Part shown: positions 1 to 64,000 of the stretch, piece by piece
Layout: each line of letters opens with the position of its first letter
How positions within the stretch are numbered: the stretch's first letter is position 1
Source: Roseococcus suduntuyensis
GTDB lineage: Bacteria > Pseudomonadota > Alphaproteobacteria > Acetobacterales > Acetobacteraceae
Reading direction: 5' to 3'
DNA: 64,000 nucleotides
Assembly: GCF_014196305.1 (NCBI RefSeq)
Contig: NZ_JACIDJ010000002.1
Coordinates: 1 to 64,000 of the forward strand
Position numbers and translations under genes: made by a program
The notes under the pieces: generated by a model
What the model was told of the DNA's origin: nothing
What the model saw: the letters and a program-made list of their open reading frames with translations, nothing else
The model's database searches: none

Positions 1-81
1 CCCCACAGCGGATTGCGTTTCCAGTCCCCGCGTGAGTTCATCCAGCAGCAGTCCAACCAACAGGCCATGTGTCCGGTTTGA
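1..81 (+). pseudogene. C-terminal end of an IS3-family transposase (orfB), cut by window edge
   Basis: Reading from base 1, the plus frame encodes PHSGLRFQSPREF followed by a glutamine-rich tail and a TGA at 79-81. The pattern PHSGL(x)F/Y(x)(S/T)P(x)EF is the usual C-terminus of the IS3-family DDE integrase, just after its catalytic core. Only about 26 residues are inside the window, so whether the element is intact cannot be told. It is too short and open at the left to show as a normal ORF. Identification rests on this tail motif and on the terminal-repeat-like sequence that follows. Confidence 0.65.
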
Positions 82-91
82 TGGGGGCCAC
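70..91. mobile_element. Candidate right terminal inverted repeat of the IS3-type element
   Basis: The stretch TGTCCGGTTTGATGGGGGCC overlaps and follows the transposase stop codon. IS3-family elements commonly end in a C/G-rich repeat of this kind with TG...CA termini shortly after the orfB stop. The left end lies outside the window, so the pairing cannot be tested. Confidence 0.35.
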
Positions 92-249
92 TCCAAGCTG
101 GAGCAGGCTGCATGAACGCAACGCGCTCTGCGCTCCACACCTGATCAATTCCAGTTCCGATGCGAGGCCTTATGAGGCAAGCTCTGCCTTGAACAGGGCG
201 GACGCATTTTGACTGACAGGTCGGGAATGGGTAGTTACCCCGCGGCAGA
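92..249. other. Intergenic stretch between the IS remnant and the cytidylyltransferase gene
   Basis: I see no gene, tRNA or clear terminator here. It is the flank between the IS3 end and the 3' end of a minus-strand gene. Confidence 0.5.
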
Positions 250-945
250 TCAGCGCGGGGCGTGGCGAAGCTGCCAGATGTCCGAAGCCAACACGAAGTC
301 CTCCTCCCAGTCCACGTCGAAGGATCGATCCTTTGACACCGACCACAGCAGCGGCGTCCGGCCGATCCGGTCGCCCGTTTCGACATAGGTAGCGCGCGGC
401 GCCAGAAAGACCGAGGAGTTCACCTCGTAGTAGACCGGCAGCGTCTGGGTGCGCGGCCATTTCTCGACATTGCGGTCGTAGTTCAGCGCCCCGTCCTGTG
501 TCCAGATGAAGGTGCGAAGTTCCAGCACGCCCATCAGGCTGTCATGCGTGCCGGCTGCCCGTGCCTCACGGTAGAGGCGGATCGCCTCCGAGTAGTCGGT
601 GCTGCCAAGGAAGGGGGAAGTGACATGGGTCCAGAGCACATCGCCCTCGGCGATCACCGTCGGCAAATAGGCGATGACCTCGTCGGTCGAAGTGGCGGAG
701 GAGCAGAGATGATCCGGCCGGCGGTCCAGCACCATCCGGCCGGGGTTGGCGGCCAGGAAGGGCTCCGCCAAGGCGATCACCTCGGGATCATTGGTGGAGA
801 GCAGGATGCGATCCAGCTCCGGCACTGCCAGAAGCTGCCGCAGCTTGATGCCGAGCAGCCCAGTCGTGTCACCGCCAAAGGTGCGAGTGTTCTTGTGGGG
901 AACCCTCTGGCTGCCGGCGCGGCAGGGAAGAAAGGCCGTCAGCAT
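250..945 (-). CDS. CMP-sugar-acid cytidylyltransferase (acylneuraminate cytidylyltransferase family)
   Basis: The 231-residue product starts with the nucleotide-binding P-loop of CMP-sialate/CMP-KDO synthetases: R9-A-G-S-Q-R-V-P-H-K-N19, matching the family pattern (R)xGSxxxPxKN. These cytoplasmic enzymes transfer CMP from CTP to the anomeric hydroxyl of a 2-keto sugar acid such as Neu5Ac, pseudaminate, legionaminate or KDO. Length fits the family. It is the last gene of a minus-strand run and overlaps the HAD gene by 7 bases, so it is probably cotranscribed with that phosphatase and the aldolase upstream. A dedicated kdsB lies elsewhere in this window (18015), so this enzyme probably activates a different sugar acid. 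The exact substrate cannot be read from sequence. Confidence 0.85.
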   Translation of the reverse strand: MLTAFLPCRAGSQRVPHKNTRTFGGDTTGLLGIKLRQLLAVPELDRILLSTNDPEVIALAEPFLAANPGRMVLDRRPDHLCSSATSTDEVIAYLPTVIAEGDVLWTHVTSPFLGSTDYSEAIRLYREARAAGTHDSLMGVLELRTFIWTQDGALNYDRNVEKWPRTQTLPVYYEVNSSVFLAPRATYVETGDRIGRTPLLWSVSKDRSFDVDWEEDFVLASDIWQLRHAPR

Positions 946-1652
946 GCGGGTGAACCATCCTCAGGTTGCGTCATGCCCAGCGCGGCGGGCAAGCCGCGCA
1001 GGTCTTCGATCACGGGGAAGCCCTCCTCGATGGCGAGCGCGCGCATCCGGGCCTGGACCGTCGAGAAGCGGTCCATATAGACGAAGCGGCATCCGGTCTC
1101 GCGCGCTGCCTTCCAATCCGCCTCGGCATCGCCAACGAAGGTGATGGCGGAGCGTGGCAGATCCACCAGTTCGGGCCGGGCGAAGAGTGTGAGCAGGTTC
1201 TCGACCTTGGTACGCGGGGAGCCGAGGATCAGGCGGAACATTGCCGCGTCGCCCCGCGTGGCCAGCACATCGCGCAGTTCCGCCTCATCTGAGCCGGAGA
1301 CCACGTAGGTGGGAAGCTTCGCGGCCAGCTGACCCACGACCGCCCGCATGTCAGGGGTGGCGGCAGCCGCGACATACAGGTGGCGCAACCGCTCCGCATA
1401 GAGCGCGACCAGACCGTCACGATCCACCAGTGGGCGCCGCTCCAGATCCCAACCCAACAGAGCCTCGAAAAGCCGAAAACGCGAGGTCCCGAAATTGGCA
1501 CGCTGGAAGGTGCTGAAGCGCTCGACATCGCCCGGTGAGAAGCCGGCCGCCTCCACGGCGTCGCGGAAGCAGGCCACCTTCATCTCGTTCGAGTCGAGCA
1601 ACACACCGTCGCAGTCAAAGACGACTGCCTGGACCTCGCCGTCTTCGATCAT
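939..1652 (-). CDS. HAD-family phosphatase
   Basis: The 237-residue protein has the HAD motifs in order: motif I D13-C-D-G-V with the nucleophile and acid aspartates, a motif II serine in VVSGSDEAE, the motif III lysine in SPRTKVENL and motif IV VGDAEAD. The helical cap between motifs I and II resembles phosphoglycolate phosphatase-type enzymes. It is sandwiched between an aldolase gene (6-base gap upstream) and a cytidylyltransferase gene (7-base overlap downstream). By analogy to KdsC and NeuB/NeuA pathways it most likely removes a phosphate from the aldol product before CMP activation. It is longer than KdsC (about 170-190 residues) and is not a clear KdsC orthologue. Confidence 0.8.
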   Translation of the reverse strand: MIEDGEVQAVVFDCDGVLLDSNEMKVACFRDAVEAAGFSPGDVERFSTFQRANFGTSRFRLFEALLGWDLERRPLVDRDGLVALYAERLRHLYVAAAATPDMRAVVGQLAAKLPTYVVSGSDEAELRDVLATRGDAAMFRLILGSPRTKVENLLTLFARPELVDLPRSAITFVGDAEADWKAARETGCRFVYMDRFSTVQARMRALAIEEGFPVIEDLRGLPAALGMTQPEDGSPAC

Positions 1653-1658
1653 CAGTGG

Positions 1659-3233
1659 TCAGCTGAGCGAAGCCAGCTCGGCGTACACGGAGAAGGCCTC
1701 GATGTCGTAGAAGGTCGGCGTCAGGCTGCGCAGCCGCGTGCCGGGGTGCTTCTGACGGAAGACGTCAAGCATGCTCTGCACCTCGCGCGCCAGGCTCTGC
1801 TCGGCGGTGCTGGCGGTTTCGTAGCCATCGAAGCCGACCAACAGGCAGTCCTTCGTGGCGAGGGCCACAACCGCGCCCAGCGCCAGGTCCAACGGGCTGA
1901 CATCCGAGACGGGACCGATCGTGTCGCCGGTTCCGGCGGCGGTGAGCTGCGCGGCCTGCTGCACATCGAGCGGGAAGCCGGCGGGCACGCAGCCATCCAC
2001 TCGCGGCGGCGTGGGTACGACGGCGGCCGTCATGCGACCGAGATTGTCCGTCACCTCGACGCGCATGGCGTCATGGCCCGGCAAGCACAGCAGCTGCTCG
2101 CCGCCCAGCTGGTCACACAGGTCGATGTGCCGCGAGGAGGAGAACAGCACCAGCGCGCCGCTGCGGTCCACGAAGCGGGCGATCGCATCGGCGTGGCGCC
2201 GAACCGAGGCGCCACCGCCCACGACCACCACGGGGCGGGCCGAATTGGCCAGCGGCTGCAGCGAGGGATAGGCGCGGCTGTCGGTCTCGCTCGCCGCCTG
2301 GCGCTGCAGGGCCTGGATGATGGAAAGCACCGAGTAGCGCTTCTTGCCGATCCAATCCATCACGTCGCGCTGCGGCAGGTTGTTCACGCCGCTGATCATG
2401 TAGGGGAGATTGGTGCCCCAGCCATATTCACGCTGAAGCGCGTCAAAAGGCTCCACCACGGAGGAGAGCGCCTCGTAATCAACAGGCATGTTGCCCGGGC
2501 GGCCGTCCAGGTAGGCCAGCATCGCCTCCAGGCGCAGGTTGCCCGCGCCACGGCCCATGCCGATCAGCGTGCCATCCACCACGTCGGCGCCGCCCTCGAT
2601 CGCGGCGATGGAGTTCGCCATGGCAAGGCACATGTTGTCATGGCCGTGGAAACCGATGGTCTTGTCAGGCAGCGCGGCGCGCATCTCGCGGAACAGGCTT
2701 TCCACGCGTTCCGGGGTGCAGCCGCCATAGCTGTCCACCAGGGCGATGCTGTCGAACACCTCAGGCACCTCGAACGCCGCGGAGATCTTCGAAAGCTGCG
2801 TCTGGAAGGTGGACAGGTACATGACGTTGAAGCCGGCCTTCATCCCGGTCGCCTTGATGGCGCGCGCCAGGGCGATGCCGTGGTCCAGCTTGTCGGGCGA
2901 TACGGTGATCCGCACCATGTCCACGAGCCCGACCAGGTGGCCGAACAGCGGCGCCATGCGCTCGGGCGTCGTGCCCTTGCCGTCGATCATCACAACAAGG
3001 GATTGGTCGGGACGCAGTGCGGCGCGCGCCTGGCGCAGCCGCTCGGGGGAAAGGAAGAAGAATTCGCCCGCATAGCCGGGCGTGGGGTCGTTCACATAGC
3101 CGAGTTCAATATGACGAATCGGCAGTTTGGCCATCGCGGCGAGATAGGTGCGCACAAGACCGGGCTCGAAGTCCCAAGCCGTGTAATAGCCACCATCGCG
3201 GAGGGTGCAATCCAGGAGCTCGACCATCGCCAC
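1659..3233 (-). CDS. Pyruvate-type aldolase (HMGL/DmpG-like) with an extra C-terminal domain
   Basis: The 524-residue protein begins with an HMG-CoA-lyase-like TIM barrel: LLDCTLRDGG at residues 6-15 gives the metal-binding aspartate and the R-D pair, HGHDN with H196 and H198 gives the other metal ligands, and GMGRGAGN at about 225-232 matches the 4-hydroxy-2-oxovalerate aldolase (DmpG) loop. Such enzymes add pyruvate to an aldehyde or cleave the product. Residues about 334-524 form a second domain that starts at VVVVGGGASV and contains CLLVGFDGYE; I do not recognise its function, though it reads like a nucleotide-binding alpha/beta fold. It is the first gene of the aldolase-phosphatase-cytidylyltransferase run. 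It may form the carbon skeleton of a keto-sugar acid for surface glycan; the substrate is unknown. Confidence 0.8.
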   Translation of the reverse strand: MAMVELLDCTLRDGGYYTAWDFEPGLVRTYLAAMAKLPIRHIELGYVNDPTPGYAGEFFFLSPERLRQARAALRPDQSLVVMIDGKGTTPERMAPLFGHLVGLVDMVRITVSPDKLDHGIALARAIKATGMKAGFNVMYLSTFQTQLSKISAAFEVPEVFDSIALVDSYGGCTPERVESLFREMRAALPDKTIGFHGHDNMCLAMANSIAAIEGGADVVDGTLIGMGRGAGNLRLEAMLAYLDGRPGNMPVDYEALSSVVEPFDALQREYGWGTNLPYMISGVNNLPQRDVMDWIGKKRYSVLSIIQALQRQAASETDSRAYPSLQPLANSARPVVVVGGGASVRRHADAIARFVDRSGALVLFSSSRHIDLCDQLGGEQLLCLPGHDAMRVEVTDNLGRMTAAVVPTPPRVDGCVPAGFPLDVQQAAQLTAAGTGDTIGPVSDVSPLDLALGAVVALATKDCLLVGFDGYETASTAEQSLAREVQSMLDVFRQKHPGTRLRSLTPTFYDIEAFSVYAELASLS

Positions 3234-3300
3234 GATTTCCTTCTTCCAATGTTCTCTACGCTACCTTGAATCCCCGGCGAGCCACAAGCGGCCCACCTTG

Positions 3301-4164
3301 TCAGGCCGGCACCGTAGCCCCGGTCTGTGCCATATCGACGGGCTGGCCCGCGGCCACCGGATAATGCAGCAGCAACTTGCCTTCGCCGGCCACGCGGCCG
3401 GGTGCGAAGTGCACCCAACGCCGCACCGCCAGCATGCTGCGCTGGTCCAACGGATAATCGAGTGCACCTGAGAGGTCGGCTTCCTCCAGCAACGTCTCGG
3501 GCGAGCAACCGGCCATCTCCACGACCCGCAACGTCAGCCGTCGCTCGGCCGAGAGTACGAACAGGCCCGTGTTCGCCCATGGCGCGGCGGGGTCCAGCAG
3601 GCGGGCCCGCATGCCCTTGATGGGCCCGAGATCCACAGTCGCGATCTCGACAGGCGCCAGCGTCACCGCCTCGAACAGGTGGCGTGCCGCGTCCGCCGGG
3701 GCCTGACGGCTGGCGTCGATCGGAAGGGTGACGGCACCGAAGTCTTCCAGCGTCGCGAGAAGGTCGGCGGTACCGGTATCAAGCCAGCCACGATTGTGAC
3801 GCCAGGCGCGCACCGGCTCGGGCGGCATGACGCCCGCGATGAACGCCGAAGCGGGACGCGGCGTGAGCCGGCTGCCGACATGCGCGTCGGCCTGCAGCAG
3901 CACGGCCTCGCACCCTTCCAGCCTCACGGTCACGCGCAGCGCATCGGCCGGCCGCGGCAGCGTGATGCCGAAGCGGAAGCCCAGATGGCCATCACCCAGC
4001 CCCGCGGCCTGCAGGTCCTCGCGGAACAGGCCCACGCGGCCCGAGCCCACGCATTGCCGGTCCAGGAAGGCCAGCACGGTGGCATCGCGCAAATCCGCGT
4101 TACGAACGTAGATCCAACCCGCGACAGCGTTGGGCTCCACTTCTTCGATGGCGCCTAGGATCAT
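3301..4164 (-). CDS. Unknown protein with N-terminal glycan-cluster-type beta domain
   Basis: I chose the ATG at 4164, preceded by CCGGAGA, over one 28 codons further upstream because the longer N-terminus is Arg/Pro-rich and unlike a protein start. The 287-residue product opens with GAIEEVEPNAVAGWIYVRN and then a valine-rich stretch ending GLGDGHLGFRF at about residues 60-70. This GW...GDG..GF pattern is a beta domain I associate with proteins of alphaproteobacterial glycosyltransferase clusters. The rest (about 110-287) is not recognised. No signal peptide or membrane segment is evident. It follows two paralogous unknown genes on the same strand after a 276-base gap. A role in polysaccharide assembly is only a guess from context. 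Confidence 0.6.
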   Translation of the reverse strand: MILGAIEEVEPNAVAGWIYVRNADLRDATVLAFLDRQCVGSGRVGLFREDLQAAGLGDGHLGFRFGITLPRPADALRVTVRLEGCEAVLLQADAHVGSRLTPRPASAFIAGVMPPEPVRAWRHNRGWLDTGTADLLATLEDFGAVTLPIDASRQAPADAARHLFEAVTLAPVEIATVDLGPIKGMRARLLDPAAPWANTGLFVLSAERRLTLRVVEMAGCSPETLLEEADLSGALDYPLDQRSMLAVRRWVHFAPGRVAGEGKLLLHYPVAAGQPVDMAQTGATVPA

Positions 4165-4440
4165 GGCTGTGGTCTCCGGATGACGTGGGGTGGAACGATG
4201 CGACCGTGGCGGGCGTCGGCGTGCCGAACTCATGGGAAAAATGCCCATGAACGGGAGGGATGCTCTTGCATCGCAGGCATTCCCGCGGGTGGCCCCGCGG
4301 GTGACGATGCAGCAACGTTCACGCCCCGCGTGCCCGGTTCACTATATTCGACATGCCATGCAGCCCGAAGATCATTGCATGATCATCAAGGTGAACAGAC
4401 CCCTGGTCAATCGCCTTGTGCTGCAGTGCAAAAAAATCCG
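4165..4440. other. Intergenic region with two inverted repeats
   Basis: There is no convincing gene. A perfect GC hairpin CCCGCGGG-TGGC-CCCGCGGG lies at 4282-4301, and GATCAT-TGC-ATGATC lies at 4370-4384. On the minus strand these sit downstream of the gene ending at 4441 and upstream of the gene starting at 4164, so one may terminate the former and the other may be an operator for the latter. No T-run follows the GC hairpin. Confidence 0.4.
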
Positions 4441-5535
4441 TCAGGCGGACCGATAACGGAGGAGATGGGCTTCCAATTCAGGCACGTATCCGCCATCAAG
4501 AAGCTTCTGCAAGGGCCCCGTCACAGCCGAAGGCTCGATGGAGGCTTCCGCGTCGAGCACCGGTTGCCTGGGGTCGGTGTGCAGCAGGCGCAGCTTTACC
4601 AGGGCGATGAAGCATTGGCGCCCCACACCCATGACGTTCATCAGGTCGCCAATGACCCAGACGTTTTCCAACAGGTCCTGCGCCTGGACAGAGGGCTTCA
4701 CGGTCTCAAGGCCCAGTATGAGGCTGCGCCGCGCCTCCTCCGTCCGGCCCGCCAGGTGCGAGAGCAGGCCATGCATGAAGCAGCCGACGACGAGGTTCAG
4801 GGCACTGACCCGCGCGATTTCCACCGTGCCGGTCTGCCGGCCATGCACGGCGAAGAACTCCCGTGCGCGATCCGGCTGCTGGCGGATCAAGGCGATGTAG
4901 CCGCAAACCGTGGCGAGGGAGGTGGTCCACCGGGCGATCTCCCAGTCCAACGGTCCATTGAGCAGCGCCGCCTCGCCCTCCGGCAAGAGCTTCTCCGCGG
5001 CATCCATCAGCCAGTCCAGCCGCCCCTCGTCCTGGGCCGTGAAGCGGCCTGGCAGGCGCTCCAGGTAGCGGTGTGCGATGATGGTCAGCGCGCTGGCGCG
5101 CACCCGGTAGTCCGCCCAGGCCGACCCGAAGGCCAGGCGGGCGCCGAGTTCCAGCAGAAAGAGAGAGCGAAAGCGGGTGTGGTGCTGCTGCAGCCGCGTG
5201 AAGAACTCCTCCGCGCTGCCGATGCGCAAGGCGGCGAACAACTCGCCTTCACCCCGCAGCTGCACCCAGTCCGAGACGTCCTTGCCCTGGTCGTCATGAA
5301 TTTCCAGAAGGCCGTGGGCGGTTTCATACAGCTCCGCCAGCGGCATGACAGCGCTGACCGGTGTCAGCATGTCCGCCGGGAAGCGCGCGAGCACCCTCCC
5401 GCCCAACGAGACCACCCATTGCCGTGAGGACTTTCCCGGCAGGCGCAGTCCTGGCTGCAGTGAAAAGGTCACGGTGCGGGCGGCTTCATCCAGCACGGCG
5501 GTGACCTCGATGGAGGAGGGAATGCTGGAGATCAC
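4441..5535 (-). CDS. Unknown protein, downstream member of a tandem paralog pair
   Basis: The 364-residue product is not a family I recognise. Residues about 1-85 are beta-rich, and the remainder is mostly alpha-helical with SALNLVVGCFMHGLL and ENVWVIGDLMNV segments. The same features occur in the gene immediately upstream (SALNLVNACLFKGLM, LNVWVIGDLINV), showing an old tandem duplication. The start overlaps the stop of that upstream gene by 4 bases (ATGA), so the two are translationally coupled. No signal peptide or transmembrane segment is apparent. The helical repeats with leucine and alanine spacing could be TPR-like, but I cannot show a clean TPR register. Function unknown; the surroundings are surface-glycan genes. 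Confidence 0.7.
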   Translation of the reverse strand: MISSIPSSIEVTAVLDEAARTVTFSLQPGLRLPGKSSRQWVVSLGGRVLARFPADMLTPVSAVMPLAELYETAHGLLEIHDDQGKDVSDWVQLRGEGELFAALRIGSAEEFFTRLQQHHTRFRSLFLLELGARLAFGSAWADYRVRASALTIIAHRYLERLPGRFTAQDEGRLDWLMDAAEKLLPEGEAALLNGPLDWEIARWTTSLATVCGYIALIRQQPDRAREFFAVHGRQTGTVEIARVSALNLVVGCFMHGLLSHLAGRTEEARRSLILGLETVKPSVQAQDLLENVWVIGDLMNVMGVGRQCFIALVKLRLLHTDPRQPVLDAEASIEPSAVTGPLQKLLDGGYVPELEAHLLRYRSA

Positions 5536-6725
5536 GAGACAAGGACTTTCGGCGACACCCCGGAGACGGAAACGACGAATTCCGCGAGACGCCGTGCGTG
5601 GCCCGCAGCCAGGATGCGCGCCACCGGAGACTTCGCGCTGCCAAGCTCCAGTTTGGAATTTTCGTTGACCTTGGGCACGTCACCTACCGGCAACAAACCG
5701 CAGCGAGCCAGTGCGATGAAACAAAGGCGTGACGCGTGCGCGACGTTGATCAGGTCGCCGATCACCCATACGTTCAACATCACATCCTGCGCCGCCACGC
5801 AGGGGGGGAAGGCCTTTACGCCCCGTTCCAGATGCTCCCTCGCGTCATCCATCCGACCGTCCATGGCCAGCATGAGGCCCTTGAACAGACACGCGTTCAC
5901 AAGGTTCAAGGCGCTCACGGGGGCAACGGAAACATGGTGCGTCTGGTCGGCTGCGATCCCGAAATGGCGATGTGCGCCCTCGATATCGTCCCGACGAAGG
6001 CTTAGCAGAGCGCAAACGGTGGCGAGGGAAACGGTCCAGCGGACGTCACTCCAGGCCGCCTGTTGCGTCTGCGCGAGCCGCGCCGCGCCTTCCTTCGCCA
6101 GCATGTCGCCTTCGGCCATCACCCAGTCGGCCAACGCGGACGCGAAGTTGGAGGGCGGCTCGGCCGGGTTGGCCTCGAGCAGGCGATGGGCCACCACGGT
6201 CAGGGCGGCGCAGCGCGCCTCGAACGATGTCAGGTGAGGAAACGATGCCCGGGCCCCCAGCACCAGCAGCCGTGGGTCCCGAAAGCGGCTGTGGTGCAAT
6301 TGGATGCGCTCGAAAAAGGCGTCTTCGTCCGGGAGGGTCATCGCCTCCATCACTTCGCCCGTGCCGTGACACACCGTGACGGCCGTCTCAACCGGTGCGT
6401 CGTCGGGCCGAAGGGTCAGGCCGTGCGAGGTCAGCAACACCACGCTTGCATGGTCCAGACGGGTCGGCCCGAAGCGCAGCGGATATGTGGTGGGCCTGGC
6501 GGGCGGGGTGAATGTCATCACCGTCACAGGCCCCAAGGCCAGCCGCATCCGCACCCCCAACAGAGAGGGCGGCACGTCTGTCACCTCGACTAGAAAGGCA
6601 ATGCGATCTTCACCTTCGACATATTCGGCGTGCACTTTGACGTTGACACTGAGCGCATCAAGGTCCGGCTGTTGATCAGGCCGCAGGTTCGTTTCCTCCC
6701 GGGACATGATTTCGCTATTAGGCAT
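5532..6725 (-). CDS. Unknown protein, upstream member of a tandem paralog pair
   Basis: The 397-residue product shares its layout with the following gene: an N-terminal beta-rich part (about 20-125), then a helical domain with HHSRFRDPRLLVLGARASF (HHTRFRSLFLLELGARLAF in the partner), MVAHRLLE/IIAHRYLE-like and WVIGDLIN segments. The ATG at 6725 is preceded by a G-rich sequence (GGTGGGGTAA); a second ATG six codons in lacks a ribosome site. It ends in a 4-base overlap with its paralog. No catalytic signature is visible. Conservation of the HHxRFR and WVIGDLxNV blocks between the two copies suggests these are functional positions. Function unknown. Confidence 0.7.
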   Translation of the reverse strand: MPNSEIMSREETNLRPDQQPDLDALSVNVKVHAEYVEGEDRIAFLVEVTDVPPSLLGVRMRLALGPVTVMTFTPPARPTTYPLRFGPTRLDHASVVLLTSHGLTLRPDDAPVETAVTVCHGTGEVMEAMTLPDEDAFFERIQLHHSRFRDPRLLVLGARASFPHLTSFEARCAALTVVAHRLLEANPAEPPSNFASALADWVMAEGDMLAKEGAARLAQTQQAAWSDVRWTVSLATVCALLSLRRDDIEGAHRHFGIAADQTHHVSVAPVSALNLVNACLFKGLMLAMDGRMDDAREHLERGVKAFPPCVAAQDVMLNVWVIGDLINVAHASRLCFIALARCGLLPVGDVPKVNENSKLELGSAKSPVARILAAGHARRLAEFVVSVSGVSPKVLVS

Positions 6726-6771
6726 TTACCCCACCTGCGTAAAGCACTTGACGGTAACCCCTCACCCCAAT

Positions 6772-7968
6772 TCAGGTACGAATCAATCCCCGCCAGGGCG
6801 AGGTCCCGGCGGCATCCGGGAAGGCCCGCGCCAATGCGGCACCCGGCAACCCGAGCTGGTCGGCCAGGACACCCGCGAGGACGCCACGCAGGTCGGCCGT
6901 GGGGCGAAGGTCCCGCCCCTCGTGGAGCAGGTGCGGAGCCAGCCCAGGCCAGTCGGCCAGGACCCGCCCGCCCGCGACCCGGCCGCCCAGCAGCAGGGTA
7001 CAGGTCGCCATCCCGTGGTCGGTGCCAGCGCTGCCGTTCATCCTCACCGTGCGGCCGAATTCCGTCACGATCACCACGACCGTATCGCCCCAGACCGGCC
7101 CCAGGCCGGTATGGATGGCGCCGATGGCATCGTCCAGCGCGCCGAGACGGTTGGCCAGGTTGCCACGCGCCGTCCCCTGCCCCGCATGCGTGTCCCAGCC
7201 GGTCAGCCCCAGCGCGGCCACGCGTGGCCCATCCGGCAGAGCCATGATGCGCGCCGCCCCTGCGGCTTCCGTGACAAAGTCGGGGCGCCCGGGAACGCGG
7301 GTCGTCCCTGGCTGGCCGGCCGGCACCTCCTGCATGGCGCGGTCCAGATCGGCGCCTGCGCGCAAGGCGGCCGCGAGGCCAGGGTCGCGTGCTTCGTAGA
7401 GGTCCAGAAGGCGGGCCACCAAGTCCTCATCGGCATAGCGGAAGGCCTGGGGCTGCCAGGTCTCCACCGCCGCCGGCCCCTGCATGATGACGGGCACGAC
7501 GGGCGAGACCGCGAGGCCCCGGGGCGCCGGAAGGCGCGCCCCGCGCGGGATCTCGGCCAGGGCGCGGTTCAGCCAGCCGGTGCGCGCGCCGGCCGTCACC
7601 CGGGGCAGGCCGGTTTCCAGCACATCCTGCCCGTCGAAATGCGACCGCTCGCGATAGGGGGTATGAACGGCGTGGATCGGCAGCGCCTGCCCCGCGCGGA
7701 ACAGCGCGAGCAGGTTGGGCATGCCCTGGTGCAGCGCGAAGAGACCGTCCAGCGGCACGGCCTGGCCGGCATCGGCGCCGCGCAGGGCGGCGAAGGCGGG
7801 ATCACCCACCGGCTGGATCATGGAGATCCCGTCCAGCCCGCCGCGCAACAGGATGACGAGCAGCCGCGGGTCACCGGCCGCGGCGGTGGCGAGGCGGGGT
7901 GCGAAGCCCCAGGCGAAGAGCGAGCCCAGCCCCGCGAGGGCAGTGCGGCGGGCAATGGGATGCATCAT
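6772..7968 (-). CDS. DUF1501 family exported protein
   Basis: The 398-residue protein begins with a likely twin-arginine signal (ARRTALAGLGSLFAWGFAP, cleaved near residue 30) followed by LLVILLRGGLDGISMIQP, the typical DUF1501 opening. Later segments GLTGWDTHAG, VVIVTEFGRTVRMNGSAGTDHG and LGGRVAGGRV are also family hallmarks and recall the metal-site geometry of the sulfatase/alkaline phosphatase fold. The family is exported to the periplasm and its biochemical role is unproven. It overlaps the DUF1800 gene upstream by 4 bases; the two families almost always occur as such a pair, so they probably act together. Confidence 0.9.
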   Translation of the reverse strand: MMHPIARRTALAGLGSLFAWGFAPRLATAAAGDPRLLVILLRGGLDGISMIQPVGDPAFAALRGADAGQAVPLDGLFALHQGMPNLLALFRAGQALPIHAVHTPYRERSHFDGQDVLETGLPRVTAGARTGWLNRALAEIPRGARLPAPRGLAVSPVVPVIMQGPAAVETWQPQAFRYADEDLVARLLDLYEARDPGLAAALRAGADLDRAMQEVPAGQPGTTRVPGRPDFVTEAAGAARIMALPDGPRVAALGLTGWDTHAGQGTARGNLANRLGALDDAIGAIHTGLGPVWGDTVVVIVTEFGRTVRMNGSAGTDHGMATCTLLLGGRVAGGRVLADWPGLAPHLLHEGRDLRPTADLRGVLAGVLADQLGLPGAALARAFPDAAGTSPWRGLIRT

Positions 7969-9341
7969 CGGCGCTGGAACTCCGGTGAGAGGAGCAGTAG
8001 GGCGAGGCCCTGCCGACGATCGGCGGCGCGGGCCACGGCGCGGCGGGTCTCAGGGCTGGCGGCGGAGCCGTAGGTGGCGTCGAGCAGGGCCACGGGGTCC
8101 AGCGTAGGCGGCACTTGTGCCGCCACCTCCTTCGCCCAGTCGAGCCGCGTCTTGATGGCGTCGGGCGCGGCCCAGGCCTCGTCCTCCAGGGGCCAGCCCT
8201 TGGGCGAGGACGGTGACCAGAAGGGTTGGCCCATGGCCCTCAAGGCACCGGTGGGGTTCACAGCCGCAGGCAAGCCGCCGAGCAGCCGCGCGGTGGCGAA
8301 GAGGAACTCCATGGGGGAGCGCACTTTGCGCGGCGGGCCCCATGCCTCCACATCCTCGACCAGCGCGCGGGTCACGGCGCCCAGATCCCCTTGCGTGCGG
8401 AGGAACGTCGTCTCGAGCCGCGCTTCCAGCCCTGGCAAGCCATGCCCGACAAAGTGCCGGACCATGCGGCGCGTGACGTTTCTGGCAGTGGCGGGATGGT
8501 GGGCAAGGTCGTCCAGGATGGCGAGGGCAAGATCAGGCCCCGTCTGCGTGTAGACGCGCCCCAGAACGCGGCGCGGCCCTGGCTCCTGCCGCTCCGGGAA
8601 GAAGCCGAGACGCTGACCGGTGCGGGATTGGGGGCCGATGTCCATGGACCAGCCGGTCAAGGCCATCGCAAATTCCGACACATCCTCCTGAGTGTACCCA
8701 CCGTCGGCACCCAACGTGTGCAGTTCGAGGATTTCGCGCGCGAGGTTTTCATTCAGGCCGAGGCGTCCGCGGGCGCGCGCTCCCAATTCGGAGTTCGGGC
8801 CCAGCGACCGACGCTGATCGAGGTAGAAGATCATGGACGGGTGCAACACCGCACCCTTGAGCAAACTGGCAAACGAGCCCCGCAGCCCCGGGCGGATGAC
8901 CACCTGCTCGCGGTCGGGAAGGAAGTAGGCCACGAAGACGATGGCGGCGCTGGCGGTGAAGTGATCATTCCAGAACCAGACCAACCGCTCGGCGAAGCCT
9001 GACTGCGTGGTTGACGCGGCGTCCAGCCGTGCCTTGAGGACTTGCTCGGCCACCTCGCCTGGCGTCAGCCAGTCCCGACCCTCCCCAGGCCGCCCACCTC
9101 GGGCGCGCGCGGCGATCACCGACGTGCGGCGCCGCAGGAAGTGATCCAGCCCCTCAACTGCGTTGGGTGTTCCCGGAGGCAGCGGATCTGCCATCCGCCG
9201 CGTCCAGTCTTGCGGCGTGCTGCGCTGCGCGCTGTGGGCAGACAGTGCTTCACGCGGCGACAGCCCCAGCCCGAAACGGGCCTCCGTGACAACGTGGCGG
9301 GAGCGAGGTTCCAACCCATGCTTCCTAAATGCTCTATTCAT
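7965..9341 (-). CDS. DUF1800 family protein, 5' end rearranged by an IS630 remnant
   Basis: The frame is open from 9668, but its first about 95 codons encode IS630 transposase, not DUF1800. DUF1800 sequence begins around ARFGLGLSPREAL and continues with LVWFWNDHFTAS, RPGLRGSFASLLKGAVLHPSMIFYLD, NENLAREILELHTLG and GYTQEDVSEFAMALTGWS, all characteristic of the family. I place the start at the ATG at 9341 (MNRAFRKHG), giving 458 residues, but no good ribosome site precedes it. No signal peptide is visible from this start, whereas members are usually exported, so the original N-terminus or leader may have been lost. It is the upstream partner of the DUF1501 gene. Translation as a longer transposase-DUF1800 fusion is possible. 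Confidence 0.75.
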   Translation of the reverse strand: MNRAFRKHGLEPRSRHVVTEARFGLGLSPREALSAHSAQRSTPQDWTRRMADPLPPGTPNAVEGLDHFLRRRTSVIAARARGGRPGEGRDWLTPGEVAEQVLKARLDAASTTQSGFAERLVWFWNDHFTASAAIVFVAYFLPDREQVVIRPGLRGSFASLLKGAVLHPSMIFYLDQRRSLGPNSELGARARGRLGLNENLAREILELHTLGADGGYTQEDVSEFAMALTGWSMDIGPQSRTGQRLGFFPERQEPGPRRVLGRVYTQTGPDLALAILDDLAHHPATARNVTRRMVRHFVGHGLPGLEARLETTFLRTQGDLGAVTRALVEDVEAWGPPRKVRSPMEFLFATARLLGGLPAAVNPTGALRAMGQPFWSPSSPKGWPLEDEAWAAPDAIKTRLDWAKEVAAQVPPTLDPVALLDATYGSAASPETRRAVARAADRRQGLALLLLSPEFQRR

Positions 9342-9385
9342 ATATGGATGCGGCACACATGCATGACAAGCTGGAATGGTTTCAT

Positions 9386-9830
9386 TGATGAAGACCAGCC
9401 GGTGTGCGTCGATCTTGCCCTGGTGGGCCTGCCAGCGTACGCGCTTGAAAGCGATGTCAGGGCGCGACTGCTCGACGGGCAGTACCGTTTTTTTGAAGCT
9501 TAGCCCCTCAGCGTGCAGGAATACCCACGCCGCAAGCCGGTCGATCTTGAGGCCTCGCGCCGCCAACTCTGCTGTCAGGCCGGGCGTGGCGAACAGGAAT
9601 TCGGCGACCCGTGCCCTCAGCCACGCGGCATGCGCACTCGCCAGCTTGAGCGACTTGTGTCCGCCCACCTAGTCAAGCTCCAGCGATCCCATCTCATACT
9701 CGCTTGCGCCACTTCGACACGCAGGAGGGGCTGATCCTCAGAGCCGATGCAATCTCGCGGATCGTCTCGCCTGCCTCGGCGCGATGCACCACGCGCTCAC
9801 GCAGATCTCCAGATTAAGTTTGCATCAGAA
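9386..9830 (-). pseudogene. Decayed IS630-family transposase
   Basis: On the minus strand, an N-terminal helix-turn-helix reading DLRERVVHRAEAGETIREIA (about 9710-9810) ends in a TGA. The sequence then resumes in another frame as MGSLELD, a TAG, and GGHKSLKLASAHAAWLRARV. The middle part (FLHAEGLSFKKTVLPVEQSR, then HQGKIDAHRLVFINET) matches the IS630 DDE domain up to the second aspartate region, where homology stops at about 9386. So the element has a frameshift, an internal stop and a lost 3' half, and cannot be active. It abuts DUF1800 coding sequence in frame. The usual left end is not identifiable upstream of 9830. Confidence 0.8.
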
Positions 9831-9953
9831 CTGGCCTCCATCGCCCAGCCCAGAGCCTGAATCAAGTCCCAACCTGTTTCGGAATCCCGATTACAGCAAA
9901 ACATAGCTGGCTCCAAAGGTGAAAAATGTATAATCGAAGTCAATAAATTTATT

Positions 9954-11258
9954 TTATATTTTTACGGTATCTACTAGGGGACGAAAATCTGGACCAATCA
10001 TACGAACAACATCTCCTGCTCCTAACTTAAATTTCTGACGATCAATCTTAACGTTCGGATCCTCCGTTGGGGCAGAAATGACCAAAGACGTTTTATTATC
10101 AATAAATATACCAGATCTCACAAATTCCTCCGCCCCGTAACTTACTGTCGGCACAGAGGCCAAAATACTTGAATATGTAGATGCTGTTCCATATGACGCG
10201 CAAGCAAGTCGTGCTGTTGATGCGATTTCAATTTTCTTAAGTAAGTCAAAACTAAACATAAAAGTTTCCTCGAAACTACATGCAGAAAAAAAGGAAATTT
10301 TCTGAATTTCGTCCTTTGCTGCATCAATAATTTTTTCATCATGAGATGAAATATTACCGCGTATTACTGTCCATCCATCCCAGAATATGTGTAGCTTTAA
10401 TCCCTCAAGCTCAGCAACCTGAGTGCCGAGCTTGATGACCGAGGCAATTTCACTTGCCTGATTTATGAAACGCTGCTTTTCGATATCAAGATTAATCCAC
10501 AAACCAAGAATATCAGGTTTCTTTGTATAATTAATGGGCAGTAGAGAGCGCACAGCGTCAAAATTATTCTCGGCCCCAAGACGGTTAAAGCGTATCCCAA
10601 AGATTTTTTGATCAAAAAAGAAATCTGTTGCATTTTTACTATCTATAATAGTATTTTTTTCTTCTTTTATCGCGGGAAAAAATTCAATCGGATCAATAAA
10701 GCAGTAATCTCGCAAAATGACGAATTCATTATTAAGTTCTTTAAAACACATTATATTTGGCATAATAATGTCGCGTATCGCGCTTATTGCTTGAGAAAGA
10801 TAGTGAAGAGGCCGGTAATCCCCCAACACAATAGCGCGCGAAAGATTTTTTGTGCCTATTTCTTCAAAATATATGTCGATTTTTTTATAGTTATTTTCAA
10901 TAAAAAGAAAAAATGGCTCAAGTGAAGAATTATTACTATTCGTATTTTTTGTTATGTTTATAATGATCGATAGATCTGGATAAACGACGTACCTGACCAA
11001 GCCGCGGAACGCAATTGCGATACATTTATTTGATCCAACATAAAAATATGCCATCTCTCGAGCGCGTGCATACGGTATTCCGCCTTTTAGCATCAGAGGC
11101 TCACCCGAAATTGGACATTCTACACTAGGCGTCTCCCCCCTCAATGCAGCAATAGGATGACTTCTCAATGAGGCAAAATTTTTGATCGCTTTTTTCCAAA
11201 TATGTCCATCATTGCCGACAGACAGCGGGCCAATTACACGCGCAGCACGAATATCCAT
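9954..11258 (-). CDS. Unknown protein encoded by an AT-rich, foreign-looking gene
   Basis: I chose the ATG at 11258 (MDIRAARVIGPL), which has AGGGA eight bases upstream. An ORF extension of 80 codons upstream is rich in Ile, Phe and Lys and is probably noncoding. The 434-residue protein is soluble-looking, with GLWINLDIEKQRFINQASEI, LHIFWDGWTVIRG and a C-terminal ASYGTASTYSSILASVPTVS segment. The last resembles the loop-rich C-terminal half of GT-B glycosyltransferases, but I cannot assign a family. Codon use (many AAA, ATA, TTT) and base composition differ sharply from all neighbours, indicating recent transfer. It lies between an IS630 remnant and the sulfate-activation genes within a polysaccharide region. 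A glycan-related role is plausible but unproven. Confidence 0.7.
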   Translation of the reverse strand: MDIRAARVIGPLSVGNDGHIWKKAIKNFASLRSHPIAALRGETPSVECPISGEPLMLKGGIPYARAREMAYFYVGSNKCIAIAFRGLVRYVVYPDLSIIINITKNTNSNNSSLEPFFLFIENNYKKIDIYFEEIGTKNLSRAIVLGDYRPLHYLSQAISAIRDIIMPNIMCFKELNNEFVILRDYCFIDPIEFFPAIKEEKNTIIDSKNATDFFFDQKIFGIRFNRLGAENNFDAVRSLLPINYTKKPDILGLWINLDIEKQRFINQASEIASVIKLGTQVAELEGLKLHIFWDGWTVIRGNISSHDEKIIDAAKDEIQKISFFSACSFEETFMFSFDLLKKIEIASTARLACASYGTASTYSSILASVPTVSYGAEEFVRSGIFIDNKTSLVISAPTEDPNVKIDRQKFKLGAGDVVRMIGPDFRPLVDTVKI

Positions 11259-11529
11259 TATAAAAATCCCTGTCGTTAAATGAATGAAGACAATCGTTGA
11301 TCTATTATTTAATTTTATATAATATGTGATAATAATTGACATAAAAAAGATAGAAATTTTCCACTTTTTAATAAAAATCGAACATTGTACTATTTTGTAT
11401 TCAGCACGCAGAGAATGCTTCATTTTATAACTTAACAGAGGCCTCAAAGCAAGGGCATACAATGAGAGCAAGGGGCTGCGCCTGACACTAAGAATCAAAA
11501 TAAGTCACGCATTGAAAACCCTTCCGGGT
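11259..11529. other. AT-rich upstream region of the transferred gene
   Basis: This holds no gene I can support. It is AT-rich to about 11500 and then returns to high GC, marking the boundary of the foreign segment. On the minus strand TATTATATAAAAT about 65 bases before the ATG at 11258 could contain a promoter -10 element, but no convincing -35 partner is seen. Confidence 0.4.
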
Positions 11530-11586
11530 TCAGGCGTAAGTAATTTCGACCAGCCACAGCCAGCGCCGTCTCGCATTCTCCATCAT
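11530..11586 (-). CDS. Possible 18-residue ORF with a strong ribosome site (truncated gene or leader)
   Basis: On the minus strand CCAGGAGGTGAGC is followed immediately by ATGATGG and a short frame encoding MMENARRRWLWLVEITYA, ending in TGA. The Shine-Dalgarno match is one of the best in the window, with 5-base spacing. The frame ends close to the AT-rich boundary, so it may be the start of a gene cut by the foreign insertion. Just upstream, GTGGCCACTTTTAATAGG (minus strand, about 11610-11630) resembles the repeated motif at IS21-family ends. Either an IS remnant leader or a broken gene is possible. Confidence 0.25.
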   Translation of the reverse strand: MMENARRRWLWLVEITYA

Positions 11587-11672
11587 GCTCACCTCCTGGC
11601 GCTTCAGCCTATTAAAAGTGGCCACCGAGACGGGGCTGGTGCACATCTCTATGATGGCAGGCCCGTATCCGC

Positions 11673-13532
11673 TCACCCCGCCGCCAAGCGCCGGTTCACC
11701 ACCTCCAGTACCTGCTGCGCCAAGGCCTCCGGCTGGGAGCTGCCGCCGTCGAGCACGATGTCCGCCGCCCCCGGCGGCTCATAGCGGCTGGTCACGCCGG
11801 TGAAGTTGGCGATCTCGCCGCGCCTGGCCTTGGCATACAGCCCCTTCACGTCGCGCTGCATGCAGATCTCGATCGGCGTGTCCACGAAGACCTCGAGGAA
11901 CTCGCCCTCGCCCAGCATCTCGCGCACCATCTGCCGCTCCGCGCGGAAGGGCGAGATGAAGGAGGCCAGCACGATCAGCCCCGCATCCACCATCAGCTTA
12001 GCGACTTCACCCACGCGGCGGATGTTCTCCACACGGTCCTGGTCGGTGAAGCCAAGGTCGCGGTTCAACCCATGGCGCAGGTTGTCGCCGTCCAGGGAAT
12101 AGGTGTGGCGCCCGGCACGGTGCAACGCCTGCTCGACCAGCTTCGCCACCGTGGACTTGCCCGAGCCGGAGAGCCCCGTGAACCATAGCAGCATGGGCTT
12201 CTGGTGCAGCGCCGTGGCGCGCGCCGCCTTGTCCACCAGAAAGTGCTCATGGTGGACATTGGTCGCGCGGCGCAGCGCGAAATTGATCATCCCGCAGCCG
12301 GACGTACGATTGGTGAAACGGTCCACCAGGATGAAGGCGCCGGTCAGTCGGTTCCGCGCGTAGGGATCCATCGCCACGCGCTGCGCCGTGCTGAGGTTGC
12401 ACAGCCCGATCTCGTTCAGCGACAGCCGCGTGGCCGACTGGTGGTCCAGCGTCGTCACGTCCACCCGGTGCTTGATGGAAGTGACCGAGGCCGAGGTCCA
12501 GACATTGCCGATGCGCATCATGTACTGGCGGCCGGGAAGCATCGGCTCCTCGTCCATCCAGAGCAGGTGCGCGGCGAGCTGGTCGGCCACGGCGGGCCGG
12601 TCCGCGATGGGGGCGAGCACGTCGCCGCGCGCTACGTCCACCTCGTCGGCGAGGCAGATGGTGACGGCTTCGCCCGCCACCGCGCGCTTCTGGTCGCCCG
12701 CCGGGCCCAGGATGCGCGTCACATGGCTGGTCACACCCGAGGCCGCGACCACGATGTTCTCGCCCACCGCCACGGCGCCGCTGGCCACCGTGCCGGAGAA
12801 ACCGCGGAAATCCTGGTTGGGGCGGTTCACCCACTGCACCGGGAAGCGGAAGGGAATCTGCGTGAGTTCCTCCTCCACGCCCACGCTCTCCAGGTGCTCC
12901 AGCAGCGTCTCGCCGCGATACCAGGGCGTGTTGCCCGAGCGGGTGCTCACATTGTCGCCGAAGCGGCCCGAGACCGGGATGGGCACCATGGTGTGGAAGC
13001 CCAGGCCGGCGGCGAAGGTCGCGTATTCGCCCACGATGCGGTCGAACACCTGCTGGTCGAAATTCACCAGGTCCACCTTGTTCACCGCCAGCACGACGTG
13101 GCGGATGCCCAGCAGCGAACAGATGTAGGAATGTCGGCGCGTCTGGGTCAGCAGCCCTTTGCGCGCGTCCACCAGGATGATGGCGAGTTCGCTGTTCGAC
13201 GCGCCCGTCGCCATGTTGCGGGTGTACTGCTCATGGCCCGGGCAGTCGGCCACGATGAAACTGCGGCGCGGCGTGGTGAAGAAGCGGTAGGCGACGTCGA
13301 TGGTGATGCCCTGCTGCCGCTCCGCCTCCAGCCCGTCCACGAGAAGGGCGAGGTCCACCTCCTCCCCCACCGTGCCGTGCTTGCGGCTGTCGCGGGTGAT
13401 GGCGGCGAGCGTGTCGTCCATGATCATCTGGCTGTCATGGAGAAGCCGGCCGATCAGCGTGGACTTGCCGTCATCCACCGAGCCGCAGGTGAGAACGCGC
13501 AGCAGGCCGCGCGACATGGTGCTGCCGTCCAT
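11673..13532 (-). CDS. cysNC: Bifunctional sulfate adenylyltransferase large subunit / APS kinase
   Basis: The 619-residue protein fuses two enzymes. Residues about 10-430 are a CysN-type GTPase with P-loop [10 protein letters not shown] (16-25), the switch motif [11 protein letters not shown] and NKVDLV; it drives ATP sulfurylase (sulfate + ATP to APS) together with CysD. Residues about 447-619 are an APS kinase with P-loop GLSGSGKS (453-460) and the [10 protein letters not shown] and [11 protein letters not shown] motifs, which phosphorylates APS to PAPS. This is the CysNC/NodQ architecture. It starts one base after the cysD stop, so they form an operon. The product PAPS can feed cysteine synthesis or sulfotransferases; the surrounding glycan genes make sulfation of a surface polysaccharide worth considering, though no sulfotransferase is seen here. 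Confidence 0.95.
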
Positions 13533-13533
13533 C

Positions 13534-14454
13534 TCAGAAATATCCCTCGCGCTTCTTGCGTTCCATCGAGGCTTCCTGGTCGTTGTCGATCAGGCGGCCG
13601 TGGCGTTCGGAGACGCGCGAGAGGCGGAGTTCCTGCAACACCTCCTCCATCGTCTGGGCGCGGCTTTCATGCGCGCCGGTCAGTGGCCAGTCGCCCATGG
13701 TGCGGAAGCGCACCCACATCCGCTCGATCTGTTCGCCTTCGTTCAGCGGCATGCGATCGTCATCGCGCATGATCAGCGCGCCGCTGCGGCGCAGCATGGG
13801 CCGCTCGGCCGCGAAATAGAGGGGCACGACGGGGATTTGTTCGGCCGCGATGTAGTCCCACACGTCGAATTCGGTCCAGTTCGAGATGGGGAAGACGCGC
13901 ATGGTCTCACCCGGTGCGATGCGCGTGTTGTAGAGACCCCAGAGCTCCGGCCGCTGGCCGCGCGGTTCCCAGACATGGCCCGGCGCGCGGTGGGAGAAGA
14001 CGCGCTCCTTCGCGCGGGCCTTCTCCTCGTCGCGCCGCGCGCCGCCCAGGGCCGCGTCATAGCCGCCGATGTCCAGCGCCTGTCTCAGCGCCTGGGTGCC
14101 CATGACATCCATGTGGACCTGGCTGCCATGGGTCAGCGGACCGATGCCGCTTGCGAGGCCGTCAGGGTTGGTGTGCACGATCAAACGGGCACCGAGCTGC
14201 GCCGCGCGGCGGTCGCGGAACTCCAGCATGTCGCGGAAATCCCAGCCGGTCGCGATGTGCAGCAGCGGGAAGGGAATGCGGCCAGGCGCGAACGCCTTCA
14301 TGGCCAGGTGCAGCACGACCGAGCTGTCCTTGCCGATTGAGTAAAGCAGGACGGGGTTGCGGAAACTGGCAACCGTCTCCCGGATGATGGCGATCCCCTC
14401 GGCCTCCAGCCGCCGCAGATGAGGGCTCAGGCTTTGGGTCTGGACGGGTTGCAT
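13534..14454 (-). CDS. cysD: Sulfate adenylyltransferase small subunit
   Basis: The 306-residue protein has the PP-loop (SxGKDS) of the ATP pyrophosphatase fold in [20 protein letters not shown] and the CysD-typical [17 protein letters not shown] and [15 protein letters not shown] segments. It catalyses formation of adenosine 5'-phosphosulfate, with the CysN GTPase as partner. Length equals the family norm (about 300). It is the first gene of the cysD-cysNC pair, one base ahead of it. The 60 bases upstream, before a 3'-ending epimerase gene on the same strand, contain no recognisable promoter, so cotranscription with the epimerase is possible. Confidence 0.95.
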
Positions 14455-14514
14455 GAAGTTGTCCTCGTGGATCGCGGCAGTCCCGGAAGGTCGTCTTTCA
14501 GATCATGGTGATGA

Positions 14515-15513
14515 TCAAGCCTTTCCGGGACCATCGCCGAAATAAGCACGCCACCAGGTGACGAAGCGCGTCAGCCCGGTGCGAAGATCGGTCGTGGGGG
14601 CCCAACCGAAATCCTGCCGCATCGCGGAGATGTCGGCGAAGGTGGCGGGCACGTCGCCCGGCTGCATGGGCTTGAGCACCCGCGTTGCCTGCACGCCCAG
14701 CAATTCCTCCAGGATGGCGACGAGGTCGAGCAGCTGTTCCGGCCGGTTGTTGCCGATGTTGTAGAGCCGGTGCCCACCGCCCGGCGCCGGGTTGTCCAGC
14801 GCGGCCATCACGCCCTGGACGATATCGTCCACATAGGTGAAGTCGCGCAGCATCCGCCCCTCATTGAAGAGCTGAATGGGCCGACCCGCCAGCATGGCCT
14901 CGGTGAACAGCCAATAGGCCATGTCCGGCCGCCCCCAGGGGCCATAAACGGTGAAGAAGCGCAAACCCGTGAGCGACAGGCCGAACAGGTCGGCATAGGC
15001 GCTGCTCATGACCTCATCGGCCAGCTTGGTCGCGGCGTAGAGGGAGGCGGGGCGGTCCACGCGGTCCGTCTCGCGGAAGGCGCCATCGGTGCGGCTGCCA
15101 TAGACCGAGCTGGTGGACGCATAGACGACATGGCGGATTCGCCCTTCCGCCCGGCGCACCGCCTCCAGCACCGACAGGTGCCCCGTGACGTTGGAGGCGG
15201 TGTAGGCGAAGGGCGCCTCCAGCGACCAGCGCACGCCCGCCTGGGCGCCCAGATGGGCCACGCGGTCGATGTCGGGGTTGGCGCGCAGCAGCGCCAGCAC
15301 CGCCTCATGATCGGCGAGGTCCAGCCGCGCCATCTGGAATTGCTCCGCCGGCGCTTGGCCGGTCAGCGCCGCGAGGCGCGCCTGCTTCAGCGCCGGGTCG
15401 TAATAGGCGTTGAAATTGTCGAGGCCGAGCACCGTCTCGCCCCGTGCCAGCAGCGCCTGGCAGAGATGCGCCCCGATGAACCCGGCCGCACCCGTGACGA
15501 GAACCCTGCCCAT
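14515..15513 (-). CDS. NAD-dependent epimerase, probably UDP-glucuronate 4-epimerase
   Basis: The 332-residue SDR protein starts MGRVLVTGAAGFIGAHLC with the Rossmann motif GxxGxxG (G8, G11, G14), then has HLGAQAGVRWSLEAP, the catalytic SLYAATKLADE (YxxxK) and RFFTVYGPWGRPDMA. These blocks match UDP-glucuronate 4-epimerases (CapI/LpsL type). The open frame runs far upstream of the ATG at 15513, but that extension is antisense to ugd and has no homology; GGGAG precedes this ATG. It is divergent from UDP-glucose dehydrogenase across 204 bases, and the two reactions are consecutive: UDP-Glc to UDP-GlcA to UDP-GalA, precursors of acidic surface glycan. Confidence 0.88.
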   Translation of the reverse strand: MGRVLVTGAAGFIGAHLCQALLARGETVLGLDNFNAYYDPALKQARLAALTGQAPAEQFQMARLDLADHEAVLALLRANPDIDRVAHLGAQAGVRWSLEAPFAYTASNVTGHLSVLEAVRRAEGRIRHVVYASTSSVYGSRTDGAFRETDRVDRPASLYAATKLADEVMSSAYADLFGLSLTGLRFFTVYGPWGRPDMAYWLFTEAMLAGRPIQLFNEGRMLRDFTYVDDIVQGVMAALDNPAPGGGHRLYNIGNNRPEQLLDLVAILEELLGVQATRVLKPMQPGDVPATFADISAMRQDFGWAPTTDLRTGLTRFVTWWRAYFGDGPGKA

Positions 15514-15717
15514 GACCCACTCCCTGCGCCGCCAACCATGCCAGCCCCCAACGGGACGCCCCCCCACCGGAATGCCCCCCCAACGGAACGGGCTGATTTC
15601 TGCCGGGCGGCCAAGTGTTGTGCAATATACGCAACTTCCGATAATGGGGCTTGTGGCGATGCCATTGCCCGCTCTGCTTTCCCGCCTGCAAATATTGAGT
15701 GACCGAAAGGTTAAGAT
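15514..15717. promoter_or_regulatory. Divergent promoter region between the epimerase and ugd
   Basis: This 204-base gap separates two divergent sugar-nucleotide genes and must hold both promoters. It contains an imperfect palindrome GTTGTGCAATATACGCAAC near 15616-15634 (outer GTTG/CAAC), a possible shared operator. AAAGG before the ugd ATG is its ribosome site. I cannot assign -35/-10 elements reliably. Confidence 0.4.
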
Positions 15718-17037
15718 ATGCGTATCGCGATCCTCGGTGCCGGCTATGTCGGTCTCGTGTCGGCGGCCTGCTTTGCCGAGTTCGGCACGGAAGTCACGCT
15801 GGTGGACACCGATGCCGGGCGGATCAGCATGCTGCGCGAGGGCCGCATGCCCATCTACGAGCCCGGGCTCGAAGCCCTGGTCACGGACAATGTGCGCGAG
15901 GGCCGCCTCTCCTTTACCCAGGACCTGGCCGCGGCCATGCAGGGGGCGGAGGCCGTCTTCCTCGCCGTTGGCACGCCCACCCGCCGTGGGGATGGCCATG
16001 CCGACCTCACCTACGTCTTCGCGGCCGCCGAGGAGGTGGCCCGCACCGCCACCAAGCCGCTGGTGCTGGTGACGAAGTCCACCGTGCCGGTGGGCACGGG
16101 GCGCGAGGTGAAGCGGCGCGTCCAGGCGGTGCGGCCCGACCTCGACATCGCCGTCGCCTCCAATCCCGAATTCCTGCGCGAGGGTGCGGCCATCGGCGAC
16201 TTCATGCGCCCCGACCGCGTCGTGATCGGCGTGGAGGATGGCGAGGCGGGGGCGCGGGCCGAGGCGGTGCTGCGGCGCCTCTACCGCCCGCTCTTCCTCA
16301 TCGAGACGCCCATGGTGGCCACGCGCCTCGAGACGGCCGAGATCATCAAATACGCGGCCAATGCCTTTCTCGCGATGAAGATCAGCTTCATCAACGAGGT
16401 GGCGGATCTGTGCGAGGCGGCGGGCGGCGATGTGCACGATGTGGCGCGCGGCATCGGCCTCGATGGCCGAATCGGGCGGAAGTTCCTGCATGCGGGGCCG
16501 GGCTATGGCGGCTCCTGCTTTCCCAAGGACACGCTCGCCTTCGCGCGGTCGGCGCAGGATTTCGGCACGCCGCTGCGCCTGATCGAGACGACCATCGCGG
16601 TGAATGATTCGCGCAAGATGGCGATGGCCGACCGCGTCATCCGCGCCTGTGGCGGCGATGTGGACGGCAAGGTCATCGCCATCCTGGGCCTGACCTTCAA
16701 GCCCGAGACGGACGACATGCGCGATGCTCCCTCGCTTGAGATCATCCCGCGTCTCGTGGCCGCCGGCGCCCATATCCGCGCGCATGATCCGGAGGGCATG
16801 GATGCCGCGCGCCGCCTGCTGCCGGCCACGGTGGAATACACCTCGGGCGCGCTGAACGCGGCCCAGGGGGCGGATGCCGTCGTGTTGCTGACCGAGTGGA
16901 ACGAATACCGCAACATCGCCCCCACCAAGCTGCGCAACATGATGCGCGGGGACCTGCTGCTGGACCTGCGCAATGTCTATGATCCACCAGCCATGCGCGA
17001 GGCGGGCTTCACCTACCATTCGATCGGGCGGCCCTGA
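15718..17037 (+). CDS. ugd: UDP-glucose 6-dehydrogenase
   Basis: The 439-residue protein has the N-terminal NAD fold MRIAILGAGYVGLVSAACF (GxGYVG at 7-12), the PEFLREG motif, the central helix ETAEIIKYAANAFLAMKISF and the catalytic-cysteine motif GPGYGGSCFPKD with C267. C-terminal GLTFKPETDDMRDAPS completes the UDP-binding domain. It oxidises UDP-glucose twice to UDP-glucuronate in the cytoplasm. Length is normal. The divergent epimerase is the next enzyme of the pathway. The gene is followed by a strong hairpin (17132-17159) and then the KDO genes. Confidence 0.96.
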   Translation: MRIAILGAGYVGLVSAACFAEFGTEVTLVDTDAGRISMLREGRMPIYEPGLEALVTDNVREGRLSFTQDLAAAMQGAEAVFLAVGTPTRRGDGHADLTYVFAAAEEVARTATKPLVLVTKSTVPVGTGREVKRRVQAVRPDLDIAVASNPEFLREGAAIGDFMRPDRVVIGVEDGEAGARAEAVLRRLYRPLFLIETPMVATRLETAEIIKYAANAFLAMKISFINEVADLCEAAGGDVHDVARGIGLDGRIGRKFLHAGPGYGGSCFPKDTLAFARSAQDFGTPLRLIETTIAVNDSRKMAMADRVIRACGGDVDGKVIAILGLTFKPETDDMRDAPSLEIIPRLVAAGAHIRAHDPEGMDAARRLLPATVEYTSGALNAAQGADAVVLLTEWNEYRNIAPTKLRNMMRGDLLLDLRNVYDPPAMREAGFTYHSIGRP

Positions 17038-17131
17038 GCTTCGGCCGCCAGGTCAGCGGCATCGCCTCCCGCCCCTCAGGCGTCGCGGCGAGGGGGGCGG
17101 TAGCCCAGGCAGCCCCGCTGTCCTATGTAGC

Positions 17132-17159
17132 GGCTTTGCCGCCCCGCCGCGGCAAAGCC
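17132..17159. terminator. Perfect 11-bp hairpin between ugd and kdsA
   Basis: GGCTTTGCCGC, a six-base loop CCCGCC and GCGGCAAAGCC form a perfect 11-bp stem. It lies about 95 bases after the ugd stop and 23 bases before the kdsA ATG. No T-run follows on either strand, so it is either a Rho-assisted or T-less terminator for ugd or a structure in the kdsA leader. Confidence 0.45.
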
Positions 17160-17181
17160 TGCCAGGATCGGAACTGCCCTG

Positions 17182-18018
17182 ATGCCCGCCTCTCCCATCA
17201 CCATTGGCCAGGTGGCCTTCGCCTCGCATCTGCCCATCGCGCTCATCGCCGGGCCCTGCCAGATGGAAAGCCGGGAACATGCGCTGGAAATGGCGGCGGC
17301 GCTGAAGGACATCGCCGCCCGGCGCGGCATCGGGCTGATCTACAAGACCAGCTTCGACAAGGCCAACCGGACCTCCGGCCAGGCGGCACGCGGCGTGGGG
17401 CTGGAAGCCGCCCTGCCCGTCTTCGCCGAAATCCGCGACCGCCTGGGCCTGCCCTGCCTGACCGACGTGCACGAAGCCGCCCATTGCGCGGCCGTGGCCC
17501 CGGTGGTGGATGTGCTGCAGATCCCGGCCTTCCTCTGCCGCCAGACCGACCTTCTGCTGGCCGCCGCCGCCACGGGCCGCGCGGTGAATGTGAAAAAGGG
17601 CCAGTTCCTCGCCCCCTGGGACATGAAGCACGTCGCGGCCAAGATCACCGGCGCCGGCAACCCCCGCGTGCTGCTGACCGAGCGCGGCACCTCCTTCGGT
17701 TACAACACCCTGGTCTCGGACATGCGAGGCCTGCCCGTGATGGCGGAGGAGACGGGGCTGCCCGTGATCTTCGACGCCACCCATTCGGTGCAGCAGCCAG
17801 GCGGCCAGGGCGGCGCCTCGGGCGGTCAGCGGCAGTTCGTGGAGACGCTGTCGCGCGCGGCGGTGGCGGTGGGCGTGGCCGGCCTCTTCATCGAGACCCA
17901 TGAGGACCCCGACCGCGCGCCCTCCGACGGCCCCAACATGGTCCCGCTCGCGCAATTCGAGGCGCTCATCACCCGCCTCCAGGCGCTCGATGCCGTGGTG
18001 AAGGGCTGGGCCGCGTGA
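17182..18018 (+). CDS. kdsA: 3-deoxy-8-phosphooctulonate synthase (KDO-8-P synthase)
   Basis: The 278-residue protein contains [18 protein letters not shown] and [13 protein letters not shown] near the N-terminus, [33 protein letters not shown] and [12 protein letters not shown], all diagnostic of KdsA. It condenses phosphoenolpyruvate with arabinose 5-phosphate to KDO 8-phosphate for lipid A/LPS and some capsules. Its stop overlaps the kdsB start by 4 bases (GTGA), and kdsD follows by another 4-base overlap, forming a tight kdsA-kdsB-kdsD operon. The phosphatase gene kdsC is not in the cluster. Confidence 0.96.
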
Positions 18019-18752
18019 GCCGTCCCCTTGTCCTGATTCCCGCGCGCATGCAGGCCACCCGCCTGCCCGGCAAGCCGCTCGCCGAGATCGGCGGCCTGCC
18101 CATGATCGTGCAGGTGCTGCACCGCGCCCAGGAGGCCGATCTCGGGCCCGTGGTGGTCGCGACCGACAGCGCTGAGGTGGCGGATGTGGTGCGCGCCGCC
18201 GGCGGCAAGGCGCAAATGACGGCGGCCCACCACCCCTCGGGCAGCGACCGCATCCATGAGGCCGTTACGCAGCTCGATCCCGAGGGCCACCACGACCTGA
18301 TCGTGAACGTGCAGGGCGACCTGCCGCTGATCGCCCCTCGCGCCATCCGCGCGGTGCTGGAGGTGATGGACCCGCCCGAGGTGGCCCTCGGCACGCTGGT
18401 CGCCCCCATCACGCGCGAGGAGGAGCGGACCGCTTCCTCCGTCGTGAAGATGGTGGGCACCGAGCACGCGCCCGGCCGCTTCCGCTGCCTCTACTTCACC
18501 CGCGCCACCGCCCCCTGGGGCGAGGGCCCGCTGTGGCACCATATCGGCCTCTATGCCTGGCGGCGGGATGCGCTGGCGCGTTTCGTCGCCCTGCCGCCCT
18601 CGCCCCTCGAACAGCGCGAGAAGCTGGAACAGCTCCGCGCGCTGGAGAATGGCATGCGGGTGGATGCGGCGGTGGTGGACGACATCCCCCTCGGCGTGGA
18701 CACGCCCGAGGACCTGGCACGCGCCCGCGTCCTGTGGGAGGCCCGCGCATGA
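18015..18752 (+). CDS. kdsB: 3-deoxy-manno-octulosonate cytidylyltransferase
   Basis: The 245-residue protein starts at GTG with [20 protein letters not shown], the CTP-binding signature of KdsB (PAR(x)xSxRLPGKPL). [25 protein letters not shown] and the terminal [12 protein letters not shown] are also family blocks. It activates KDO with CTP to CMP-KDO. It lies between kdsA and kdsD with 4-base overlaps on each side, supporting coupled translation. A second, more divergent CMP-sugar synthetase at 250-945 indicates another keto-sugar acid is also made. Confidence 0.95.
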
Positions 18753-19738
18753 GCCCGCTCGACACCCCCATCGGCCAGCGACTGCGGGACAGCGCCCTTC
18801 GCACCATCGAGCTGGAGGCCGCGGGGCTGAACGCCCTGCGCGCGGCGCTGGAAGACGAGCTGGGCGCGCGCCTCGTCGCCGCCGTGCAGATGATGCTGCG
18901 CCGCAAGGGGCGCTGCGTGGTCACCGGCATGGGCAAGTCCGGCCATGTGGCGCGCAAGATCGCGGCGACGCTGGCCTCCACCGGCACAGCGGCCCTCTAT
19001 GTCCATCCGGGCGAGGCGAGCCACGGCGACCTCGGCATGATCGTGCCCGAGGATGTGGTCCTGGCCCTCTCCTGGTCGGGCGACACGCCGGAGCTGGCGA
19101 CCATCATCGCATATGCGCGGCGCTTCGACGTCTCGCTCATCGGCATCACCTCGCGCGCCGAAAGCCAGCTGGGCAGTGCGGCGGACTACCTGCTGATCCT
19201 GCCCGCCTCGGCCGAGGCCTGCCCGAACGGCCTCGCCCCCACCACCAGCACCACCATGCAGATGGCGCTGGGCGATGCCTTCGCCATGTGCCTCCTGGAG
19301 GCGCGAGGCTTCTCGGCCTCCGATTTCCGGGTCTTTCATCCTGGTGGCAAGCTCGGCGCGCAGTTGCTGCGCGCGGCGGACCTGATGCAAAGCGGCGACA
19401 ACCTGCCGCTGCTTGGCCCGGAGGCGATGCTGTCGGAGGCGATCGTCGCCATGACATCGCGCCGCTCTGGCATCGGCGGCGTGGTGGGGGCGCAGGGGGA
19501 ATTGCTCGGCGTCATCACCGATGGCGACATCCGCCGCGCCTTCAACCAAGGGTTCGTGGACCGCAAGGTAACGGAGGTGATGACGGCGACACCCACCATC
19601 GCGCGGCTGGATTCACTGGCGCCGGAGCTGGTGACGCTGATGAACACACGGGCCATCACCTCCATGTTCGTGATGGACCAGCGCCGCCCCGTGGGCATCC
19701 TGCACCTGCATGACCTGCTGCGCGCGGGTGTTGTGTAG
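18749..19738 (+). CDS. kdsD: Arabinose-5-phosphate isomerase (KpsF/GutQ family)
   Basis: I start at the ATG at 18749, which overlaps the kdsB stop (ATGA); the longer frame is antisense-like sequence inside kdsB. The 329-residue product has an SIS domain ([20 protein letters not shown], then [15 protein letters not shown] and [11 protein letters not shown]) and two C-terminal CBS domains ending [17 protein letters not shown]. It interconverts ribulose 5-phosphate and arabinose 5-phosphate, supplying KdsA. It closes the kdsA-kdsB-kdsD operon; a palindromic repeat element follows directly after the stop. Confidence 0.95.
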
Positions 19739-19749
19739 GGCAAGCGGCG

Positions 19750-19830
19750 TTCACGCAGCCTGTTCCAACCCTTGTTGAGAGCGGGATTGAGCGTTTTCGG
19801 TGATTCCACCTCAACGCATCCCGCTCTCGC
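19750..19830. repeat. Single copy of a palindromic intergenic repeat (REP-like)
   Basis: The arms AGAGCGGGAT (19778-19787) and ATCCCGCTCT (19818-19827) pair perfectly, and inside them GCGTT and AACGC pair after a 3-base bulge, giving a long hairpin. A left flank TTCACGCAGCCTGTTCCAACC is shared, with small changes, with the array at 55560-55830. It fills the gap between kdsD and the next glycosyltransferase and could end the kds transcript. It is a dispersed family element, not a unique terminator. Confidence 0.85.
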
Positions 19831-19872
19831 CGGCCCTCCCATTAACATCCTGAAAGCCCCATATGGGGTTGG

Positions 19873-21078
19873 ATGGATATCGCCCCGCACGCCCCTCCAG
19901 GCGCCGACACCCAGGCCCACGGTCTGGAACTGACCATCCTCATGCCCTGCCTCAACGAGGCGGAGACGCTGGCGCTGTGCATCCGCGAGGCACAGGATTT
20001 CCTCGCGCGCAGCGGCATCGCGGGCGAGGTTCTGATAGCCGACAATGGCAGCACCGATGGCTCGCAGGAGATCGCGCAGCGTCTGGGGGCGCGCGTGGTC
20101 CCCATCACGGAGCGCGGCTATGGCGCGGCGCTGCGCGGAGGCATCGCGGCGGCGCGGGGCCGCTTCGTGATCATGGGCGACAGCGACAATTCCTATGACT
20201 TCGCGAACCTGGAAGGCTTCGTGGCCGAGTTGCGCGCGGGCGCCGACCTCGTCATGGGCAACCGCTTCCGGGGCGGCATCGAGAAGGGCGCCATGCCCTT
20301 CCTGCACCGCTATCTGGGCAACCCGGTGCTGAGCTTCATCGGCCGGCTGCTGTTCCGCGTGCCGGCGGGCGACTTCCATTGCGGGCTGCGCGGCTTCTCC
20401 CGCGCGCGCATCATGGAACTGGGCCTGACCACGCCGGGGATGGAATTCGCCTCCGAAATGGTGGTCCGCGCCGCCCTCGCCCGCTATCGCATCGTGGAGG
20501 TGCCCACGCGGCTGCGCCCCGATGGCCGGTCCCGTCCGCCGCACCTGCGCACCTGGCGCGATGGCTGGCGGCACCTGCGCTTCCTGCTGTTCTATTCGCC
20601 GCGCTGGCTGTTCCTCTATCCGGGGCTGGTCCTGCTGGGGCTGGGCGCGCTGGTTTCGGGACTGCTCTTCCCCGGGCCGCTGAGGGTCGCGGGCGTCACC
20701 TTTGACATGCACTCCTTCATGGCGGGGTGTCTTGCCGTGCTGGTGGGGCTGCAGGTGGTGACCTTCGCCGTGATCTCGAAGCAGGTCGGCGTGCGGCGCG
20801 GCTACCTGCCGCCACCCACCGGCCTGGATGCGCGGTTGCTCGGTCTGCTGAACTTCGAGCGCGGGCTGATCCTGGCCGCGATCCTGGTGCTGCTGGGCGG
20901 CGCCGGCATGGCCGATACGCTGACCGATTGGGTGGGGCGCGGCCTTGGACCCCTGGAGGATCCACGTTCCCCCCGCCTCTTCCTCGCCTCGATGACGGTG
21001 CTGGTGGCGGGGATCCAGCTGGCCTTCACGGCGTCGCTTGCCAGCATCATCGAAATGGCGCAGCCCGCGCGGCGCTGA
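19873..21078 (+). CDS. Family 2 glycosyltransferase with C-terminal membrane helices
   Basis: The 401-residue protein has an N-terminal GT-A domain: ELTILMPCLNEAETLALCIR, the DNGSTDGS nucleotide-binding block, GYGAALRGGI and MGDSDNSYDF as the D-x-D-like metal site. From about residue 240 there are four hydrophobic segments (FLYPGLVLLGLGALVSGLLF, MAGCLAVLVGLQVVTFAVIS, LILAAILVLLGGAGMADTL and a final one near 380). This is the layout of dolichyl/undecaprenyl-phosphate sugar transferases. It probably transfers a sugar from a nucleotide donor to a polyprenyl phosphate or lipid at the inner membrane. The substrate is unknown. It ends 4 bases from a convergent phn gene. Confidence 0.85.
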   Translation: MDIAPHAPPGADTQAHGLELTILMPCLNEAETLALCIREAQDFLARSGIAGEVLIADNGSTDGSQEIAQRLGARVVPITERGYGAALRGGIAAARGRFVIMGDSDNSYDFANLEGFVAELRAGADLVMGNRFRGGIEKGAMPFLHRYLGNPVLSFIGRLLFRVPAGDFHCGLRGFSRARIMELGLTTPGMEFASEMVVRAALARYRIVEVPTRLRPDGRSRPPHLRTWRDGWRHLRFLLFYSPRWLFLYPGLVLLGLGALVSGLLFPGPLRVAGVTFDMHSFMAGCLAVLVGLQVVTFAVISKQVGVRRGYLPPPTGLDARLLGLLNFERGLILAAILVLLGGAGMADTLTDWVGRGLGPLEDPRSPRLFLASMTVLVAGIQLAFTASLASIIEMAQPARR

Positions 21079-21082
21079 GCTC

Positions 21083-22207
21083 TCAGCCGAAGCGGGCGGC
21101 GGCGGATGGCCCGATCCAGGCGGGTTCGCCGCCCAGGAAGACAGCCGCGAGCGAACCCTCCGGCGTGACGAGCGCCAGGTCGCCGCGCAGCCCGGGCGCA
21201 ATCCGTCCGCGGTCGTTCAAACCCAGCGCGCGGGCAGGATTCTCCGACACCAGCGCCCAGGCCTGGGCCAACGTCATCGCCCCCCGCGCGGCCATGCGGA
21301 AAGGGGCCGCCAGCAGCGCCGGCCAGTGATAGTCGGAGGCCAGCACGGTCACGAGGCCGCGCTCGGCCAGCGGTGCGGCGCTTGCCCAGCCCAGGTGGCT
21401 GCCGCCGCGCACCACGTTGGGCGCGCCCATCACCACGGGCTCGGCATGGGCGCGCGCGTCTTCGGCGACGGCCTCGGCCATGGGGAATTCGCAGATATCG
21501 GCGCCCAGGGCGCGGAAGCGCGCGCGCTGATCCAGCGTGGCGTCGTCATGGCTCAGCATGGGCACGCCCGCCGCGCGGGAGGCGGCGGCCATGCGGGCGC
21601 GGCTTTCGGGCACCTCGCCACGGCGGGACTTGGCGCGCAGCGCCAGCGCCTCGAACTCCGCCTCGCCCACGCCCGCGCGGCCGGCGTATTTGCCCAGCTC
21701 CTTGGGGTTGGAGAGCTTCTTCACGATGCTGGGCGTGTGGTCGTTGAAGCCCAGCACATGCACGCGGCCAGCGGCGATGGCGGCGAGCGCGTCGGGCTCG
21801 GCATCCAGGTTGTCGGCCTCGAAGCGGAGATGCACGCGCAGATCGCTGCCCGGCGGTGGCGCGGCCAGGGCGTCGAGGGTGGCCCGAAACGTCTCGACCG
21901 AGCGCAGCCCCGGCTCCCAGGACAAGGTTACGCCCAGGCAGGCCGTGGTGATGCCCGAGGCCAGGCATTGCGCGGCGGCATCGCGCAGCGCGAAATCCAT
22001 GGGGAAGGCCACGCCGGGGCGCGGCTGGATCGCGCGTTCATGCGCGTCACCATGGATGTCCACCAGCCCCGGCATGACGCAGAGGCCCGTGGCGTCGAAG
22101 CCCCGCCCCGCGCCACCCTCGGCGATGACGCCGCCCGCGAGATGCACTTCGCCGGGCACAAGCCGGCCCTCGCGCAGCACCTGGCCGCCCGTGATGCGCC
22201 AGCTCAT
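21083..22207 (-). CDS. PhnM-like alpha-D-ribose 1-methylphosphonate 5-triphosphate diphosphatase (second copy)
   Basis: I start at the ATG at 22207, overlapping phnF by 4 bases; the longer frame lies inside phnF. The 374-residue protein is an amidohydrolase with the metal motif VDIHGDAHE, GVTLSWEPGLRS, LSHDDATLDQ, GAPNVVRGGSHLGW and VLASDYHWPALLAAPF, as in PhnM. PhnM removes pyrophosphate from ribose-1-phosphonate 5-triphosphate to give the PhnJ substrate. A second phnM lies in the main operon (27513), and the two proteins are clearly diverged. Being coupled to phnF, this one is probably regulated together with the regulator. It may serve another ribosyl phosphonate or be redundant. Confidence 0.88.
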   Translation of the reverse strand: MSWRITGGQVLREGRLVPGEVHLAGGVIAEGGAGRGFDATGLCVMPGLVDIHGDAHERAIQPRPGVAFPMDFALRDAAAQCLASGITTACLGVTLSWEPGLRSVETFRATLDALAAPPPGSDLRVHLRFEADNLDAEPDALAAIAAGRVHVLGFNDHTPSIVKKLSNPKELGKYAGRAGVGEAEFEALALRAKSRRGEVPESRARMAAASRAAGVPMLSHDDATLDQRARFRALGADICEFPMAEAVAEDARAHAEPVVMGAPNVVRGGSHLGWASAAPLAERGLVTVLASDYHWPALLAAPFRMAARGAMTLAQAWALVSENPARALGLNDRGRIAPGLRGDLALVTPEGSLAAVFLGGEPAWIGPSAAARFG

Positions 22208-22941
22208 GGCTCGACCACCAGTTGCGCGCGGCCGGCGGCATAGCGGGTGATGGTGGCGTCCACGGGCTCGCCCTCGCTGTCGATGTTGAGCGCCTCGCTG
22301 ACCAGCAGCGGGCGGGCACGGGATTGCTGGAGCAGGGCGGCCTCCTCGGCGGTGGGCATGCGGGCGGTGATGCGGGTGGATTTGCGGCGGTAGTCGGGCA
22401 CGCCGCAGGCGGCCAGCGCGCGGGTGATGGAGGCATCCTCGCGCAGCAGGGCCGCCATCTGCGGGAAGCGCTGGGCGGGGAAGTGGTGCAGGCCGATGGC
22501 CAGCGGCCTTCCATCTGCCAGCGCCAGGCGCTCCACCTGCAACACGGTGCGGCCGCGGCGCAGGCCCAGCAGTTCCGCGATTCGCGCCTCGGGCGGCACC
22601 TCGGCCATGCGCAGCACACGGCCCGCGGGTTCGCGGTTCTGCGCGCGGATGATCTCGCTGAAGCGGGTGCGGGGGCCGAGCGGGTAGTCCAGCACATCCT
22701 CGGCCACGAAGCTGCCGCGCCCCTGCTCGATGCGGACGAGGCCCCTGCCCTCCAGTTCCTCCATGGCGCGGCGGATGGTGTGGCGGTTCACCGCGAAGCG
22801 GGTGGAGAGCTCGGCCTCGGTGGGCAGGCGCGCGCCAGGCCGGTGAGTGCCGTTGCGGATGGTGGCTTCGAGGCTGGCCGCGATCTGCCGCCACAGCGCG
22901 AGCCCGGCGCCGCGCTGAAGGGGATAGGGATCAGGTGTCAC
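22204..22941 (-). CDS. phnF: GntR-family (HutC subfamily) phosphonate regulator
   Basis: The 245-residue protein has an N-terminal winged helix (LWRQIAASLEATIRNGTHRP, PTEAELSTRFAVNRHTIRRA, MEELEGRGLVRIEQGRGSFV) and a C-terminal UTRA effector domain with LQVERLALADGRPLAIGLHHF. This is the PhnF pattern. PhnF proteins repress phosphonate or phosphate transport genes. It is divergent from phnGHIJKLM over about 79 bases, and its stop overlaps the second phnM-like gene. The intervening GTCTAGAC palindrome fits the HutC-type operator consensus, so it probably controls both directions. Confidence 0.9.
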   Translation of the reverse strand: MTPDPYPLQRGAGLALWRQIAASLEATIRNGTHRPGARLPTEAELSTRFAVNRHTIRRAMEELEGRGLVRIEQGRGSFVAEDVLDYPLGPRTRFSEIIRAQNREPAGRVLRMAEVPPEARIAELLGLRRGRTVLQVERLALADGRPLAIGLHHFPAQRFPQMAALLREDASITRALAACGVPDYRRKSTRITARMPTAEEAALLQQSRARPLLVSEALNIDSEGEPVDATITRYAAGRAQLVVEP

Positions 22942-22983
22942 GGAAGCTTCAAGCCCATGGATGTCTGCGCGGCGTCATTGGCA

Positions 22984-23020
22984 TTGACCCTGCCCGAAAG
23001 ATGTGTAGCTGTCTAGACCA
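22984..23020 (+). promoter_or_regulatory. Candidate phnG promoter with HutC/PhnF-type operator
   Basis: The palindrome GTCTAGAC at 23011-23018 matches the HutC-subfamily GntR consensus GTxTAxAC. It ends two bases before the phnG ATG. A TTGACC at 22984-22989 could be a -35 element, with TAGCTG at 23006-23011 as a weak -10. If so the operator overlaps the start site and the transcript would be nearly leaderless; no Shine-Dalgarno sequence is visible before phnG. Confidence 0.5.
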
Positions 23021-23455
23021 ATGATGGACCGCCCCTCCTGGATGGCCGTTCTGGCCCGCGCCACCGAAGCCGAGATCGAGGCCACCCTCGCCGGCGCCCC
23101 GCCCCTGCCCCCGCATCGCCGCGTGCGCGGCCCGGAGGTCGGGCTGACCATGCTGCGCGGCCGCGCCGGGGGCGACGGCGCCGTCTTCAACCTGAGCGAG
23201 GCAACCGTCGCGCGCTGCACCGTGGCGCTGGAGGATGGCACGCTCGGCCATGGCTGGCGGCTGGGTCGCAGCAAGCGCGCCGCCGAATGGGCCGCCGTGC
23301 TGGACGCGCTGTTGCAGGGCGAGGCAAGGCGGGCCGAATGGCTGGAGCGGGTGGTGACGCCGCTCGCCGAGGCCCAGCGCGCCGCCACCGCCCGCGACGC
23401 CCGCCGCACCGCCGCGACCGAGGTGCGCTTCGCCACACTGGCGGCCATGCGATGA
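23021..23455 (+). CDS. phnG: C-P lyase core subunit PhnG
   Basis: The 144-residue protein contains WMAVLARATEAEIEATL and the family-typical MLRGRAGGDGAVFNLSEATV and GHGWRLGRSKRAAEWAAVLDA blocks. PhnG, H, I and J form the C-P lyase core; with PhnI it attaches ribose triphosphate to the phosphonate. Length is near the Escherichia coli protein (150). ATGATG at 23021 offers two starts; neither has a clear ribosome site. It is the first gene of an operon of eight genes, with 10 bases to phnH. Confidence 0.93.
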   Translation: MMDRPSWMAVLARATEAEIEATLAGAPPLPPHRRVRGPEVGLTMLRGRAGGDGAVFNLSEATVARCTVALEDGTLGHGWRLGRSKRAAEWAAVLDALLQGEARRAEWLERVVTPLAEAQRAATARDARRTAATEVRFATLAAMR

Positions 23456-23465
23456 GGAGCGAGCG

Positions 23466-24038
23466 ATGAAGACGGGCTTCACCGACCCCGTGCTGGACGC
23501 CCAGGCCGGGTTTCGCGCGCTCATGCAGGCCATGGCGCGGCCGGGCCGTGTCCAGCAGGTCATCCCGCCGCCCGAACTTCCCGCCGGGCTGGAGGCCGCT
23601 GCCGCCGCCACGATCCTGACGCTGGCCGATGCCGAGACGCCGCTCTGGACCGATGCGGGCGAGGAGGCCCGCGCCTGGATCACCTTCCACACCGGGGCAC
23701 CGCTGGTGGCGGAGCCGGCTTCCGCCATGCTGCTGCTGAACACCGGGGCCACCATGCCCGCACTGGCCACGCTGCACGCGGGCGAGGACGAGACGCCGCA
23801 GGACGGTGCCACGCTCATCCGCCAGGTCACGGGGCTGGCGGAGGGGTCGGGCTGGCGCCTGACGGGGCCGGGCATCGAGCGCGAGCATCACCTGGCCGTC
23901 ATGGGCGTGCCTGGTGATTTCCCCGCGCAGTGGCGCGCCAATGCGGCGCGCTTCCCGCGCGGGGTGGATGTGGTGCTCTGCGCGGGAGGACGGTTGGCCG
24001 CATTGCCGCGCAGCGTGGCGCTCAGGGAGGGTGGCTGA
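23466..24038 (+). CDS. phnH: C-P lyase core subunit PhnH
   Basis: The 190-residue protein opens with TGFTDPVLDAQAGFRALMQA and MARPGRVQ, the standard PhnH N-terminus, and has LTLADAETPLWTD and LTGPGIE later, where the family's GPGI block occurs. PhnH is a subunit of the C-P lyase core with a PLP-transferase-like fold and no known separate catalysis. Length matches E. coli (194). GAGGAGCGAGCG precedes the ATG. The stop shares one base with the phnI start (TGATG). Confidence 0.93.
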   Translation: MKTGFTDPVLDAQAGFRALMQAMARPGRVQQVIPPPELPAGLEAAAAATILTLADAETPLWTDAGEEARAWITFHTGAPLVAEPASAMLLLNTGATMPALATLHAGEDETPQDGATLIRQVTGLAEGSGWRLTGPGIEREHHLAVMGVPGDFPAQWRANAARFPRGVDVVLCAGGRLAALPRSVALREGG

Positions 24039-25135
24039 TGTATGTCGCGGTGAAGGGGGGCGATGCGGCCATCGCCGCCGCCCATGCCTGGCTGGCCGAA
24101 CAGCGGCGCGGCGACACCGCCCTGCCGGAGCTTTCGGCGGCGCAGGTGGCGGAACAACTGGGCCTGGCGGTGGACCGCGTGATGGCGGAAGGCAGCTGCC
24201 ATGACCGCGAACTGGCGGCACTGGCCATCAAGCAGGCGCGCGGCGACCTGATCGAGGCCGCCTTCCTGCTGCGTGCCTACCGCAACACCCTGACGCGCTT
24301 CCCGGCGGCCGAGCCGGTGGACACGGGGGCCATGCGCGTGCGCCGGCGCATCAGCGCCACCTACAAGGACATGCCGGGCGGTCAGGTTCTGGGCCCGACC
24401 TTCGACTACACCCACCGCCTGCTGGACTTCGCGCTGCTGGCGGAAGGGGAGGCGCCAACGCCCCCCGAAGAGTCCGAAGCCACGGGCGCGCCCATGCCGC
24501 GCGTCAGTGACATCCTGGCGCAGGAGGGACTGATGCGCCGCGAACCACCCGGCGACGATGCCCCGCCGCCCGACCTGACGCGCGACCCCCTGCCCTTCCC
24601 CGCCCCGCGCGCGCTGCGCCTGCAATCGCTCGCGCGCGGCGATGAGGGCTTCCTGCTGGGCCTCGGCTATTCGACCCAGCGCGGCTACGGCAACGCCCAT
24701 CCCTTCGTGGCCGAGCTGCGCATGGGCGAGGTGGAGGTGCTGATCACACCCCCTGAGCTTGGCTTTCCCATCAGCCTGGGCGAGATCACCGTCACCGAAT
24801 GCCAGATGGTGAACCAGTTCGCGGGCCAGGCCGACACGCCGCCGCAATTCACCCGCGGCTACGGACTCTCGCTCGGCCACAGCGAACGCAAGGCGATGGC
24901 CATGGCGCTGGTGGACCGCGCCCTGATGGCGCGCGACCTGGGCGAAGAGGTGACGGCCCCCGCCCAGGACCACGAATTCGTGCTGCTGCACGCGGACAAT
25001 GTGGAGGCGACGGGCTTCGTGGAACATCTCAAGCTGCCGCATCACGTGGATTTCCAGAGCGAGCTGGAGAAGCTGCGCAGCATCCGCGCGCGCTGGGAAG
25101 CGGCGCGGAATGGCGTGGCGGAGGCCGCGGAATGA
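24038..25135 (+). CDS. phnI: C-P lyase core subunit PhnI
   Basis: The 365-residue protein starts MYVAVKGGDAAIAAAHAWLA, as PhnI does, and includes YKDMPGGQVLGPTFDYTHRL, RGDEGFLLGLGYSTQRGYG, HPFVAELRMGEVEV and a C-terminal HHVDFQSELEKLRSIR block. PhnI is the nucleosidase-like subunit that displaces adenine from ATP with the phosphonate. The frame is open upstream within phnH, but the ATG at 24038 overlapping the phnH stop fits homologue length (354 in E. coli). A 4-base overlap links it to phnJ. Confidence 0.95.
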   Translation: MYVAVKGGDAAIAAAHAWLAEQRRGDTALPELSAAQVAEQLGLAVDRVMAEGSCHDRELAALAIKQARGDLIEAAFLLRAYRNTLTRFPAAEPVDTGAMRVRRRISATYKDMPGGQVLGPTFDYTHRLLDFALLAEGEAPTPPEESEATGAPMPRVSDILAQEGLMRREPPGDDAPPPDLTRDPLPFPAPRALRLQSLARGDEGFLLGLGYSTQRGYGNAHPFVAELRMGEVEVLITPPELGFPISLGEITVTECQMVNQFAGQADTPPQFTRGYGLSLGHSERKAMAMALVDRALMARDLGEEVTAPAQDHEFVLLHADNVEATGFVEHLKLPHHVDFQSELEKLRSIRARWEAARNGVAEAAE

Positions 25136-26010
25136 CGGCCAGCGCACACATGCAAGCCCCAGACACCGACCCCGGCTACAACTTCGCCTACCTGGACGAA
25201 GCCACGAAGCGCATGATCCGTCGTACGCTGCTGAAGGCCATCGCCATCCCGGGCCACCAGATCCCCTTCGGCGCACGCGAGATGCCGCTGCCGTATGGCT
25301 GGGGCACGGGCGGCATCCAGGTCACGGCCAGCATCCTCGGCCCCGACGACACGCTGAAGGTGATCGACCAGGGCGCGGATGACACGACCAATGCCGTCTC
25401 CATCCGCCGCTTCTTCCACCGCGTGGCCGGCGTGCGCACCACGACGCGCACGGCCGAGGCGACCATCATCCAGACCCGCCACCGCATCCCCGAACGGCCG
25501 CTGACCGAGGGGCAGGTCATGGTGTTCCAGGTACCGATGCCGGAGCCGCTGTTCAAGCTGGAACCGCGCCTCGCGGAAACCCGCCGCCTGCATGCCCTTG
25601 GCGACTATAGCCTGGCGCAGGTGAAGCTCTACGAGGACATCGCGCGGCAGGGCGAGGGCGGGTCCTCCTACAGCCATCCGGTCATGGTGAACCACCGCTA
25701 CCTCATGTCGCCCTCGCCCATTCCAGGCTTCGACAACCCGAAGCTGCACATGTCACCGGCGCTGATGCTGTTCGGCGCGGGGCGCGAGAAGAAGATCTAC
25801 GCGGTGCCGCCATACACCAGCGTGGTCAGCCTCGACTTCGACGACCACCCTTTCCGCCCCGTCCGCGCGCCGCACGCCTGCGCGGCCTGCGGCAGCACCA
25901 CCAGCTACCTGGACGAGATCGTCACCGATGACCGGGGCGGGCGCATGTTCGTCTGCTCCGACACCGACCATTGCGCCGAGAACCAGATGGCGCGGAAGGC
26001 CGCGGAATGA
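25132..26010 (+). CDS. phnJ: Radical-SAM C-P lyase PhnJ
   Basis: The 292-residue protein carries C250-x2-C253-x21-C275-x5-C281, exactly the spacing of E. coli PhnJ, where the first three cysteines hold the 4Fe-4S cluster and the fourth is the catalytic thiyl cysteine. Other blocks include YNFAYLDEATKRMIRR, IPGHQIPFGAREMPLPYGWG and QGADDTTNAVSIRRFF. It cleaves the C-P bond of 5-phosphoribosyl 1-phosphonate, releasing the alkane and the 1,2-cyclic phosphate. I start at the ATG overlapping the phnI stop (ATGA). The gene shows every residue needed for activity. Confidence 0.96.
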   Translation: MTASAHMQAPDTDPGYNFAYLDEATKRMIRRTLLKAIAIPGHQIPFGAREMPLPYGWGTGGIQVTASILGPDDTLKVIDQGADDTTNAVSIRRFFHRVAGVRTTTRTAEATIIQTRHRIPERPLTEGQVMVFQVPMPEPLFKLEPRLAETRRLHALGDYSLAQVKLYEDIARQGEGGSSYSHPVMVNHRYLMSPSPIPGFDNPKLHMSPALMLFGAGREKKIYAVPPYTSVVSLDFDDHPFRPVRAPHACAACGSTTSYLDEIVTDDRGGRMFVCSDTDHCAENQMARKAAE

Positions 26011-26777
26011 GCCCGATCTTGGAAGGCCAGGACCTCGCGCTGCGCTTCGGCGCGGTGCGGGCGCTGGATGATGTCTCCCTCTCCCTCTGGCCCGGCGAGG
26101 TGGTGGCCATCGTGGGCGAGAGCGGCTCGGGCAAGTCCACCCTGCTGCGCGTGCTGGCGGGGCTGATGGAACCCCAGGCCGGGCGCGTGCTCTACCACGA
26201 CGCCGAGGGCGCGGCGCAGGACGTCCACGCCCTGCGCGAGGCCGAGCGCCGCACGCTCATGCGCCGCGACTGGGGCTTCGTCCACCAGAACGCCCGAGAC
26301 GGGCTGCGCATGGGCGTCTCCGCCGGCGGCAACATCGGCGAACGGCTGATGGCGGCGGGCGGGCGCCACTACGGCAACATCCGCGCGGCCGCGGCCGAAT
26401 GGATGTCCCGCGTGGAAATGGACCCGGCGCGCATGGACGAGGCGCCGCGCAACTTCTCGGGCGGCATGCAGCAGCGCCTGCAGATCGCGCGCTGCCTCGT
26501 CACGCGCCCGCGCCTGGTCTTCATGGACGAACCCACGGGCGGGCTCGATGTCAGCGTGCAGGCGCGGCTGCTGGACCTGATCCGGTCACTGGTGGCGGAG
26601 CTTGGCCTCGCCGTGCTGTTCGTGACGCATGACATCGCCGCCGCCCGGCTGCTCGCGCACCGCATCGTGGTGATGCGCCACGGACGGATCGTGGAGGAAG
26701 GGCTTGCCGACCGCGTGCTGGACGACCCGCGGCACCCCTACACCCAGCTTCTCGTCGCCTCGGTGCTGGCGGCATGA
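26007..26777 (+). CDS. phnK: C-P lyase ABC-type ATPase PhnK
   Basis: The 256-residue ABC protein has Walker [10 protein letters not shown], the signature [17 protein letters not shown] and Walker [13 protein letters not shown]. Its [20 protein letters not shown] segment is specific for PhnK. It binds the C-P lyase core rather than a membrane permease. The start at 26007 overlaps the phnJ stop (ATGA), and phnL overlaps its own stop in the same way. No transmembrane partner is encoded nearby, in line with a non-transport function. Confidence 0.94.
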
Positions 26778-27475
26778 GCGCGCTGGCATTGGAGGTGGCG
26801 GCGCTGTCCAAACGCTTCACCCTGCACCTGCGCGGCGGCGTGAGCTTTCCCGTGCTGGAGGATGCGGCGCTGGTGCTGCACGCGGGCGAATGCGTGGCGC
26901 TGACCGGGCCCTCGGGCGCGGGGAAATCCACGCTGATGCGCTGCATCGCCGGCAATTACGGCGCCGATTCGGGCCATATCCGCCTGCGGCATCGCGACGC
27001 CATGGTGGACCTGGCCGCCGCCGATGCGCGGCTGATGCGGGAAATTCGCGCGGAAAGCCTCGGCCATGTCTCGCAATTCCTGCGCGTGATCCCGCGCGTG
27101 CCGGCGCTGGAGGTGGTGGCCGAGCCGCTGCGCGCCCGTGGCGTGCCGCGCGCCGAGGCGGAAGCGCAGGCCGCCGCCCTGCTGGCCCGGCTCAACCTGC
27201 CCGAACGCCTGCATGGTCTGCCGCCCGCCACCTTCTCGGGCGGCGAGCAGCAGCGGGTGAACATCGCCCGCGGCTTCGTGGCCCATTACCCGCTGATGCT
27301 ACTGGACGAACCCACGGCCAGCCTCGACCCCGCCAACCGCGAGGTGGTGATCGCACTGATCGCGGAGGCCAAGGCGCGGGGGGCGGCCATTCTGGGAATT
27401 TTCCATGACAGCGAGGTGCGCGCCCGCGTCGCGGATCGCCTGCATGAGGTGCGGCCGCTAGAAGACGCGGCATGA
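26774..27475 (+). CDS. phnL: C-P lyase ABC-type ATPase PhnL
   Basis: The 233-residue ABC protein has Walker [10 protein letters not shown], the signature [17 protein letters not shown] and Walker [13 protein letters not shown], with the PhnL-like [22 protein letters not shown] segment. PhnL is required with PhnG, H and I for attachment of the phosphonate to ribose triphosphate. Length is normal (226 in E. coli). The start overlaps the phnK stop by 4 bases; 37 bases separate it from phnM. Confidence 0.94.
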
Positions 27476-27512
27476 GCGCCCACATCCCCCACACACCCCA
27501 CAGCGAGGCCCG

Positions 27513-28676
27513 ATGAGCGCCATCCTTCACCGCGCCCCCGCCGCGCGCGAGACCATCCTGACCCATGCGCGCCTCATCCTGCCCGACCAGGAGCTGGACG
27601 GCACGCTGGTGCTGCGCGATGGCGTCATCGCCGATGTGCAGCCCGGCCGCGCCCATCACCCCTCGGCGGTGGATTGCGGCGGCGAGGTGCTGATGCCGGG
27701 CGTGGTGGATGTCCACACCGACAACCTGGAGCGCCAGGTGATGCCGCGCAGCAATGCGCGCTGGCCCTCGCGCTCGGCCTTCCTCAGCCACGACGCGCAA
27801 TGCGCAGTGGCGGGTGTCACCACAGTGCTGGACGCGCTCTGCCTGGGCGACCTCGGCTTCGACGTGGAGCGCGGCAAGACCTTCGAGGACGGCGTGCGCG
27901 ACATCACCGCGCTGACCGCCGAGGGCGTGCTGAAGGTGGAGCACCTGCTGCACCTTCGCTGCGAATTGCCGGCGGCCGACATGCCCACGCTGCTCGACCC
28001 CGTCGCGGAACACCCGCTGGTGGCCATGGTCAGCCTGATGGATCATTCGCCGGGTGTCGGCCAGTACCGGGACCTGGTGCGCTATCGCGCCATGCGGCTC
28101 AAGACCACGCGGATGACCGAGGCGCAGATCGAGACGCGCATCGCGGAACTGCTGGAACAGCGTGCCCGCCTGCGCGAACCGCAACGCCGCATGGTGCTGG
28201 ACCGCTTCGCCGGCCGCGACGTGCCGCTGGCCAGCCATGACGACGAGGTGCCCGCCGAAGTCGCGCGCAACGCGGCCGACGGCATCATGGTCAGCGAATT
28301 CCCGGTGACGATGGAGGCCGCGCGCGAAGCGGCGCGGCTTGGCGTCGCCGTCATCGCCGGCGCGCCCAACATCGTCCGCGGCGGCAGCCATTCCGGCAAT
28401 GTGGCGGCAATGGATCTGGTGCGCGCGGGTGCCGTGGACGTGCTGGCCAGCGACTATGTGCCGCCCGCGCTGATCGAGGCCGCCTTCGCCATGGCGGAGG
28501 TGACGGGCCTGCCCGCCGCCATCGCCACCATCACGGCCAACGCGGCCGACATGTGCCGCCTGCAGGATCGCGGGCGGCTGGCGATCGGGCAGCGTGCCGA
28601 CATCGTGCGCGTCCTGCCGCACCAGGGCATTCCCGTCATCCGCGCGGTGTGGCGCGGCGGGGAGCGGGTGGCGTGA
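27513..28676 (+). CDS. phnM: Alpha-D-ribose 1-methylphosphonate 5-triphosphate diphosphatase PhnM
   Basis: The 387-residue amidohydrolase has VLMPGVVDVHTDNLERQVMP with the HxD metal motif, CAVAGVTTVLDALCLGDLGF, SLMDHSPGVGQYRD, LASHDDEVPAEV, GAPNIVRGGSHSGN and VLASDYVPPAL. It hydrolyses the triphosphate to yield 5-phosphoribosyl 1-phosphonate and pyrophosphate. It is closer to E. coli PhnM than the copy beside phnF. Length is normal. It ends in a GTGA that can serve as start for the next gene, so coupling is likely. Confidence 0.95.
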   Translation: MSAILHRAPAARETILTHARLILPDQELDGTLVLRDGVIADVQPGRAHHPSAVDCGGEVLMPGVVDVHTDNLERQVMPRSNARWPSRSAFLSHDAQCAVAGVTTVLDALCLGDLGFDVERGKTFEDGVRDITALTAEGVLKVEHLLHLRCELPAADMPTLLDPVAEHPLVAMVSLMDHSPGVGQYRDLVRYRAMRLKTTRMTEAQIETRIAELLEQRARLREPQRRMVLDRFAGRDVPLASHDDEVPAEVARNAADGIMVSEFPVTMEAAREAARLGVAVIAGAPNIVRGGSHSGNVAAMDLVRAGAVDVLASDYVPPALIEAAFAMAEVTGLPAAIATITANAADMCRLQDRGRLAIGQRADIVRVLPHQGIPVIRAVWRGGERVA

Positions 28677-28678
28677 CG

Positions 28679-29356
28679 ATGCGCGCCGCCCTCTACTGGG
28701 CGCCCGAGGTGGATGATCCGCTGCACGCCGCCGGCAGCGCCTGGCTCGGCCGTGACGCCGAGACGGGCGCCACCCTGACGCAGCCCCCCGTGCCCGACCT
28801 GCCCGCCCTCACCGCCGATGCGCGGGGCTATGGCCTGCACGCGACGCTGAAGCCGCCCTTCCGCATCGCAACTTCCTACGCCGCGCTTCGCGAGGATGCG
28901 GCCGCCTTCGCGGCGCGCACGGCGCCCTTCGACCTGCCGCCACTGGCGGTGATGGACCTGAAGGGGTTCCTCGCGCTGCGCGAAACCGCCCCCTGCCCGG
29001 CGCTGCGCGCGCTGACGGATGGCGCGGTGGCCGCGCTGGACGCCCATCGCGCGCCCCCCACCGAGCAGGAGCTGGCCCGGCGCCGCAAGGCCAACCTCTC
29101 GCCCCGGCAGGAGGCGATGCTCGCGCGCTGGGGCTATCCCTATCTCGAAGAAGATTGGCAGTTCCACGTCACGCTGACGCGCCGCCTGACGCCCGAGGAA
29201 GCGGCATGGGTGCGCCCGGCGGCCGAGGCGCATTTCGCCTCAGTGTTCGAAATGGGGACCGGCCGGGCGCGGCGGGTGCGCGAGGTCTGCCTGTTCACCC
29301 AGGCCGGCCCCGGCGCCCCCTTCCTGATCGCCGAGCGCCTGGCGCTCGGCGGGTAG
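28679..29356 (+). CDS. DUF1045 phosphonate-operon protein with 2H phosphoesterase motifs
   Basis: From the ATG at 28679 the product has 225 residues; a GTG at 28673 overlapping the phnM stop is an alternative start. Two H-x-T motifs, H54-A-T56 in YGLHATLKPPF and H163-V-T165 in WQFHVTLTRRL, are about 109 residues apart, the signature of the 2H phosphoesterase superfamily. DUF1045 members are usually found in C-P lyase operons and their role is unknown. The operon lacks phnP, whose product opens the ribose 1,2-cyclic phosphate made by PhnJ. Some 2H enzymes hydrolyse the like 1'',2''-cyclic phosphate of ADP-ribose, so this protein is a reasonable PhnP substitute. That is inference. Confidence 0.85.
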   Translation: MRAALYWAPEVDDPLHAAGSAWLGRDAETGATLTQPPVPDLPALTADARGYGLHATLKPPFRIATSYAALREDAAAFAARTAPFDLPPLAVMDLKGFLALRETAPCPALRALTDGAVAALDAHRAPPTEQELARRRKANLSPRQEAMLARWGYPYLEEDWQFHVTLTRRLTPEEAAWVRPAAEAHFASVFEMGTGRARRVREVCLFTQAGPGAPFLIAERLALGG

Positions 29357-29361
29357 CCGCC

Positions 29362-29922
29362 TTACCGCGTGGCGGGGGCGGCCGGCGCACCCGGCTGGCC
29401 GGGCTGCCCGGGGCCGCGGCCTTCGCCACGCGCGCGCCGCTGGGGCAGCTCGTCACGGGTGATGGCGCCGTCGCCATTCGCGTCCGCCATGCGGAAGCGC
29501 ATCTCGGCGGGGGCGCGCATCTCCTCCAGGGTCACGACGCCGTCGCGGTTGGCGTCGAGGCCGCGGAACATCGCCGCGCGGTGCTGCTGCATCCGCTCGG
29601 CGTGACGGCCGGTCGGCTGGGCGCGGCCTTCGCGCTGCTGGCGGCCTTCGCGCTGCGGATACATGTTGGCGAACTCCTCCGGCGTCAGCCCGCCGCTGCG
29701 GTCGGCATCGGCCGCCTGGAAGCGCTGGGTGACCACGCCCCAGGCCTCGTCCCAGGTGATGCGGCCGTCATTGTTGGTGTCGAGCTGCTGGAACATGCGG
29801 GCGCCGGGGCCACCGCCCGGACCGGCGCCGGGGCCAGGCTGGGCGAAGGCGACGCCGCCCGCGAGCAGGCCGGCGCCCAGGATGGCGGCACCGAACAGGG
29901 AGGGAATGCGAAACTTGGCCAT
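29362..29922 (-). CDS. Exported EF-hand protein with four calcium-binding loops
   Basis: The 186-residue protein starts with a signal peptide (hydrophobic residues about 8-25, cleavage near AFAQ). Four EF-hand loops follow: DTNNDGRITWDE, DADRSGGLTPEE, DANRDGVVTLEE and DANGDGAITRDE, arranged as two pairs separated by an arginine- and glutamine-rich linker. The C-terminus is Gly/Pro/Ala-rich. Such proteins bind calcium in the periplasm or outside the cell; the partner is unknown. It converges with the DUF1045 gene (5 bases apart), and has its own upstream region with no clear promoter call. Confidence 0.88.
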   Translation of the reverse strand: MAKFRIPSLFGAAILGAGLLAGGVAFAQPGPGAGPGGGPGARMFQQLDTNNDGRITWDEAWGVVTQRFQAADADRSGGLTPEEFANMYPQREGRQQREGRAQPTGRHAERMQQHRAAMFRGLDANRDGVVTLEEMRAPAEMRFRMADANGDGAITRDELPQRRARGEGRGPGQPGQPGAPAAPATR

Positions 29923-30037
29923 GGTGGTCTCCTCAATGCCGGGCGGAATGTTCCGTCCGATGAGGGGACCATGCGCCCCGCTTGTAACAGCCGCATGGCG
30001 AAGCGGGCCCCGGGAGGTGATGAAATGTGACCGGCCC

Positions 30038-30109
30038 TGCCGGGTGTCGGGATTGAACCGACGACCTACCGCTTACAAGGCGGTTGCTCTACCGCTGAGC
30101 TAACCCGGC
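30038..30109 (-). tRNA. tRNA-Thr (anticodon UGU)
   Basis: On the minus strand the 7-bp acceptor stem GCCGGGT/ACCCGGC closes a full cloverleaf: D arm GCTC-AGCGGTA-GAGC, anticodon arm ACCGC-CTTGTAA-GCGGT with anticodon TGT, 5-base variable loop, and T arm GTCGG-TTCAATC-CCGAC. The discriminator is A. TGT reads ACA codons, hence threonine. CCA is not encoded. Confidence 0.95.
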
Positions 30110-30176
30110 CAGGCGCGTCCTTCTACGGCAGGGGGCCATGGGTTGTCAGCAGGCGACGGGCGGGCTTCATGGGGCC

Positions 30177-30965
30177 ATGCGCCCCAACCGTCCTTCGCCG
30201 CGCGCCCGCGGCCCCGCCTCCCACCGCCCGGCCGAGAGCCCCAGGGGGAGTGCGGATGGCGTCTGGCTGCACGGCCTGCACCCGGTCGCGGCCGCGCTGG
30301 CCAACCCCGCCCGCCGCCTGCGCCGCCTGCTGGTGACGCGCGAGGCCGAGCGCGAGCTGGCCGAGCGTGTGCCCAACCCCTGGCGCATCACCCCCGAACT
30401 GGTGGAACGGGACCGGCTGGCGGCCCTGCTGCCGCCCGAATCCGTCCACCAGGGCGCCGCCCTGCTGGTCGAGCCGCTGCCCGAGCTGTTGTTGGAGAAG
30501 GTGCTGGAAGGCTCCACCGGCCCGGTGCTGGTGCTGGACCAGGTGACGGACCCGCGCAATGTCGGCGCCATCCTCCGTTCCGCCGCCGCCTTCGGCGCGG
30601 CGGCGGTGGTGATGCAGGACCGCCATGCCCCACAGGAGACCGGCTCGCTCGCCCGCGCCGCCTCGGGCGCGCTGGAGGTCGTGCCCATCCTGCGCGAGGT
30701 GAACCTCTCCCGCGCCCTGCAGGCCTTGAAGAAGGCCGGGCTCTGGGTGGTGGGGCTGGAGGCGGCGGGGCCCGTCACCCTCGCGCAGTCGGGATTGCAG
30801 GGGCGGCGCGTGGCCCTGGTGCTGGGCGCCGAGGGCGAGGGGCTGCGCCGGCTGACGCGCGAGAATTGCGACGAACTCGTCCGCCTGCCCATCATGCCAG
30901 CGATGGAAAGCCTGAACGTCTCGGCCGCCGCGGCCGTGGCGCTGTATGAACTGGTGAGGGAATGA
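30177..30965 (+). CDS. rlmB: TrmH-family 23S rRNA 2'-O-methyltransferase (RlmB-like)
   Basis: Starting at the ATG at 30177, the 262-residue protein has an N-terminal substrate-binding region (GLHPVAAALANPARRLRRLL) and a SpoU/TrmH knotted domain with the three motifs: LDQVTDPRNVGAILRSAAAF, VLGAEGEGLRR and MESLNVSAAAAVALYE. RlmB methylates G2251 of 23S rRNA. The Arg/Pro-rich first 35 residues extend beyond E. coli RlmB (243). An in-frame ATG 13 codons upstream exists but gives no recognisable extra sequence. It is divergent from tRNA-Thr by about 67 bases. Confidence 0.85.
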   Translation: MRPNRPSPRARGPASHRPAESPRGSADGVWLHGLHPVAAALANPARRLRRLLVTREAERELAERVPNPWRITPELVERDRLAALLPPESVHQGAALLVEPLPELLLEKVLEGSTGPVLVLDQVTDPRNVGAILRSAAAFGAAAVVMQDRHAPQETGSLARAASGALEVVPILREVNLSRALQALKKAGLWVVGLEAAGPVTLAQSGLQGRRVALVLGAEGEGLRRLTRENCDELVRLPIMPAMESLNVSAAAAVALYELVRE

Positions 30966-30969
30966 CCGA

Positions 30970-31734
30970 ATGAGTGATGCGGCCGACATGATCCTCGACG
31001 CTTGGCGCGCCAAGCGGGTGCTGGCCCCGTTGGGCAGCGCCGCCCCCCGCACGGAGGCCGAGGGCTATGCCGTGCAGCGGCGCGTGGCGGAGGCGCAGGG
31101 CGCCATCCCGCCCGCGGGCTTCAAGATCGGCGCCACGACGCGGCAGATGCAGGAGATCCTGGGCCTGGGCGGGCCGGCGGCGGGCTTCGTGCCGGCCAGC
31201 TCCATCAATGCCGATGGCCTGAGCGTCGCCTATGTCGATTTCCTCAATGCCGGCGTGGAGTGCGAGGTGGCGGTGCGACTCGGCCGCGACATGCCCGCCC
31301 GCCCCACCACCCGCGAGGCCGCGGCCGAGGCGGTGGCCGAGGTCTTCGCCGCCATCGAGATCGTGGAAAAGCGCTATGGCGACCTGGGGCAGCTCGGCAC
31401 GCCCACGCTGATCGCGGACCAGGTCTTCCATGCCTCGGGCGTGCTGGGCGCGCCGGTGGCGGATTGGCGCGCGCTGGACCTGGGAGCCGCGCGGGGCGAG
31501 CTGCGCGTGGACGGCCAGGTGCGCGGGTCGGGCTTCGGGCGGGACCTGCTGGGCCATCCGCTGGAGGCGCTGGCCTGGCTCGCGGGCTCGGGCGCCGCGC
31601 GGGAATTCGGGGGGCTGAAGGCGGGGCAGGTGGTCTGGCTGGGCTCCGTGACTCCGCCGATCTGGTTGGACGGACCCTGCGCGGTGGAGGTGGAGTTCGA
31701 CCTGCTGGGCCGGGTGACGCTGCGCTTCACCTGA
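30970..31734 (+). CDS. 2-keto-4-pentenoate hydratase / fumarylacetoacetate-hydrolase family protein
   Basis: The 254-residue protein has the MhpD-type pattern: EGYAVQRRVAEAQGAIPPAG, FKIGATTRQMQEILG, then YVDFLNAGVECEVAVRLGRD with the paired glutamates that hold metal, and a second acidic pair in AAIEIVEKRYGD. The C-terminal GSVTPPIWLDGP loop fits hydratases of aromatic meta-cleavage pathways. Catabolic partner genes are absent, so the real substrate is open. It starts 4 bases after the rlmB stop. Confidence 0.8.
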   Translation: MSDAADMILDAWRAKRVLAPLGSAAPRTEAEGYAVQRRVAEAQGAIPPAGFKIGATTRQMQEILGLGGPAAGFVPASSINADGLSVAYVDFLNAGVECEVAVRLGRDMPARPTTREAAAEAVAEVFAAIEIVEKRYGDLGQLGTPTLIADQVFHASGVLGAPVADWRALDLGAARGELRVDGQVRGSGFGRDLLGHPLEALAWLAGSGAAREFGGLKAGQVVWLGSVTPPIWLDGPCAVEVEFDLLGRVTLRFT

Positions 31735-31840
31735 GGCGCGTTTACCCGGCGTTAACGCCCGGCATGGGATGTGGTGGCGAGGAGCCGAACCGGCCCGAGT
31801 GACCAGCCGCCAGAAGGGCGGGCAGCAGGAATAGCCCCCC

Positions 31841-32068
31841 ATGTCTTCGCCGGACTGGAAGCATTTGCCCGACGAACTCCAGCTCGTCCTCGCGCGCGAA
31901 GCCCTGCGTCGCGCCGCGGAAACCCTCGCCGAACATGCCGAACTCCTGGCCTTCGAGATGGAGGGCGGCATGTTGCAGGACCGCGGCGGACCGGATGCGC
32001 TGCGCCTCTTCGCCTCCGTGGTGCGGGCCACCAGCACCGACAGCCTGGGACCGGTCGGGCACGCCTGA
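31841..32068 (+). CDS. Small conserved-looking hypothetical protein
   Basis: The 75-residue product is mostly helical (LPDELQLVLAREALRRAAET, LAEHAELLAFEMEGG) with no signal, cysteines or membrane segment. The codon use resembles neighbouring real genes and a purine stretch lies upstream (GGGCGGGCAGCAGGAATAG), but I do not recognise a family. It lies between the hydratase gene and the ABC transporter operon with about 100-base gaps on both sides. Confidence 0.45.
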   Translation: MSSPDWKHLPDELQLVLAREALRRAAETLAEHAELLAFEMEGGMLQDRGGPDALRLFASVVRATSTDSLGPVGHA

Positions 32069-32167
32069 AGGGTCCACCGCTCGCTTGTGCTGCCGCCCGG
32101 CCCTGGCCTAACCTCATCACCGGGAGTTCGACGCCACGCACCGGCCACGCACCGGAGGTGGACGAGC

Positions 32168-33775
32168 ATGGAATTCAATCGGAGACAGGGCCTCGCCGCC
32201 GCGGGTGGTCTGGCCATGGGCGCGACCTTGCCCGCGGGCGAGGCTTCCGCCCAGACGCGCGCCGAGACGCTGCGCTATGTGACGGGCAACACCGTCAACT
32301 CGCTCGATCCGAGCGTGCCCGGTTCCACGCGCGAGAGCTTCGGCCTCAGCATGAACGTCTATGACCGCCTGGCCGCCTTCGGCCGCAAGCGGCTGGGCGA
32401 CAACTGGGTCTTCGACCACAACGACATCCGCGGCGAGCTGGCCGAGCGCATTGACCGCAGCCCCGATGGCCGCACCTTCACCTTCCACATCCGCCAGGGC
32501 GCCACCTGGCATGACGGCACGCCCGTCACCGCCGAGGATGTGAAGTGGTCGCTGGACCGCGCCGTCTCCGCACGGTCGCTGGCGCCGCCGCAGATGTCCA
32601 CGGGCTCCATCACCAGCCCCGACCAGTTCCGCATCGCCGGGCCGCGCGTGGTGGAGATGATGGTGGAGCGGCCGGACCGCCTCGCGCTGTCCAACATGTG
32701 CGTGCCCTACGCCATCATGATCAACAGCACGCTGGCCAAGCGCCACGCCACCACGGACGACCCCTGGGCGCTGAACTGGCTGAAGGACAATTCGGCCGCC
32801 GGCGGCGCCTATATCGTGGAGCAGCACCGGCCGGGCACCCAGACCATCCTGCGCCGCAACGACAACTGGCGGGGCGGCGAGCAGCCGGGCTTCCGCCGCG
32901 TCATCGTGCAGACCGTGCCCGAGGTGGCGACGCGCGCGAACCTGGTGGAGCGGGGCGACGCCGACCTCTCCATTGATCTGCAGCCGAGCGACGTGGCGGC
33001 GCTGGCGCAGCGCGGGCGGGTGAAGGTGGTCTCGGTGCCGCAGACCAACGGCTTCACGCACATCTCCATGAACAACACCATGGCGCCCTTCGACGATGTG
33101 AAGGTGCGCCAGGCCATCGCCGCCGCCCTGCCCTACCAGGACATGTTCCAGGCCGCGCTGTTCAGCCGCGGCCGCGCGCTGTTCGGCGCGGACTGGACCA
33201 CCACGCCGCCGAATTCCGACTTCCCGCAGCCCATGCCGCTGCACAGCAACCTGGAACGCGCGCGCGAATTGCTGCGCGAATCGGGGCATCCAAACGGCTT
33301 CTCGACCACCTTCACCATCGGCACGGGCGTCTCGGCCTGGGCGGAACCGATGGCGGCGCTGATCAAGGAATCGCTCGCGCGGATCAACATCAACGTGGAC
33401 ATCCGCAAGCTGCCGGACGCCCAGTTCAACACGGGCCAGGCCGAGCGCACCCTGCCGTTCTACACCGAGGGCGGTACCGCCTGGCTACCGGCGCCGGACT
33501 ATTTCTTCCGCCTCTACTTCACCCGGCCGCAGCGCTGGAATTTCGCCAGCTTCAACAACGAGGAAATCAACGCCCTCACGCGCGAGGCGCAGTTCGAGAC
33601 AGACGCCGCGAAATACGACGCCGCCTGCAAGCGGATGATCGAAATCCTCGCCGCCGAGGTGCCGCTCATCCTCGCCTGGCAGCCGCTGCACGAGGCGGTG
33701 ATGGCGCGCAACATCGAGGGCTACACCTACTGGTTCTACCGGCAGGCGGATTTCCGCGACCTCAAGCGTGTCTGA
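32168..33775 (+). CDS. ABC transporter substrate-binding protein, dipeptide/oligopeptide family (system 1)
   Basis: The ATG at 32168 gives 535 residues with a twin-arginine-like signal (NRRQGLAAAGGLAMGATLPA, cleavage near ASAQ). SBP_bac_5 blocks follow: GRTFTFHIRQGATWHDGTPV, TAEDVKWSLDR, and YIVEQHRPGTQTILRRNDNW. It captures its ligand in the periplasm for the two permeases and fused ATPase encoded next. Family 5 binding proteins carry peptides, nickel, sugars or opines; the ligand here cannot be read. The stop overlaps the next gene by 8 bases. Confidence 0.9.
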   Translation: MEFNRRQGLAAAGGLAMGATLPAGEASAQTRAETLRYVTGNTVNSLDPSVPGSTRESFGLSMNVYDRLAAFGRKRLGDNWVFDHNDIRGELAERIDRSPDGRTFTFHIRQGATWHDGTPVTAEDVKWSLDRAVSARSLAPPQMSTGSITSPDQFRIAGPRVVEMMVERPDRLALSNMCVPYAIMINSTLAKRHATTDDPWALNWLKDNSAAGGAYIVEQHRPGTQTILRRNDNWRGGEQPGFRRVIVQTVPEVATRANLVERGDADLSIDLQPSDVAALAQRGRVKVVSVPQTNGFTHISMNNTMAPFDDVKVRQAIAAALPYQDMFQAALFSRGRALFGADWTTTPPNSDFPQPMPLHSNLERARELLRESGHPNGFSTTFTIGTGVSAWAEPMAALIKESLARININVDIRKLPDAQFNTGQAERTLPFYTEGGTAWLPAPDYFFRLYFTRPQRWNFASFNNEEINALTREAQFETDAAKYDAACKRMIEILAAEVPLILAWQPLHEAVMARNIEGYTYWFYRQADFRDLKRV

Positions 33776-34829
33776 CGCCGCGCAGCCCGCGCCGCGCGGG
33801 GGCAAGTGGGGCGCGGTGGGGCGGCGGGTGGGCATGCGCCTGCTCTCCGCCGTGCCGGCGCTGTTCGGGGTGCTGGTCTTCACCTTCCTGCTGATGCGCG
33901 TCCTGCCCGGCGACCCGGCGGTGTTCTTCGCCGCAGGCGCCAATACGGGCCAGGCCGAGATCGACATGGTGCGCGAGCAGATGGGCCTGGACCGGCCGAT
34001 GCATGAGCAGTTGCTGCGCTACCTCTGGGACATCACCCGGGGCAATCTCGGCAACTCCATGACCACGGGGCAGCCCGTGCGGACGGACCTGGTCGAGCGG
34101 CTGCCGGCCTCGCTGGAGCTCACCTTCTCGGCGCTGCTGCTGGCGTTGAGCCTCGCACTCCCGCTCGGCATCGTGGCGGCGCTGCGGCCGGGCACGCTGG
34201 TGGACCATGTCGTGCGCTTCCTCTGCACGCTGGGCGTCTGCGTGCCGACCTTCGTCTCGGGCCTGCTGCTGATCTATGTCTTCTACTACCTGCTGGCCTG
34301 GGCGCCGGACCCGACCGGGCGGCTCGACATCTTCGCGGCCACGCCGCCCGAGATCACGGGCTTTCTCCTCATTGACTTCGCGCTGGTGCGGGATTGGGAA
34401 GGGTGGCGGGCCGCGGCGGGGCAGTTGATCCTGCCGGCCTCCACCATGGCGCTCTTCGTCCTCGCGCCGCTGGCGCGCATGACGCGGGCGTCCATGCTGG
34501 CGGTGCTGGGCAGTGACTTCGTGCGGACGGCAAAGTCCCTCGGCCTGTCGCATTGGCGCATCATCGTGGTCTATGCGCTGCGGAATGCGCTGCTGCCGGT
34601 GCTGACCATCTCGGGCATCGTCTTCTCGACCATGCTGGGCGCCAATGTGCTGGTGGAGAAGGTCTTCTCCTGGCCCGGCGTCGCCTCCTACGCGCTCGAT
34701 GCGCTGCTGGCCTCGGACTACGCGCCGGTGCAGGGCTTCGTGCTGCTGATGGCGACCATCTTCGTCATGGTGAATCTGTTGATCGACATTCTCTACGGCG
34801 TGGCCGACCCGCGGGCCTCGGTGGCATGA
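33768..34829 (+). CDS. ABC transporter permease, DppB type (system 1)
   Basis: The 353-residue integral membrane protein starts at GTG inside the end of the preceding gene. VPALFGVLVFTFLLMRVLPG is the first helix, and the EAA loop appears as FVRTAKSLGLSHWRIIVVYA followed by LRNALLPVLTISG. About six hydrophobic segments are visible. It forms the inner-membrane channel with the DppC-type partner. It is slightly longer than DppB (339). The four genes are joined by overlaps of a few bases. Confidence 0.92.
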   Translation: MSDAAQPAPRGGKWGAVGRRVGMRLLSAVPALFGVLVFTFLLMRVLPGDPAVFFAAGANTGQAEIDMVREQMGLDRPMHEQLLRYLWDITRGNLGNSMTTGQPVRTDLVERLPASLELTFSALLLALSLALPLGIVAALRPGTLVDHVVRFLCTLGVCVPTFVSGLLLIYVFYYLLAWAPDPTGRLDIFAATPPEITGFLLIDFALVRDWEGWRAAAGQLILPASTMALFVLAPLARMTRASMLAVLGSDFVRTAKSLGLSHWRIIVVYALRNALLPVLTISGIVFSTMLGANVLVEKVFSWPGVASYALDALLASDYAPVQGFVLLMATIFVMVNLLIDILYGVADPRASVA

Positions 34830-35671
34830 GCGCCACCTTGCGGCATGTGGGCTGGGTGCTGCGTGGCAACCCGGTGACGGCGGCGGCGGCGGCGGGGGCC
34901 ACGCTGCTGCTCTTCGTGGCCTTCTTCGCCCCCTGGCTGGCGCCCTACGATCCCATCGCCTCCAACGTGCCCAATGCCTTGCAGCCGCCCTCGGCCGCGC
35001 ATTGGGCGGGCACCGACCAGCTGGGCCGGGACGTGTTCAGCCGCATCCTCTATGGCACGCGGGTGGACCTCGCCATCGCCTTCTCCGCCGTCAGCCTCTC
35101 CTTCGCCATCGGCGCGGTGGTGGGAAGTTTCTGCGGCTATGTCGGCGGCGCGCTGGACCGCGTGGTGGGGCGGCTGGTGGATGTGCTGATGGCCTTCCCG
35201 CTCTTCGTGCTGGCCATGGCGCTGGTGGCCGCACTCGGCAACTCCATCGAGAACATCATCCTCGCCACCGCCTTCATTAACCTGCCCTTCTACATCCGCT
35301 TCGCCCGCGCCGAGGTGAATGTCCGCCGCAACCTGGGCTGGGTGGAGGCCGCGCGCGCCTCGGGCGACAGCGACCTTTCGGTGGTGCTGCGCTTCCTGCT
35401 GCCCAATGTGCTGCCGGCCATGGCGGTGCAGATCTCGCTGAACCTGGGCTGGGCGATTTTGAACGCGGCGGGGCTTTCCTTCATCGGGCTCGGCATCACG
35501 CCGCCCACGCCGGAATGGGGCATCATGGTGGCCGAAGGCGCACGCTTCATCACCTCCGGCCATTGGTGGCTGGTGGCTTTTCCAGGGCTGGCGCTGATGC
35601 TCTCGGTGCTGTGCTTCAACCTGCTGGGCGACGGGCTGCGCGACATCCTCGACCCCCGGATGCGGACATGA
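34826..35671 (+). CDS. ABC transporter permease, DppC type (system 1)
   Basis: From the ATG overlapping the DppB-type stop (ATGA) the product has 281 residues. It has the N-terminal helix LLLFVAFFAPWLAPYDPI, the HWAGTDQLGRDVFSRILYGT motif of DppC permeases and the EAA-loop segment GWVEAARASGDSDLSVVLRF. FLGLGITPPTPEWG-like sequence (FIGLGITPPTPEWG) near the C-terminus is also typical. It pairs with the upstream permease; its stop overlaps the ATPase gene. Confidence 0.92.
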   Translation: MSATLRHVGWVLRGNPVTAAAAAGATLLLFVAFFAPWLAPYDPIASNVPNALQPPSAAHWAGTDQLGRDVFSRILYGTRVDLAIAFSAVSLSFAIGAVVGSFCGYVGGALDRVVGRLVDVLMAFPLFVLAMALVAALGNSIENIILATAFINLPFYIRFARAEVNVRRNLGWVEAARASGDSDLSVVLRFLLPNVLPAMAVQISLNLGWAILNAAGLSFIGLGITPPTPEWGIMVAEGARFITSGHWWLVAFPGLALMLSVLCFNLLGDGLRDILDPRMRT

Positions 35672-37314
35672 CCGGCCCGTTGCTGGAGGTCGAGGACCTT
35701 CACATCCGCTTCTCCACACGACGCGGGCCGGTGGAGGCGGTGCGCGGCATTTCCCTGCGGCTGGCCCCCGGCGAAACGCTGGGCGTGGTGGGCGAAAGCG
35801 GCTCGGGCAAGTCGGTCACGGCCTATGCGGTGACGCACCTGCTGGACCGCGCCGGGAGCATCACCCAGGGGCGCATACGCTTCCGCGGCCGCGACATCAC
35901 CCGCGCCGGGCGGCACGAACTGCGCGAGCTGCGCGGCAGTGCGATGTCCATGATCTTTCAGAACCCGCGCGGGGCGCTGAACCCCATCCGCACCGTGGGG
36001 CGCCAGATCGCGGACGTGCTGCGCGCCCACAACGCCATCACGGCGCGCGAGGCGCGTGAGCGTGCGCTCGACCTGCTGCGCGCCGTGCTGATCCGTGACC
36101 CGAAGGGCAACCTCGACGCCTATCCGCACGAGCTTTCGGGCGGCATGTGCCAGCGCGTGATGATCGCCATGGCCATCGCGTGTGAGCCGGCGTTGATGAT
36201 CGCGGACGAGCCCACCACGGGCCTCGACGTCACCACGCAAAAGACGGTGATGGACCTGCTGGCCCGCATCACGGCCGAGCGCGGCATGGCGATGATCCTC
36301 ATCACGCATGACCTGGGCCTCGCCGCGCAATATTGCCGGCGCGTCGCGGTGATGGAACGTGGCCTGGTGGTGGAGGAAGGTGCGGCCGCGCGGCTCTTCC
36401 AGGCGCCCGACCACCCCTACACGCGCCGGCTGATCGCGGCCTCGCCCACCCGCACCTCCACCGTGGCGGACCTGGTCGAGGGCGATGCCCCGCCACCGCC
36501 CCGACGCGCGCCCCGCGCCCCCGGAACGCCACTGCTGCTGGAAGTGCAGGGCCTGTTCAAGCAATATGCCCGCACCCGCGCCGTGGATGATGTCTCCTTC
36601 ACGCTCGAACCCGGGGAGAGCCTGGGGCTCGTGGGCGAAAGCGGCTCGGGCAAGAGCACCATCTCGCGCCTGATCTGCCGGCTGATTGATGCGACGGCGG
36701 GCGAGATCATTTTCGACGGCCAATCCATCGCGGCGACACCCGCGCGGCACTTCCACAAGGCGCCGCAGCGGCGCGACATCCAGATCGTCTTCCAGGACCC
36801 GACCGACAGCCTCAACCCGCGCTTCAGCGCCTTCGACAGCATCGCCCACCCGCTGCGCCGGCTGGACCGGCTGCCGTCCGAGGCGGCGCTGCGCGCCCGT
36901 GTGGAGGAGTGCGCGGAACGCTGTGGCCTGCCGCGCGAGTTGCTGGACCGCTTCCCGCACCAGCTCTCGGGCGGGCAGAAGGCGCGGGTGGGCATCGCGC
37001 GCGCCATCGCCACGCGCCCGCGCCTCTTGGTGCTGGATGAACCGACGGCCGCGCTGGACGTCTCGGTGCAGGCCGTGATCCTGAAGCTGCTGGACGATCT
37101 GCGGCGCGAGGACGGGCTGGGCTATCTCTTCGTCAGCCACGACCTCAACGTGGTGCGGATGATGTGCGAGCGCACCATCGTCCTGCGCCAGGGCCGCATC
37201 GTGGAACAGGGGCCGAGTGCCGCGCTCTTCGCGGCACCCCAGGCCGCCTATACGCGGGAATTGCTGGCCGCCATCCCGCACTTCGACCCGGAGGCGATGC
37301 GGGAGCCGGCCTAG
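35668..37314 (+). CDS. ABC transporter fused ATPase, DppD-DppF type (system 1)
   Basis: The 548-residue protein contains two complete ABC domains. Domain 1 has Walker [11 protein letters not shown] (near residue 40), signature [16 protein letters not shown] and Walker B LMIADEPTTGLD; domain 2 has [10 protein letters not shown] (near 325), LSGGQKARVGIARAI and LLVLDEPTAALD. Separate dppD and dppF genes are the usual arrangement (systems 2 and 3 here), so this is a gene fusion or a GsiA/YliA-type layout. It powers uptake through the two permeases upstream. Its TAG stop lies inside a 6-bp hairpin (AGCCGG-CCTAGA-CCGGCT, 37304-37321) shared with the convergent gene's stop. Confidence 0.93.
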   Translation: MTGPLLEVEDLHIRFSTRRGPVEAVRGISLRLAPGETLGVVGESGSGKSVTAYAVTHLLDRAGSITQGRIRFRGRDITRAGRHELRELRGSAMSMIFQNPRGALNPIRTVGRQIADVLRAHNAITAREARERALDLLRAVLIRDPKGNLDAYPHELSGGMCQRVMIAMAIACEPALMIADEPTTGLDVTTQKTVMDLLARITAERGMAMILITHDLGLAAQYCRRVAVMERGLVVEEGAAARLFQAPDHPYTRRLIAASPTRTSTVADLVEGDAPPPPRRAPRAPGTPLLLEVQGLFKQYARTRAVDDVSFTLEPGESLGLVGESGSGKSTISRLICRLIDATAGEIIFDGQSIAATPARHFHKAPQRRDIQIVFQDPTDSLNPRFSAFDSIAHPLRRLDRLPSEAALRARVEECAERCGLPRELLDRFPHQLSGGQKARVGIARAIATRPRLLVLDEPTAALDVSVQAVILKLLDDLRREDGLGYLFVSHDLNVVRMMCERTIVLRQGRIVEQGPSAALFAAPQAAYTRELLAAIPHFDPEAMREPA

Positions 37315-37321
37315 ACCGGCT
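37304..37321. terminator. Short hairpin covering both stop codons of convergent transporter operons
   Basis: AGCCGG and CCGGCT pair around a six-base loop. The loop carries the TAG of the plus-strand ATPase gene, and the right arm touches the minus-strand stop. With only 6 bp and no T-run it is a weak candidate for a bidirectional terminator. Confidence 0.3.
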
Positions 37322-38186
37322 ACTTGCGATCCGACCGCGGGTCCAGCGCGTCGCGCAGCCCGTCGCCCGCCAGGTTGAAGGCCAGCACCACCAGGAAGAT
37401 GGCCAGCCCCGGGAAAATGGCGAGCCAAGGCGCCTGCGTCAGGAAGCGCTGCGCCGAGTTCAGCATGGAGCCCCAGGACGGATCGGGCGGCTGCATGCCG
37501 AGGCCGAGGAAGGAGAGCGAGGCCTCGGCGATGATGGCCTCCGCGATGGAGAGCGTCGCCTGCACCATCAAGGGTGGCACGATGTTGGGCGCCACATGCA
37601 CGATGGCCGTGCGCCAGGGCGGGTTGCCGAGCGCACGCGCCGCCTCCACCCAGTCGGTGGACATGGCCTCCAGCGCCATGCCGCGCGCCAGCCGCACGAA
37701 GACCGGCGAGGCCGAGATGGCGATGGCGAGCATCGCGTTCTCCAGCGCCGGTCCCAGGAAGGCGGCCAGGGCGATGGCGAGGATCAGGAAGGGCACCGAG
37801 AGCATGGCGTCCGCGATGCGCGAGATTACCGCATCCACCCAGCCGCCCGCCATGCCCGCCAGCAGCCCGATGGGCACGCCGATGATGACGGCGCCCAGCA
37901 CCGCCAGCACGCCCGCCATCAGCGAGGCGCGCGCCCCCCATATGACGCGCGAGAGCACGTCGCGCCCATTCTCATCCGTGCCGAACCAATGCGCGGCGGA
38001 GGGTGCGCGGCGGATGGCGGTCCAGGAGGTCTGGTTCGGGTCATAGGGGGCCAGCAGCGGGGCGAAGGCCGCCACCAGCACGAAGAGCACCACCACGACG
38101 AGGCCCGCCATGGCGAGGCGGTGCCGCAGGAAGCGGCGGATGGCGCGTTGGGTGGGGCTTTCGCCCGCCTGGATCACGGCACTCAT
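37320..38186 (-). CDS. ABC transporter permease, DppC type (system 2)
   Basis: I start at the ATG at 38186, overlapping the upstream permease stop by 4 bases; the longer frame is inside that gene. The 288-residue protein has VVVVLFVLVAAFAPLLAPYD as first helix, then HWFGTDENGRDVLSRVIWGA, and TDWVEAARALGNPPWRTAIV as the EAA loop, with ASLSFLGLGMQPPDPSWGSM near the end. It is the last gene of the system 2 operon and ends 5 bases from the convergent system 1 ATPase. Confidence 0.92.
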   Translation of the reverse strand: MSAVIQAGESPTQRAIRRFLRHRLAMAGLVVVVLFVLVAAFAPLLAPYDPNQTSWTAIRRAPSAAHWFGTDENGRDVLSRVIWGARASLMAGVLAVLGAVIIGVPIGLLAGMAGGWVDAVISRIADAMLSVPFLILAIALAAFLGPALENAMLAIAISASPVFVRLARGMALEAMSTDWVEAARALGNPPWRTAIVHVAPNIVPPLMVQATLSIAEAIIAEASLSFLGLGMQPPDPSWGSMLNSAQRFLTQAPWLAIFPGLAIFLVVLAFNLAGDGLRDALDPRSDRK

Positions 38187-39130
38187 GCGCGGCGCAGCCT
38201 CGGGTTGATGGCCATGTAGAGGATGTCCGCTAGCAGGCTCAGCAGGACGAAGATGAGGGCGGTGGCCAGCACCACCCCCTGCACCACCGGGTAGTCGCGG
38301 TTGAACACCGCATCCACCACCAGCTTGCCGAAGCCCGGGATGGAGAAGATCTGCTCGGTCAGGACCGCGCCCGAGAGCAGGCGGCCGAACTCGATGGTGC
38401 CAAGCGTCACCACCGGAATCAGCGCGTTGCGGAGCGCATGCTTCCACACCACCACGCGCTCGCGCAGGCCCTTGGCGCGGGCGGTGCGGACATAGTCCTG
38501 GCTCATCGCACCCAGCATGGCGGCACGGGTGTGGCGCATCAGCACGCCGGCCACACCGGTGCCGAGGACGAAGGCCGGCATGATGGTGGTGGCGAGCGAC
38601 TGCCAGGGGTCCTCGGTCAGCGGCACATAGCCCGAGGGCGGCAGCCAACCCAACTGCACGCTGAACAGCAGGATCATCAGGATGCCCAACCAGAAATTGG
38701 GCATGGAAATGCCGAAGAGCGCCGCGCCATTGGCCGCCCAGTCGGCCGGCTGGTCCTTCCGCACGGCGGAGAGGATGCCCAGCGGCACGCCGATCAGCAC
38801 CGCGATGATGAAGGCCATCGCGCCGAGCTGGAAGGTGACGGGCAGCTTCTCCAGGATGAGCTCCGACACCGGCACGCGGATGCGCCAGGAGAAGCCGAAA
38901 TCCCCCTGGATCACGCGCGTGATCCAGGCCCAGTACTGCTCGGGCAGGGAGCGGTCGAGGCGCAGCTCGGCGCGGATCTGCGCCAGCACCTGCTCGTCGC
39001 CCCGCTCCTCACCGGCGAGGATGAGCGCGGGGTCGCCGGGCATCAGCTGCTGCAGCCCGAAGATCATCACGGAGAGGATGAGCAGGGTGGGGATGATCTG
39101 CCCCACCCGCCGCAGCAGCCAGATGCCCAT
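38183..39130 (-). CDS. ABC transporter permease, DppB type (system 2)
   Basis: The 315-residue protein begins MGIWLLRRVGQIIPTLLILS and continues with GDPALILAGEERGD and LRLDRSLPEQYWAWITRVIQ, the standard DppB opening. The EAA-like segment is DYVRTARAKGLRERVVVWKH followed by LRNALIPVVTLG. Length is normal. It starts 4 bases after the binding-protein gene stop and overlaps the DppC-type gene. The ligand of system 2 is unknown. Confidence 0.93.
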   Translation of the reverse strand: MGIWLLRRVGQIIPTLLILSVMIFGLQQLMPGDPALILAGEERGDEQVLAQIRAELRLDRSLPEQYWAWITRVIQGDFGFSWRIRVPVSELILEKLPVTFQLGAMAFIIAVLIGVPLGILSAVRKDQPADWAANGAALFGISMPNFWLGILMILLFSVQLGWLPPSGYVPLTEDPWQSLATTIMPAFVLGTGVAGVLMRHTRAAMLGAMSQDYVRTARAKGLRERVVVWKHALRNALIPVVTLGTIEFGRLLSGAVLTEQIFSIPGFGKLVVDAVFNRDYPVVQGVVLATALIFVLLSLLADILYMAINPRLRRA

Positions 39131-39133
39131 GGG

Positions 39134-40660
39134 TCAGTTCAGCCTGAGGCCCTGGACCCGGATCATCCCATCCGGTACCGGCACATAGCCCTGCAGGCGC
39201 GTGGAATGGATGAAGATGTTCTTCCGGTGCCAGAGATACATGCGGGCCCGGTCCTGCCGCAGCGAGACCTGGTTCAGTTCCGCGTAGAGGGCGCGGCGGC
39301 GGTCGGCGTCCAGTTCGACGCGGGCCGCATCCAGAAGGCGGTCGGCCTCGGGGTTGCTGTAGCGCCCGTCATTGGCGGGGCCGCGGCTGTGGACGAAGGT
39401 GTAGATGTTGCCATCCGGGTCCACGCGGCCCGACCAGCCGAGCAGGAAGGTCTCGAACTCGCCCCTCGTGCTAGCCTGGAGGGAGGAGGCGAATTCCATG
39501 GCGTTGATGCGCAGCTCGAAGCCCGCCTCGCGCACCATGGCCTGGATCACCTCGCCCACCTGGCGCAGGTCGGGGTTGTTCGGGACCGTGAGTTCCACGC
39601 GCACCGGCGTCTGCACCCCGGCCTCGCGCAGCAGCTGGCGGGCGCGGGCGACGTTGCGCGCCTCCGGCTGGAAGTCACGGACATGGAAGGGGTTGGCCGG
39701 CGGCACGGCCTGGGCGGTCGGCGTATAGGCGCCGCTATAGACCACCTGGTTGATGGCCGCGCGGTCAATGGCGAGTTCGAAGGCCTCGCGCACGCGGGGG
39801 TTCTGGCCGAAGGGCGTCTGGGCGCGCGGGCCGTTGTTCAGGTTGTAGGTGATGCCCTGGTAGCCGAGCTCGGGCACCTGCACCACGCGCAGGCGGTTGT
39901 TGCGGGCCACCATCTCGACATGGTCGGGCTCCATCCGCTCGGCGAACTCCACGGCGCCCGACTGGACGTTGGCGATGCGCGCGTTGTTGTCGGGAATGGG
40001 CAGGTAGGTGATGCGGTCGAGGTGGATGACGGACGGGTTCCAATAGTCGGCGAAGCGCTCCACCACGATGCGGCTCTGCGCCACGCGCTCCACGAAGCGG
40101 AAGGGGCCGGCGCAGACGGGGCGCAGGCCGAAGTCGCGCCCGGCGGCCTCGGCGGCGCGCGGGCTCAGGATCATGCCCGAGCGGTCCGTCAGCACGGAGA
40201 GGAAGGCGGCGGAGGGCGCGCGCAGCGTGATGCGGACCGTCAGGGGGTCCACCGCCTCGACCTTCTCGATACCGGTCAGCTCGCTGCGGCGGAAGCTGCC
40301 CTGGAAGCTGGCGTGGCGATTGAGGGAATAGACCACCGCCTCGGCGTCCATCCGCTCGCCGTCATGGAAGCGCACGCCTTCGCGCAGGGTGATGATGAGG
40401 GTGGTGGGGTTTTCCCAGCGATAGCCGGTGGCGAGCATCGGCACCACTTCCAGCTGCTCGTTGATGTCGAACAGCTTGTCGCAGAGCGAGGCGAAGACGA
40501 TGCGCCCGACATAGGTGCGGGCCAGGGTCGGGTCGAGGATGTCCGGGTCCTCGCGCAGGGCGATGCGCAGGTGCTGCTGGGCGGCGGCAGGCTGGGCCGC
40601 GAGCCCGGTGCCGAGCGCGACCCCCACGGCCATGGCCGCGGCGACGAAATGGCGTCTCAT
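39134..40660 (-). CDS. ABC transporter substrate-binding protein (system 2)
   Basis: The ATG at 40660 has AGGGAGA upstream and gives 508 residues with a Sec signal peptide (MRRHFVAAAMAVGVALGTGL, cleavage near AAAQ). LRIALREDPDILDPTLARTY, LITLREGVRFHDGERMD and VYSLNRHASF are SBP_bac_5 blocks; YWNPSVIHLDRITYLPIPDN follows the usual hinge. It is the periplasmic receptor for the two permeases downstream and two ATPases upstream in the same run. The operon order DppD-DppF-SBP-DppB-DppC is common for glutathione or peptide importers. Confidence 0.92.
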   Translation of the reverse strand: MRRHFVAAAMAVGVALGTGLAAQPAAAQQHLRIALREDPDILDPTLARTYVGRIVFASLCDKLFDINEQLEVVPMLATGYRWENPTTLIITLREGVRFHDGERMDAEAVVYSLNRHASFQGSFRRSELTGIEKVEAVDPLTVRITLRAPSAAFLSVLTDRSGMILSPRAAEAAGRDFGLRPVCAGPFRFVERVAQSRIVVERFADYWNPSVIHLDRITYLPIPDNNARIANVQSGAVEFAERMEPDHVEMVARNNRLRVVQVPELGYQGITYNLNNGPRAQTPFGQNPRVREAFELAIDRAAINQVVYSGAYTPTAQAVPPANPFHVRDFQPEARNVARARQLLREAGVQTPVRVELTVPNNPDLRQVGEVIQAMVREAGFELRINAMEFASSLQASTRGEFETFLLGWSGRVDPDGNIYTFVHSRGPANDGRYSNPEADRLLDAARVELDADRRRALYAELNQVSLRQDRARMYLWHRKNIFIHSTRLQGYVPVPDGMIRVQGLRLN

Positions 40661-41694
40661 GTTGTTTCTCCCTGTGATGAGGCCGGCTGGAAAAAGGATT
40701 GCAGGTGCCTGAGCCGCGCATCGGGCGCCATGCGGGGCGCGGGCGGCGGGATGGGCGGCAGGCTGTCCGCGAAGTGGCAGGCGACGCCGCCCACCAGCGC
40801 GGGCATTTCCGCCGCGCAACGCGCCTCGGCATGCGGGCAGCGCGTGCGGAAGCGGCAGCCGGAGGGGGGCGCGATGGGGCTCGGCACATCGCCCGCGATG
40901 GGGGCGCCGCCGCCATGGCCCGGAATGGCCGCCAGCAGTGCGCGGGTATAGGGGTGGCGCGGGTTGGCGAAGATCTCCGCCACGCTGCCCTCCTCCACGA
41001 TCTGGCCGAGATACATGACCGCCACCCGGTTCGCGAGGTGGCGCACCACGCCGAGGTCATGGCTGATCAGCACGAAGGTGAGGCCGAGGTCGCGAATCAG
41101 GTCGCTCAGCAGGTTCACCACCTGCGCCTGCACCGAGACATCCAGCGCCGAGACGGGCTCATCGCCGATGATGAGGCGCGGGCGCGAGGCCAGCGCGCGC
41201 GCGATGGCAATGCGCTGGCGCTGGCCGCCGCTGAACTCGTGCGGCCAACGGCGCGCGTGCTCGGGGCGCAGGCCCACGCGCTCCAGCAGGCTGGCCACCT
41301 CCGCGCGTTCCTGCGCGGGGGGGACGATGCCGTGCAGGCGCAGCGGCTCGGCCACCGCGGCCTCCACCGTCATGCGCGGGTCGAGGCTGCCGAAGGGGTC
41401 CTGGAAGATGATCTGCATCTCGCGCCGCCGCGCGCGCAACGCGCGGGGCGAGAGGGTGCCCAGGTCCTCGCCCGCGAAGCGCACCTGGCCGCTGTCGGGC
41501 GTGATGAGGCGCAGCATGACGCGGCCCAGCGTGGACTTGCCGCAGCCGCTCTCGCCCACGATGGCCAGCACCTCGCCCGCGGCGACCGAGAGCGTCACGC
41601 CATCCACCGCGCGGACCGCGCCGCGGGCACGGCCCATGCCGTCGCGCACGGGGAAATGCTTCACGACGTTGGAGAGGCTCAGCAGGTCGCTCAT
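40657..41694 (-). CDS. ABC transporter ATPase, DppF type (system 2)
   Basis: The 345-residue protein has Walker [10 protein letters not shown], signature FSGGQRQRIAIARAL and Walker B LIIGDEPVSALDVS, plus the C-terminal oligopeptide-transporter tail with the cysteine pattern CRFRTRCPHAEARC. This tail (oligo_HPY) marks DppD/DppF-type proteins. It overlaps both neighbours by 4 bases, showing coupled translation with its DppD-type partner and the binding protein. Confidence 0.93.
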   Translation of the reverse strand: MSDLLSLSNVVKHFPVRDGMGRARGAVRAVDGVTLSVAAGEVLAIVGESGCGKSTLGRVMLRLITPDSGQVRFAGEDLGTLSPRALRARRREMQIIFQDPFGSLDPRMTVEAAVAEPLRLHGIVPPAQERAEVASLLERVGLRPEHARRWPHEFSGGQRQRIAIARALASRPRLIIGDEPVSALDVSVQAQVVNLLSDLIRDLGLTFVLISHDLGVVRHLANRVAVMYLGQIVEEGSVAEIFANPRHPYTRALLAAIPGHGGGAPIAGDVPSPIAPPSGCRFRTRCPHAEARCAAEMPALVGGVACHFADSLPPIPPPAPRMAPDARLRHLQSFFQPASSQGETT

Positions 41695-42662
41695 GCCGCG
41701 AGGCTCGCTTCGAGTGGCGCGCGGTGGCAGGCCACGCCATGCTCGGCGCTAAGCGCGGTCAGCGCCGGCGCCTCGGCCTCGCAGCGCGCGATGCGGAAGG
41801 GGCAGCGCGGCGCGAAGCGGCAGCCCGGCGGTGGGGTGCGGAGGTCGGGCACTGTGCCCTCGATGGAGGCGAGGCGCGCCGTGGGCGACGCCGCCGAGGG
41901 CCGGGCCCCCAGCAGGCCGATGGTGTAGGGATGCTCCGGCCGGGCGAAGAGCTGCGCGGCCGGCGCGTGCTCGACCACCCGGCCCGCATACATGACGGCG
42001 ACATGGTCCGCATGGTCGGCCACCACGCCGAGGTCGTGGGTGATGAGCAGCACGGCCGTGCCCGTCTCGCGCTTCAGCTCGTCCAGCAGCGCCAGGATCT
42101 GCGCCTGCACGGTGACGTCCAGCGCGGTGGTGGGCTCGTCCGCGATCAGCAGCTTGGGGCGGCAGGCCAGCGCCATGGCGATCATGACGCGCTGGCGCAT
42201 GCCACCGCTCATTTCATGCGGGTATTGCCGGGCGCGGCGGGCGGCATCGGGGATGCGCACGCGCTCCAGCATGGCCACCGCCTCACGCGCGGCGTCGGCC
42301 TTGGAGATGGCGCGGTGCGCGCGGATGGCCTCGGCCACCTGGTCACCCGCCGTGAAGGCGGGGTTCAGGCTGGTCATGGGCTCCTGGAAGATCATGGCGA
42401 CATCGCCGCCGCGCAGACGGCGCATCTCGTCGGGGGCGAGGCCCAGCAATTCCTGGCCGGAGAGACGCACCGCGCCCCCCACCTGCGTGCCCTCGGCCAG
42501 CAGCCCGATGATGGCGAGCGCGGTGGCCGACTTGCCGCAGCCGGATTCGCCCACCACGGCCAGGGTCTGCCCCGCGCCCACGCGGAGCGTGAGCCCGTCC
42601 ACCGCCTTCAACCCATTGGGAAAGCGGATGGAAAGCCCCGCCACATCCAGGACAGGCGTCAC
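41691..42662 (-). CDS. ABC transporter ATPase, DppD type (system 2)
   Basis: I start at the GTG at 42662 (VTPVLDVAGLSIRF), which has GGAG seven bases upstream; the frame is open 41 codons further but that sequence has no homology. The 323-residue product has Walker [10 protein letters not shown], signature [16 protein letters not shown], Walker [15 protein letters not shown] and the CRFAPRCPFRIARC tail. It is the first gene of the system 2 operon. A GC hairpin (42786-42813) separates it from the hydrolase gene upstream. Confidence 0.9.
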   Translation of the reverse strand: MTPVLDVAGLSIRFPNGLKAVDGLTLRVGAGQTLAVVGESGCGKSATALAIIGLLAEGTQVGGAVRLSGQELLGLAPDEMRRLRGGDVAMIFQEPMTSLNPAFTAGDQVAEAIRAHRAISKADAAREAVAMLERVRIPDAARRARQYPHEMSGGMRQRVMIAMALACRPKLLIADEPTTALDVTVQAQILALLDELKRETGTAVLLITHDLGVVADHADHVAVMYAGRVVEHAPAAQLFARPEHPYTIGLLGARPSAASPTARLASIEGTVPDLRTPPPGCRFAPRCPFRIARCEAEAPALTALSAEHGVACHRAPLEASLAA

Positions 42663-42785
42663 CTTCCGGCTCCGCCCGACGCGGTGCCGCAGAACAGCCT
42701 TGCTCGCAATATCAATCTCCCGCGGGCTTGTGCCCTGCGTTTCTCCCGGAGAACGAGATATGGCGCAGGGTTCCGGGGCTGGCAA

Positions 42786-42813
42786 GCCGCGCGGCCTCGA
42801 CGTGCCGCGCGGC
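42786..42813 (-). terminator. GC-rich hairpin after the alpha/beta hydrolase gene
   Basis: Two copies of GCCGCGCGGC, each self-complementary, flank an 8-base loop and form a perfect 10-bp stem. On the minus strand it lies 18 bases after the hydrolase stop and upstream of the system 2 transporter operon. Only two T residues follow, so termination may be partial. Confidence 0.45.
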
Positions 42814-42830
42814 GAAACTGGCGCCCTACG

Positions 42831-44072
42831 TCAGGCCAGGCTGTCGAACCAGCGCTTCCATTCGGCGGCGCCACGGGCATAGGTGCCCCGGTGGCTGGTG
42901 GGCCCGGTCGAGATCGCCTCCACCTTGTCGTTGCCCATGGCCTGCTGGAACACCATGGCGAGGCGGCCGATGCCCTGCGTGATGGCTTCGTCGGTATCGC
43001 CGTAGTAGTTGCGCGTGGGCGTGCGCACCACCCAGCGATAGGCCTGATTCTCGAAGAGCATCCTGCCAAAGGGCGACCCCGCGAAGAAGGCCGCGTCGAA
43101 ATAGGGCTCGGCCACCAGGTCGCGCAGCTTGGTGGGGATCTTGGTCGGATCGACCGCCTGGCCCTCATAGGCGCCGCGGCACACGTCATAATGCTCGGGC
43201 TTCAGCAGGGACCGCGCGAGGCCCGGCACCTGATAGTAATTCTCGAAGGAGAAGGACGCCAGGATGAACAGGGTGCCCACCCAGTCGGCGTCGTTGGGAC
43301 GCGGGAAATTCAGGAAGCCGTTCAGTGCCGCCCAGGGGTCCACCGGGGCGCTGGCCGTCGCCGCGGCGCGCACCGGAACCCCGATGGCCTCAAGCCGCTC
43401 CAGCATGGCCATGGTCACATAGCCGCCCTGCGACCACCCGCCGAGAAAGAGCTGCGAGGGCGTGAGGCCCTGCGCCGCGAGAAAGGCGCGCGCGGCGGGC
43501 AGCATGTCCGCAGTCGCCTGCTGGTGGCTCGCCTTCACCATGTAGCCCTGGGGCTCGCGCGAGTCGCCCATGCCGACATAATCCGCACCCGTCAGCAGGT
43601 AGCCCTGCCCGGCGAAGAGCGCGATCATCAGCTGCGTCTCCGGCGAGTTCTCGGGGTAGGAGGGCACCTCCTGTTTTCCGTAGACCGTGCCGTGCTGGTA
43701 GGACACCAGCGGCAAGGTGGTCTGCGGCACCTCGGGAATGGCCACCAGCCCTGTCAGCGCCACGGGCTTGTTGCCGAGTTCCGGCACCACCGAAGGATAG
43801 GTCACGCGATAGAGGCGCACCGCGTTGCGGGCCGCGGGATATTCCACATTCACGCCCGAGAAGGCCGGCATGTCGGTGGTGAGGATGCGATTGAGTCGCG
43901 CCACATCCCAACGTGCGATCTGCGTGGCGGTCACGCCGGCCGGCAGGACGGGGGCGGCGCCCTGGGCACGGGCCATGGGAGCAAGCGCCATCGCGCCCAG
44001 CGTCATTCCCGCGGCCGCGGCGGCAGCCATGTTACGGCGGCCCAGACCCCGGACGGGATTTTCGTCTTGCAT
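42831..44072 (-). CDS. Exported alpha/beta hydrolase (secretory lipase-like)
   Basis: The 413-residue protein has a twin-arginine-type signal (GLGRRNMAAAAAAGMTLGAM, cleavage near ARAQ). The nucleophile elbow is GWSQGG (G-x-S-x-G) near residue 200, preceded by VSYQHGTVYGKQEVPS, a likely oxyanion-hole region, and GADYVGMGDS. The layout recalls secretory lipase/feruloyl-esterase-type hydrolases. It probably hydrolyses an ester in the periplasm. It is upstream of the system 2 transporter on the same strand, so its product might be that transporter's ligand, but a hairpin lies between them. Confidence 0.8.
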   Translation of the reverse strand: MQDENPVRGLGRRNMAAAAAAGMTLGAMALAPMARAQGAAPVLPAGVTATQIARWDVARLNRILTTDMPAFSGVNVEYPAARNAVRLYRVTYPSVVPELGNKPVALTGLVAIPEVPQTTLPLVSYQHGTVYGKQEVPSYPENSPETQLMIALFAGQGYLLTGADYVGMGDSREPQGYMVKASHQQATADMLPAARAFLAAQGLTPSQLFLGGWSQGGYVTMAMLERLEAIGVPVRAAATASAPVDPWAALNGFLNFPRPNDADWVGTLFILASFSFENYYQVPGLARSLLKPEHYDVCRGAYEGQAVDPTKIPTKLRDLVAEPYFDAAFFAGSPFGRMLFENQAYRWVVRTPTRNYYGDTDEAITQGIGRLAMVFQQAMGNDKVEAISTGPTSHRGTYARGAAEWKRWFDSLA

Positions 44073-44390
44073 AGCTTGTCGCTTCCTTCCGCCTGATCAT
44101 TTCAAGCGGCCAACCTGTAGCATACACCCACGACAACCCGCATCCCCCAATCCCGCGGACCACGTCACGCCAATGCCACGGTCGCGTCGTCCCATCGCAA
44201 CATTCGCGTGGACCATCGCGCCCTGACATCCGTCCCGATGCGTCGCTCCGCGCGCCAAACCGCCGCCATGCCTCGCTTTGGGTGCATGCGGCACCGGCGC
44301 GCATTGTCACGGAACCTCCCCCGCTTCGTCACGTGGCTGTGACCAGGCAGCGGCTAACCCTCCGCCCCAACGAGCGGGGAATGACGAGGC
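44073..44390. promoter_or_regulatory. Divergent intergenic region between the hydrolase and the sulfatase-fold gene
   Basis: This 318-base gap must contain promoters for both divergent genes. I see an inverted repeat GTCAC-GTGGCT-GTGAC near 44326-44341, about 50 bases before the plus-strand ATG, as a possible operator. No gene or convincing -35/-10 pair was found. GACGAGG before 44391 and GGAAGGAAG before 44072 are the ribosome sites. Confidence 0.4.
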
Positions 44391-45956
44391 ATGGCGCGGC
44401 GGAAGAATGTGTTGCTCATCGTGGTGGACCAGTGGCGGGCGGACTTCATCCCGCATCTGGGCGCGGGCTTCCTGCGCACCCCCAACCTCGACCGGCTGTG
44501 CCGCGAAGGTGTCACCTTCCGCAACCACGTCACCAACACCGTGCCCTGCGGCCCGGCCCGCGCCTCACTGCTGACGGGCCTCTATCTGATGAACCATCGC
44601 GCGGTGCAGAACACCGTGCCGCTCGATGCGCGTCACGCCAATCTCGGCAAGGCGCTGCGCCTCATCGGCTATGACCCGGCGCTGATCGGCTACACCACCA
44701 CCACGCCGGACCCGCGCACCACCGGGCCCCGCGACCCGCGCTTCACCACGCTCGGCGACCTGATGGACGGGTTCCGCAGCGTGGGGGCCTTCGAGCCCTC
44801 GATGGACGGGTATTTCGGCTGGCTGGCGCACAAGGGCTACGCCCTGCCCGAGCCGCGCGAGAACATCTGGCTGCCCGAGGGCATGGACGCGGAACCCGGC
44901 GTCACCGCCCTGCCCTGCCGCATCCCGCGCGAGCTGTCGGACAGTGCCTACTTCACCGAGCGCGCCCTGACCTACCTGAAGGGCCGCGGCAAGCGCCCCT
45001 GGTTCCTGCACCTGGGCTTCTACCGCCCGCACCCGCCCTTTATCGCGCCCGCCCCCTACAACGCGATGTATTCCTCGGACGAGATGTCCGGCCCCATCCG
45101 CCGCGACACCTGGCAGGAGGAAGCGGCCCAGCACCCGCTGCTGGACCACTACCTGCGCCACGTGGCGCAAGGCTCCTTCTTCCGTGGCGCGGAGGGTGCG
45201 GCGAACCAGCTCGACGAAGCCGCCATCCGCCAGATGCGCGCCACCTATTGCGGCCTCATCACCGAGATCGACGACTGCCTGGGCCAGGTCTTCGCCCACC
45301 TGCAGGAGACGGGCCAGTGGGAGGAGACGATGGTGATCTTCACCTCCGACCATGGCGAGCAGCTGGGCGACCACTGGCTGCTGGGCAAGATCGGCTATCA
45401 CGACGAAAGCTTCCGCATCCCGCTCGTCATCAAGGATGCCGGCCACAACCCCCGCGCGGGCGAGGTCGAGGCCGCATTCACCGAGAGCGTGGACGTGATG
45501 CCCACCATCCTCGCGGCACTGGGCGGCGACATTCCCCGTGCCTGCGACGGGCAAGACCTGATGCCGCTGGTGCATTCGGGCGCGCCCTCGGATTGGCGCC
45601 GCTTCGCCTTCACCGAATACGACTTCCGCGACGTCTTCTACTCGCGCCCCGAAACCTCCCTGGGCCTCGCCATGGATGATTGCGCGCTCTGCGCCATCCA
45701 GGACGGCACGCGGAAGTATGTGCATTTCTCGGGCCTGCCGCCGCTCTTCTTCGACCTCGAACGCGACCCGCACATGTTCGAGAACCTCGCCGACAGGCCC
45801 GAACACGCGGCCGAGGTGCGGGACTGGGCGCAGCGCGCCCTTTCCCACCGCATGCGCCACGCCGAGCGCACGCTGACCCATTTCCGCGCCACGCCCTCGG
45901 GCCTCGAGGAACGCGACACCCCTTCCCGCCCCGCGCTGCCCATCGCCGCGCAGTGA
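44391..45956 (+). CDS. Phosphonate monoester hydrolase / sulfatase family enzyme
   Basis: The 521-residue protein is of the formylglycine sulfatase group of the alkaline phosphatase superfamily: NVLLIVVDQWRADF with metal ligand D13, then TVPCGPARASLLTG, where C53 in C-x-P-x-R would become formylglycine. TSDHGEQLGDHWLLGK supplies further metal ligands. The CGPAR motif and length (about 514) match the phosphonate monoester hydrolases of Rhizobium and Burkholderia, which also hydrolyse phosphodiesters and sulfate esters. No signal peptide is visible, so it acts in the cytoplasm. It begins an operon-like run with a transporter and another AP-superfamily enzyme. It needs a formylglycine-generating system that is not encoded here. 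Confidence 0.85.
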   Translation: MARRKNVLLIVVDQWRADFIPHLGAGFLRTPNLDRLCREGVTFRNHVTNTVPCGPARASLLTGLYLMNHRAVQNTVPLDARHANLGKALRLIGYDPALIGYTTTTPDPRTTGPRDPRFTTLGDLMDGFRSVGAFEPSMDGYFGWLAHKGYALPEPRENIWLPEGMDAEPGVTALPCRIPRELSDSAYFTERALTYLKGRGKRPWFLHLGFYRPHPPFIAPAPYNAMYSSDEMSGPIRRDTWQEEAAQHPLLDHYLRHVAQGSFFRGAEGAANQLDEAAIRQMRATYCGLITEIDDCLGQVFAHLQETGQWEETMVIFTSDHGEQLGDHWLLGKIGYHDESFRIPLVIKDAGHNPRAGEVEAAFTESVDVMPTILAALGGDIPRACDGQDLMPLVHSGAPSDWRRFAFTEYDFRDVFYSRPETSLGLAMDDCALCAIQDGTRKYVHFSGLPPLFFDLERDPHMFENLADRPEHAAEVRDWAQRALSHRMRHAERTLTHFRATPSGLEERDTPSRPALPIAAQ

Positions 45957-45973
45957 CCAGGAGACACACACCC

Positions 45974-47584
45974 ATGCTGAACCGTCGTTCGCTGCTGATC
46001 GCGCCCCCCGCGCTGCTGGCCACCCCCGCGCTGGGCCAGTCCGACCAGCGCCCCTCCATCACCATCGCGGTCCAGAAGATCGTGAACTCCAACACGCTGG
46101 AGGTGCTGCGCGAGCAGTCCAATGTGGGCGAGCGTGTCTTCTACTCCTCGCTCTGGGAGGGGCTGATCGGGCGCAACTGGATGGGCAACCTGGAAAGCGT
46201 GCCCGGCCTCGCCACCGAGTGGCGCCGCATTGACGACCGCACGGTGGAACTCGACCTGCGCGAGGGCGTGCGCTTCCACAATGGCGACGTGATGACGGCC
46301 GAGGACGTGGCCTTCACCTTCGGCCGCGAGCGCATGTTCGGCGGCGAGGCCGGCGGCAACACGCCCCTCTTCCAGCAGATCCCCGCCGCCGGCCGCGGCG
46401 GGCGCGAGCCGCCGCCGGAGGTGCCCGCCGTGGCGCGCCGCATCTGGCCCGCGCTGGAGCGCGTGGAGATCGTGAACCCGCACCGCGTGCGCATCGTCAA
46501 CCGCACGCCCGACGTGACGCTGGAAGGGCGCCTCGCGCGCTATGGCAGCGACATCATCTCGCGCCGCGGCTTCAGCGAAGCGGCCACCTGGCTCGACTGG
46601 GCGCGCAAGCCCATCACCACCGGCCCCTACAAGGTGGCGGAGTTCCGCCCCGACGTGTCGCTGACGCTGGTCGCGCATGACGAATACTGGGGCGGACGCC
46701 CGCCGTTGCGGCAGATCCGCTTCGTGGAAGTGCCCGAGGTCTCCTCGCGCATCAACGGCCTGCTCTCCGGCGAGTATCACTTCGCCTGCGACATCCCGCC
46801 CGACCAGATCCAGGGCATCGAGCGCAACCGGACCTTCGAGGTGCAGGGCGGCACCATCCTGAACCACCGCCTGACGGTGTTCGACAAGAACCACCCGACG
46901 CTGGCCGATGCCCGCGTGCGCCGCGCGCTGACCCACAGCATCGACCGCCAGGCCATCGTGGACAGCCTCTGGGCCGGCCGCACCGTCGTGCCGAAGGGCC
47001 TGCAATGGGAATACTACGGGGACATGTTCCATGCGGACTGGTCGGTGCCGCGCTTCGACCTGGCCGAGGCCCGCCGCCTGCTGCGCGAGGCCAACTACCG
47101 CGGCGAACCCATCCCCTACCGCCTGCTGGCCGGCTACTACACCAACCAGAACGCCACCGCGCAGGTGCTGGTCGAGATGTGGCGCGCGGCCGGGCTGAAC
47201 GTGCAGATCCAGACCGTCGAGAACTGGGCGCAGATCTTCGACCGCAGCACGCCCCGCGCCATCCGCGACTGGTCCAACTCGGCGCCCTTCAATGACCCCG
47301 TCTCTTCGCTGGTGAACCAGCACGGGCCGCGCGGCCAGCAGCAGCAGGTCGGCGAATGGACGAATGAGGAGTTCAACCGCCTTTCGGGAGAGCTGGAGAC
47401 CAGCACCGACCGCGCCCGCCGCCGCGCCGTCTTCCGCCGCATGCTGGAAATCGCGGAGCGCGAGGACCCGGCCTTCACCGTGCTGCACCAGAACGCGACC
47501 TTCACCGCGAAGCGCCGCGACATCCGTTGGAAGGCGAGCCCCGCCTTCGCCATGGATTTCCGCCCCGGCAACTGGGGGGCTTGA
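45974..47584 (+). CDS. ABC transporter substrate-binding protein A (system 3)
   Basis: The ATG at 45974 gives 536 residues with a short twin-arginine-like signal (LNRRSLLIAPPALLATPALG). It reads SITIAVQKIVNSNTLEVLRE, RVEFDLREGVRF-like VELDLREGVRFHNGDVMTAE and LARYGSDIISRRGFSEAATW. The next gene is a close paralog, aligned over nearly its full length. It starts 17 bases after the sulfatase-fold gene. It is a periplasmic receptor for the DppD, F, B, C-type genes downstream; the ligand may be the substrate of the flanking hydrolases. Confidence 0.92.
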   Translation: MLNRRSLLIAPPALLATPALGQSDQRPSITIAVQKIVNSNTLEVLREQSNVGERVFYSSLWEGLIGRNWMGNLESVPGLATEWRRIDDRTVELDLREGVRFHNGDVMTAEDVAFTFGRERMFGGEAGGNTPLFQQIPAAGRGGREPPPEVPAVARRIWPALERVEIVNPHRVRIVNRTPDVTLEGRLARYGSDIISRRGFSEAATWLDWARKPITTGPYKVAEFRPDVSLTLVAHDEYWGGRPPLRQIRFVEVPEVSSRINGLLSGEYHFACDIPPDQIQGIERNRTFEVQGGTILNHRLTVFDKNHPTLADARVRRALTHSIDRQAIVDSLWAGRTVVPKGLQWEYYGDMFHADWSVPRFDLAEARRLLREANYRGEPIPYRLLAGYYTNQNATAQVLVEMWRAAGLNVQIQTVENWAQIFDRSTPRAIRDWSNSAPFNDPVSSLVNQHGPRGQQQQVGEWTNEEFNRLSGELETSTDRARRRAVFRRMLEIAEREDPAFTVLHQNATFTAKRRDIRWKASPAFAMDFRPGNWGA

Positions 47585-47586
47585 GC

Positions 47587-49185
47587 ATGCGCCGCCGCGA
47601 CCTTGCCCTGCTGCCCGCAATCGGCCTCGCCGCACCCGCGCTGGCGCAGTCCGACCAGCGCCCCACCGTGACGGTGGCGGTGCAGAAGATCTCCAACTCC
47701 AACACGCTGGAGACGCCGCGGGAGCAGTCCAATGTGGGCTTCCGCCTCTCGCCCCTCTACGCCGAGAGCCTGATCGGCACGAACTGGACGGGCGACATGG
47801 GCCAGGTGCCCGAGCTCGCCTCCGCCTGGCGCCGCGTGGATGACCGCACCGTCGAGTTCGACCTGCGGCAGGGTGTGCGGATGCATGACGGCCGCACCAT
47901 GACGGCCGAGGATGTGCAGTTCTCACTCGCCGGCGCGCGCCTCTTCGGCAGTGGCGAGGGCCGCGTTCGTGGCGGCATCACCGCGGGCCAGGACGGCCTC
48001 GAACCCCAGCCCGAGGTGATCGCGACCGCACGCCGCACCTTTCCCGGCCTGGAGCGCATGGAGATCGTGCGCGAGGGCGTGGTGCGCTTCGTCAACCGCA
48101 CGCCCGATGTCACCATCGAGGGGCGCGTCGCGCAGAATGTGGGCGTGATCCTCTCGCGCGCGGCCTTCGAGGCAGCGGGCAACTGGCTCGCCTGGGCGCG
48201 GCAGCCCGTGGGCACCGGCCCTTATCGCGTGGTGGAGTTCCGCCCCGACCAGTCGCTGACCTTCGAGGCACATGACGACTACTGGGGCGGCCGCCCGCCG
48301 GCGCGGCGCATCCGCGTCCTGGAGGTGCCGGAGGTGTCGTCGCGCATCAACGCCCTCGTCTCCGGTGAGGTGGATTTCGCGACCGACATCCCACCCGACC
48401 AGGTGGCGGCCGTCGAGCGCAATGCCCGCTTCGAGGTGCTGGGCAGCCCCATCAACAACATCCGCCTGATCGTGTTCGACCAGAACCACGCGGTGCTGCG
48501 CAACCCGCTGGTGCGGCGCGCCATGACGCACGCCATTGACCGCCGCACCATCGTGGAGGCGCTCTGGGCCGGGCGCACCGAGATCCCGCCCGGCATGCAG
48601 CTCGAATTCTTCGGCGACATGTATCTGCGCGACTGGGACAACCCCCGCTTCGACCTGGCCGAGGCGCGGCGCCTGCTGCGCGAGGCCAACTATCGCGGCG
48701 AGCCCATCCCCTATCGCTGCCTGAACAACTACTACATCAACCAGACCGCCACCGCCCAGGTGATGGTGGAGATGTGGCGCGCGGCCGGGCTGAACGTCCA
48801 GCTCCAGATGATGGAGAACTGGTCGCAGATCCAGGAGCCCGGCCCCACGCGCGGCGTGCGCGACTGGTCCAACACCCATGTCTTCAGCGACCCTGTTGGT
48901 TCGCTGGCGCGCGCCATGGGCCCCGGCGGGCCGCTCCAGCGCAACCGCGAATGGACGAACGAGGAGTTCAACCGCCTCTCCAACGAGCTGGAGAGCAGCA
49001 CCGACCGCGCCCGTCGCCGCGTGGTGTTCCAGCGCATGCTGGCGATCATCGAGCGCGAGGACCCCGGCTACATGGTGCTGCACACGGCGGCGACCTTCGT
49101 GGCCAAGCGGCGCGACATCCGGTGGAAGGCGTCGCGCGGCTGGCCACTCGACTTCCGCGCCGGCAACCTGGCCTTCCCGGCATGA
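47587..49185 (+). CDS. ABC transporter substrate-binding protein B, tandem paralog (system 3)
   Basis: The ATG at 47587 begins 2 bases after the stop of the previous binding protein and gives 532 residues. The signal MRRRDLALLPAIGLAAPALA contains RRxxL. TVTVAVQKISNSNTLETPRE, YWGGRPPARRIRVLEVPEVS and FATDIPPDQVAAVERNARFE parallel the first copy almost position for position. The duplication suggests two related ligands or a broadened range for one transporter. Its stop overlaps the DppD-type ATPase gene by 4 bases. Confidence 0.92.
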   Translation: MRRRDLALLPAIGLAAPALAQSDQRPTVTVAVQKISNSNTLETPREQSNVGFRLSPLYAESLIGTNWTGDMGQVPELASAWRRVDDRTVEFDLRQGVRMHDGRTMTAEDVQFSLAGARLFGSGEGRVRGGITAGQDGLEPQPEVIATARRTFPGLERMEIVREGVVRFVNRTPDVTIEGRVAQNVGVILSRAAFEAAGNWLAWARQPVGTGPYRVVEFRPDQSLTFEAHDDYWGGRPPARRIRVLEVPEVSSRINALVSGEVDFATDIPPDQVAAVERNARFEVLGSPINNIRLIVFDQNHAVLRNPLVRRAMTHAIDRRTIVEALWAGRTEIPPGMQLEFFGDMYLRDWDNPRFDLAEARRLLREANYRGEPIPYRCLNNYYINQTATAQVMVEMWRAAGLNVQLQMMENWSQIQEPGPTRGVRDWSNTHVFSDPVGSLARAMGPGGPLQRNREWTNEEFNRLSNELESSTDRARRRVVFQRMLAIIEREDPGYMVLHTAATFVAKRRDIRWKASRGWPLDFRAGNLAFPA

Positions 49186-50162
49186 CGGCGCCGCTGGTTT
49201 CGCTCCGCGACCTGCATGTCAGCTTCGACGGGCAGCCTGCCCTGCGCGGCATTGACCTCGACCTCGCCCGCGGCGAGGCCTTGGGGCTGGTGGGGGAATC
49301 CGGCTGCGGAAAATCCGTCACCTGGCTTGCCGCGCTGGGCCTGCTGCCCGGCAAGGCGCGTATCACCGGCAGCGTGACGCTGGATGGGCAGGAACTGCTG
49401 GGCGCGCCCACCAGCACGCTGGAACGCGTGCGCGGCGGCCGTGTCGCCATGATCTTCCAGGACCCGGCCAGCAGCCTCAACCCCGTGCACCGCGTCGGCA
49501 CGCAGATCACGGAGGCGCTGGCGCTGCACCGGGGCATCACCGGTGCAGCGGCGCGGGCCGAGGCGCAGCGCCTGCTGGACCTGGTGGGCATCCCCGACGC
49601 CGCGCGGCGCGTGGACGCCTACCCGCATGAATTCTCCGGCGGGCAGAACCAGCGCGTGATGATCGCGATGGCGCTCGCGGGCGACCCCGAGATGCTGGTG
49701 GCCGACGAACCCACCACCGCGCTCGACGTCACCATCCAGGCGCAAATCCTGGAATTGCTGCGTGCGCTGCGGCGCGAGCGGAACATGGCGCTGGTGCTGA
49801 TCAGCCACGACCTTGGCGTGGTGGCCGACAGTTGCGAGCGCGTGGCCGTGATGTATGCCGGCCGCATCGTGGAGGAGGCGCCGGTGCAGCGCCTCTTCGA
49901 CGGCCCGGCCCACCCCTATGCCCAGGGGCTGCTGGGCGCGCTGCCGCCGCTGGATGGCGCGCGGCGCCGCCTCTCCGCCATTCCCGGCGGCGTGCCCGAA
50001 CCCTGGGCCATGCCCAAGGGCTGCGCCTTCGCCCCCCGCTGCCCCGCCCGCATGGGCGCCTGCGAGGCCGAAATGCCGGGCGACATCCCCGTGGGCCCGG
50101 CGCATCGCGCCGCCTGCCTGCGTGTCTCGCCCGCCCGCCAGCACGCGATGCAGCCGGCATGA
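49182..50162 (+). CDS. ABC transporter ATPase, DppD type (system 3)
   Basis: Starting at the ATG that overlaps the binding-protein stop, the 326-residue protein has Walker [11 protein letters not shown], signature [16 protein letters not shown], Walker [15 protein letters not shown] and the C-terminal [14 protein letters not shown] oligopeptide tail. The long frame upstream of the ATG is inside the previous gene. It overlaps the DppF-type gene by 4 bases. Confidence 0.93.
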
Positions 50163-51163
50163 CCGCGCTGCTGGAGGCGCGGGGGATCTCGCGCAGCTAC
50201 CGCCTGCGGCGCGGCATCCTGGGCGGCAGCGTCGAGGTGCGGGCGGTGGACCATGTCTCGCTCACCATCGAACGTGGGCGCACGCTGGGCCTTGTCGGCG
50301 AATCCGGCTGCGGCAAGTCCACCACGGGGCGGCTCGCGCTCGGGCTTGAAGCGCCCGACAGCGGCGAGGTCCGCTTCGACGGCGCGCCCATGCCCAGCCC
50401 CAACTCCGCCGAGTGGCGCCGCAGCCGCGCCCGCATGCAGATGGTGTTCCAGGACCCGCTGGGCGCGCTGGATCGCCGCCTGCCCATCGGCGCGCAGGTG
50501 GCCGAGCCGTTGGAAATCCATGGCCTCGACACCACCCGCGTCATTCCCCTGCTGGAAAGCGTCGGCCTGCGGCGCGACCACGCGGACCGCTACCCGCATG
50601 AACTCTCCGGCGGGCAGCGGCAGCGCGCCGTGCTGGCCCGCGCGCTGGCCACCGACCCGGCCTTCCTGGTCTGCGACGAGCCGATCAGCGCGCTTGACGT
50701 TTCCATCCAGGCGCAGGTGATGAACCTGCTCACCGACATCCAGGCCGAGCGCGGCGTGGGCATGCTGTTCATCAGCCACGACCTGCGCGCCGTGCGCCAG
50801 GTGAGCCACCGCGTCGCCGTGATGTATCTCGGCCGCATCGTGGAGGAAGGCGAGCCGGATGCCGTGCTGCACCGCCCCGCCCACCCCTACAGCCGCGCCC
50901 TCGTCTCGGCCATTCCGCAGCCGCGGCGGGCGGGGGCGAAATTCGCGCCGCGCATCGTGCTGCAGGGTGATCCGCCCAACCCGGCCGACCGACCTTCGGG
51001 CTGCGCCTTTCACCCCCGCTGCGCCTTCGCCACCGAGATCTGCCGCGCGGTGGTGCCGGAGCTTGCCCCGCGCGCCAGCGATGGCCGCACCGTCGCCTGC
51101 CACCGCGCCGATGACGACCTCCCGGCCGAGGCCTGGACCAAGCCCCTCGAAAGGGTCGCCTGA
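50159..51163 (+). CDS. ABC transporter ATPase, DppF type (system 3)
   Basis: The 334-residue protein has Walker [11 protein letters not shown], signature LSGGQRQRAVLARALA and Walker B FLVCDEPISALDVS, then CAFHPRCAFATEIC in the tail. It works with the DppD-type ATPase to drive the two permeases. The start at 50159 overlaps the preceding stop (ATGA). It is followed without a gap by the DppB-type gene at 51164. Confidence 0.93.
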   Translation: MTALLEARGISRSYRLRRGILGGSVEVRAVDHVSLTIERGRTLGLVGESGCGKSTTGRLALGLEAPDSGEVRFDGAPMPSPNSAEWRRSRARMQMVFQDPLGALDRRLPIGAQVAEPLEIHGLDTTRVIPLLESVGLRRDHADRYPHELSGGQRQRAVLARALATDPAFLVCDEPISALDVSIQAQVMNLLTDIQAERGVGMLFISHDLRAVRQVSHRVAVMYLGRIVEEGEPDAVLHRPAHPYSRALVSAIPQPRRAGAKFAPRIVLQGDPPNPADRPSGCAFHPRCAFATEICRAVVPELAPRASDGRTVACHRADDDLPAEAWTKPLERVA

Positions 51164-52099
51164 ATGCTGCGCTTCACCGCCACGCGCCTGCTGCGCGCGG
51201 CCATCACCATCGTGATGGTCGTCACCTTCGCCTTCGTCGTGTTGCGCCTCTCGGGCGACCCCGCGCAGATCATCATGGGCGCCGACGCCCCGCCCGAGGC
51301 GGTGGACGCCTTCCGCACCGCCTGGGGTCTCGATGAGCCGATCTGGGTGCAATACATCTCCTATTTCGGCGCCATCTTCTCGGGCGATCTCGGGCGCTCC
51401 ATGCGTGACGGGCGCGAGGCCATCGTGCTGGTGCTGGAACGCATCCCGGCCACGCTGGCGCTGACCGTGCCGGCGTTGGTCATCAAGCTGGCGCTGGGCA
51501 TCCCGGCGGGCATCCTGGCAGCGCTCTATCGCAACTCGGCGCTGGACCGGGCGGTGATGATGTTCGCGGTGGCGGGCTTCACCATCCCTTCCTTCGTGCT
51601 GGGGCTGCTGCTGGTTCTGGTGTTCGCCGTGCAGTTGGGCTGGTTGCCCTCGGGCGGACAGGAGAGCTGGCGCCATGCCATCCTGCCCGTGATTACGCTG
51701 GGCATCGGCGGAGCGGCCGCGCTGGCCCGCTTCACCCGCAGCGCGATGCTGGAGGTGCTGGGCCAGCCCTATATCCGCACCGCCTCGGCCAAGGGCGTGG
51801 CCTGGCGGCGCGTTGTCGCCAACCACGCCCTGCCCAATGCCGCCATCCCGACCGTGACGATCATCGGCTTCATGTTCGGTTCCCTCATCGCCGGCGCGGT
51901 GGTGGTGGAGAGCGTGTTCTCCTGGCCAGGCGTGGGCCGGCTGCTCGTGACGGCGGTCTCCAACCGCGACCTCGCGGTGGTGCAGTGCATCCTGCTGCTG
52001 GTGGCGATGACCATGATCACCGCGAACCTGGTGGTGGACCTGCTTTACGGCGTGCTCGACCCGCGGCTGCGCGGCGGCGCGCGCAAGGCGGAGGCCTGA
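51164..52099 (+). CDS. ABC transporter permease, DppB type (system 3)
   Basis: The 311-residue membrane protein starts MLRFTATRLLRAAITIVMVV, has FVVLRLSGDPAQIIMGADAP and an EAA-type loop PYIRTASAKGVAWRRVVANH followed by ALPNAAIPTVTIIG. ESVFSWPGVGRLLVTAVSNR near the C-terminus is typical of DppB. Six hydrophobic segments are apparent. Three bases separate it from the DppC-type gene. Confidence 0.93.
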   Translation: MLRFTATRLLRAAITIVMVVTFAFVVLRLSGDPAQIIMGADAPPEAVDAFRTAWGLDEPIWVQYISYFGAIFSGDLGRSMRDGREAIVLVLERIPATLALTVPALVIKLALGIPAGILAALYRNSALDRAVMMFAVAGFTIPSFVLGLLLVLVFAVQLGWLPSGGQESWRHAILPVITLGIGGAAALARFTRSAMLEVLGQPYIRTASAKGVAWRRVVANHALPNAAIPTVTIIGFMFGSLIAGAVVVESVFSWPGVGRLLVTAVSNRDLAVVQCILLLVAMTMITANLVVDLLYGVLDPRLRGGARKAEA

Positions 52100-52102
52100 A
52101 CC

Positions 52103-52981
52103 ATGCCCGAAGCCCCCATGAACGACCTCGCACTCGGCGCGCCACCCGCCCGCAAGCGCGAACTGCCCCCGCCGCTGGTCATGTTCGGCCTCATCTGGGT
52201 CGGGCTGATGCTGGTGGTGGCGCTGCTGGCGGACCTCATCAGCCCCTTCGCCTACACCGCGCTCGATCTTCGCAACCGCCTGTCCCCACCCGTCTTCATG
52301 GGCGGCGATTGGCTGCACCCGCTCGGCACGGACGAGCTGGGGCGCGACGTGCTCTCGCGCCTGATCTACTCCATCCGCACCAGCCTCATCATCGCCTTCG
52401 GCGCCACGATCGTGGGCGCGGTGCTGGGCACCACGCTGGGCTTCCTCGCCGCACATTTCCGCGGGGTGGTGGAGAACTTCGTCATGGCGCTGGTGGACTT
52501 CTCCGCGTCCATCCCCTTCCTGATCCTGGCACTCGCCGTTCTCGCCTTCTTCGGCAACTCCATGCTGCTGTTTGTCCTGCTGCTGGGGCTGCACGCGTGG
52601 GAGCGTTATGCGCGCATCGCGCGCGGGCTTGCCATTTCCGCCTCGGCGCAGGGCTATGCGGGGGCGGTGCGGCAATTGGGCGCGCGGCCGCTGCGCGTCT
52701 ATGGGCGCCACATCCTGCCCAACATCGCCTCCACGCTGATTGTCTCCATGACGCTCGCCTTCCCGGAAGTGATTTTGCTGGAAAGCGGACTCTCCTTCCT
52801 GGGCCTCGGCGTGCAGCCGCCGGCCACCTCGCTCGGCAACATGGTGGGCTTCGGGCGCGAGTACCTGACGCGCGCGCCCTGGATCCTGCTCGCCCCCGCC
52901 GTCGTGATCGTGCTGACCACGCTCTCCGTCTCCCTGATCGGGGATTGGCTGCGCGACCGGCTGGACCCCACACTGCGCTGA
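52103..52981 (+). CDS. ABC transporter permease, DppC type (system 3)
   Basis: The 292-residue protein has an N-terminal helix (MFGLIWVGLMLVVALLADLI), WLHPLGTDELGRDVLSRLIY, and the SGLSFLGLGVQPPATSLGNM block. These are DppC hallmarks. It completes system 3. A second ATG (MNDLA) nine codons downstream (residue 6) is an alternative start. The phosphodiesterase gene follows after 24 bases, so it is probably in the same transcript. Confidence 0.92.
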   Translation: MPEAPMNDLALGAPPARKRELPPPLVMFGLIWVGLMLVVALLADLISPFAYTALDLRNRLSPPVFMGGDWLHPLGTDELGRDVLSRLIYSIRTSLIIAFGATIVGAVLGTTLGFLAAHFRGVVENFVMALVDFSASIPFLILALAVLAFFGNSMLLFVLLLGLHAWERYARIARGLAISASAQGYAGAVRQLGARPLRVYGRHILPNIASTLIVSMTLAFPEVILLESGLSFLGLGVQPPATSLGNMVGFGREYLTRAPWILLAPAVVIVLTTLSVSLIGDWLRDRLDPTLR

Positions 52982-53005
52982 GAAGACGCGCGAGGAACGC
53001 CTGAG

Positions 53006-54433
53006 ATGAAACGCTGCCTCATGGTCGCCCTGGACGGGCTGCGGCCGGACATGGTCAACGCCACCAACACGCCCCACCTCGCCGCCCTCGCCGCGAGGGG
53101 CACGCGCTTCGCCAATGCGCGCAGCGTCTTCCCCTCCGAGACGCGGGTGGCGACGCCCTCCCTCATCACCGGCTGCCGGCCGGGCGGGCATGGCATGGTG
53201 GCGAACACGCTGTTCGACGCCAGCGTGGCGCCGGACCGCCTGCTCCGCACCAAGCTGGTCGAGGATGTGCTGGCCATGGCGGCCGGCGGCGAGACGCCGC
53301 TGCAACGCCCGAGCCTGGGCGAACGCCTGGCCCGGCAGGGCAAGACCTTCGCCCTGGTCAGCGCCGGCACGGCGGGCGCCGCGCGCCTGCTGCACCCGGC
53401 GGCGGAGCGCCTGGGCAGCTTTCGCTGGAATGTCGAGGACACGGAAGGCGCCACCGCCGCGGAGGTGCGCGACGCCCTGGGCGCCACGCCCCCGCACGCC
53501 ACGCCCAACACCGCGCGGGTGGAATTCGCGGGCCGCGTGCTGATCGAACACGTCCTGCCGCGGCATCGGCCGGATGTGGCGCTGATCTGGCTCTCCGAAC
53601 CGGACGTGGCGTTCCACTGGGCCGGGCTGGGCTCTGAGGCGACGCTCGCGGCGCTGCGCGCGGCTGATGCCGTGCTGGGCCGCATCATCGCCTGGCGGGA
53701 CGCGCAGCCCGATGCGGCGGAGATCGGCCTCATCATCCTGTCCGACCACGGCCATGTCACGGGCCACGGCAAGATGTCCCTGCGCGAGGAACTGTGCCGC
53801 GCAGGCTTCCGCGCCGGCACGGGCATGGGGACGGACGTGGATGTGGTGGTCGCCCCCGCCTCGGCGCCCGGGCTGTGGCTGCGCGACGCGGCGCTGGCCC
53901 CGCAGATCGCGGATTACCTGGCCACGCAGAACTGGGCCGGGCCGCTGCTGGCGCGCGACCCCGCCATCCTGGCGGCCGGGCGCGTCCTGCCGCTTTCGCT
54001 GCTCGGCAGCGCGCATGCGCGCAGCGCCGACCTCGTCGTCACCTTCGCGGGCGATGAAGAGCCAGACCATTGGAGCCTGCCCGGCCGCGCCCCCTTCGAC
54101 GCGCCGGACGTGCCCGATGGTGGCGGCATGCATGGCGGGCTGCACCGCGCGGAACTCGCCACCGTTCTGGTGATGCAGGGCGGTGCCTTCGGCGCCGGCA
54201 TTGTCGCCGAGGAACCCGCGGACCTCACCGACATCGTGCCCACCCTGCTGCACGGCATGGGGCTCGCGGGCGAGGGTATGGAGGGGCGCGCGCTGCGCGC
54301 CGCCTACCGCGCCGCCGATGACGCGCCGCCGCTGCGCGAGACGCTCGAAGCACCCGGCAACTTCGTGCTGGAGGCGATGCGCGCCGCGGAAGGTGGACGC
54401 CTCTACCCCACCGCGCTGCGCCGCGCCGGATGA
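53006..54433 (+). CDS. Type I phosphodiesterase / nucleotide pyrophosphatase family protein
   Basis: The 475-residue protein is of the alkaline phosphatase superfamily. LMVALDGLRPDMVNATNTPH brings metal ligand D10; FPSETRVATPSLITG places T46 where the NPP family has its nucleophile threonine; SEPDVAFHWAGLG and ILSDHGHVTGHGK add the remaining metal ligands, and MHGGLH lies in the C-terminal part. Members hydrolyse phosphodiesters, nucleotides or phosphonoacetate. No signal peptide is seen. It follows the system 3 transporter and, with the sulfatase-fold enzyme at its other end, suggests import then hydrolysis of an organophosphorus ester. Confidence 0.85.
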   Translation: MKRCLMVALDGLRPDMVNATNTPHLAALAARGTRFANARSVFPSETRVATPSLITGCRPGGHGMVANTLFDASVAPDRLLRTKLVEDVLAMAAGGETPLQRPSLGERLARQGKTFALVSAGTAGAARLLHPAAERLGSFRWNVEDTEGATAAEVRDALGATPPHATPNTARVEFAGRVLIEHVLPRHRPDVALIWLSEPDVAFHWAGLGSEATLAALRAADAVLGRIIAWRDAQPDAAEIGLIILSDHGHVTGHGKMSLREELCRAGFRAGTGMGTDVDVVVAPASAPGLWLRDAALAPQIADYLATQNWAGPLLARDPAILAAGRVLPLSLLGSAHARSADLVVTFAGDEEPDHWSLPGRAPFDAPDVPDGGGMHGGLHRAELATVLVMQGGAFGAGIVAEEPADLTDIVPTLLHGMGLAGEGMEGRALRAAYRAADDAPPLRETLEAPGNFVLEAMRAAEGGRLYPTALRRAG

Positions 54434-54508
54434 GGGTCGCGCCGGGTTGACTCGCGCGGCCGCCGCGTGACTACCATCCGGCCCAATCAACGGGTTCGGG
54501 AGAGTGAC

Positions 54509-54547
54509 ATGGCGCCGTGCAAACCCTGTGAAGGGGCGCCCCTCTGA
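54509..54547 (+). CDS. Possible 12-residue leader peptide before the lyase gene
   Basis: CGGGAGAGTGAC is followed by an ATG at 54509 and a short frame, MAPCKPCEGAPL, whose TGA overlaps the next ATG (TGATG). The ribosome site for this frame is much better than that of the lyase gene itself, so translation may be coupled. The peptide resembles the CxPCEGG start of pterin carbinolamine dehydratase, possibly by chance. Confidence 0.25.
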   Translation: MAPCKPCEGAPL

Positions 54548-55509
54548 TGCGCCTCGGCACCGCGGAATCCCAACGCCCCACCACGTGCCTGCGGGCGCTG
54601 ATGCAGTCCAACAAGCCGCTCGTCGTGCCGGGCTGCTACAACGCGCTCTCGGCGCGTGTGCTGGAGCATGCGGGTTTCCCGGCCGTCTACATGTCGGGCT
54701 ATGGCACCTCCCTCTCGCTGCTGGGCCTGCCCGACGCGGGCCTGGCGACGCTGACCGAGATGGTCTTCAACGCGAAGTGCATCGCCGGCGCGGTGCGCGT
54801 GCCCGTGATCGCCGATGCCGATACGGGCCATGGCAATGCCATCAACGTGGTGCGCACGGTGGAGGAATTCCTGCGCGCGGGCGTCGCCGGCATCCATCTC
54901 GAAGACCAGGTGGCGCCCAAGCGTTGCGGCCATGTGGCCGGGCGCGAGGTGCTGCCGCGCGAAGAGGCCATCCAGAAGATCCGCGCCGCAGCGACCACGC
55001 GCGATGCGCTGGACCCGGACTTCGTGCTGATCGCGCGCACCGATGCGCGCGGCGCCCATGGAGGTTCATTGGAGGAGGCCATCTGGCGCGCCAATGCCTT
55101 TCTTGACGCCGGCGCCGACATGGCCTTCGTGGAAGGCCCCGCCAATGTCGAGGAGGTGGCGCAGGTGGGCCGCGAGGTGAAGGGGCCCGTCTTCTACAAC
55201 ATGACCGGCATCTCGCCGCGCCTCTCGGAGGCGGACATGGCGCGCATGGGTATTGGCGTCTGCATCCTGCCGGGTGCCGCGATGCGCACCACCATCATGG
55301 CCGTGCACGACTTCGCCATGAGCATCCGCGAGCACGGCACCATGGCCGAGGCCGCGCTGGACGCCCGCTTCAAGCAGCACCCCATGGGCAATCTGCACGG
55401 CTTCGCGGGGTTCGACCGCATCCGCGAGCTGGAAGGCCAGTTCCTGCCCGCGGAGGCCGCGGAGAAATACGAGGGCACGCTGGGCCACATGCCCGAGACG
55501 AAGGCCTGA
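54547..55509 (+). CDS. Isocitrate lyase / PEP mutase superfamily enzyme
   Basis: The 320-residue TIM-barrel protein has VVPGCYNALSARVLEHAG, the metal site VIADADTGHG (D90, D92), E119-D120 and K125-R126-C127-G128-H129. The KRCGH motif with its catalytic cysteine marks C-C lyases such as 2-methylisocitrate lyase, and is absent from true PEP mutase or phosphonopyruvate hydrolase. So it probably splits a 2-hydroxy-dicarboxylate or decarboxylates an oxaloacetate-like acid. The ending FKQHPMGNLHGFAGFDRIRE is typical of the carboxyphosphonoenolpyruvate-mutase-annotated group. It follows the phosphodiesterase by about 113 bases. Confidence 0.85.
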   Translation: MRLGTAESQRPTTCLRALMQSNKPLVVPGCYNALSARVLEHAGFPAVYMSGYGTSLSLLGLPDAGLATLTEMVFNAKCIAGAVRVPVIADADTGHGNAINVVRTVEEFLRAGVAGIHLEDQVAPKRCGHVAGREVLPREEAIQKIRAAATTRDALDPDFVLIARTDARGAHGGSLEEAIWRANAFLDAGADMAFVEGPANVEEVAQVGREVKGPVFYNMTGISPRLSEADMARMGIGVCILPGAAMRTTIMAVHDFAMSIREHGTMAEAALDARFKQHPMGNLHGFAGFDRIRELEGQFLPAEAAEKYEGTLGHMPETKA

Positions 55510-55559
55510 CCAAAGCCACGTGCGCTGGCGTTGGCCGCGCCTGTCCAAGATATGCTGCG

Positions 55560-55830
55560 TTCACATGGGTTTACGCAGCTTGTTCTAGCCATTTTTGAGC
55601 GCGGGCTTCAGCGTTTTCGATGATGCCATCTCAACGCATCCCGCTTCAACCTTTGTTGAGCGCGGGCTTCAGCGTTTTCGGTGATGCCACCTCAACGCAT
55701 CCCGCTTCAACCTTTGTTGAGCGCGGGCTTCAGCGTTTTCGGTGATGCCACCTCAACGCATCCCGCTCCAACCTTTGTTGAGAGCGGGATTCAGCGTTTT
55801 CGGTGATGCCACCTCAACCCATCCCGCTCT
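55560..55830. repeat. Tandem array of four 61-bp palindromic repeat units
   Basis: After a left flank TTTACGCAGCTTGTTCTAGCC (55570-55590), four units begin at 61-base steps (TTGAG at about 55595, 55656, 55717 and 55778). Each reads TTGAGnGCGGGnTTCAGCG, then TTTTCGGTGATGCCACCTCA and ACGCATCCCGCT. The last unit has full 10-base arms AGAGCGGGAT/ATCCCGCTCT, while earlier units have weaker arms. There are no spacers between units. The single copy at 19750-19830 shares the left flank and the last unit, so the array looks expanded from such an element. The last unit includes the stop codon of the glycosyltransferase ending at 55814. Confidence 0.92.
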
Positions 55831-57355
55831 GGCTGACGCCGTGCAAGTGCAGGCCCGGCGCCGATGGTGCGGAGAGTCGCGGCCCTTCCTCGGCCACCTC
55901 GCGCAGGAGGTTGAGGGCCGTGCGCATATGCGTCTCCCAGCGCGGCACCGACCAACCGCGCAGCCGCAGCATCTGCGCCTCGCGGAAGGGGCTGCAGGGG
56001 GCGGCGTAGTTCTCGATCATCGCCTGCCAGGCCGGCAGGTCGCCAGGGTCGAGAAATTCGGGCACGCCCGCGCCCACCTCCCGGTGCGCGGGAATGGCGC
56101 TCGCGATCACGGGCACGCCCTGCGCCAGGGCCTCGGCAACTGGAAGGCCGAACCCCTCGGTGAAGCTCGGCATCAGGAGGGCGCGCGCGCCCAGCATCAG
56201 CCCGGCCAGTTCGCCGTCGTTCAACCCGCCCAGTTCGCGCACCTCACGGCCCGCGAGCGGCCCGCGTTCCAGCACATCGAGCACCTGTTCGTTCTCCCAG
56301 CCGCGCCGCCCCACCAGCAGCAGCAACGGCGTGGACCCGCGCCCGGCCGTCGCCGCCATGCGTCGCCAGGCATGGAGCAGCAGCAGGTGGTTCTTGCGCG
56401 GCTCGATGGTGCCGACCGCCAGGAAATAGGGCCGCCCCTGCGCCAGTCCCGCCGCGCCGGACGTGGGCACGACCGGCGTCACGCCGAGTGGGGCCGCGAC
56501 GACGGGCAGGCCAGGCCGCAGCCGCGGACGCAGCACGGCCGCGGTGGCAGCGGAATTGGTCAGCACCGCATCGGCGAGGGCGTTCACGGTGTCCAGGCGG
56601 CGGCGATGGCGCGCCACTTCGGCGGGCGGGGAGAATTCGGGCCAGTCCAGCGGGATCAGATCATGCACCAAGGGCACGAATCGCGCGCCCGTCCGGCGCA
56701 GCAACCGTGCGATGGCCCCGCCATGGTGCAATGGATGGTGCGAGACGTTCAGGTAGATGGCAGCCCGCCCCCGGGCCGAAGGATGCGGCAGCACGCCTGT
56801 CACACCCGCCGTCAGCAGCCCAACAGCCTGGCGGCGCAGTTCTGACAGGCGGCCGGCGGCGAGGGCGGGGCGGACGGCGCGAACCAGACGCCTGGCCTGG
56901 GCGCCCGGGAGGAGGCGGAACCCGCCCCGATAGTCGAAGCCCACGAGATGCGTCTCCACCTCGCCTTCCGCATCCAGCAGATGCTCCGCATAGGCAAGTT
57001 CGACCCGGTCGATGCCCGTGAGATTCCCACGAAAAACGCGCCAGAGAAGCCGGGAGACGTCGAGCCACACGACCGGTGGCGATCCTGGGTTTACCGGATG
57101 TCGGGGAACCGGTGGCAATGTCTCCGGCGCCAGCAGCGACACTTGCTGCGGCAATGCGGTTAATATTCCGTCAACGGAGCTCACGACGGTCAATTTATCC
57201 TCCCCACACGCTTTTGTGGCGTTTTCGGCTGCGTCCCCAAAAGCGAACAGCTCCCTGACATGTTGAACTCTAAGTTTCGCTTCCTCTTGCGTAAAGGGTT
57301 TTTCCCGTTCAAGTTGCAGCCAAGGAAGATCAGGCGTTTCTTGGTCCGGCAGCAT
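55814..57355 (-). CDS. Family 4 (GT-B) glycosyltransferase
   Basis: The 513-residue protein has a GT-B body from about residue 90 (VVWLDVSRLLWRVFRGNLTG) with FVPLVHDLIPLDWPEFSPP, the donor-domain start YFLAVGTIEPRKNHLLLLHA, and the signature MPSFTEGFGLPVAEALAQG with the E-x7-E pattern. This fits mannosyl/other hexosyl transferases of glycan clusters. The first 90 residues are of lower GC and not recognised; the start at 57355 lacks a ribosome site and sits 30 bases from the divergent gene, so the true start may be internal. The last six residues (SQSGMG) and stop come from the 61-bp repeat, so the original C-terminus was altered. Confidence 0.8.
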   Translation of the reverse strand: MLPDQETPDLPWLQLEREKPFTQEEAKLRVQHVRELFAFGDAAENATKACGEDKLTVVSSVDGILTALPQQVSLLAPETLPPVPRHPVNPGSPPVVWLDVSRLLWRVFRGNLTGIDRVELAYAEHLLDAEGEVETHLVGFDYRGGFRLLPGAQARRLVRAVRPALAAGRLSELRRQAVGLLTAGVTGVLPHPSARGRAAIYLNVSHHPLHHGGAIARLLRRTGARFVPLVHDLIPLDWPEFSPPAEVARHRRRLDTVNALADAVLTNSAATAAVLRPRLRPGLPVVAAPLGVTPVVPTSGAAGLAQGRPYFLAVGTIEPRKNHLLLLHAWRRMAATAGRGSTPLLLLVGRRGWENEQVLDVLERGPLAGREVRELGGLNDGELAGLMLGARALLMPSFTEGFGLPVAEALAQGVPVIASAIPAHREVGAGVPEFLDPGDLPAWQAMIENYAAPCSPFREAQMLRLRGWSVPRWETHMRTALNLLREVAEEGPRLSAPSAPGLHLHGVSQSGMG

Positions 57356-57385
57356 GGCTGGCCATCGTCTTCGGGGAGTGCACGG

Positions 57386-58720
57386 ATGGACCTGCCTCAG
57401 ATCACGCCCCGGCGCACCCGGCTCGCCATCATCAGCACCTTCGACGAGCTTTGCGGCATCGCGGGCTACACCCGCGCGCTGGAGAAGCAGCTCTCACCGC
57501 ACATGGACGTGACGGTGTTCGACCTCGACCAGTTCCTGCTGCGCAGCCCGCACCGGCGCGTGCGGCAGCAGGCGGACCGTCACATCCAGGAGATCGCGCG
57601 CGCCCTGCCCGCCTTTGACTTCGTGAACATCCAACTGGAATACGGCACGCTGGGCCTGACCGCGGAACGCATCCTGCGCCGGCTGGGCTGGCTGCTCGAC
57701 GCCGCGCCGGCGGTCAGCATCACCTTCCACACCATGCTGGAGGTGAACACCGGCCTGCGCTGGGGCGATGCCGGCGCGGCCCTCATGCGGCTGCGGCCGC
57801 ACCGCGCGGCGGCGGCGCTGGTGGGTGGGCTGCGCGACGACCTGCTCGCGCGCCGCGCCTATGCGCTGCTGCGGCGCACCGAACGGCGCAAGACGCTGCG
57901 CCTCATCGCGCACAACCGGCGGGATGCGCGGCTGCTGCGCGAGGTGCTGGGCTTTGGCGACGTCTCACACCACCCGCTCAGCTTCGTCAGCGCCAGCGAG
58001 AGCGAGACGGTCCGCGCCGTGGCACGCCGGCACGACTTCCCGCAGCTGCGCCATTTGCCCGCGGACGCGAAGCTGATCGGCACCTTCGGCTTCCTCTCGC
58101 CCTACAAGGGGTTCGAGACGGCGGTGCGCGCGCTGCGCCTGCTGCCGCCCGACCACCACCTGCTGGTCTTCGGCGGCGTGCACCCGCAGGCCATCAAGCG
58201 GTACGCCACCATTGACCCCTACCTGGACCAGATCCTGCGCGAGGGTCGGGTGGGGCGCTCCGTGCTCGACGTTCTGCGGGAGGAGGGCGCGGGCGGGCTG
58301 CGGCTGGAGGCCGATGCCGCGCGCGTGATGGAGACGCATCCCGGCGATCTCGGCCCACGTATCCATTTCATGGGCGTGCTTGACGATGCCGGCTTCGCGC
58401 GCGCCATGGCCATCTGCGACACCGTCGTCATGCCTTACCTGGAGGTGGGCCAGACCAGCAGCGGCGCCATCGCGCTGGCGCTCAACATGGGTTGTCGCGT
58501 GGTGGCCAGCCGCACACGGGCCTTCCTCCAGCTCGCGCGCTATTTCCCGGACGAGATCGAGTTCTTCGACATCGGCAACTACGCCGAACTCGCCCAGCGC
58601 GTGATGGCGGAGCCCGCGCGGGACCGGCGCGGGGTCGAGATGCCCTTCAACACCCGCACCAATGCCGAGATGTATGTCCGCCTGCACGCGGCCCCCGCCG
58701 CGGCGCGGGCCGTGCGCTGA
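57386..58720 (+). CDS. GT-B-type glycosyltransferase
   Basis: I choose the ATG at 57386 (MDLPQITPRRTRLAIISTFD) because GGGGAG lies eight bases before it; an upstream ATG at 57260 has none and would overlap the divergent gene. The 444-residue product has an N-terminal TFDELCGIAGYTRALEKQLS donor/acceptor opening, LIAHNRRDARLLREVLGFGD, LIGTFGFLSPYKGFETAVRA as the second Rossmann domain start, and VVMPYLEVGQTSSGAIALAL with a sugar-nucleotide loop. It reads as a GT-B glycosyltransferase of a glycan cluster. The acceptor is unknown. A methyltransferase gene follows after 16 bases. Confidence 0.8.
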   Translation: MDLPQITPRRTRLAIISTFDELCGIAGYTRALEKQLSPHMDVTVFDLDQFLLRSPHRRVRQQADRHIQEIARALPAFDFVNIQLEYGTLGLTAERILRRLGWLLDAAPAVSITFHTMLEVNTGLRWGDAGAALMRLRPHRAAAALVGGLRDDLLARRAYALLRRTERRKTLRLIAHNRRDARLLREVLGFGDVSHHPLSFVSASESETVRAVARRHDFPQLRHLPADAKLIGTFGFLSPYKGFETAVRALRLLPPDHHLLVFGGVHPQAIKRYATIDPYLDQILREGRVGRSVLDVLREEGAGGLRLEADAARVMETHPGDLGPRIHFMGVLDDAGFARAMAICDTVVMPYLEVGQTSSGAIALALNMGCRVVASRTRAFLQLARYFPDEIEFFDIGNYAELAQRVMAEPARDRRGVEMPFNTRTNAEMYVRLHAAPAAARAVR

Positions 58721-58736
58721 GCCGGAGCCGCGGCCC

Positions 58737-59708
58737 ATGACCGACGACGCGAGCGCGCCCCTCGCCGCCATCCCTGCGCTGCCCCGGGAGCTGGCGGAGC
58801 ATTGGCGGGAACTGCTGGGCACCGAGCCCCCCCAGGATCTCGCTTCGCTGGTCGAGGCGCTGCCGGAAGCCCTTACACGCGCCACCCCGGTGCTGCCGCC
58901 CGCCCTGCGCGAGGAGCTGGCGCGCCACCACGCCTATCTCCTGGCGCACGAGGCCTTCCAGGCCCATGCGCGGGGGACGTCGCTGCCAGACACGCCGGGC
59001 GTGCTGGCGGATTTCCTGCGCAACACCGCCTCCGTCCTGCGCGACGCCGCGGCGTTGACCGGCCCGGCCCTGCGGGCCGGCGTTCCTCCCTCGGTGCTGG
59101 CCCTCATCGAGGCCGCGGAGAGGCAGCTGGAAGGCTGGTGCTACCGCGAGAAATCCCTCTTCATCGCGCGGCTGGTGCTGGAGGAACGGCCCCTCACCTG
59201 CGTCGAGGTGGGCGTCTATGGCGGGCGCTCCCTCATCCCTTGCGCCGCGGCCCTGCGGCATCTGGGCCAGGGGCGGATCTGGGGCGTGGAGGGCTGGTCC
59301 GGCACGCTCGCGGTGCGCGACCCCGGCACGGAGGACAATGACGACTGGTGGGCCTGCCTCGATTTCGGGCCGATCAAGCGCGGCTTCCTGCGCTTCCTGG
59401 CCGAGCACGACCTGGTGCGCGAGGTGGGCATCCTGGAGGCGCCCTCGACCGAAGTGGCCACGCTCTTTCCCAGCATCGACTACCTGCACATCGATGGCTC
59501 CCACGCGCGGCTCGCCGCCGCCGAGGATGTGCTGCGCTATGGGCGCCGCGTGCGGCCGGGCGGCATCATCCTGTTCGACGACGTGCAATGGAAGACCACC
59601 GCCGCCGCCCGCGAATTGTTGAATGAGATGGCCGAATGCGTGGACCTCCTCCACCAGCCCGAGGCGCCCGGCAATATCTGCGCCGTCTATCGCCGCCATG
59701 CCCGCTGA
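58737..59708 (+). CDS. Class I SAM-dependent methyltransferase
   Basis: The 323-residue protein has a helical N-terminus of about 140 residues and then a Methyltransf_24-type Rossmann domain: TCVEVGVYGGRSLIPCAAAL (glycine-rich SAM loop near residue 155), IWGVEGWSG, YLHIDGSHARLAAAEDVLRY and GGIILFDDVQWK. Such domains often methylate sugar hydroxyls or phosphates in surface glycans. It lies between a glycosyltransferase and an FkbM-type methyltransferase, so O-methylation of the polysaccharide is the likely role. The start at 58737 is the ATG after the 16-base gap; a longer frame is inside the upstream gene. Confidence 0.82.
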   Translation: MTDDASAPLAAIPALPRELAEHWRELLGTEPPQDLASLVEALPEALTRATPVLPPALREELARHHAYLLAHEAFQAHARGTSLPDTPGVLADFLRNTASVLRDAAALTGPALRAGVPPSVLALIEAAERQLEGWCYREKSLFIARLVLEERPLTCVEVGVYGGRSLIPCAAALRHLGQGRIWGVEGWSGTLAVRDPGTEDNDDWWACLDFGPIKRGFLRFLAEHDLVREVGILEAPSTEVATLFPSIDYLHIDGSHARLAAAEDVLRYGRRVRPGGIILFDDVQWKTTAAARELLNEMAECVDLLHQPEAPGNICAVYRRHAR

Positions 59709-59758
59709 TGCCCCTCCCTCTCGTCCCGCGCCCGCTGCGCGCGTGAAAGGCTGAATCC

Positions 59759-61255
59759 ATGGAACATCCCCTTCCCGAAGGCGTGCCGGAGGCCATCGCC
59801 GCCCGCTTCCTGGTCCGGCATGACGACGTCTTCCTGCTGAGCGGCCCGGAGGTGAGCGCGAGCGGCCTCGACCTTGCGGGTGTCACGCATGAGCCGGGCT
59901 GCCACCCGCTGCTGATGGAACTCGCCTGGAACGGGCTGGGCGAGGAGGAGCGTCCCTCGGCCAGCGTCACCTTCCACGCGATCTCGGCCGCGCGGCGCGC
60001 GCGGGGCGATGTGGTGGACCTCTCCATCACGCTGCGCCGGACGGGGACGGCCACGAAGAACGGCCATCTCATCCTGCGCCTGCCCTTCCTGCCCGAGGCG
60101 GTCGAGGACCCGCGCTTCGGCACGATCGCCGCACTCTCGCTCAAATGCGGGCGCATCGCGGTGGTGGAGGGGCTGGCGCTGGGCATCGCCGAGGGGCAGG
60201 ACTTCCTCTTCGCGGGCCATATGCCGGTGCGGGCCGTGAGCCACCTTGCCGTGGCCTCGCGCATCGCGGCCCGGCCGCAATCGCCCTCATTGCAGCTGGT
60301 CGCGGTGATCAAGCCCTTCGAGGGCGAGGTCACGCTGCGCTTCGCCCGCGGCTTCGCCGGGCAGGACTACGCGCCGTACAGTTTCAACCCGTATTACGAG
60401 AAGCTGGCGGCGCTGACCGGCCCGCCCGATCTCGGCCGGACGCGCGAGGCGCGGGCCGAATTCCTGCGCATGGCCGAGGCCGCCATGGCGCAGCATGACT
60501 ACCGGGGCGGGCAATGCTTCCTCAAGCCCTGCTTCGTGGAGCGCGGGATGGACCCGCGCTTCCCCATGTTGATCGGCACGCCCAACTCGCTCTCCTGGTA
60601 TGCGCAGAGCACGCAGCATCACGGCGGCTTCTACCTGACCGAGGGCTATGCCCGACCGGGCGAGACCATTCTCGACTGCGGCGCCCATGCGGGCGAGATC
60701 GCGATGCTCTTCGCCAAGGCCACCGGCCCCACCGGCCGCGTCATCGCCTTCGACCCCTTCCCGCAGAACTATCTGCAGGTGGAGGCCCAGGCCATCCTGA
60801 ACGACACGCCCTGGCTCGCCTCCACGCGCACCGGCGTGGGCGTGAAGCGCGAGACGGTGATGACCGAGCTGGAAGTGCAGATGACCAGCGGCAACAAGCC
60901 CATCAACCGCGCCGCCAGCGCCTTCCCGCTCGCGATCGAACCGCTGGACGACTACCTGGACGCGCGCCCCTCCTTCCTCAAGCTCGACGTGGAGGGCGCC
61001 GAGGCGGGCGCGCTGATGGGCGCGCAGCGGCTGCTGCGCGAATGCCGGCCACGCATCTTCATCGAGGTCCACCCGCAATTCCTGCCGCAGTTCGGCCAGA
61101 GCACGGCCGACCTCTTCGCCGCCATCCCGCGCGACCTCTACCACGTGCAATACAACGTCCCCGGCGCCCCGCCCGGCTGGCACGATTATGGCCCCGAGGC
61201 GTCGGCGCAGTTCGACGGCAAGCCGGGCGGGCTGGTGCGGGCCTTCCCCCGGTGA
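59759..61255 (+). CDS. FkbM-family methyltransferase with unrecognised N-terminal domain
   Basis: The 498-residue protein has a FkbM-type domain in its C-terminal half: ETILDCGAHAGEIAMLFAKA (SAM loop near residue 305), VIAFDPFPQNYLQVEAQAIL, FLKLDVEGAEAGALMGAQRL and RPRIFIEVHPQFLPQFG. FkbM-family enzymes O-methylate sugars or polyketides. The first about 280 residues (beta-rich, with a VTLRFARGFAGQDYAPYSFN segment) are not recognised and make it about twice the usual length. It is 50 bases after the other methyltransferase, so the two may methylate different positions of one glycan. Confidence 0.83.
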   Translation: MEHPLPEGVPEAIAARFLVRHDDVFLLSGPEVSASGLDLAGVTHEPGCHPLLMELAWNGLGEEERPSASVTFHAISAARRARGDVVDLSITLRRTGTATKNGHLILRLPFLPEAVEDPRFGTIAALSLKCGRIAVVEGLALGIAEGQDFLFAGHMPVRAVSHLAVASRIAARPQSPSLQLVAVIKPFEGEVTLRFARGFAGQDYAPYSFNPYYEKLAALTGPPDLGRTREARAEFLRMAEAAMAQHDYRGGQCFLKPCFVERGMDPRFPMLIGTPNSLSWYAQSTQHHGGFYLTEGYARPGETILDCGAHAGEIAMLFAKATGPTGRVIAFDPFPQNYLQVEAQAILNDTPWLASTRTGVGVKRETVMTELEVQMTSGNKPINRAASAFPLAIEPLDDYLDARPSFLKLDVEGAEAGALMGAQRLLRECRPRIFIEVHPQFLPQFGQSTADLFAAIPRDLYHVQYNVPGAPPGWHDYGPEASAQFDGKPGGLVRAFPR

Positions 61256-61295
61256 GACGCCGCCCCATGAGACGCCACCCCACGAGACGGGCCGG

Positions 61296-62918
61296 GTGAT
61301 CCGCGACGGCACTGGCCAGGACGACCCCGCGGCACTCGCATCCCTGGTGCGTGAGGACCGCGCGGAGGAGGCGCGCGCGCGCATCACGGCGGCGCTGGCA
61401 CGGGGCGAGGATGGGCCCGCGCTGCGTCTTGCCGCGCTGCTGCTGGGCGCGGCCGCGCCGCGAGGCGAGGCCTGGACACCCGAGGCGCTGGCGCCGCTGC
61501 TGCGTGCCCCCTTCCCGGCCGAACCCGCCGGGCGGCTGGCCGGCGCCCTCGACCGCATGGCGGAGGCGCCCGGCGCGGAGTTCCCGCGCATCGAAGCCGC
61601 CTGCCTGCTGCTCCAGGCCGATGAGCCGCATTGGGCCGAGCAGGCCATGCTGCCGCTCTGGCCCGAAGCCGGCACCGGACCGCTTTTCGCCCGGGTGCTG
61701 AGCGGCATCTGGTCCGTGCTGGGCCGCCAGCGCCAGGCGGTGGAGGCGGCGGAGGCGGCGGTGCGCCTCGACCCGCGCGCCGAGGAATATCTCATCCACC
61801 TAGCCGGGCTGCGCCTGCAACAGGGCGCACCCGGCGCGGCGCTGCTGGCGGCGGGGCGCGCCATCGGGCTGGCGCCCGAGCATGCCGTGGCCTGGCGCAT
61901 GGCCTCGGCCGCGCATCTGGCGCTGGGCCAGGTGGAGGAGGCCATCGCCGCCAGCCGCCGCGCCGCCTCCCTCTCGGCCGACCAGGTGGGTTTCGCGGAG
62001 GAGGTGCTGGTCTCCAGCGGCGCCGAGGCGCTCAACCGCGAGCACGCGCCGCCGCCCGTCCAGGTCGAAGCGCCACGCCGCGAGACCCCCGCCTGGGCGC
62101 GCCTTCCGGCCAGCCTGCCGCCGCCGCCCCGCGTGCCACTGGGCCCGCTGCTGCGGACGCGCGCGCGCATCGTGGACGCGCTGATGCTGCGCGAGGCGCG
62201 GACGCAGTTCACCCACAGCCGGCTGGGCTATGCCTGGTCCCTGTTCGAGCCCATCACCCACGTCTTCATCCTGTTCGTCGCCATCGGCCTCATGGGCGGG
62301 GGCCGGGCACCCATCGGCGACAGCCTGCCCGTCTTCTACATGACGGGCGTGCTGCCCTACCTCTTCTTCTGCCATGTCACCGAACGCGGCATGCACATGG
62401 CGCGCGACAGCCGGGTGCTGCTCTCGGTGCCGGTGGTGACGCTGGGCGACATCGCGGCCGCGCGCCTACTGCTGCGCGCGGCCACCGATGTGGTGGTCTT
62501 CCTCGTGACGCTCACGGCCTTCATCGCCATGGGCTTCGCGCAGCTGCCGGATGATCCGCTCTCGCTGCTCGCGGCCTATGTGGTGCTGTTCCTGCTGGCC
62601 AGCGGCATCGCGCTGGCGAACATGGTGCTGAGCGAGTTGAGCGAGCTGCCTGAACGGGTCTGGACCGTCTCGCTGCGCGGCCTCTACTTCATCTCGGGCA
62701 TCTTCTACCACCCGAACATGATGCCGGCCGGCATCCGCGAATGGGCTCTGTGGAACCCGCTGCTCCACGCGCTCGAATGGGTGCGGCAGGCCTATTATCC
62801 GCTGTATGTCTCGCCCTATCTCGACACCGGCTACCTGCTGCGCTGGTCGCTGGCGTCCATGCTGCTGGGCGGGCTGCTGGTGGCGGCCTTCCACCGACGG
62901 CTGCGGGGGGCGACATGA
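61296..62918 (+). CDS. Polysaccharide export ABC-2 permease with N-terminal TPR-like domain
   Basis: I choose the GTG at 61296; frame extension upstream is inside the FkbM gene. The 540-residue product has about 280 N-terminal residues of alpha repeats (RQAVEAAEAAVRLDPRAEEY, PGAALLAAGRAIGLAPEHAV, GQVEEAIAASRRAASLSADQ), typical TPR spacing. From about 290 it is a KpsM/Wzm-type ABC-2 permease (RTRARIVDALMLREARTQFT, YAWSLFEPITHVFILFVAIG, YFISGIFYHPNMMPAGIREW) with six membrane helices. KpsM is normally about 260 residues, so this is a fusion. It exports capsule-like polysaccharide with the KpsT-like ATPase that overlaps its stop. Confidence 0.85.
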   Translation: MIRDGTGQDDPAALASLVREDRAEEARARITAALARGEDGPALRLAALLLGAAAPRGEAWTPEALAPLLRAPFPAEPAGRLAGALDRMAEAPGAEFPRIEAACLLLQADEPHWAEQAMLPLWPEAGTGPLFARVLSGIWSVLGRQRQAVEAAEAAVRLDPRAEEYLIHLAGLRLQQGAPGAALLAAGRAIGLAPEHAVAWRMASAAHLALGQVEEAIAASRRAASLSADQVGFAEEVLVSSGAEALNREHAPPPVQVEAPRRETPAWARLPASLPPPPRVPLGPLLRTRARIVDALMLREARTQFTHSRLGYAWSLFEPITHVFILFVAIGLMGGGRAPIGDSLPVFYMTGVLPYLFFCHVTERGMHMARDSRVLLSVPVVTLGDIAAARLLLRAATDVVVFLVTLTAFIAMGFAQLPDDPLSLLAAYVVLFLLASGIALANMVLSELSELPERVWTVSLRGLYFISGIFYHPNMMPAGIREWALWNPLLHALEWVRQAYYPLYVSPYLDTGYLLRWSLASMLLGGLLVAAFHRRLRGAT

Positions 62919-63583
62919 TCGTGCTGGACGGCGTCAGCAAGGCCTACCGGGCGCGCGACGGCAGCCGCAAGCCCATCCTGCGCGATGTCAGCCTCGCCTT
63001 TCCGCCCGGACGCAATGTCGGCATCCTGGGCGGCAACGGGGCGGGCAAGTCCACCCTGCTGCGCCTGATCGCGGGCAGCGAGGCGCCCGATGCCGGGCGG
63101 ATCGAGCGCCGCTGCCGCGTCTCCTTCAGCATGGGCTTCTCGGGCACCTTCCATGGCGGGCTGTCGGGGCGGGAGAACCTGCTCTTCCTCTCCCGCCTCT
63201 ACGGTGCATCCCCGCGGGAGGTGCTGGACTTCGTGGCCGATTTCGCGGAACTCGGCCCTTGGCTGGACATGCCGATCGAGACCTACTCCTCCGGCATGGT
63301 CGCCAAGCTCGCCTTCGGGCTGTCGCTCGCCATCGATTTCGACGTCTATCTGGTGGACGAGATCACGGAGGTGGGCGATGCGCGCTTCCGCGCCAAGTCC
63401 TCCCAGGCCTTCCGCGAGCGGCTGACGCGCTCCTCGCTCATTCTCGTCTCGCACAGCAGCGCCACCATCCGCGCGCTGTGCGATTGCTGCGCCATTCTGG
63501 ATGGCGGTTCCCTCACCCCCTATGACACGGTGGACGAGGCCATGGCCGCCTATGCGGCGTTGATGGGGGTCTCCCATGCTTGA
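62915..63583 (+). CDS. kpsT: Capsule polysaccharide export ATPase (KpsT-like)
   Basis: The 222-residue ABC protein has Walker A GGNGAGKST, YSSGMVAKLAFGLSLAID as a KpsT-type signature without the usual LSGGQ, and Walker B VYLVDEITEVGD. MGFSGTFHGGLSGRENLLFL is typical of KpsT/CtrD. It supplies energy for the ABC-2 permease to move the glycan across the inner membrane. Its ATG overlaps the permease stop by 4 bases, and the next gene overlaps its 3' end by 8. Confidence 0.93.
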   Translation: MIVLDGVSKAYRARDGSRKPILRDVSLAFPPGRNVGILGGNGAGKSTLLRLIAGSEAPDAGRIERRCRVSFSMGFSGTFHGGLSGRENLLFLSRLYGASPREVLDFVADFAELGPWLDMPIETYSSGMVAKLAFGLSLAIDFDVYLVDEITEVGDARFRAKSSQAFRERLTRSSLILVSHSSATIRALCDCCAILDGGSLTPYDTVDEAMAAYAALMGVSHA

Positions 63584-64000
63584 GGAACGCGCACGCACCC
63601 CGGCCCGGCGCGAGGCGGCGGCACCGCCCGCGCCCGCGGCGCCACCGCCGCTCGCCGTGCCCTCCCTGGGGCGCCCCCGGAAGCGTGGCGGCACGCGCTG
63701 GTGGCTGCTGGCGGCGCTGGCGGGCTTCGTCGCCTATGCCGCCTACCTCTTCCTCTGGGCGTCGGATGTCTATGTCAGCGAGGTCCGCTTCGCCGTCCGG
63801 CAGGCCGACCAGCCGCGGGTGCAGGGGGCCATGCCCATGATGGGCACGCCCATGCTCGCCACCGTGACCGAGAGCAATGCCGTGGTGCAGTTCCTCCGCA
63901 GCCATGACGCCTTGCAGGCGCTGGAGGCGCGGCTCGACCTGCGGCGGATGTTCGGCGACACGTCCATAGACCCCCTGGCGCGCCTGCCGGCCAATGCCTC
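63576..64000 (+). CDS. Capsule export inner-membrane protein (KpsE/CtrB-like), partial
   Basis: The frame opens at the ATG at 63576 and is still open at the window end, so about 141 residues are seen. The Ala/Pro/Arg-rich first 40 residues are followed by a membrane helix (about 42-61, RWWLLAALAGFVAYAAYLFL), then YVSEVRFAVRQADQPRV and SNAVVQFLRSHDALQALEAR, the usual start of the KpsE/CtrB/BexC periplasmic domain. This polysaccharide co-polymerase links the ABC exporter to the outer-membrane channel. The start lies in the kpsT end (8-base overlap), in line with the operon permease-kpsT-kpsE. Confidence 0.85.
   Translation, partial: MLEERARTPARREAAAPPAPAAPPPLAVPSLGRPRKRGGTRWWLLAALAGFVAYAAYLFLWASDVYVSEVRFAVRQADQPRVQGAMPMMGTPMLATVTESNAVVQFLRSHDALQALEARLDLRRMFGDTSIDPLARLPANA

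Follow-up and report, generated by a model that had tools for sequence, protein, structure and literature searches.

In the sea and in soils, C-P lyase frees the phosphate of phosphonates; when the substrate is methylphosphonate, methane is released as well. The cyclic phosphate formed on the way is opened in E. coli by PhnP, an enzyme of metallo-beta-lactamase fold. Another, non-PhnP answer to this ring-opening step is PhnPP of Eggerthella, a PHP-type cyclic phosphodiesterase whose fold differs from that of DUF1045. The Arabidopsis cyclic phosphodiesterase and E. coli LigT each carry two H-x-T motifs. The source by Hove-Jensen, Zechel and Jochimsen to which the role of DUF1045 is credited reportedly dates from 2014.

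The proposal that a protein known as DUF1045, 2H or "RcsF" substitutes for PhnP is already known and has been in print since at least 2013. In its accessible passages, a 2013 fosmid study proposes a 2H protein as the PhnP substitute: the Rhodobacteraceae fosmid B3_TF_MPn_2 carries a 2H protein without phnP and, as a whole clone, enables E. coli BW16787, a phnHIJKLMNOP deletion strain, to grow on methylphosphonate again (PMC3840354). E. coli phnP strains are described, in an excerpt of PMC3463581, as accumulating ribosyl 1,2-cyclic phosphate and not converting phosphonate to usable phosphorus. Among 54 operons, 27 were reported with PhnP and rcsF was found in the 16 lacking phnP, an observation credited to Podzelinska 2009 (excerpt of PMC10574752). 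The rcsF product has been called a phosphoesterase analogous to phnP (excerpt of PMC6981132), and DUF1045 beside phnM a putative phosphoribosyl cyclic phosphodiesterase, a role credited to Hove-Jensen, Zechel and Jochimsen (excerpt of PMC8235418). A part of PMC5649143 gives the Roseovarius order as phnM, rcsF, phnNL, and we observed a similar order in several Rhodobacteraceae-type genomes of one family (f12, its name presumed). In Phaeobacter, a DUF1045 protein is also listed, together with PhnI, PhnJ, PhnL and PhnM, as part of the response to phosphorus stress (excerpt of PMC10132767). No direct assay of DUF1045 was found in titles, abstract openings and passages of the open-access literature, a search with subscription papers mostly outside it.

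As far as these excerpts describe it (PMC3840354, PMC8235418, PMC10574752), the "RcsF"/DUF1045 2H protein of C-P lyase clusters is like the gene studied here in kind, place and proposed role. Gene order and clade, and not its sequence, lead us to infer that the fosmid 2H protein is a DUF1045 protein; otherwise nothing essential differs in the published passages. We add an exclusion test over whole genomes, a match of fold, the finding of a phnN homolog in this genome and several side lines.

The phn operon and its DUF1045 protein

The window is a stretch of 64,000 nucleotides from Roseococcus suduntuyensis, and the features of its phn region are as follows.

21083..22207, minus strand: second phnM, behind phnF (NF011987 387 bits; TIGR02318 300 bits, below the cut-off of 390)
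22204..22941, minus strand: phnF, GntR-type regulator, divergent from phnG (TIGR02325 250 bits)
23021..23455, plus strand: phnG (TIGR03293 137 bits)
23466..24038, plus strand: phnH (TIGR03292 173 bits)
24038..25135, plus strand: phnI (PF05861 534 bits)
25132..26010, plus strand: phnJ, C-P lyase subunit yielding the cyclic phosphate (PF06007 461 bits)
25971..26777, plus strand: phnK (TIGR02323 348 bits)
26774..27475, plus strand: phnL (TIGR02324 309 bits)
27513..28676, plus strand: phnM, first copy (NF011984 482 bits, TIGR02318 412 bits)
28679..29356, plus strand: DUF1045 2H-phosphoesterase-like protein, 225 aa (H54-x-T56, H163-x-T165)

Profile searches of the window give the plus-strand order phnG-H-I-J-K-L-M-DUF1045. 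On inspection of the sequence, only 2 bases lie between the phnM stop and the DUF1045 ATG, a spacing that suggests that the two genes form one transcription unit. A convergent EF-hand gene follows DUF1045 in the Pfam scan. Among the best 80 loci, the nearest PhnJ sequences to that of the window are from Rhodovarius and other Acetobacteraceae/Roseomonadaceae, at 82% at best. The arrangement with a second phnM of NF011987 type behind phnF, divergent from the operon, also occurs in Acetobacteraceae and other genomes, and a second phnM in such clusters is remarked on in a passage of PMC3840354. Beyond the operon, positions 32087-40819 of the window hold parts of family-5 (oligopeptide-type) ABC transporters on both strands; in Mesorhizobium pMLa and S. 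chiapasense, too, phn operons have oligopeptide-type transporters close by.

The 225-aa translation has HATL at H54 and HVTL at H163. It belongs to PF06299 (DUF1045; E 3.3e-47, 160.9 bits against a cut-off of 24.3, residues 56-215), which is still a protein of unknown function in its Pfam entry, and it matches PF13563 (2_5_RNA_ligase2) at 29.6 bits, just above the cut-off of 27. With TIGR03223, "putative phosphonate metabolism protein" (Phn_opern_protn), it scores 225.2 bits over residues 1-224 against a cut-off of 248.95, and by this score is a close relative of that family lying below the curated threshold.

Two H-x-T motifs alone are weak evidence, because 3.7% of 20,000 shuffles of the protein also have two. 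An alignment of 60 sequences of the window's phylum, the window's own included, keeps both histidines in all 60, and R2, G24, P60, R124 and G152 are likewise invariant. Across the 76 DUF1045 sequences used for the tree (of 80 extracted rows, four fragments from G194 having been dropped), the motif types are HxT/HxT in 72, HxT/HxS in one and HxV/HxP in three, such that the 2H superfamily pattern of HxT with HxT or HxS is kept in 73. Judging by these alignments, conservation and not motif count is the real evidence for the motifs.

A structure model built on alignment A1, comprising 60 of those 76 sequences, confidently predicts the bilobal 2H-phosphoesterase fold. In Foldseek its top match is the Arabidopsis cyclic phosphodiesterase that acts on ADP-ribose 1'',2''-cyclic phosphate (Appr>p, 1jh6). 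The 2H fold of this enzyme and of E. coli LigT aligns with almost the entire model, at 10-18% identity in the structural alignments, and at 166-185 aa both are shorter than the 225-aa DUF1045 protein. A metallo-beta-lactamase fold was not found: the protein has no lactamase family in Pfam and its best structural matches are 2H enzymes. What DUF1045 would share with PhnP (TIGR03307) is the reaction and the position in the pathway. Hence both features pointed out in the sequence-only reading, the two motifs at H54 and H163 and the likeness to 2H cyclic phosphodiesterases for ADP-ribose 1'',2''-cyclic phosphate, hold up, the former in the translation and the alignment and the latter in the predicted fold and top match. 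Solved structures searched by sequence gave nothing convincing (best E 0.25 and 0.11), and a search for DUF1045 on phages gave no match at 1e-5.

PhnP, PhnN and DUF1045 in this genome and its phylum

Within the window, profile searches returned no PhnP and no true PhnN; a weak PhnN match at C2:26094 falls within phnK and was discarded. The whole-genome search with the PhnP profile gave a sole match, at 66.9 bits against a cut-off of 272. We rejected this gene, G000:C3:106286-107038, as PhnP: in a comparison of families it scores 209.6 bits with NF038231 and 185.3 bits with NF002553 but 69 with PhnP, none of the three profiles reaching its cut-off, and of the three cysteines in the GCxCxxC stretch of the PhnP sequences aligned with it, it lacks two. 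It is flanked by tatD and mazG, with a metG-like gene (metG by eye) upstream, and we take it to be a housekeeping PhnP-like metallo-beta-lactamase.

A phnN homolog is present at about C2:256066-256602 (178 aa, with G000:C2:256096-256590 scoring 140.9 bits against a cut-off of 156), ~230 kb from the operon and upstream of an rpsB-like gene (by eye). It has the P-loop GPSGAGKD, and the idea of a genome without phnN was rejected. The statement in the sequence-only reading that the operon lacks phnP and phnN is correct for the operon and fails for the genome, where phnN has this homolog; the phnP elsewhere in the genome that would have counted against it was looked for, and no true PhnP was found. 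With the PhnN homolog present, the pathway of PhnJ, DUF1045 and PhnN can therefore be complete in this genome.

We surveyed 398 genomes drawn evenly from the window's phylum. PhnJ was above cut-off in 83 (and below it in G040), and DUF1045 was above cut-off in 62 of these 83 versus nine of the 315 others, two of the nine being weak. PhnP, DUF1045 and PhnN were searched for in 80 of the 83; the window's own genome (G000) was left out, as were G123 and G171, which both carry DUF1045 and lie outside the PhnP search. DUF1045 was found in 59 of the 80 and PhnP above cut-off in 19 (296-433 bits, the next score being 85.9). No genome had both. PhnN was above cut-off in 77 and below it in G246, and G016 and G032, with PhnJ and DUF1045, gave no PhnN match at 1e-15.

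Two of the 80, G374 and G377 of the same family, had neither PhnP nor DUF1045. Their phn operons (L096 and L097) are E. coli-like and include phnN; the two genes were found neither beside the operons nor, above cut-offs, in the genomes, and nothing suitable as a PhnP substitute was seen when the adjacent ORFs were read by eye. Operons with neither gene must either use some third solution or have lost the step.

For a further set, of named genomes, genome contigs were scanned with PhnJ and the best 80 loci kept; these lean towards relatives of the query. DUF1045 was in the flanks of 54 of these loci, phnP in five (Kosakonia twice, Pseudomonas caspiana, Shimwellia and Advenella) and neither in 21. 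Whole-genome searches found DUF1045 elsewhere in 19 of the 21 genomes with neither, PhnP above cut-off in none of the 21, and DUF1045 in none of the five PhnP-type genomes. For the 11 of 21 loci under 15 kb, "elsewhere" may mean the same operon on another contig; where the flanks were longer, DUF1045 was found elsewhere in 10 of 10. Over the best 80 loci, DUF1045 is nearby or elsewhere in 73, PhnP is present in five, and two genomes, both MAGs, have neither, with PhnP checked within the fetched flanks of the 54 DUF1045-flanked genomes and genome-wide in the other 26.

The genomes are not independent trials, because the swap occurred only a few times on the PhnJ tree, and a p-value computed over them should not be taken as though they were. 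This tree has 148 rows (120 DUF1045, 24 PhnP and 4 with neither), omits G200, which has no PhnJ ORF in its fetched stretch, together with genomes without a fetched PhnJ, and contains several long rows of unsure placement. Each label needs only four changes, against 26.0 (DUF1045) and 22.7 (PhnP) in shuffles. PhnP-type operons make up one main clade of 22 rows plus two rows with neither gene, and the remaining PhnP rows, G048 and G366, pair up far from it on a long branch. One genome of each type occurs in family f43 (G246 with DUF1045, G366 with PhnP). Among the best 80 loci, Advenella has PhnP whereas the other Burkholderiales, which we take to be such from their genome names, have DUF1045, except for one Limnohabitans MAG with neither. 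The f43 and Advenella cases are more than shared descent of the host.

DUF1045 away from PhnJ

DUF1045 lies at most 15 kb from PhnJ in 47 of 62 genomes. In six of the other 15 (G051, G055, G123, G171, G274 and G331) it adjoins phnM and phnN, and in four (G091, G167, G280 and G289) phnM or phnCDE is close by. No phn neighbours were found in the fetched stretches of G299, G319, G321, G325 and G392, those of G319 and G321 being short on one side. Scanning of ten neighbours and the largest neighbour clusters revealed no shared neighbour of displaced DUF1045 outside the urate set described below. On named plasmids of Sinorhizobium meliloti and Paracoccus pantotrophus, DUF1045 accompanies phnM and phnN; in S. 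chiapasense it has phnL on one side and phnN on the other, and in Mesorhizobium japonicum it adjoins phnN. One genome, G194, has two extra phn loci (L180, C103), each with DUF1045 matches in fragments. A phn operon that includes DUF1045 is also present in NZ_VCCH02000045.1 (L260), a record titled Mycobacterium; its PhnJ groups with those of two genomes from the window's class, G311 and G285, and the label is probably wrong.

Strong DUF1045 matches with an intact H-x-T tetrad also occur in seven PhnJ-negative genomes. By raw count, six of the seven have a PhnM homolog, three of these above cut-off, and one has PhnN. Three of the PhnM homologs are of the NF011987 type, like the window's second phnM, and are not adjacent to DUF1045 (G083, G183 and G208); the other three are of the main type. 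phnM adjoins DUF1045 in two of the six, G322 and G095, as a phnM-DUF1045-phnN group at 8259-11001 of L104 and a phnM-DUF1045 group at 9798-11626 of L099, respectively, with no PhnJ found in either genome.

Four rhizobial genomes (G107, G253, G043 and G265; L105-L108) carry a second DUF1045 of one kind, and these paralogs form one clade in the DUF1045 tree (support 100/99). In G253 the neighbours of the paralog are an FAD oxidoreductase, a polysaccharide-deacetylase-family protein that may be PuuE-like, OHCU decarboxylase, ureidoglycolate lyase and HIUase. Such neighbours recur in all four genomes, and by its gene content the cluster is one of urate/ureide catabolism. Both catalytic threonines are lost in three of the four paralogs (H-x-V, H-x-P). 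Given the PhnJ-negative genomes and the urate-cluster paralog, DUF1045 proteins as a family are not tied to C-P lyase. An unlikely but conceivable history is that DUF1045 and PhnM were an older pair for salvage of ribose cyclic phosphates without C-P lyase, later drawn into C-P lyase operons, and that, as part of the same reading, the rhizobial branch moved into urate catabolism.

Proposed role and its alternatives

We propose, with a probability of roughly 0.86, that DUF1045 serves this C-P lyase pathway as its phosphoribosyl cyclic phosphodiesterase. The basis is its family, predicted fold, conserved tetrad and operon position, the absence of PhnP and the association with PhnJ. PhnJ releases 5-phospho-alpha-D-ribosyl 1,2-cyclic phosphate, the presumed substrate; DUF1045, with H54/T56 and H163/T165 as catalytic residues, would hydrolyse the ring, presumably metal-free and by cutting the bond that leaves ribose 1,5-bisphosphate; and PhnN, ~230 kb away here and beside DUF1045 in many relatives, would turn that product into PRPP. 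Against the proposal stand the DUF1045 genes of PhnJ-negative genomes and of the urate cluster, the small number of independent swaps, the two operons with neither gene, G016 and G032 with their lack of a PhnN match, a fosmid result obtained with a whole clone, and the score under the TIGR03223 threshold. The mutual exclusivity of DUF1045 and phnP in PhnJ genomes, offered in the sequence-only reading as a check, was observed with few independent switches, and DUF1045 as a candidate replacement for PhnP gains support from this exclusion, the predicted fold and the published genetics; as far as comparative evidence reaches, that inference is right. The ring-opening gene in most sampled PhnJ genomes, all of one phylum, would be DUF1045 and not the PhnP of E. 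coli. The clean exclusion and the fold match to an enzyme for a ribose 1,2-cyclic phosphate make the proposal directly testable.

We consider it very improbable that the housekeeping lactamase opens the cyclic phosphate and DUF1045 has another task in the pathway. Although the lactamase is the genome's only PhnP-profile match (66.9 bits) and at least one sub-cut-off match of this kind occurs in 57 of the 59 DUF1045 genomes, the PhnP profile also matches 11 of 14 control genomes, Caulobacter included, of which only E. coli has PhnJ. The gene moreover fits NF038231 and NF002553 far better than PhnP, and its neighbourhood is that of tatD and mazG, downstream of the metG-like gene. Tetrad-intact DUF1045 in seven PhnJ-less genomes, six with a PhnM homolog, and the paralog clade of the urate cluster would suit a protein that acts on some other cyclic or 2'-phosphate (ADP-ribose 1'',2''-cyclic phosphate, or a pathway by-product) and is merely co-regulated with C-P lyase. 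We regard this as improbable, as it leaves unexplained the absence of a true PhnP from all 59 DUF1045 genomes and the growth conferred, in the published excerpt, by a fosmid without phnP.

The exclusion might also be pure lineage history, with operon types that carry phnP or DUF1045 and the two genes not functionally equivalent, and the mere four changes per label on the 148-row tree are what such a history would leave. However, that tree has PhnP at two places apart from each other, one of them the pair on a long branch, and both f43 and the Burkholderiales, with Advenella set against all but the Limnohabitans MAG, are mixed. Each of the ten long-flank named genomes that have no DUF1045 beside the operon keeps one elsewhere. 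We hold this explanation to be most improbable.
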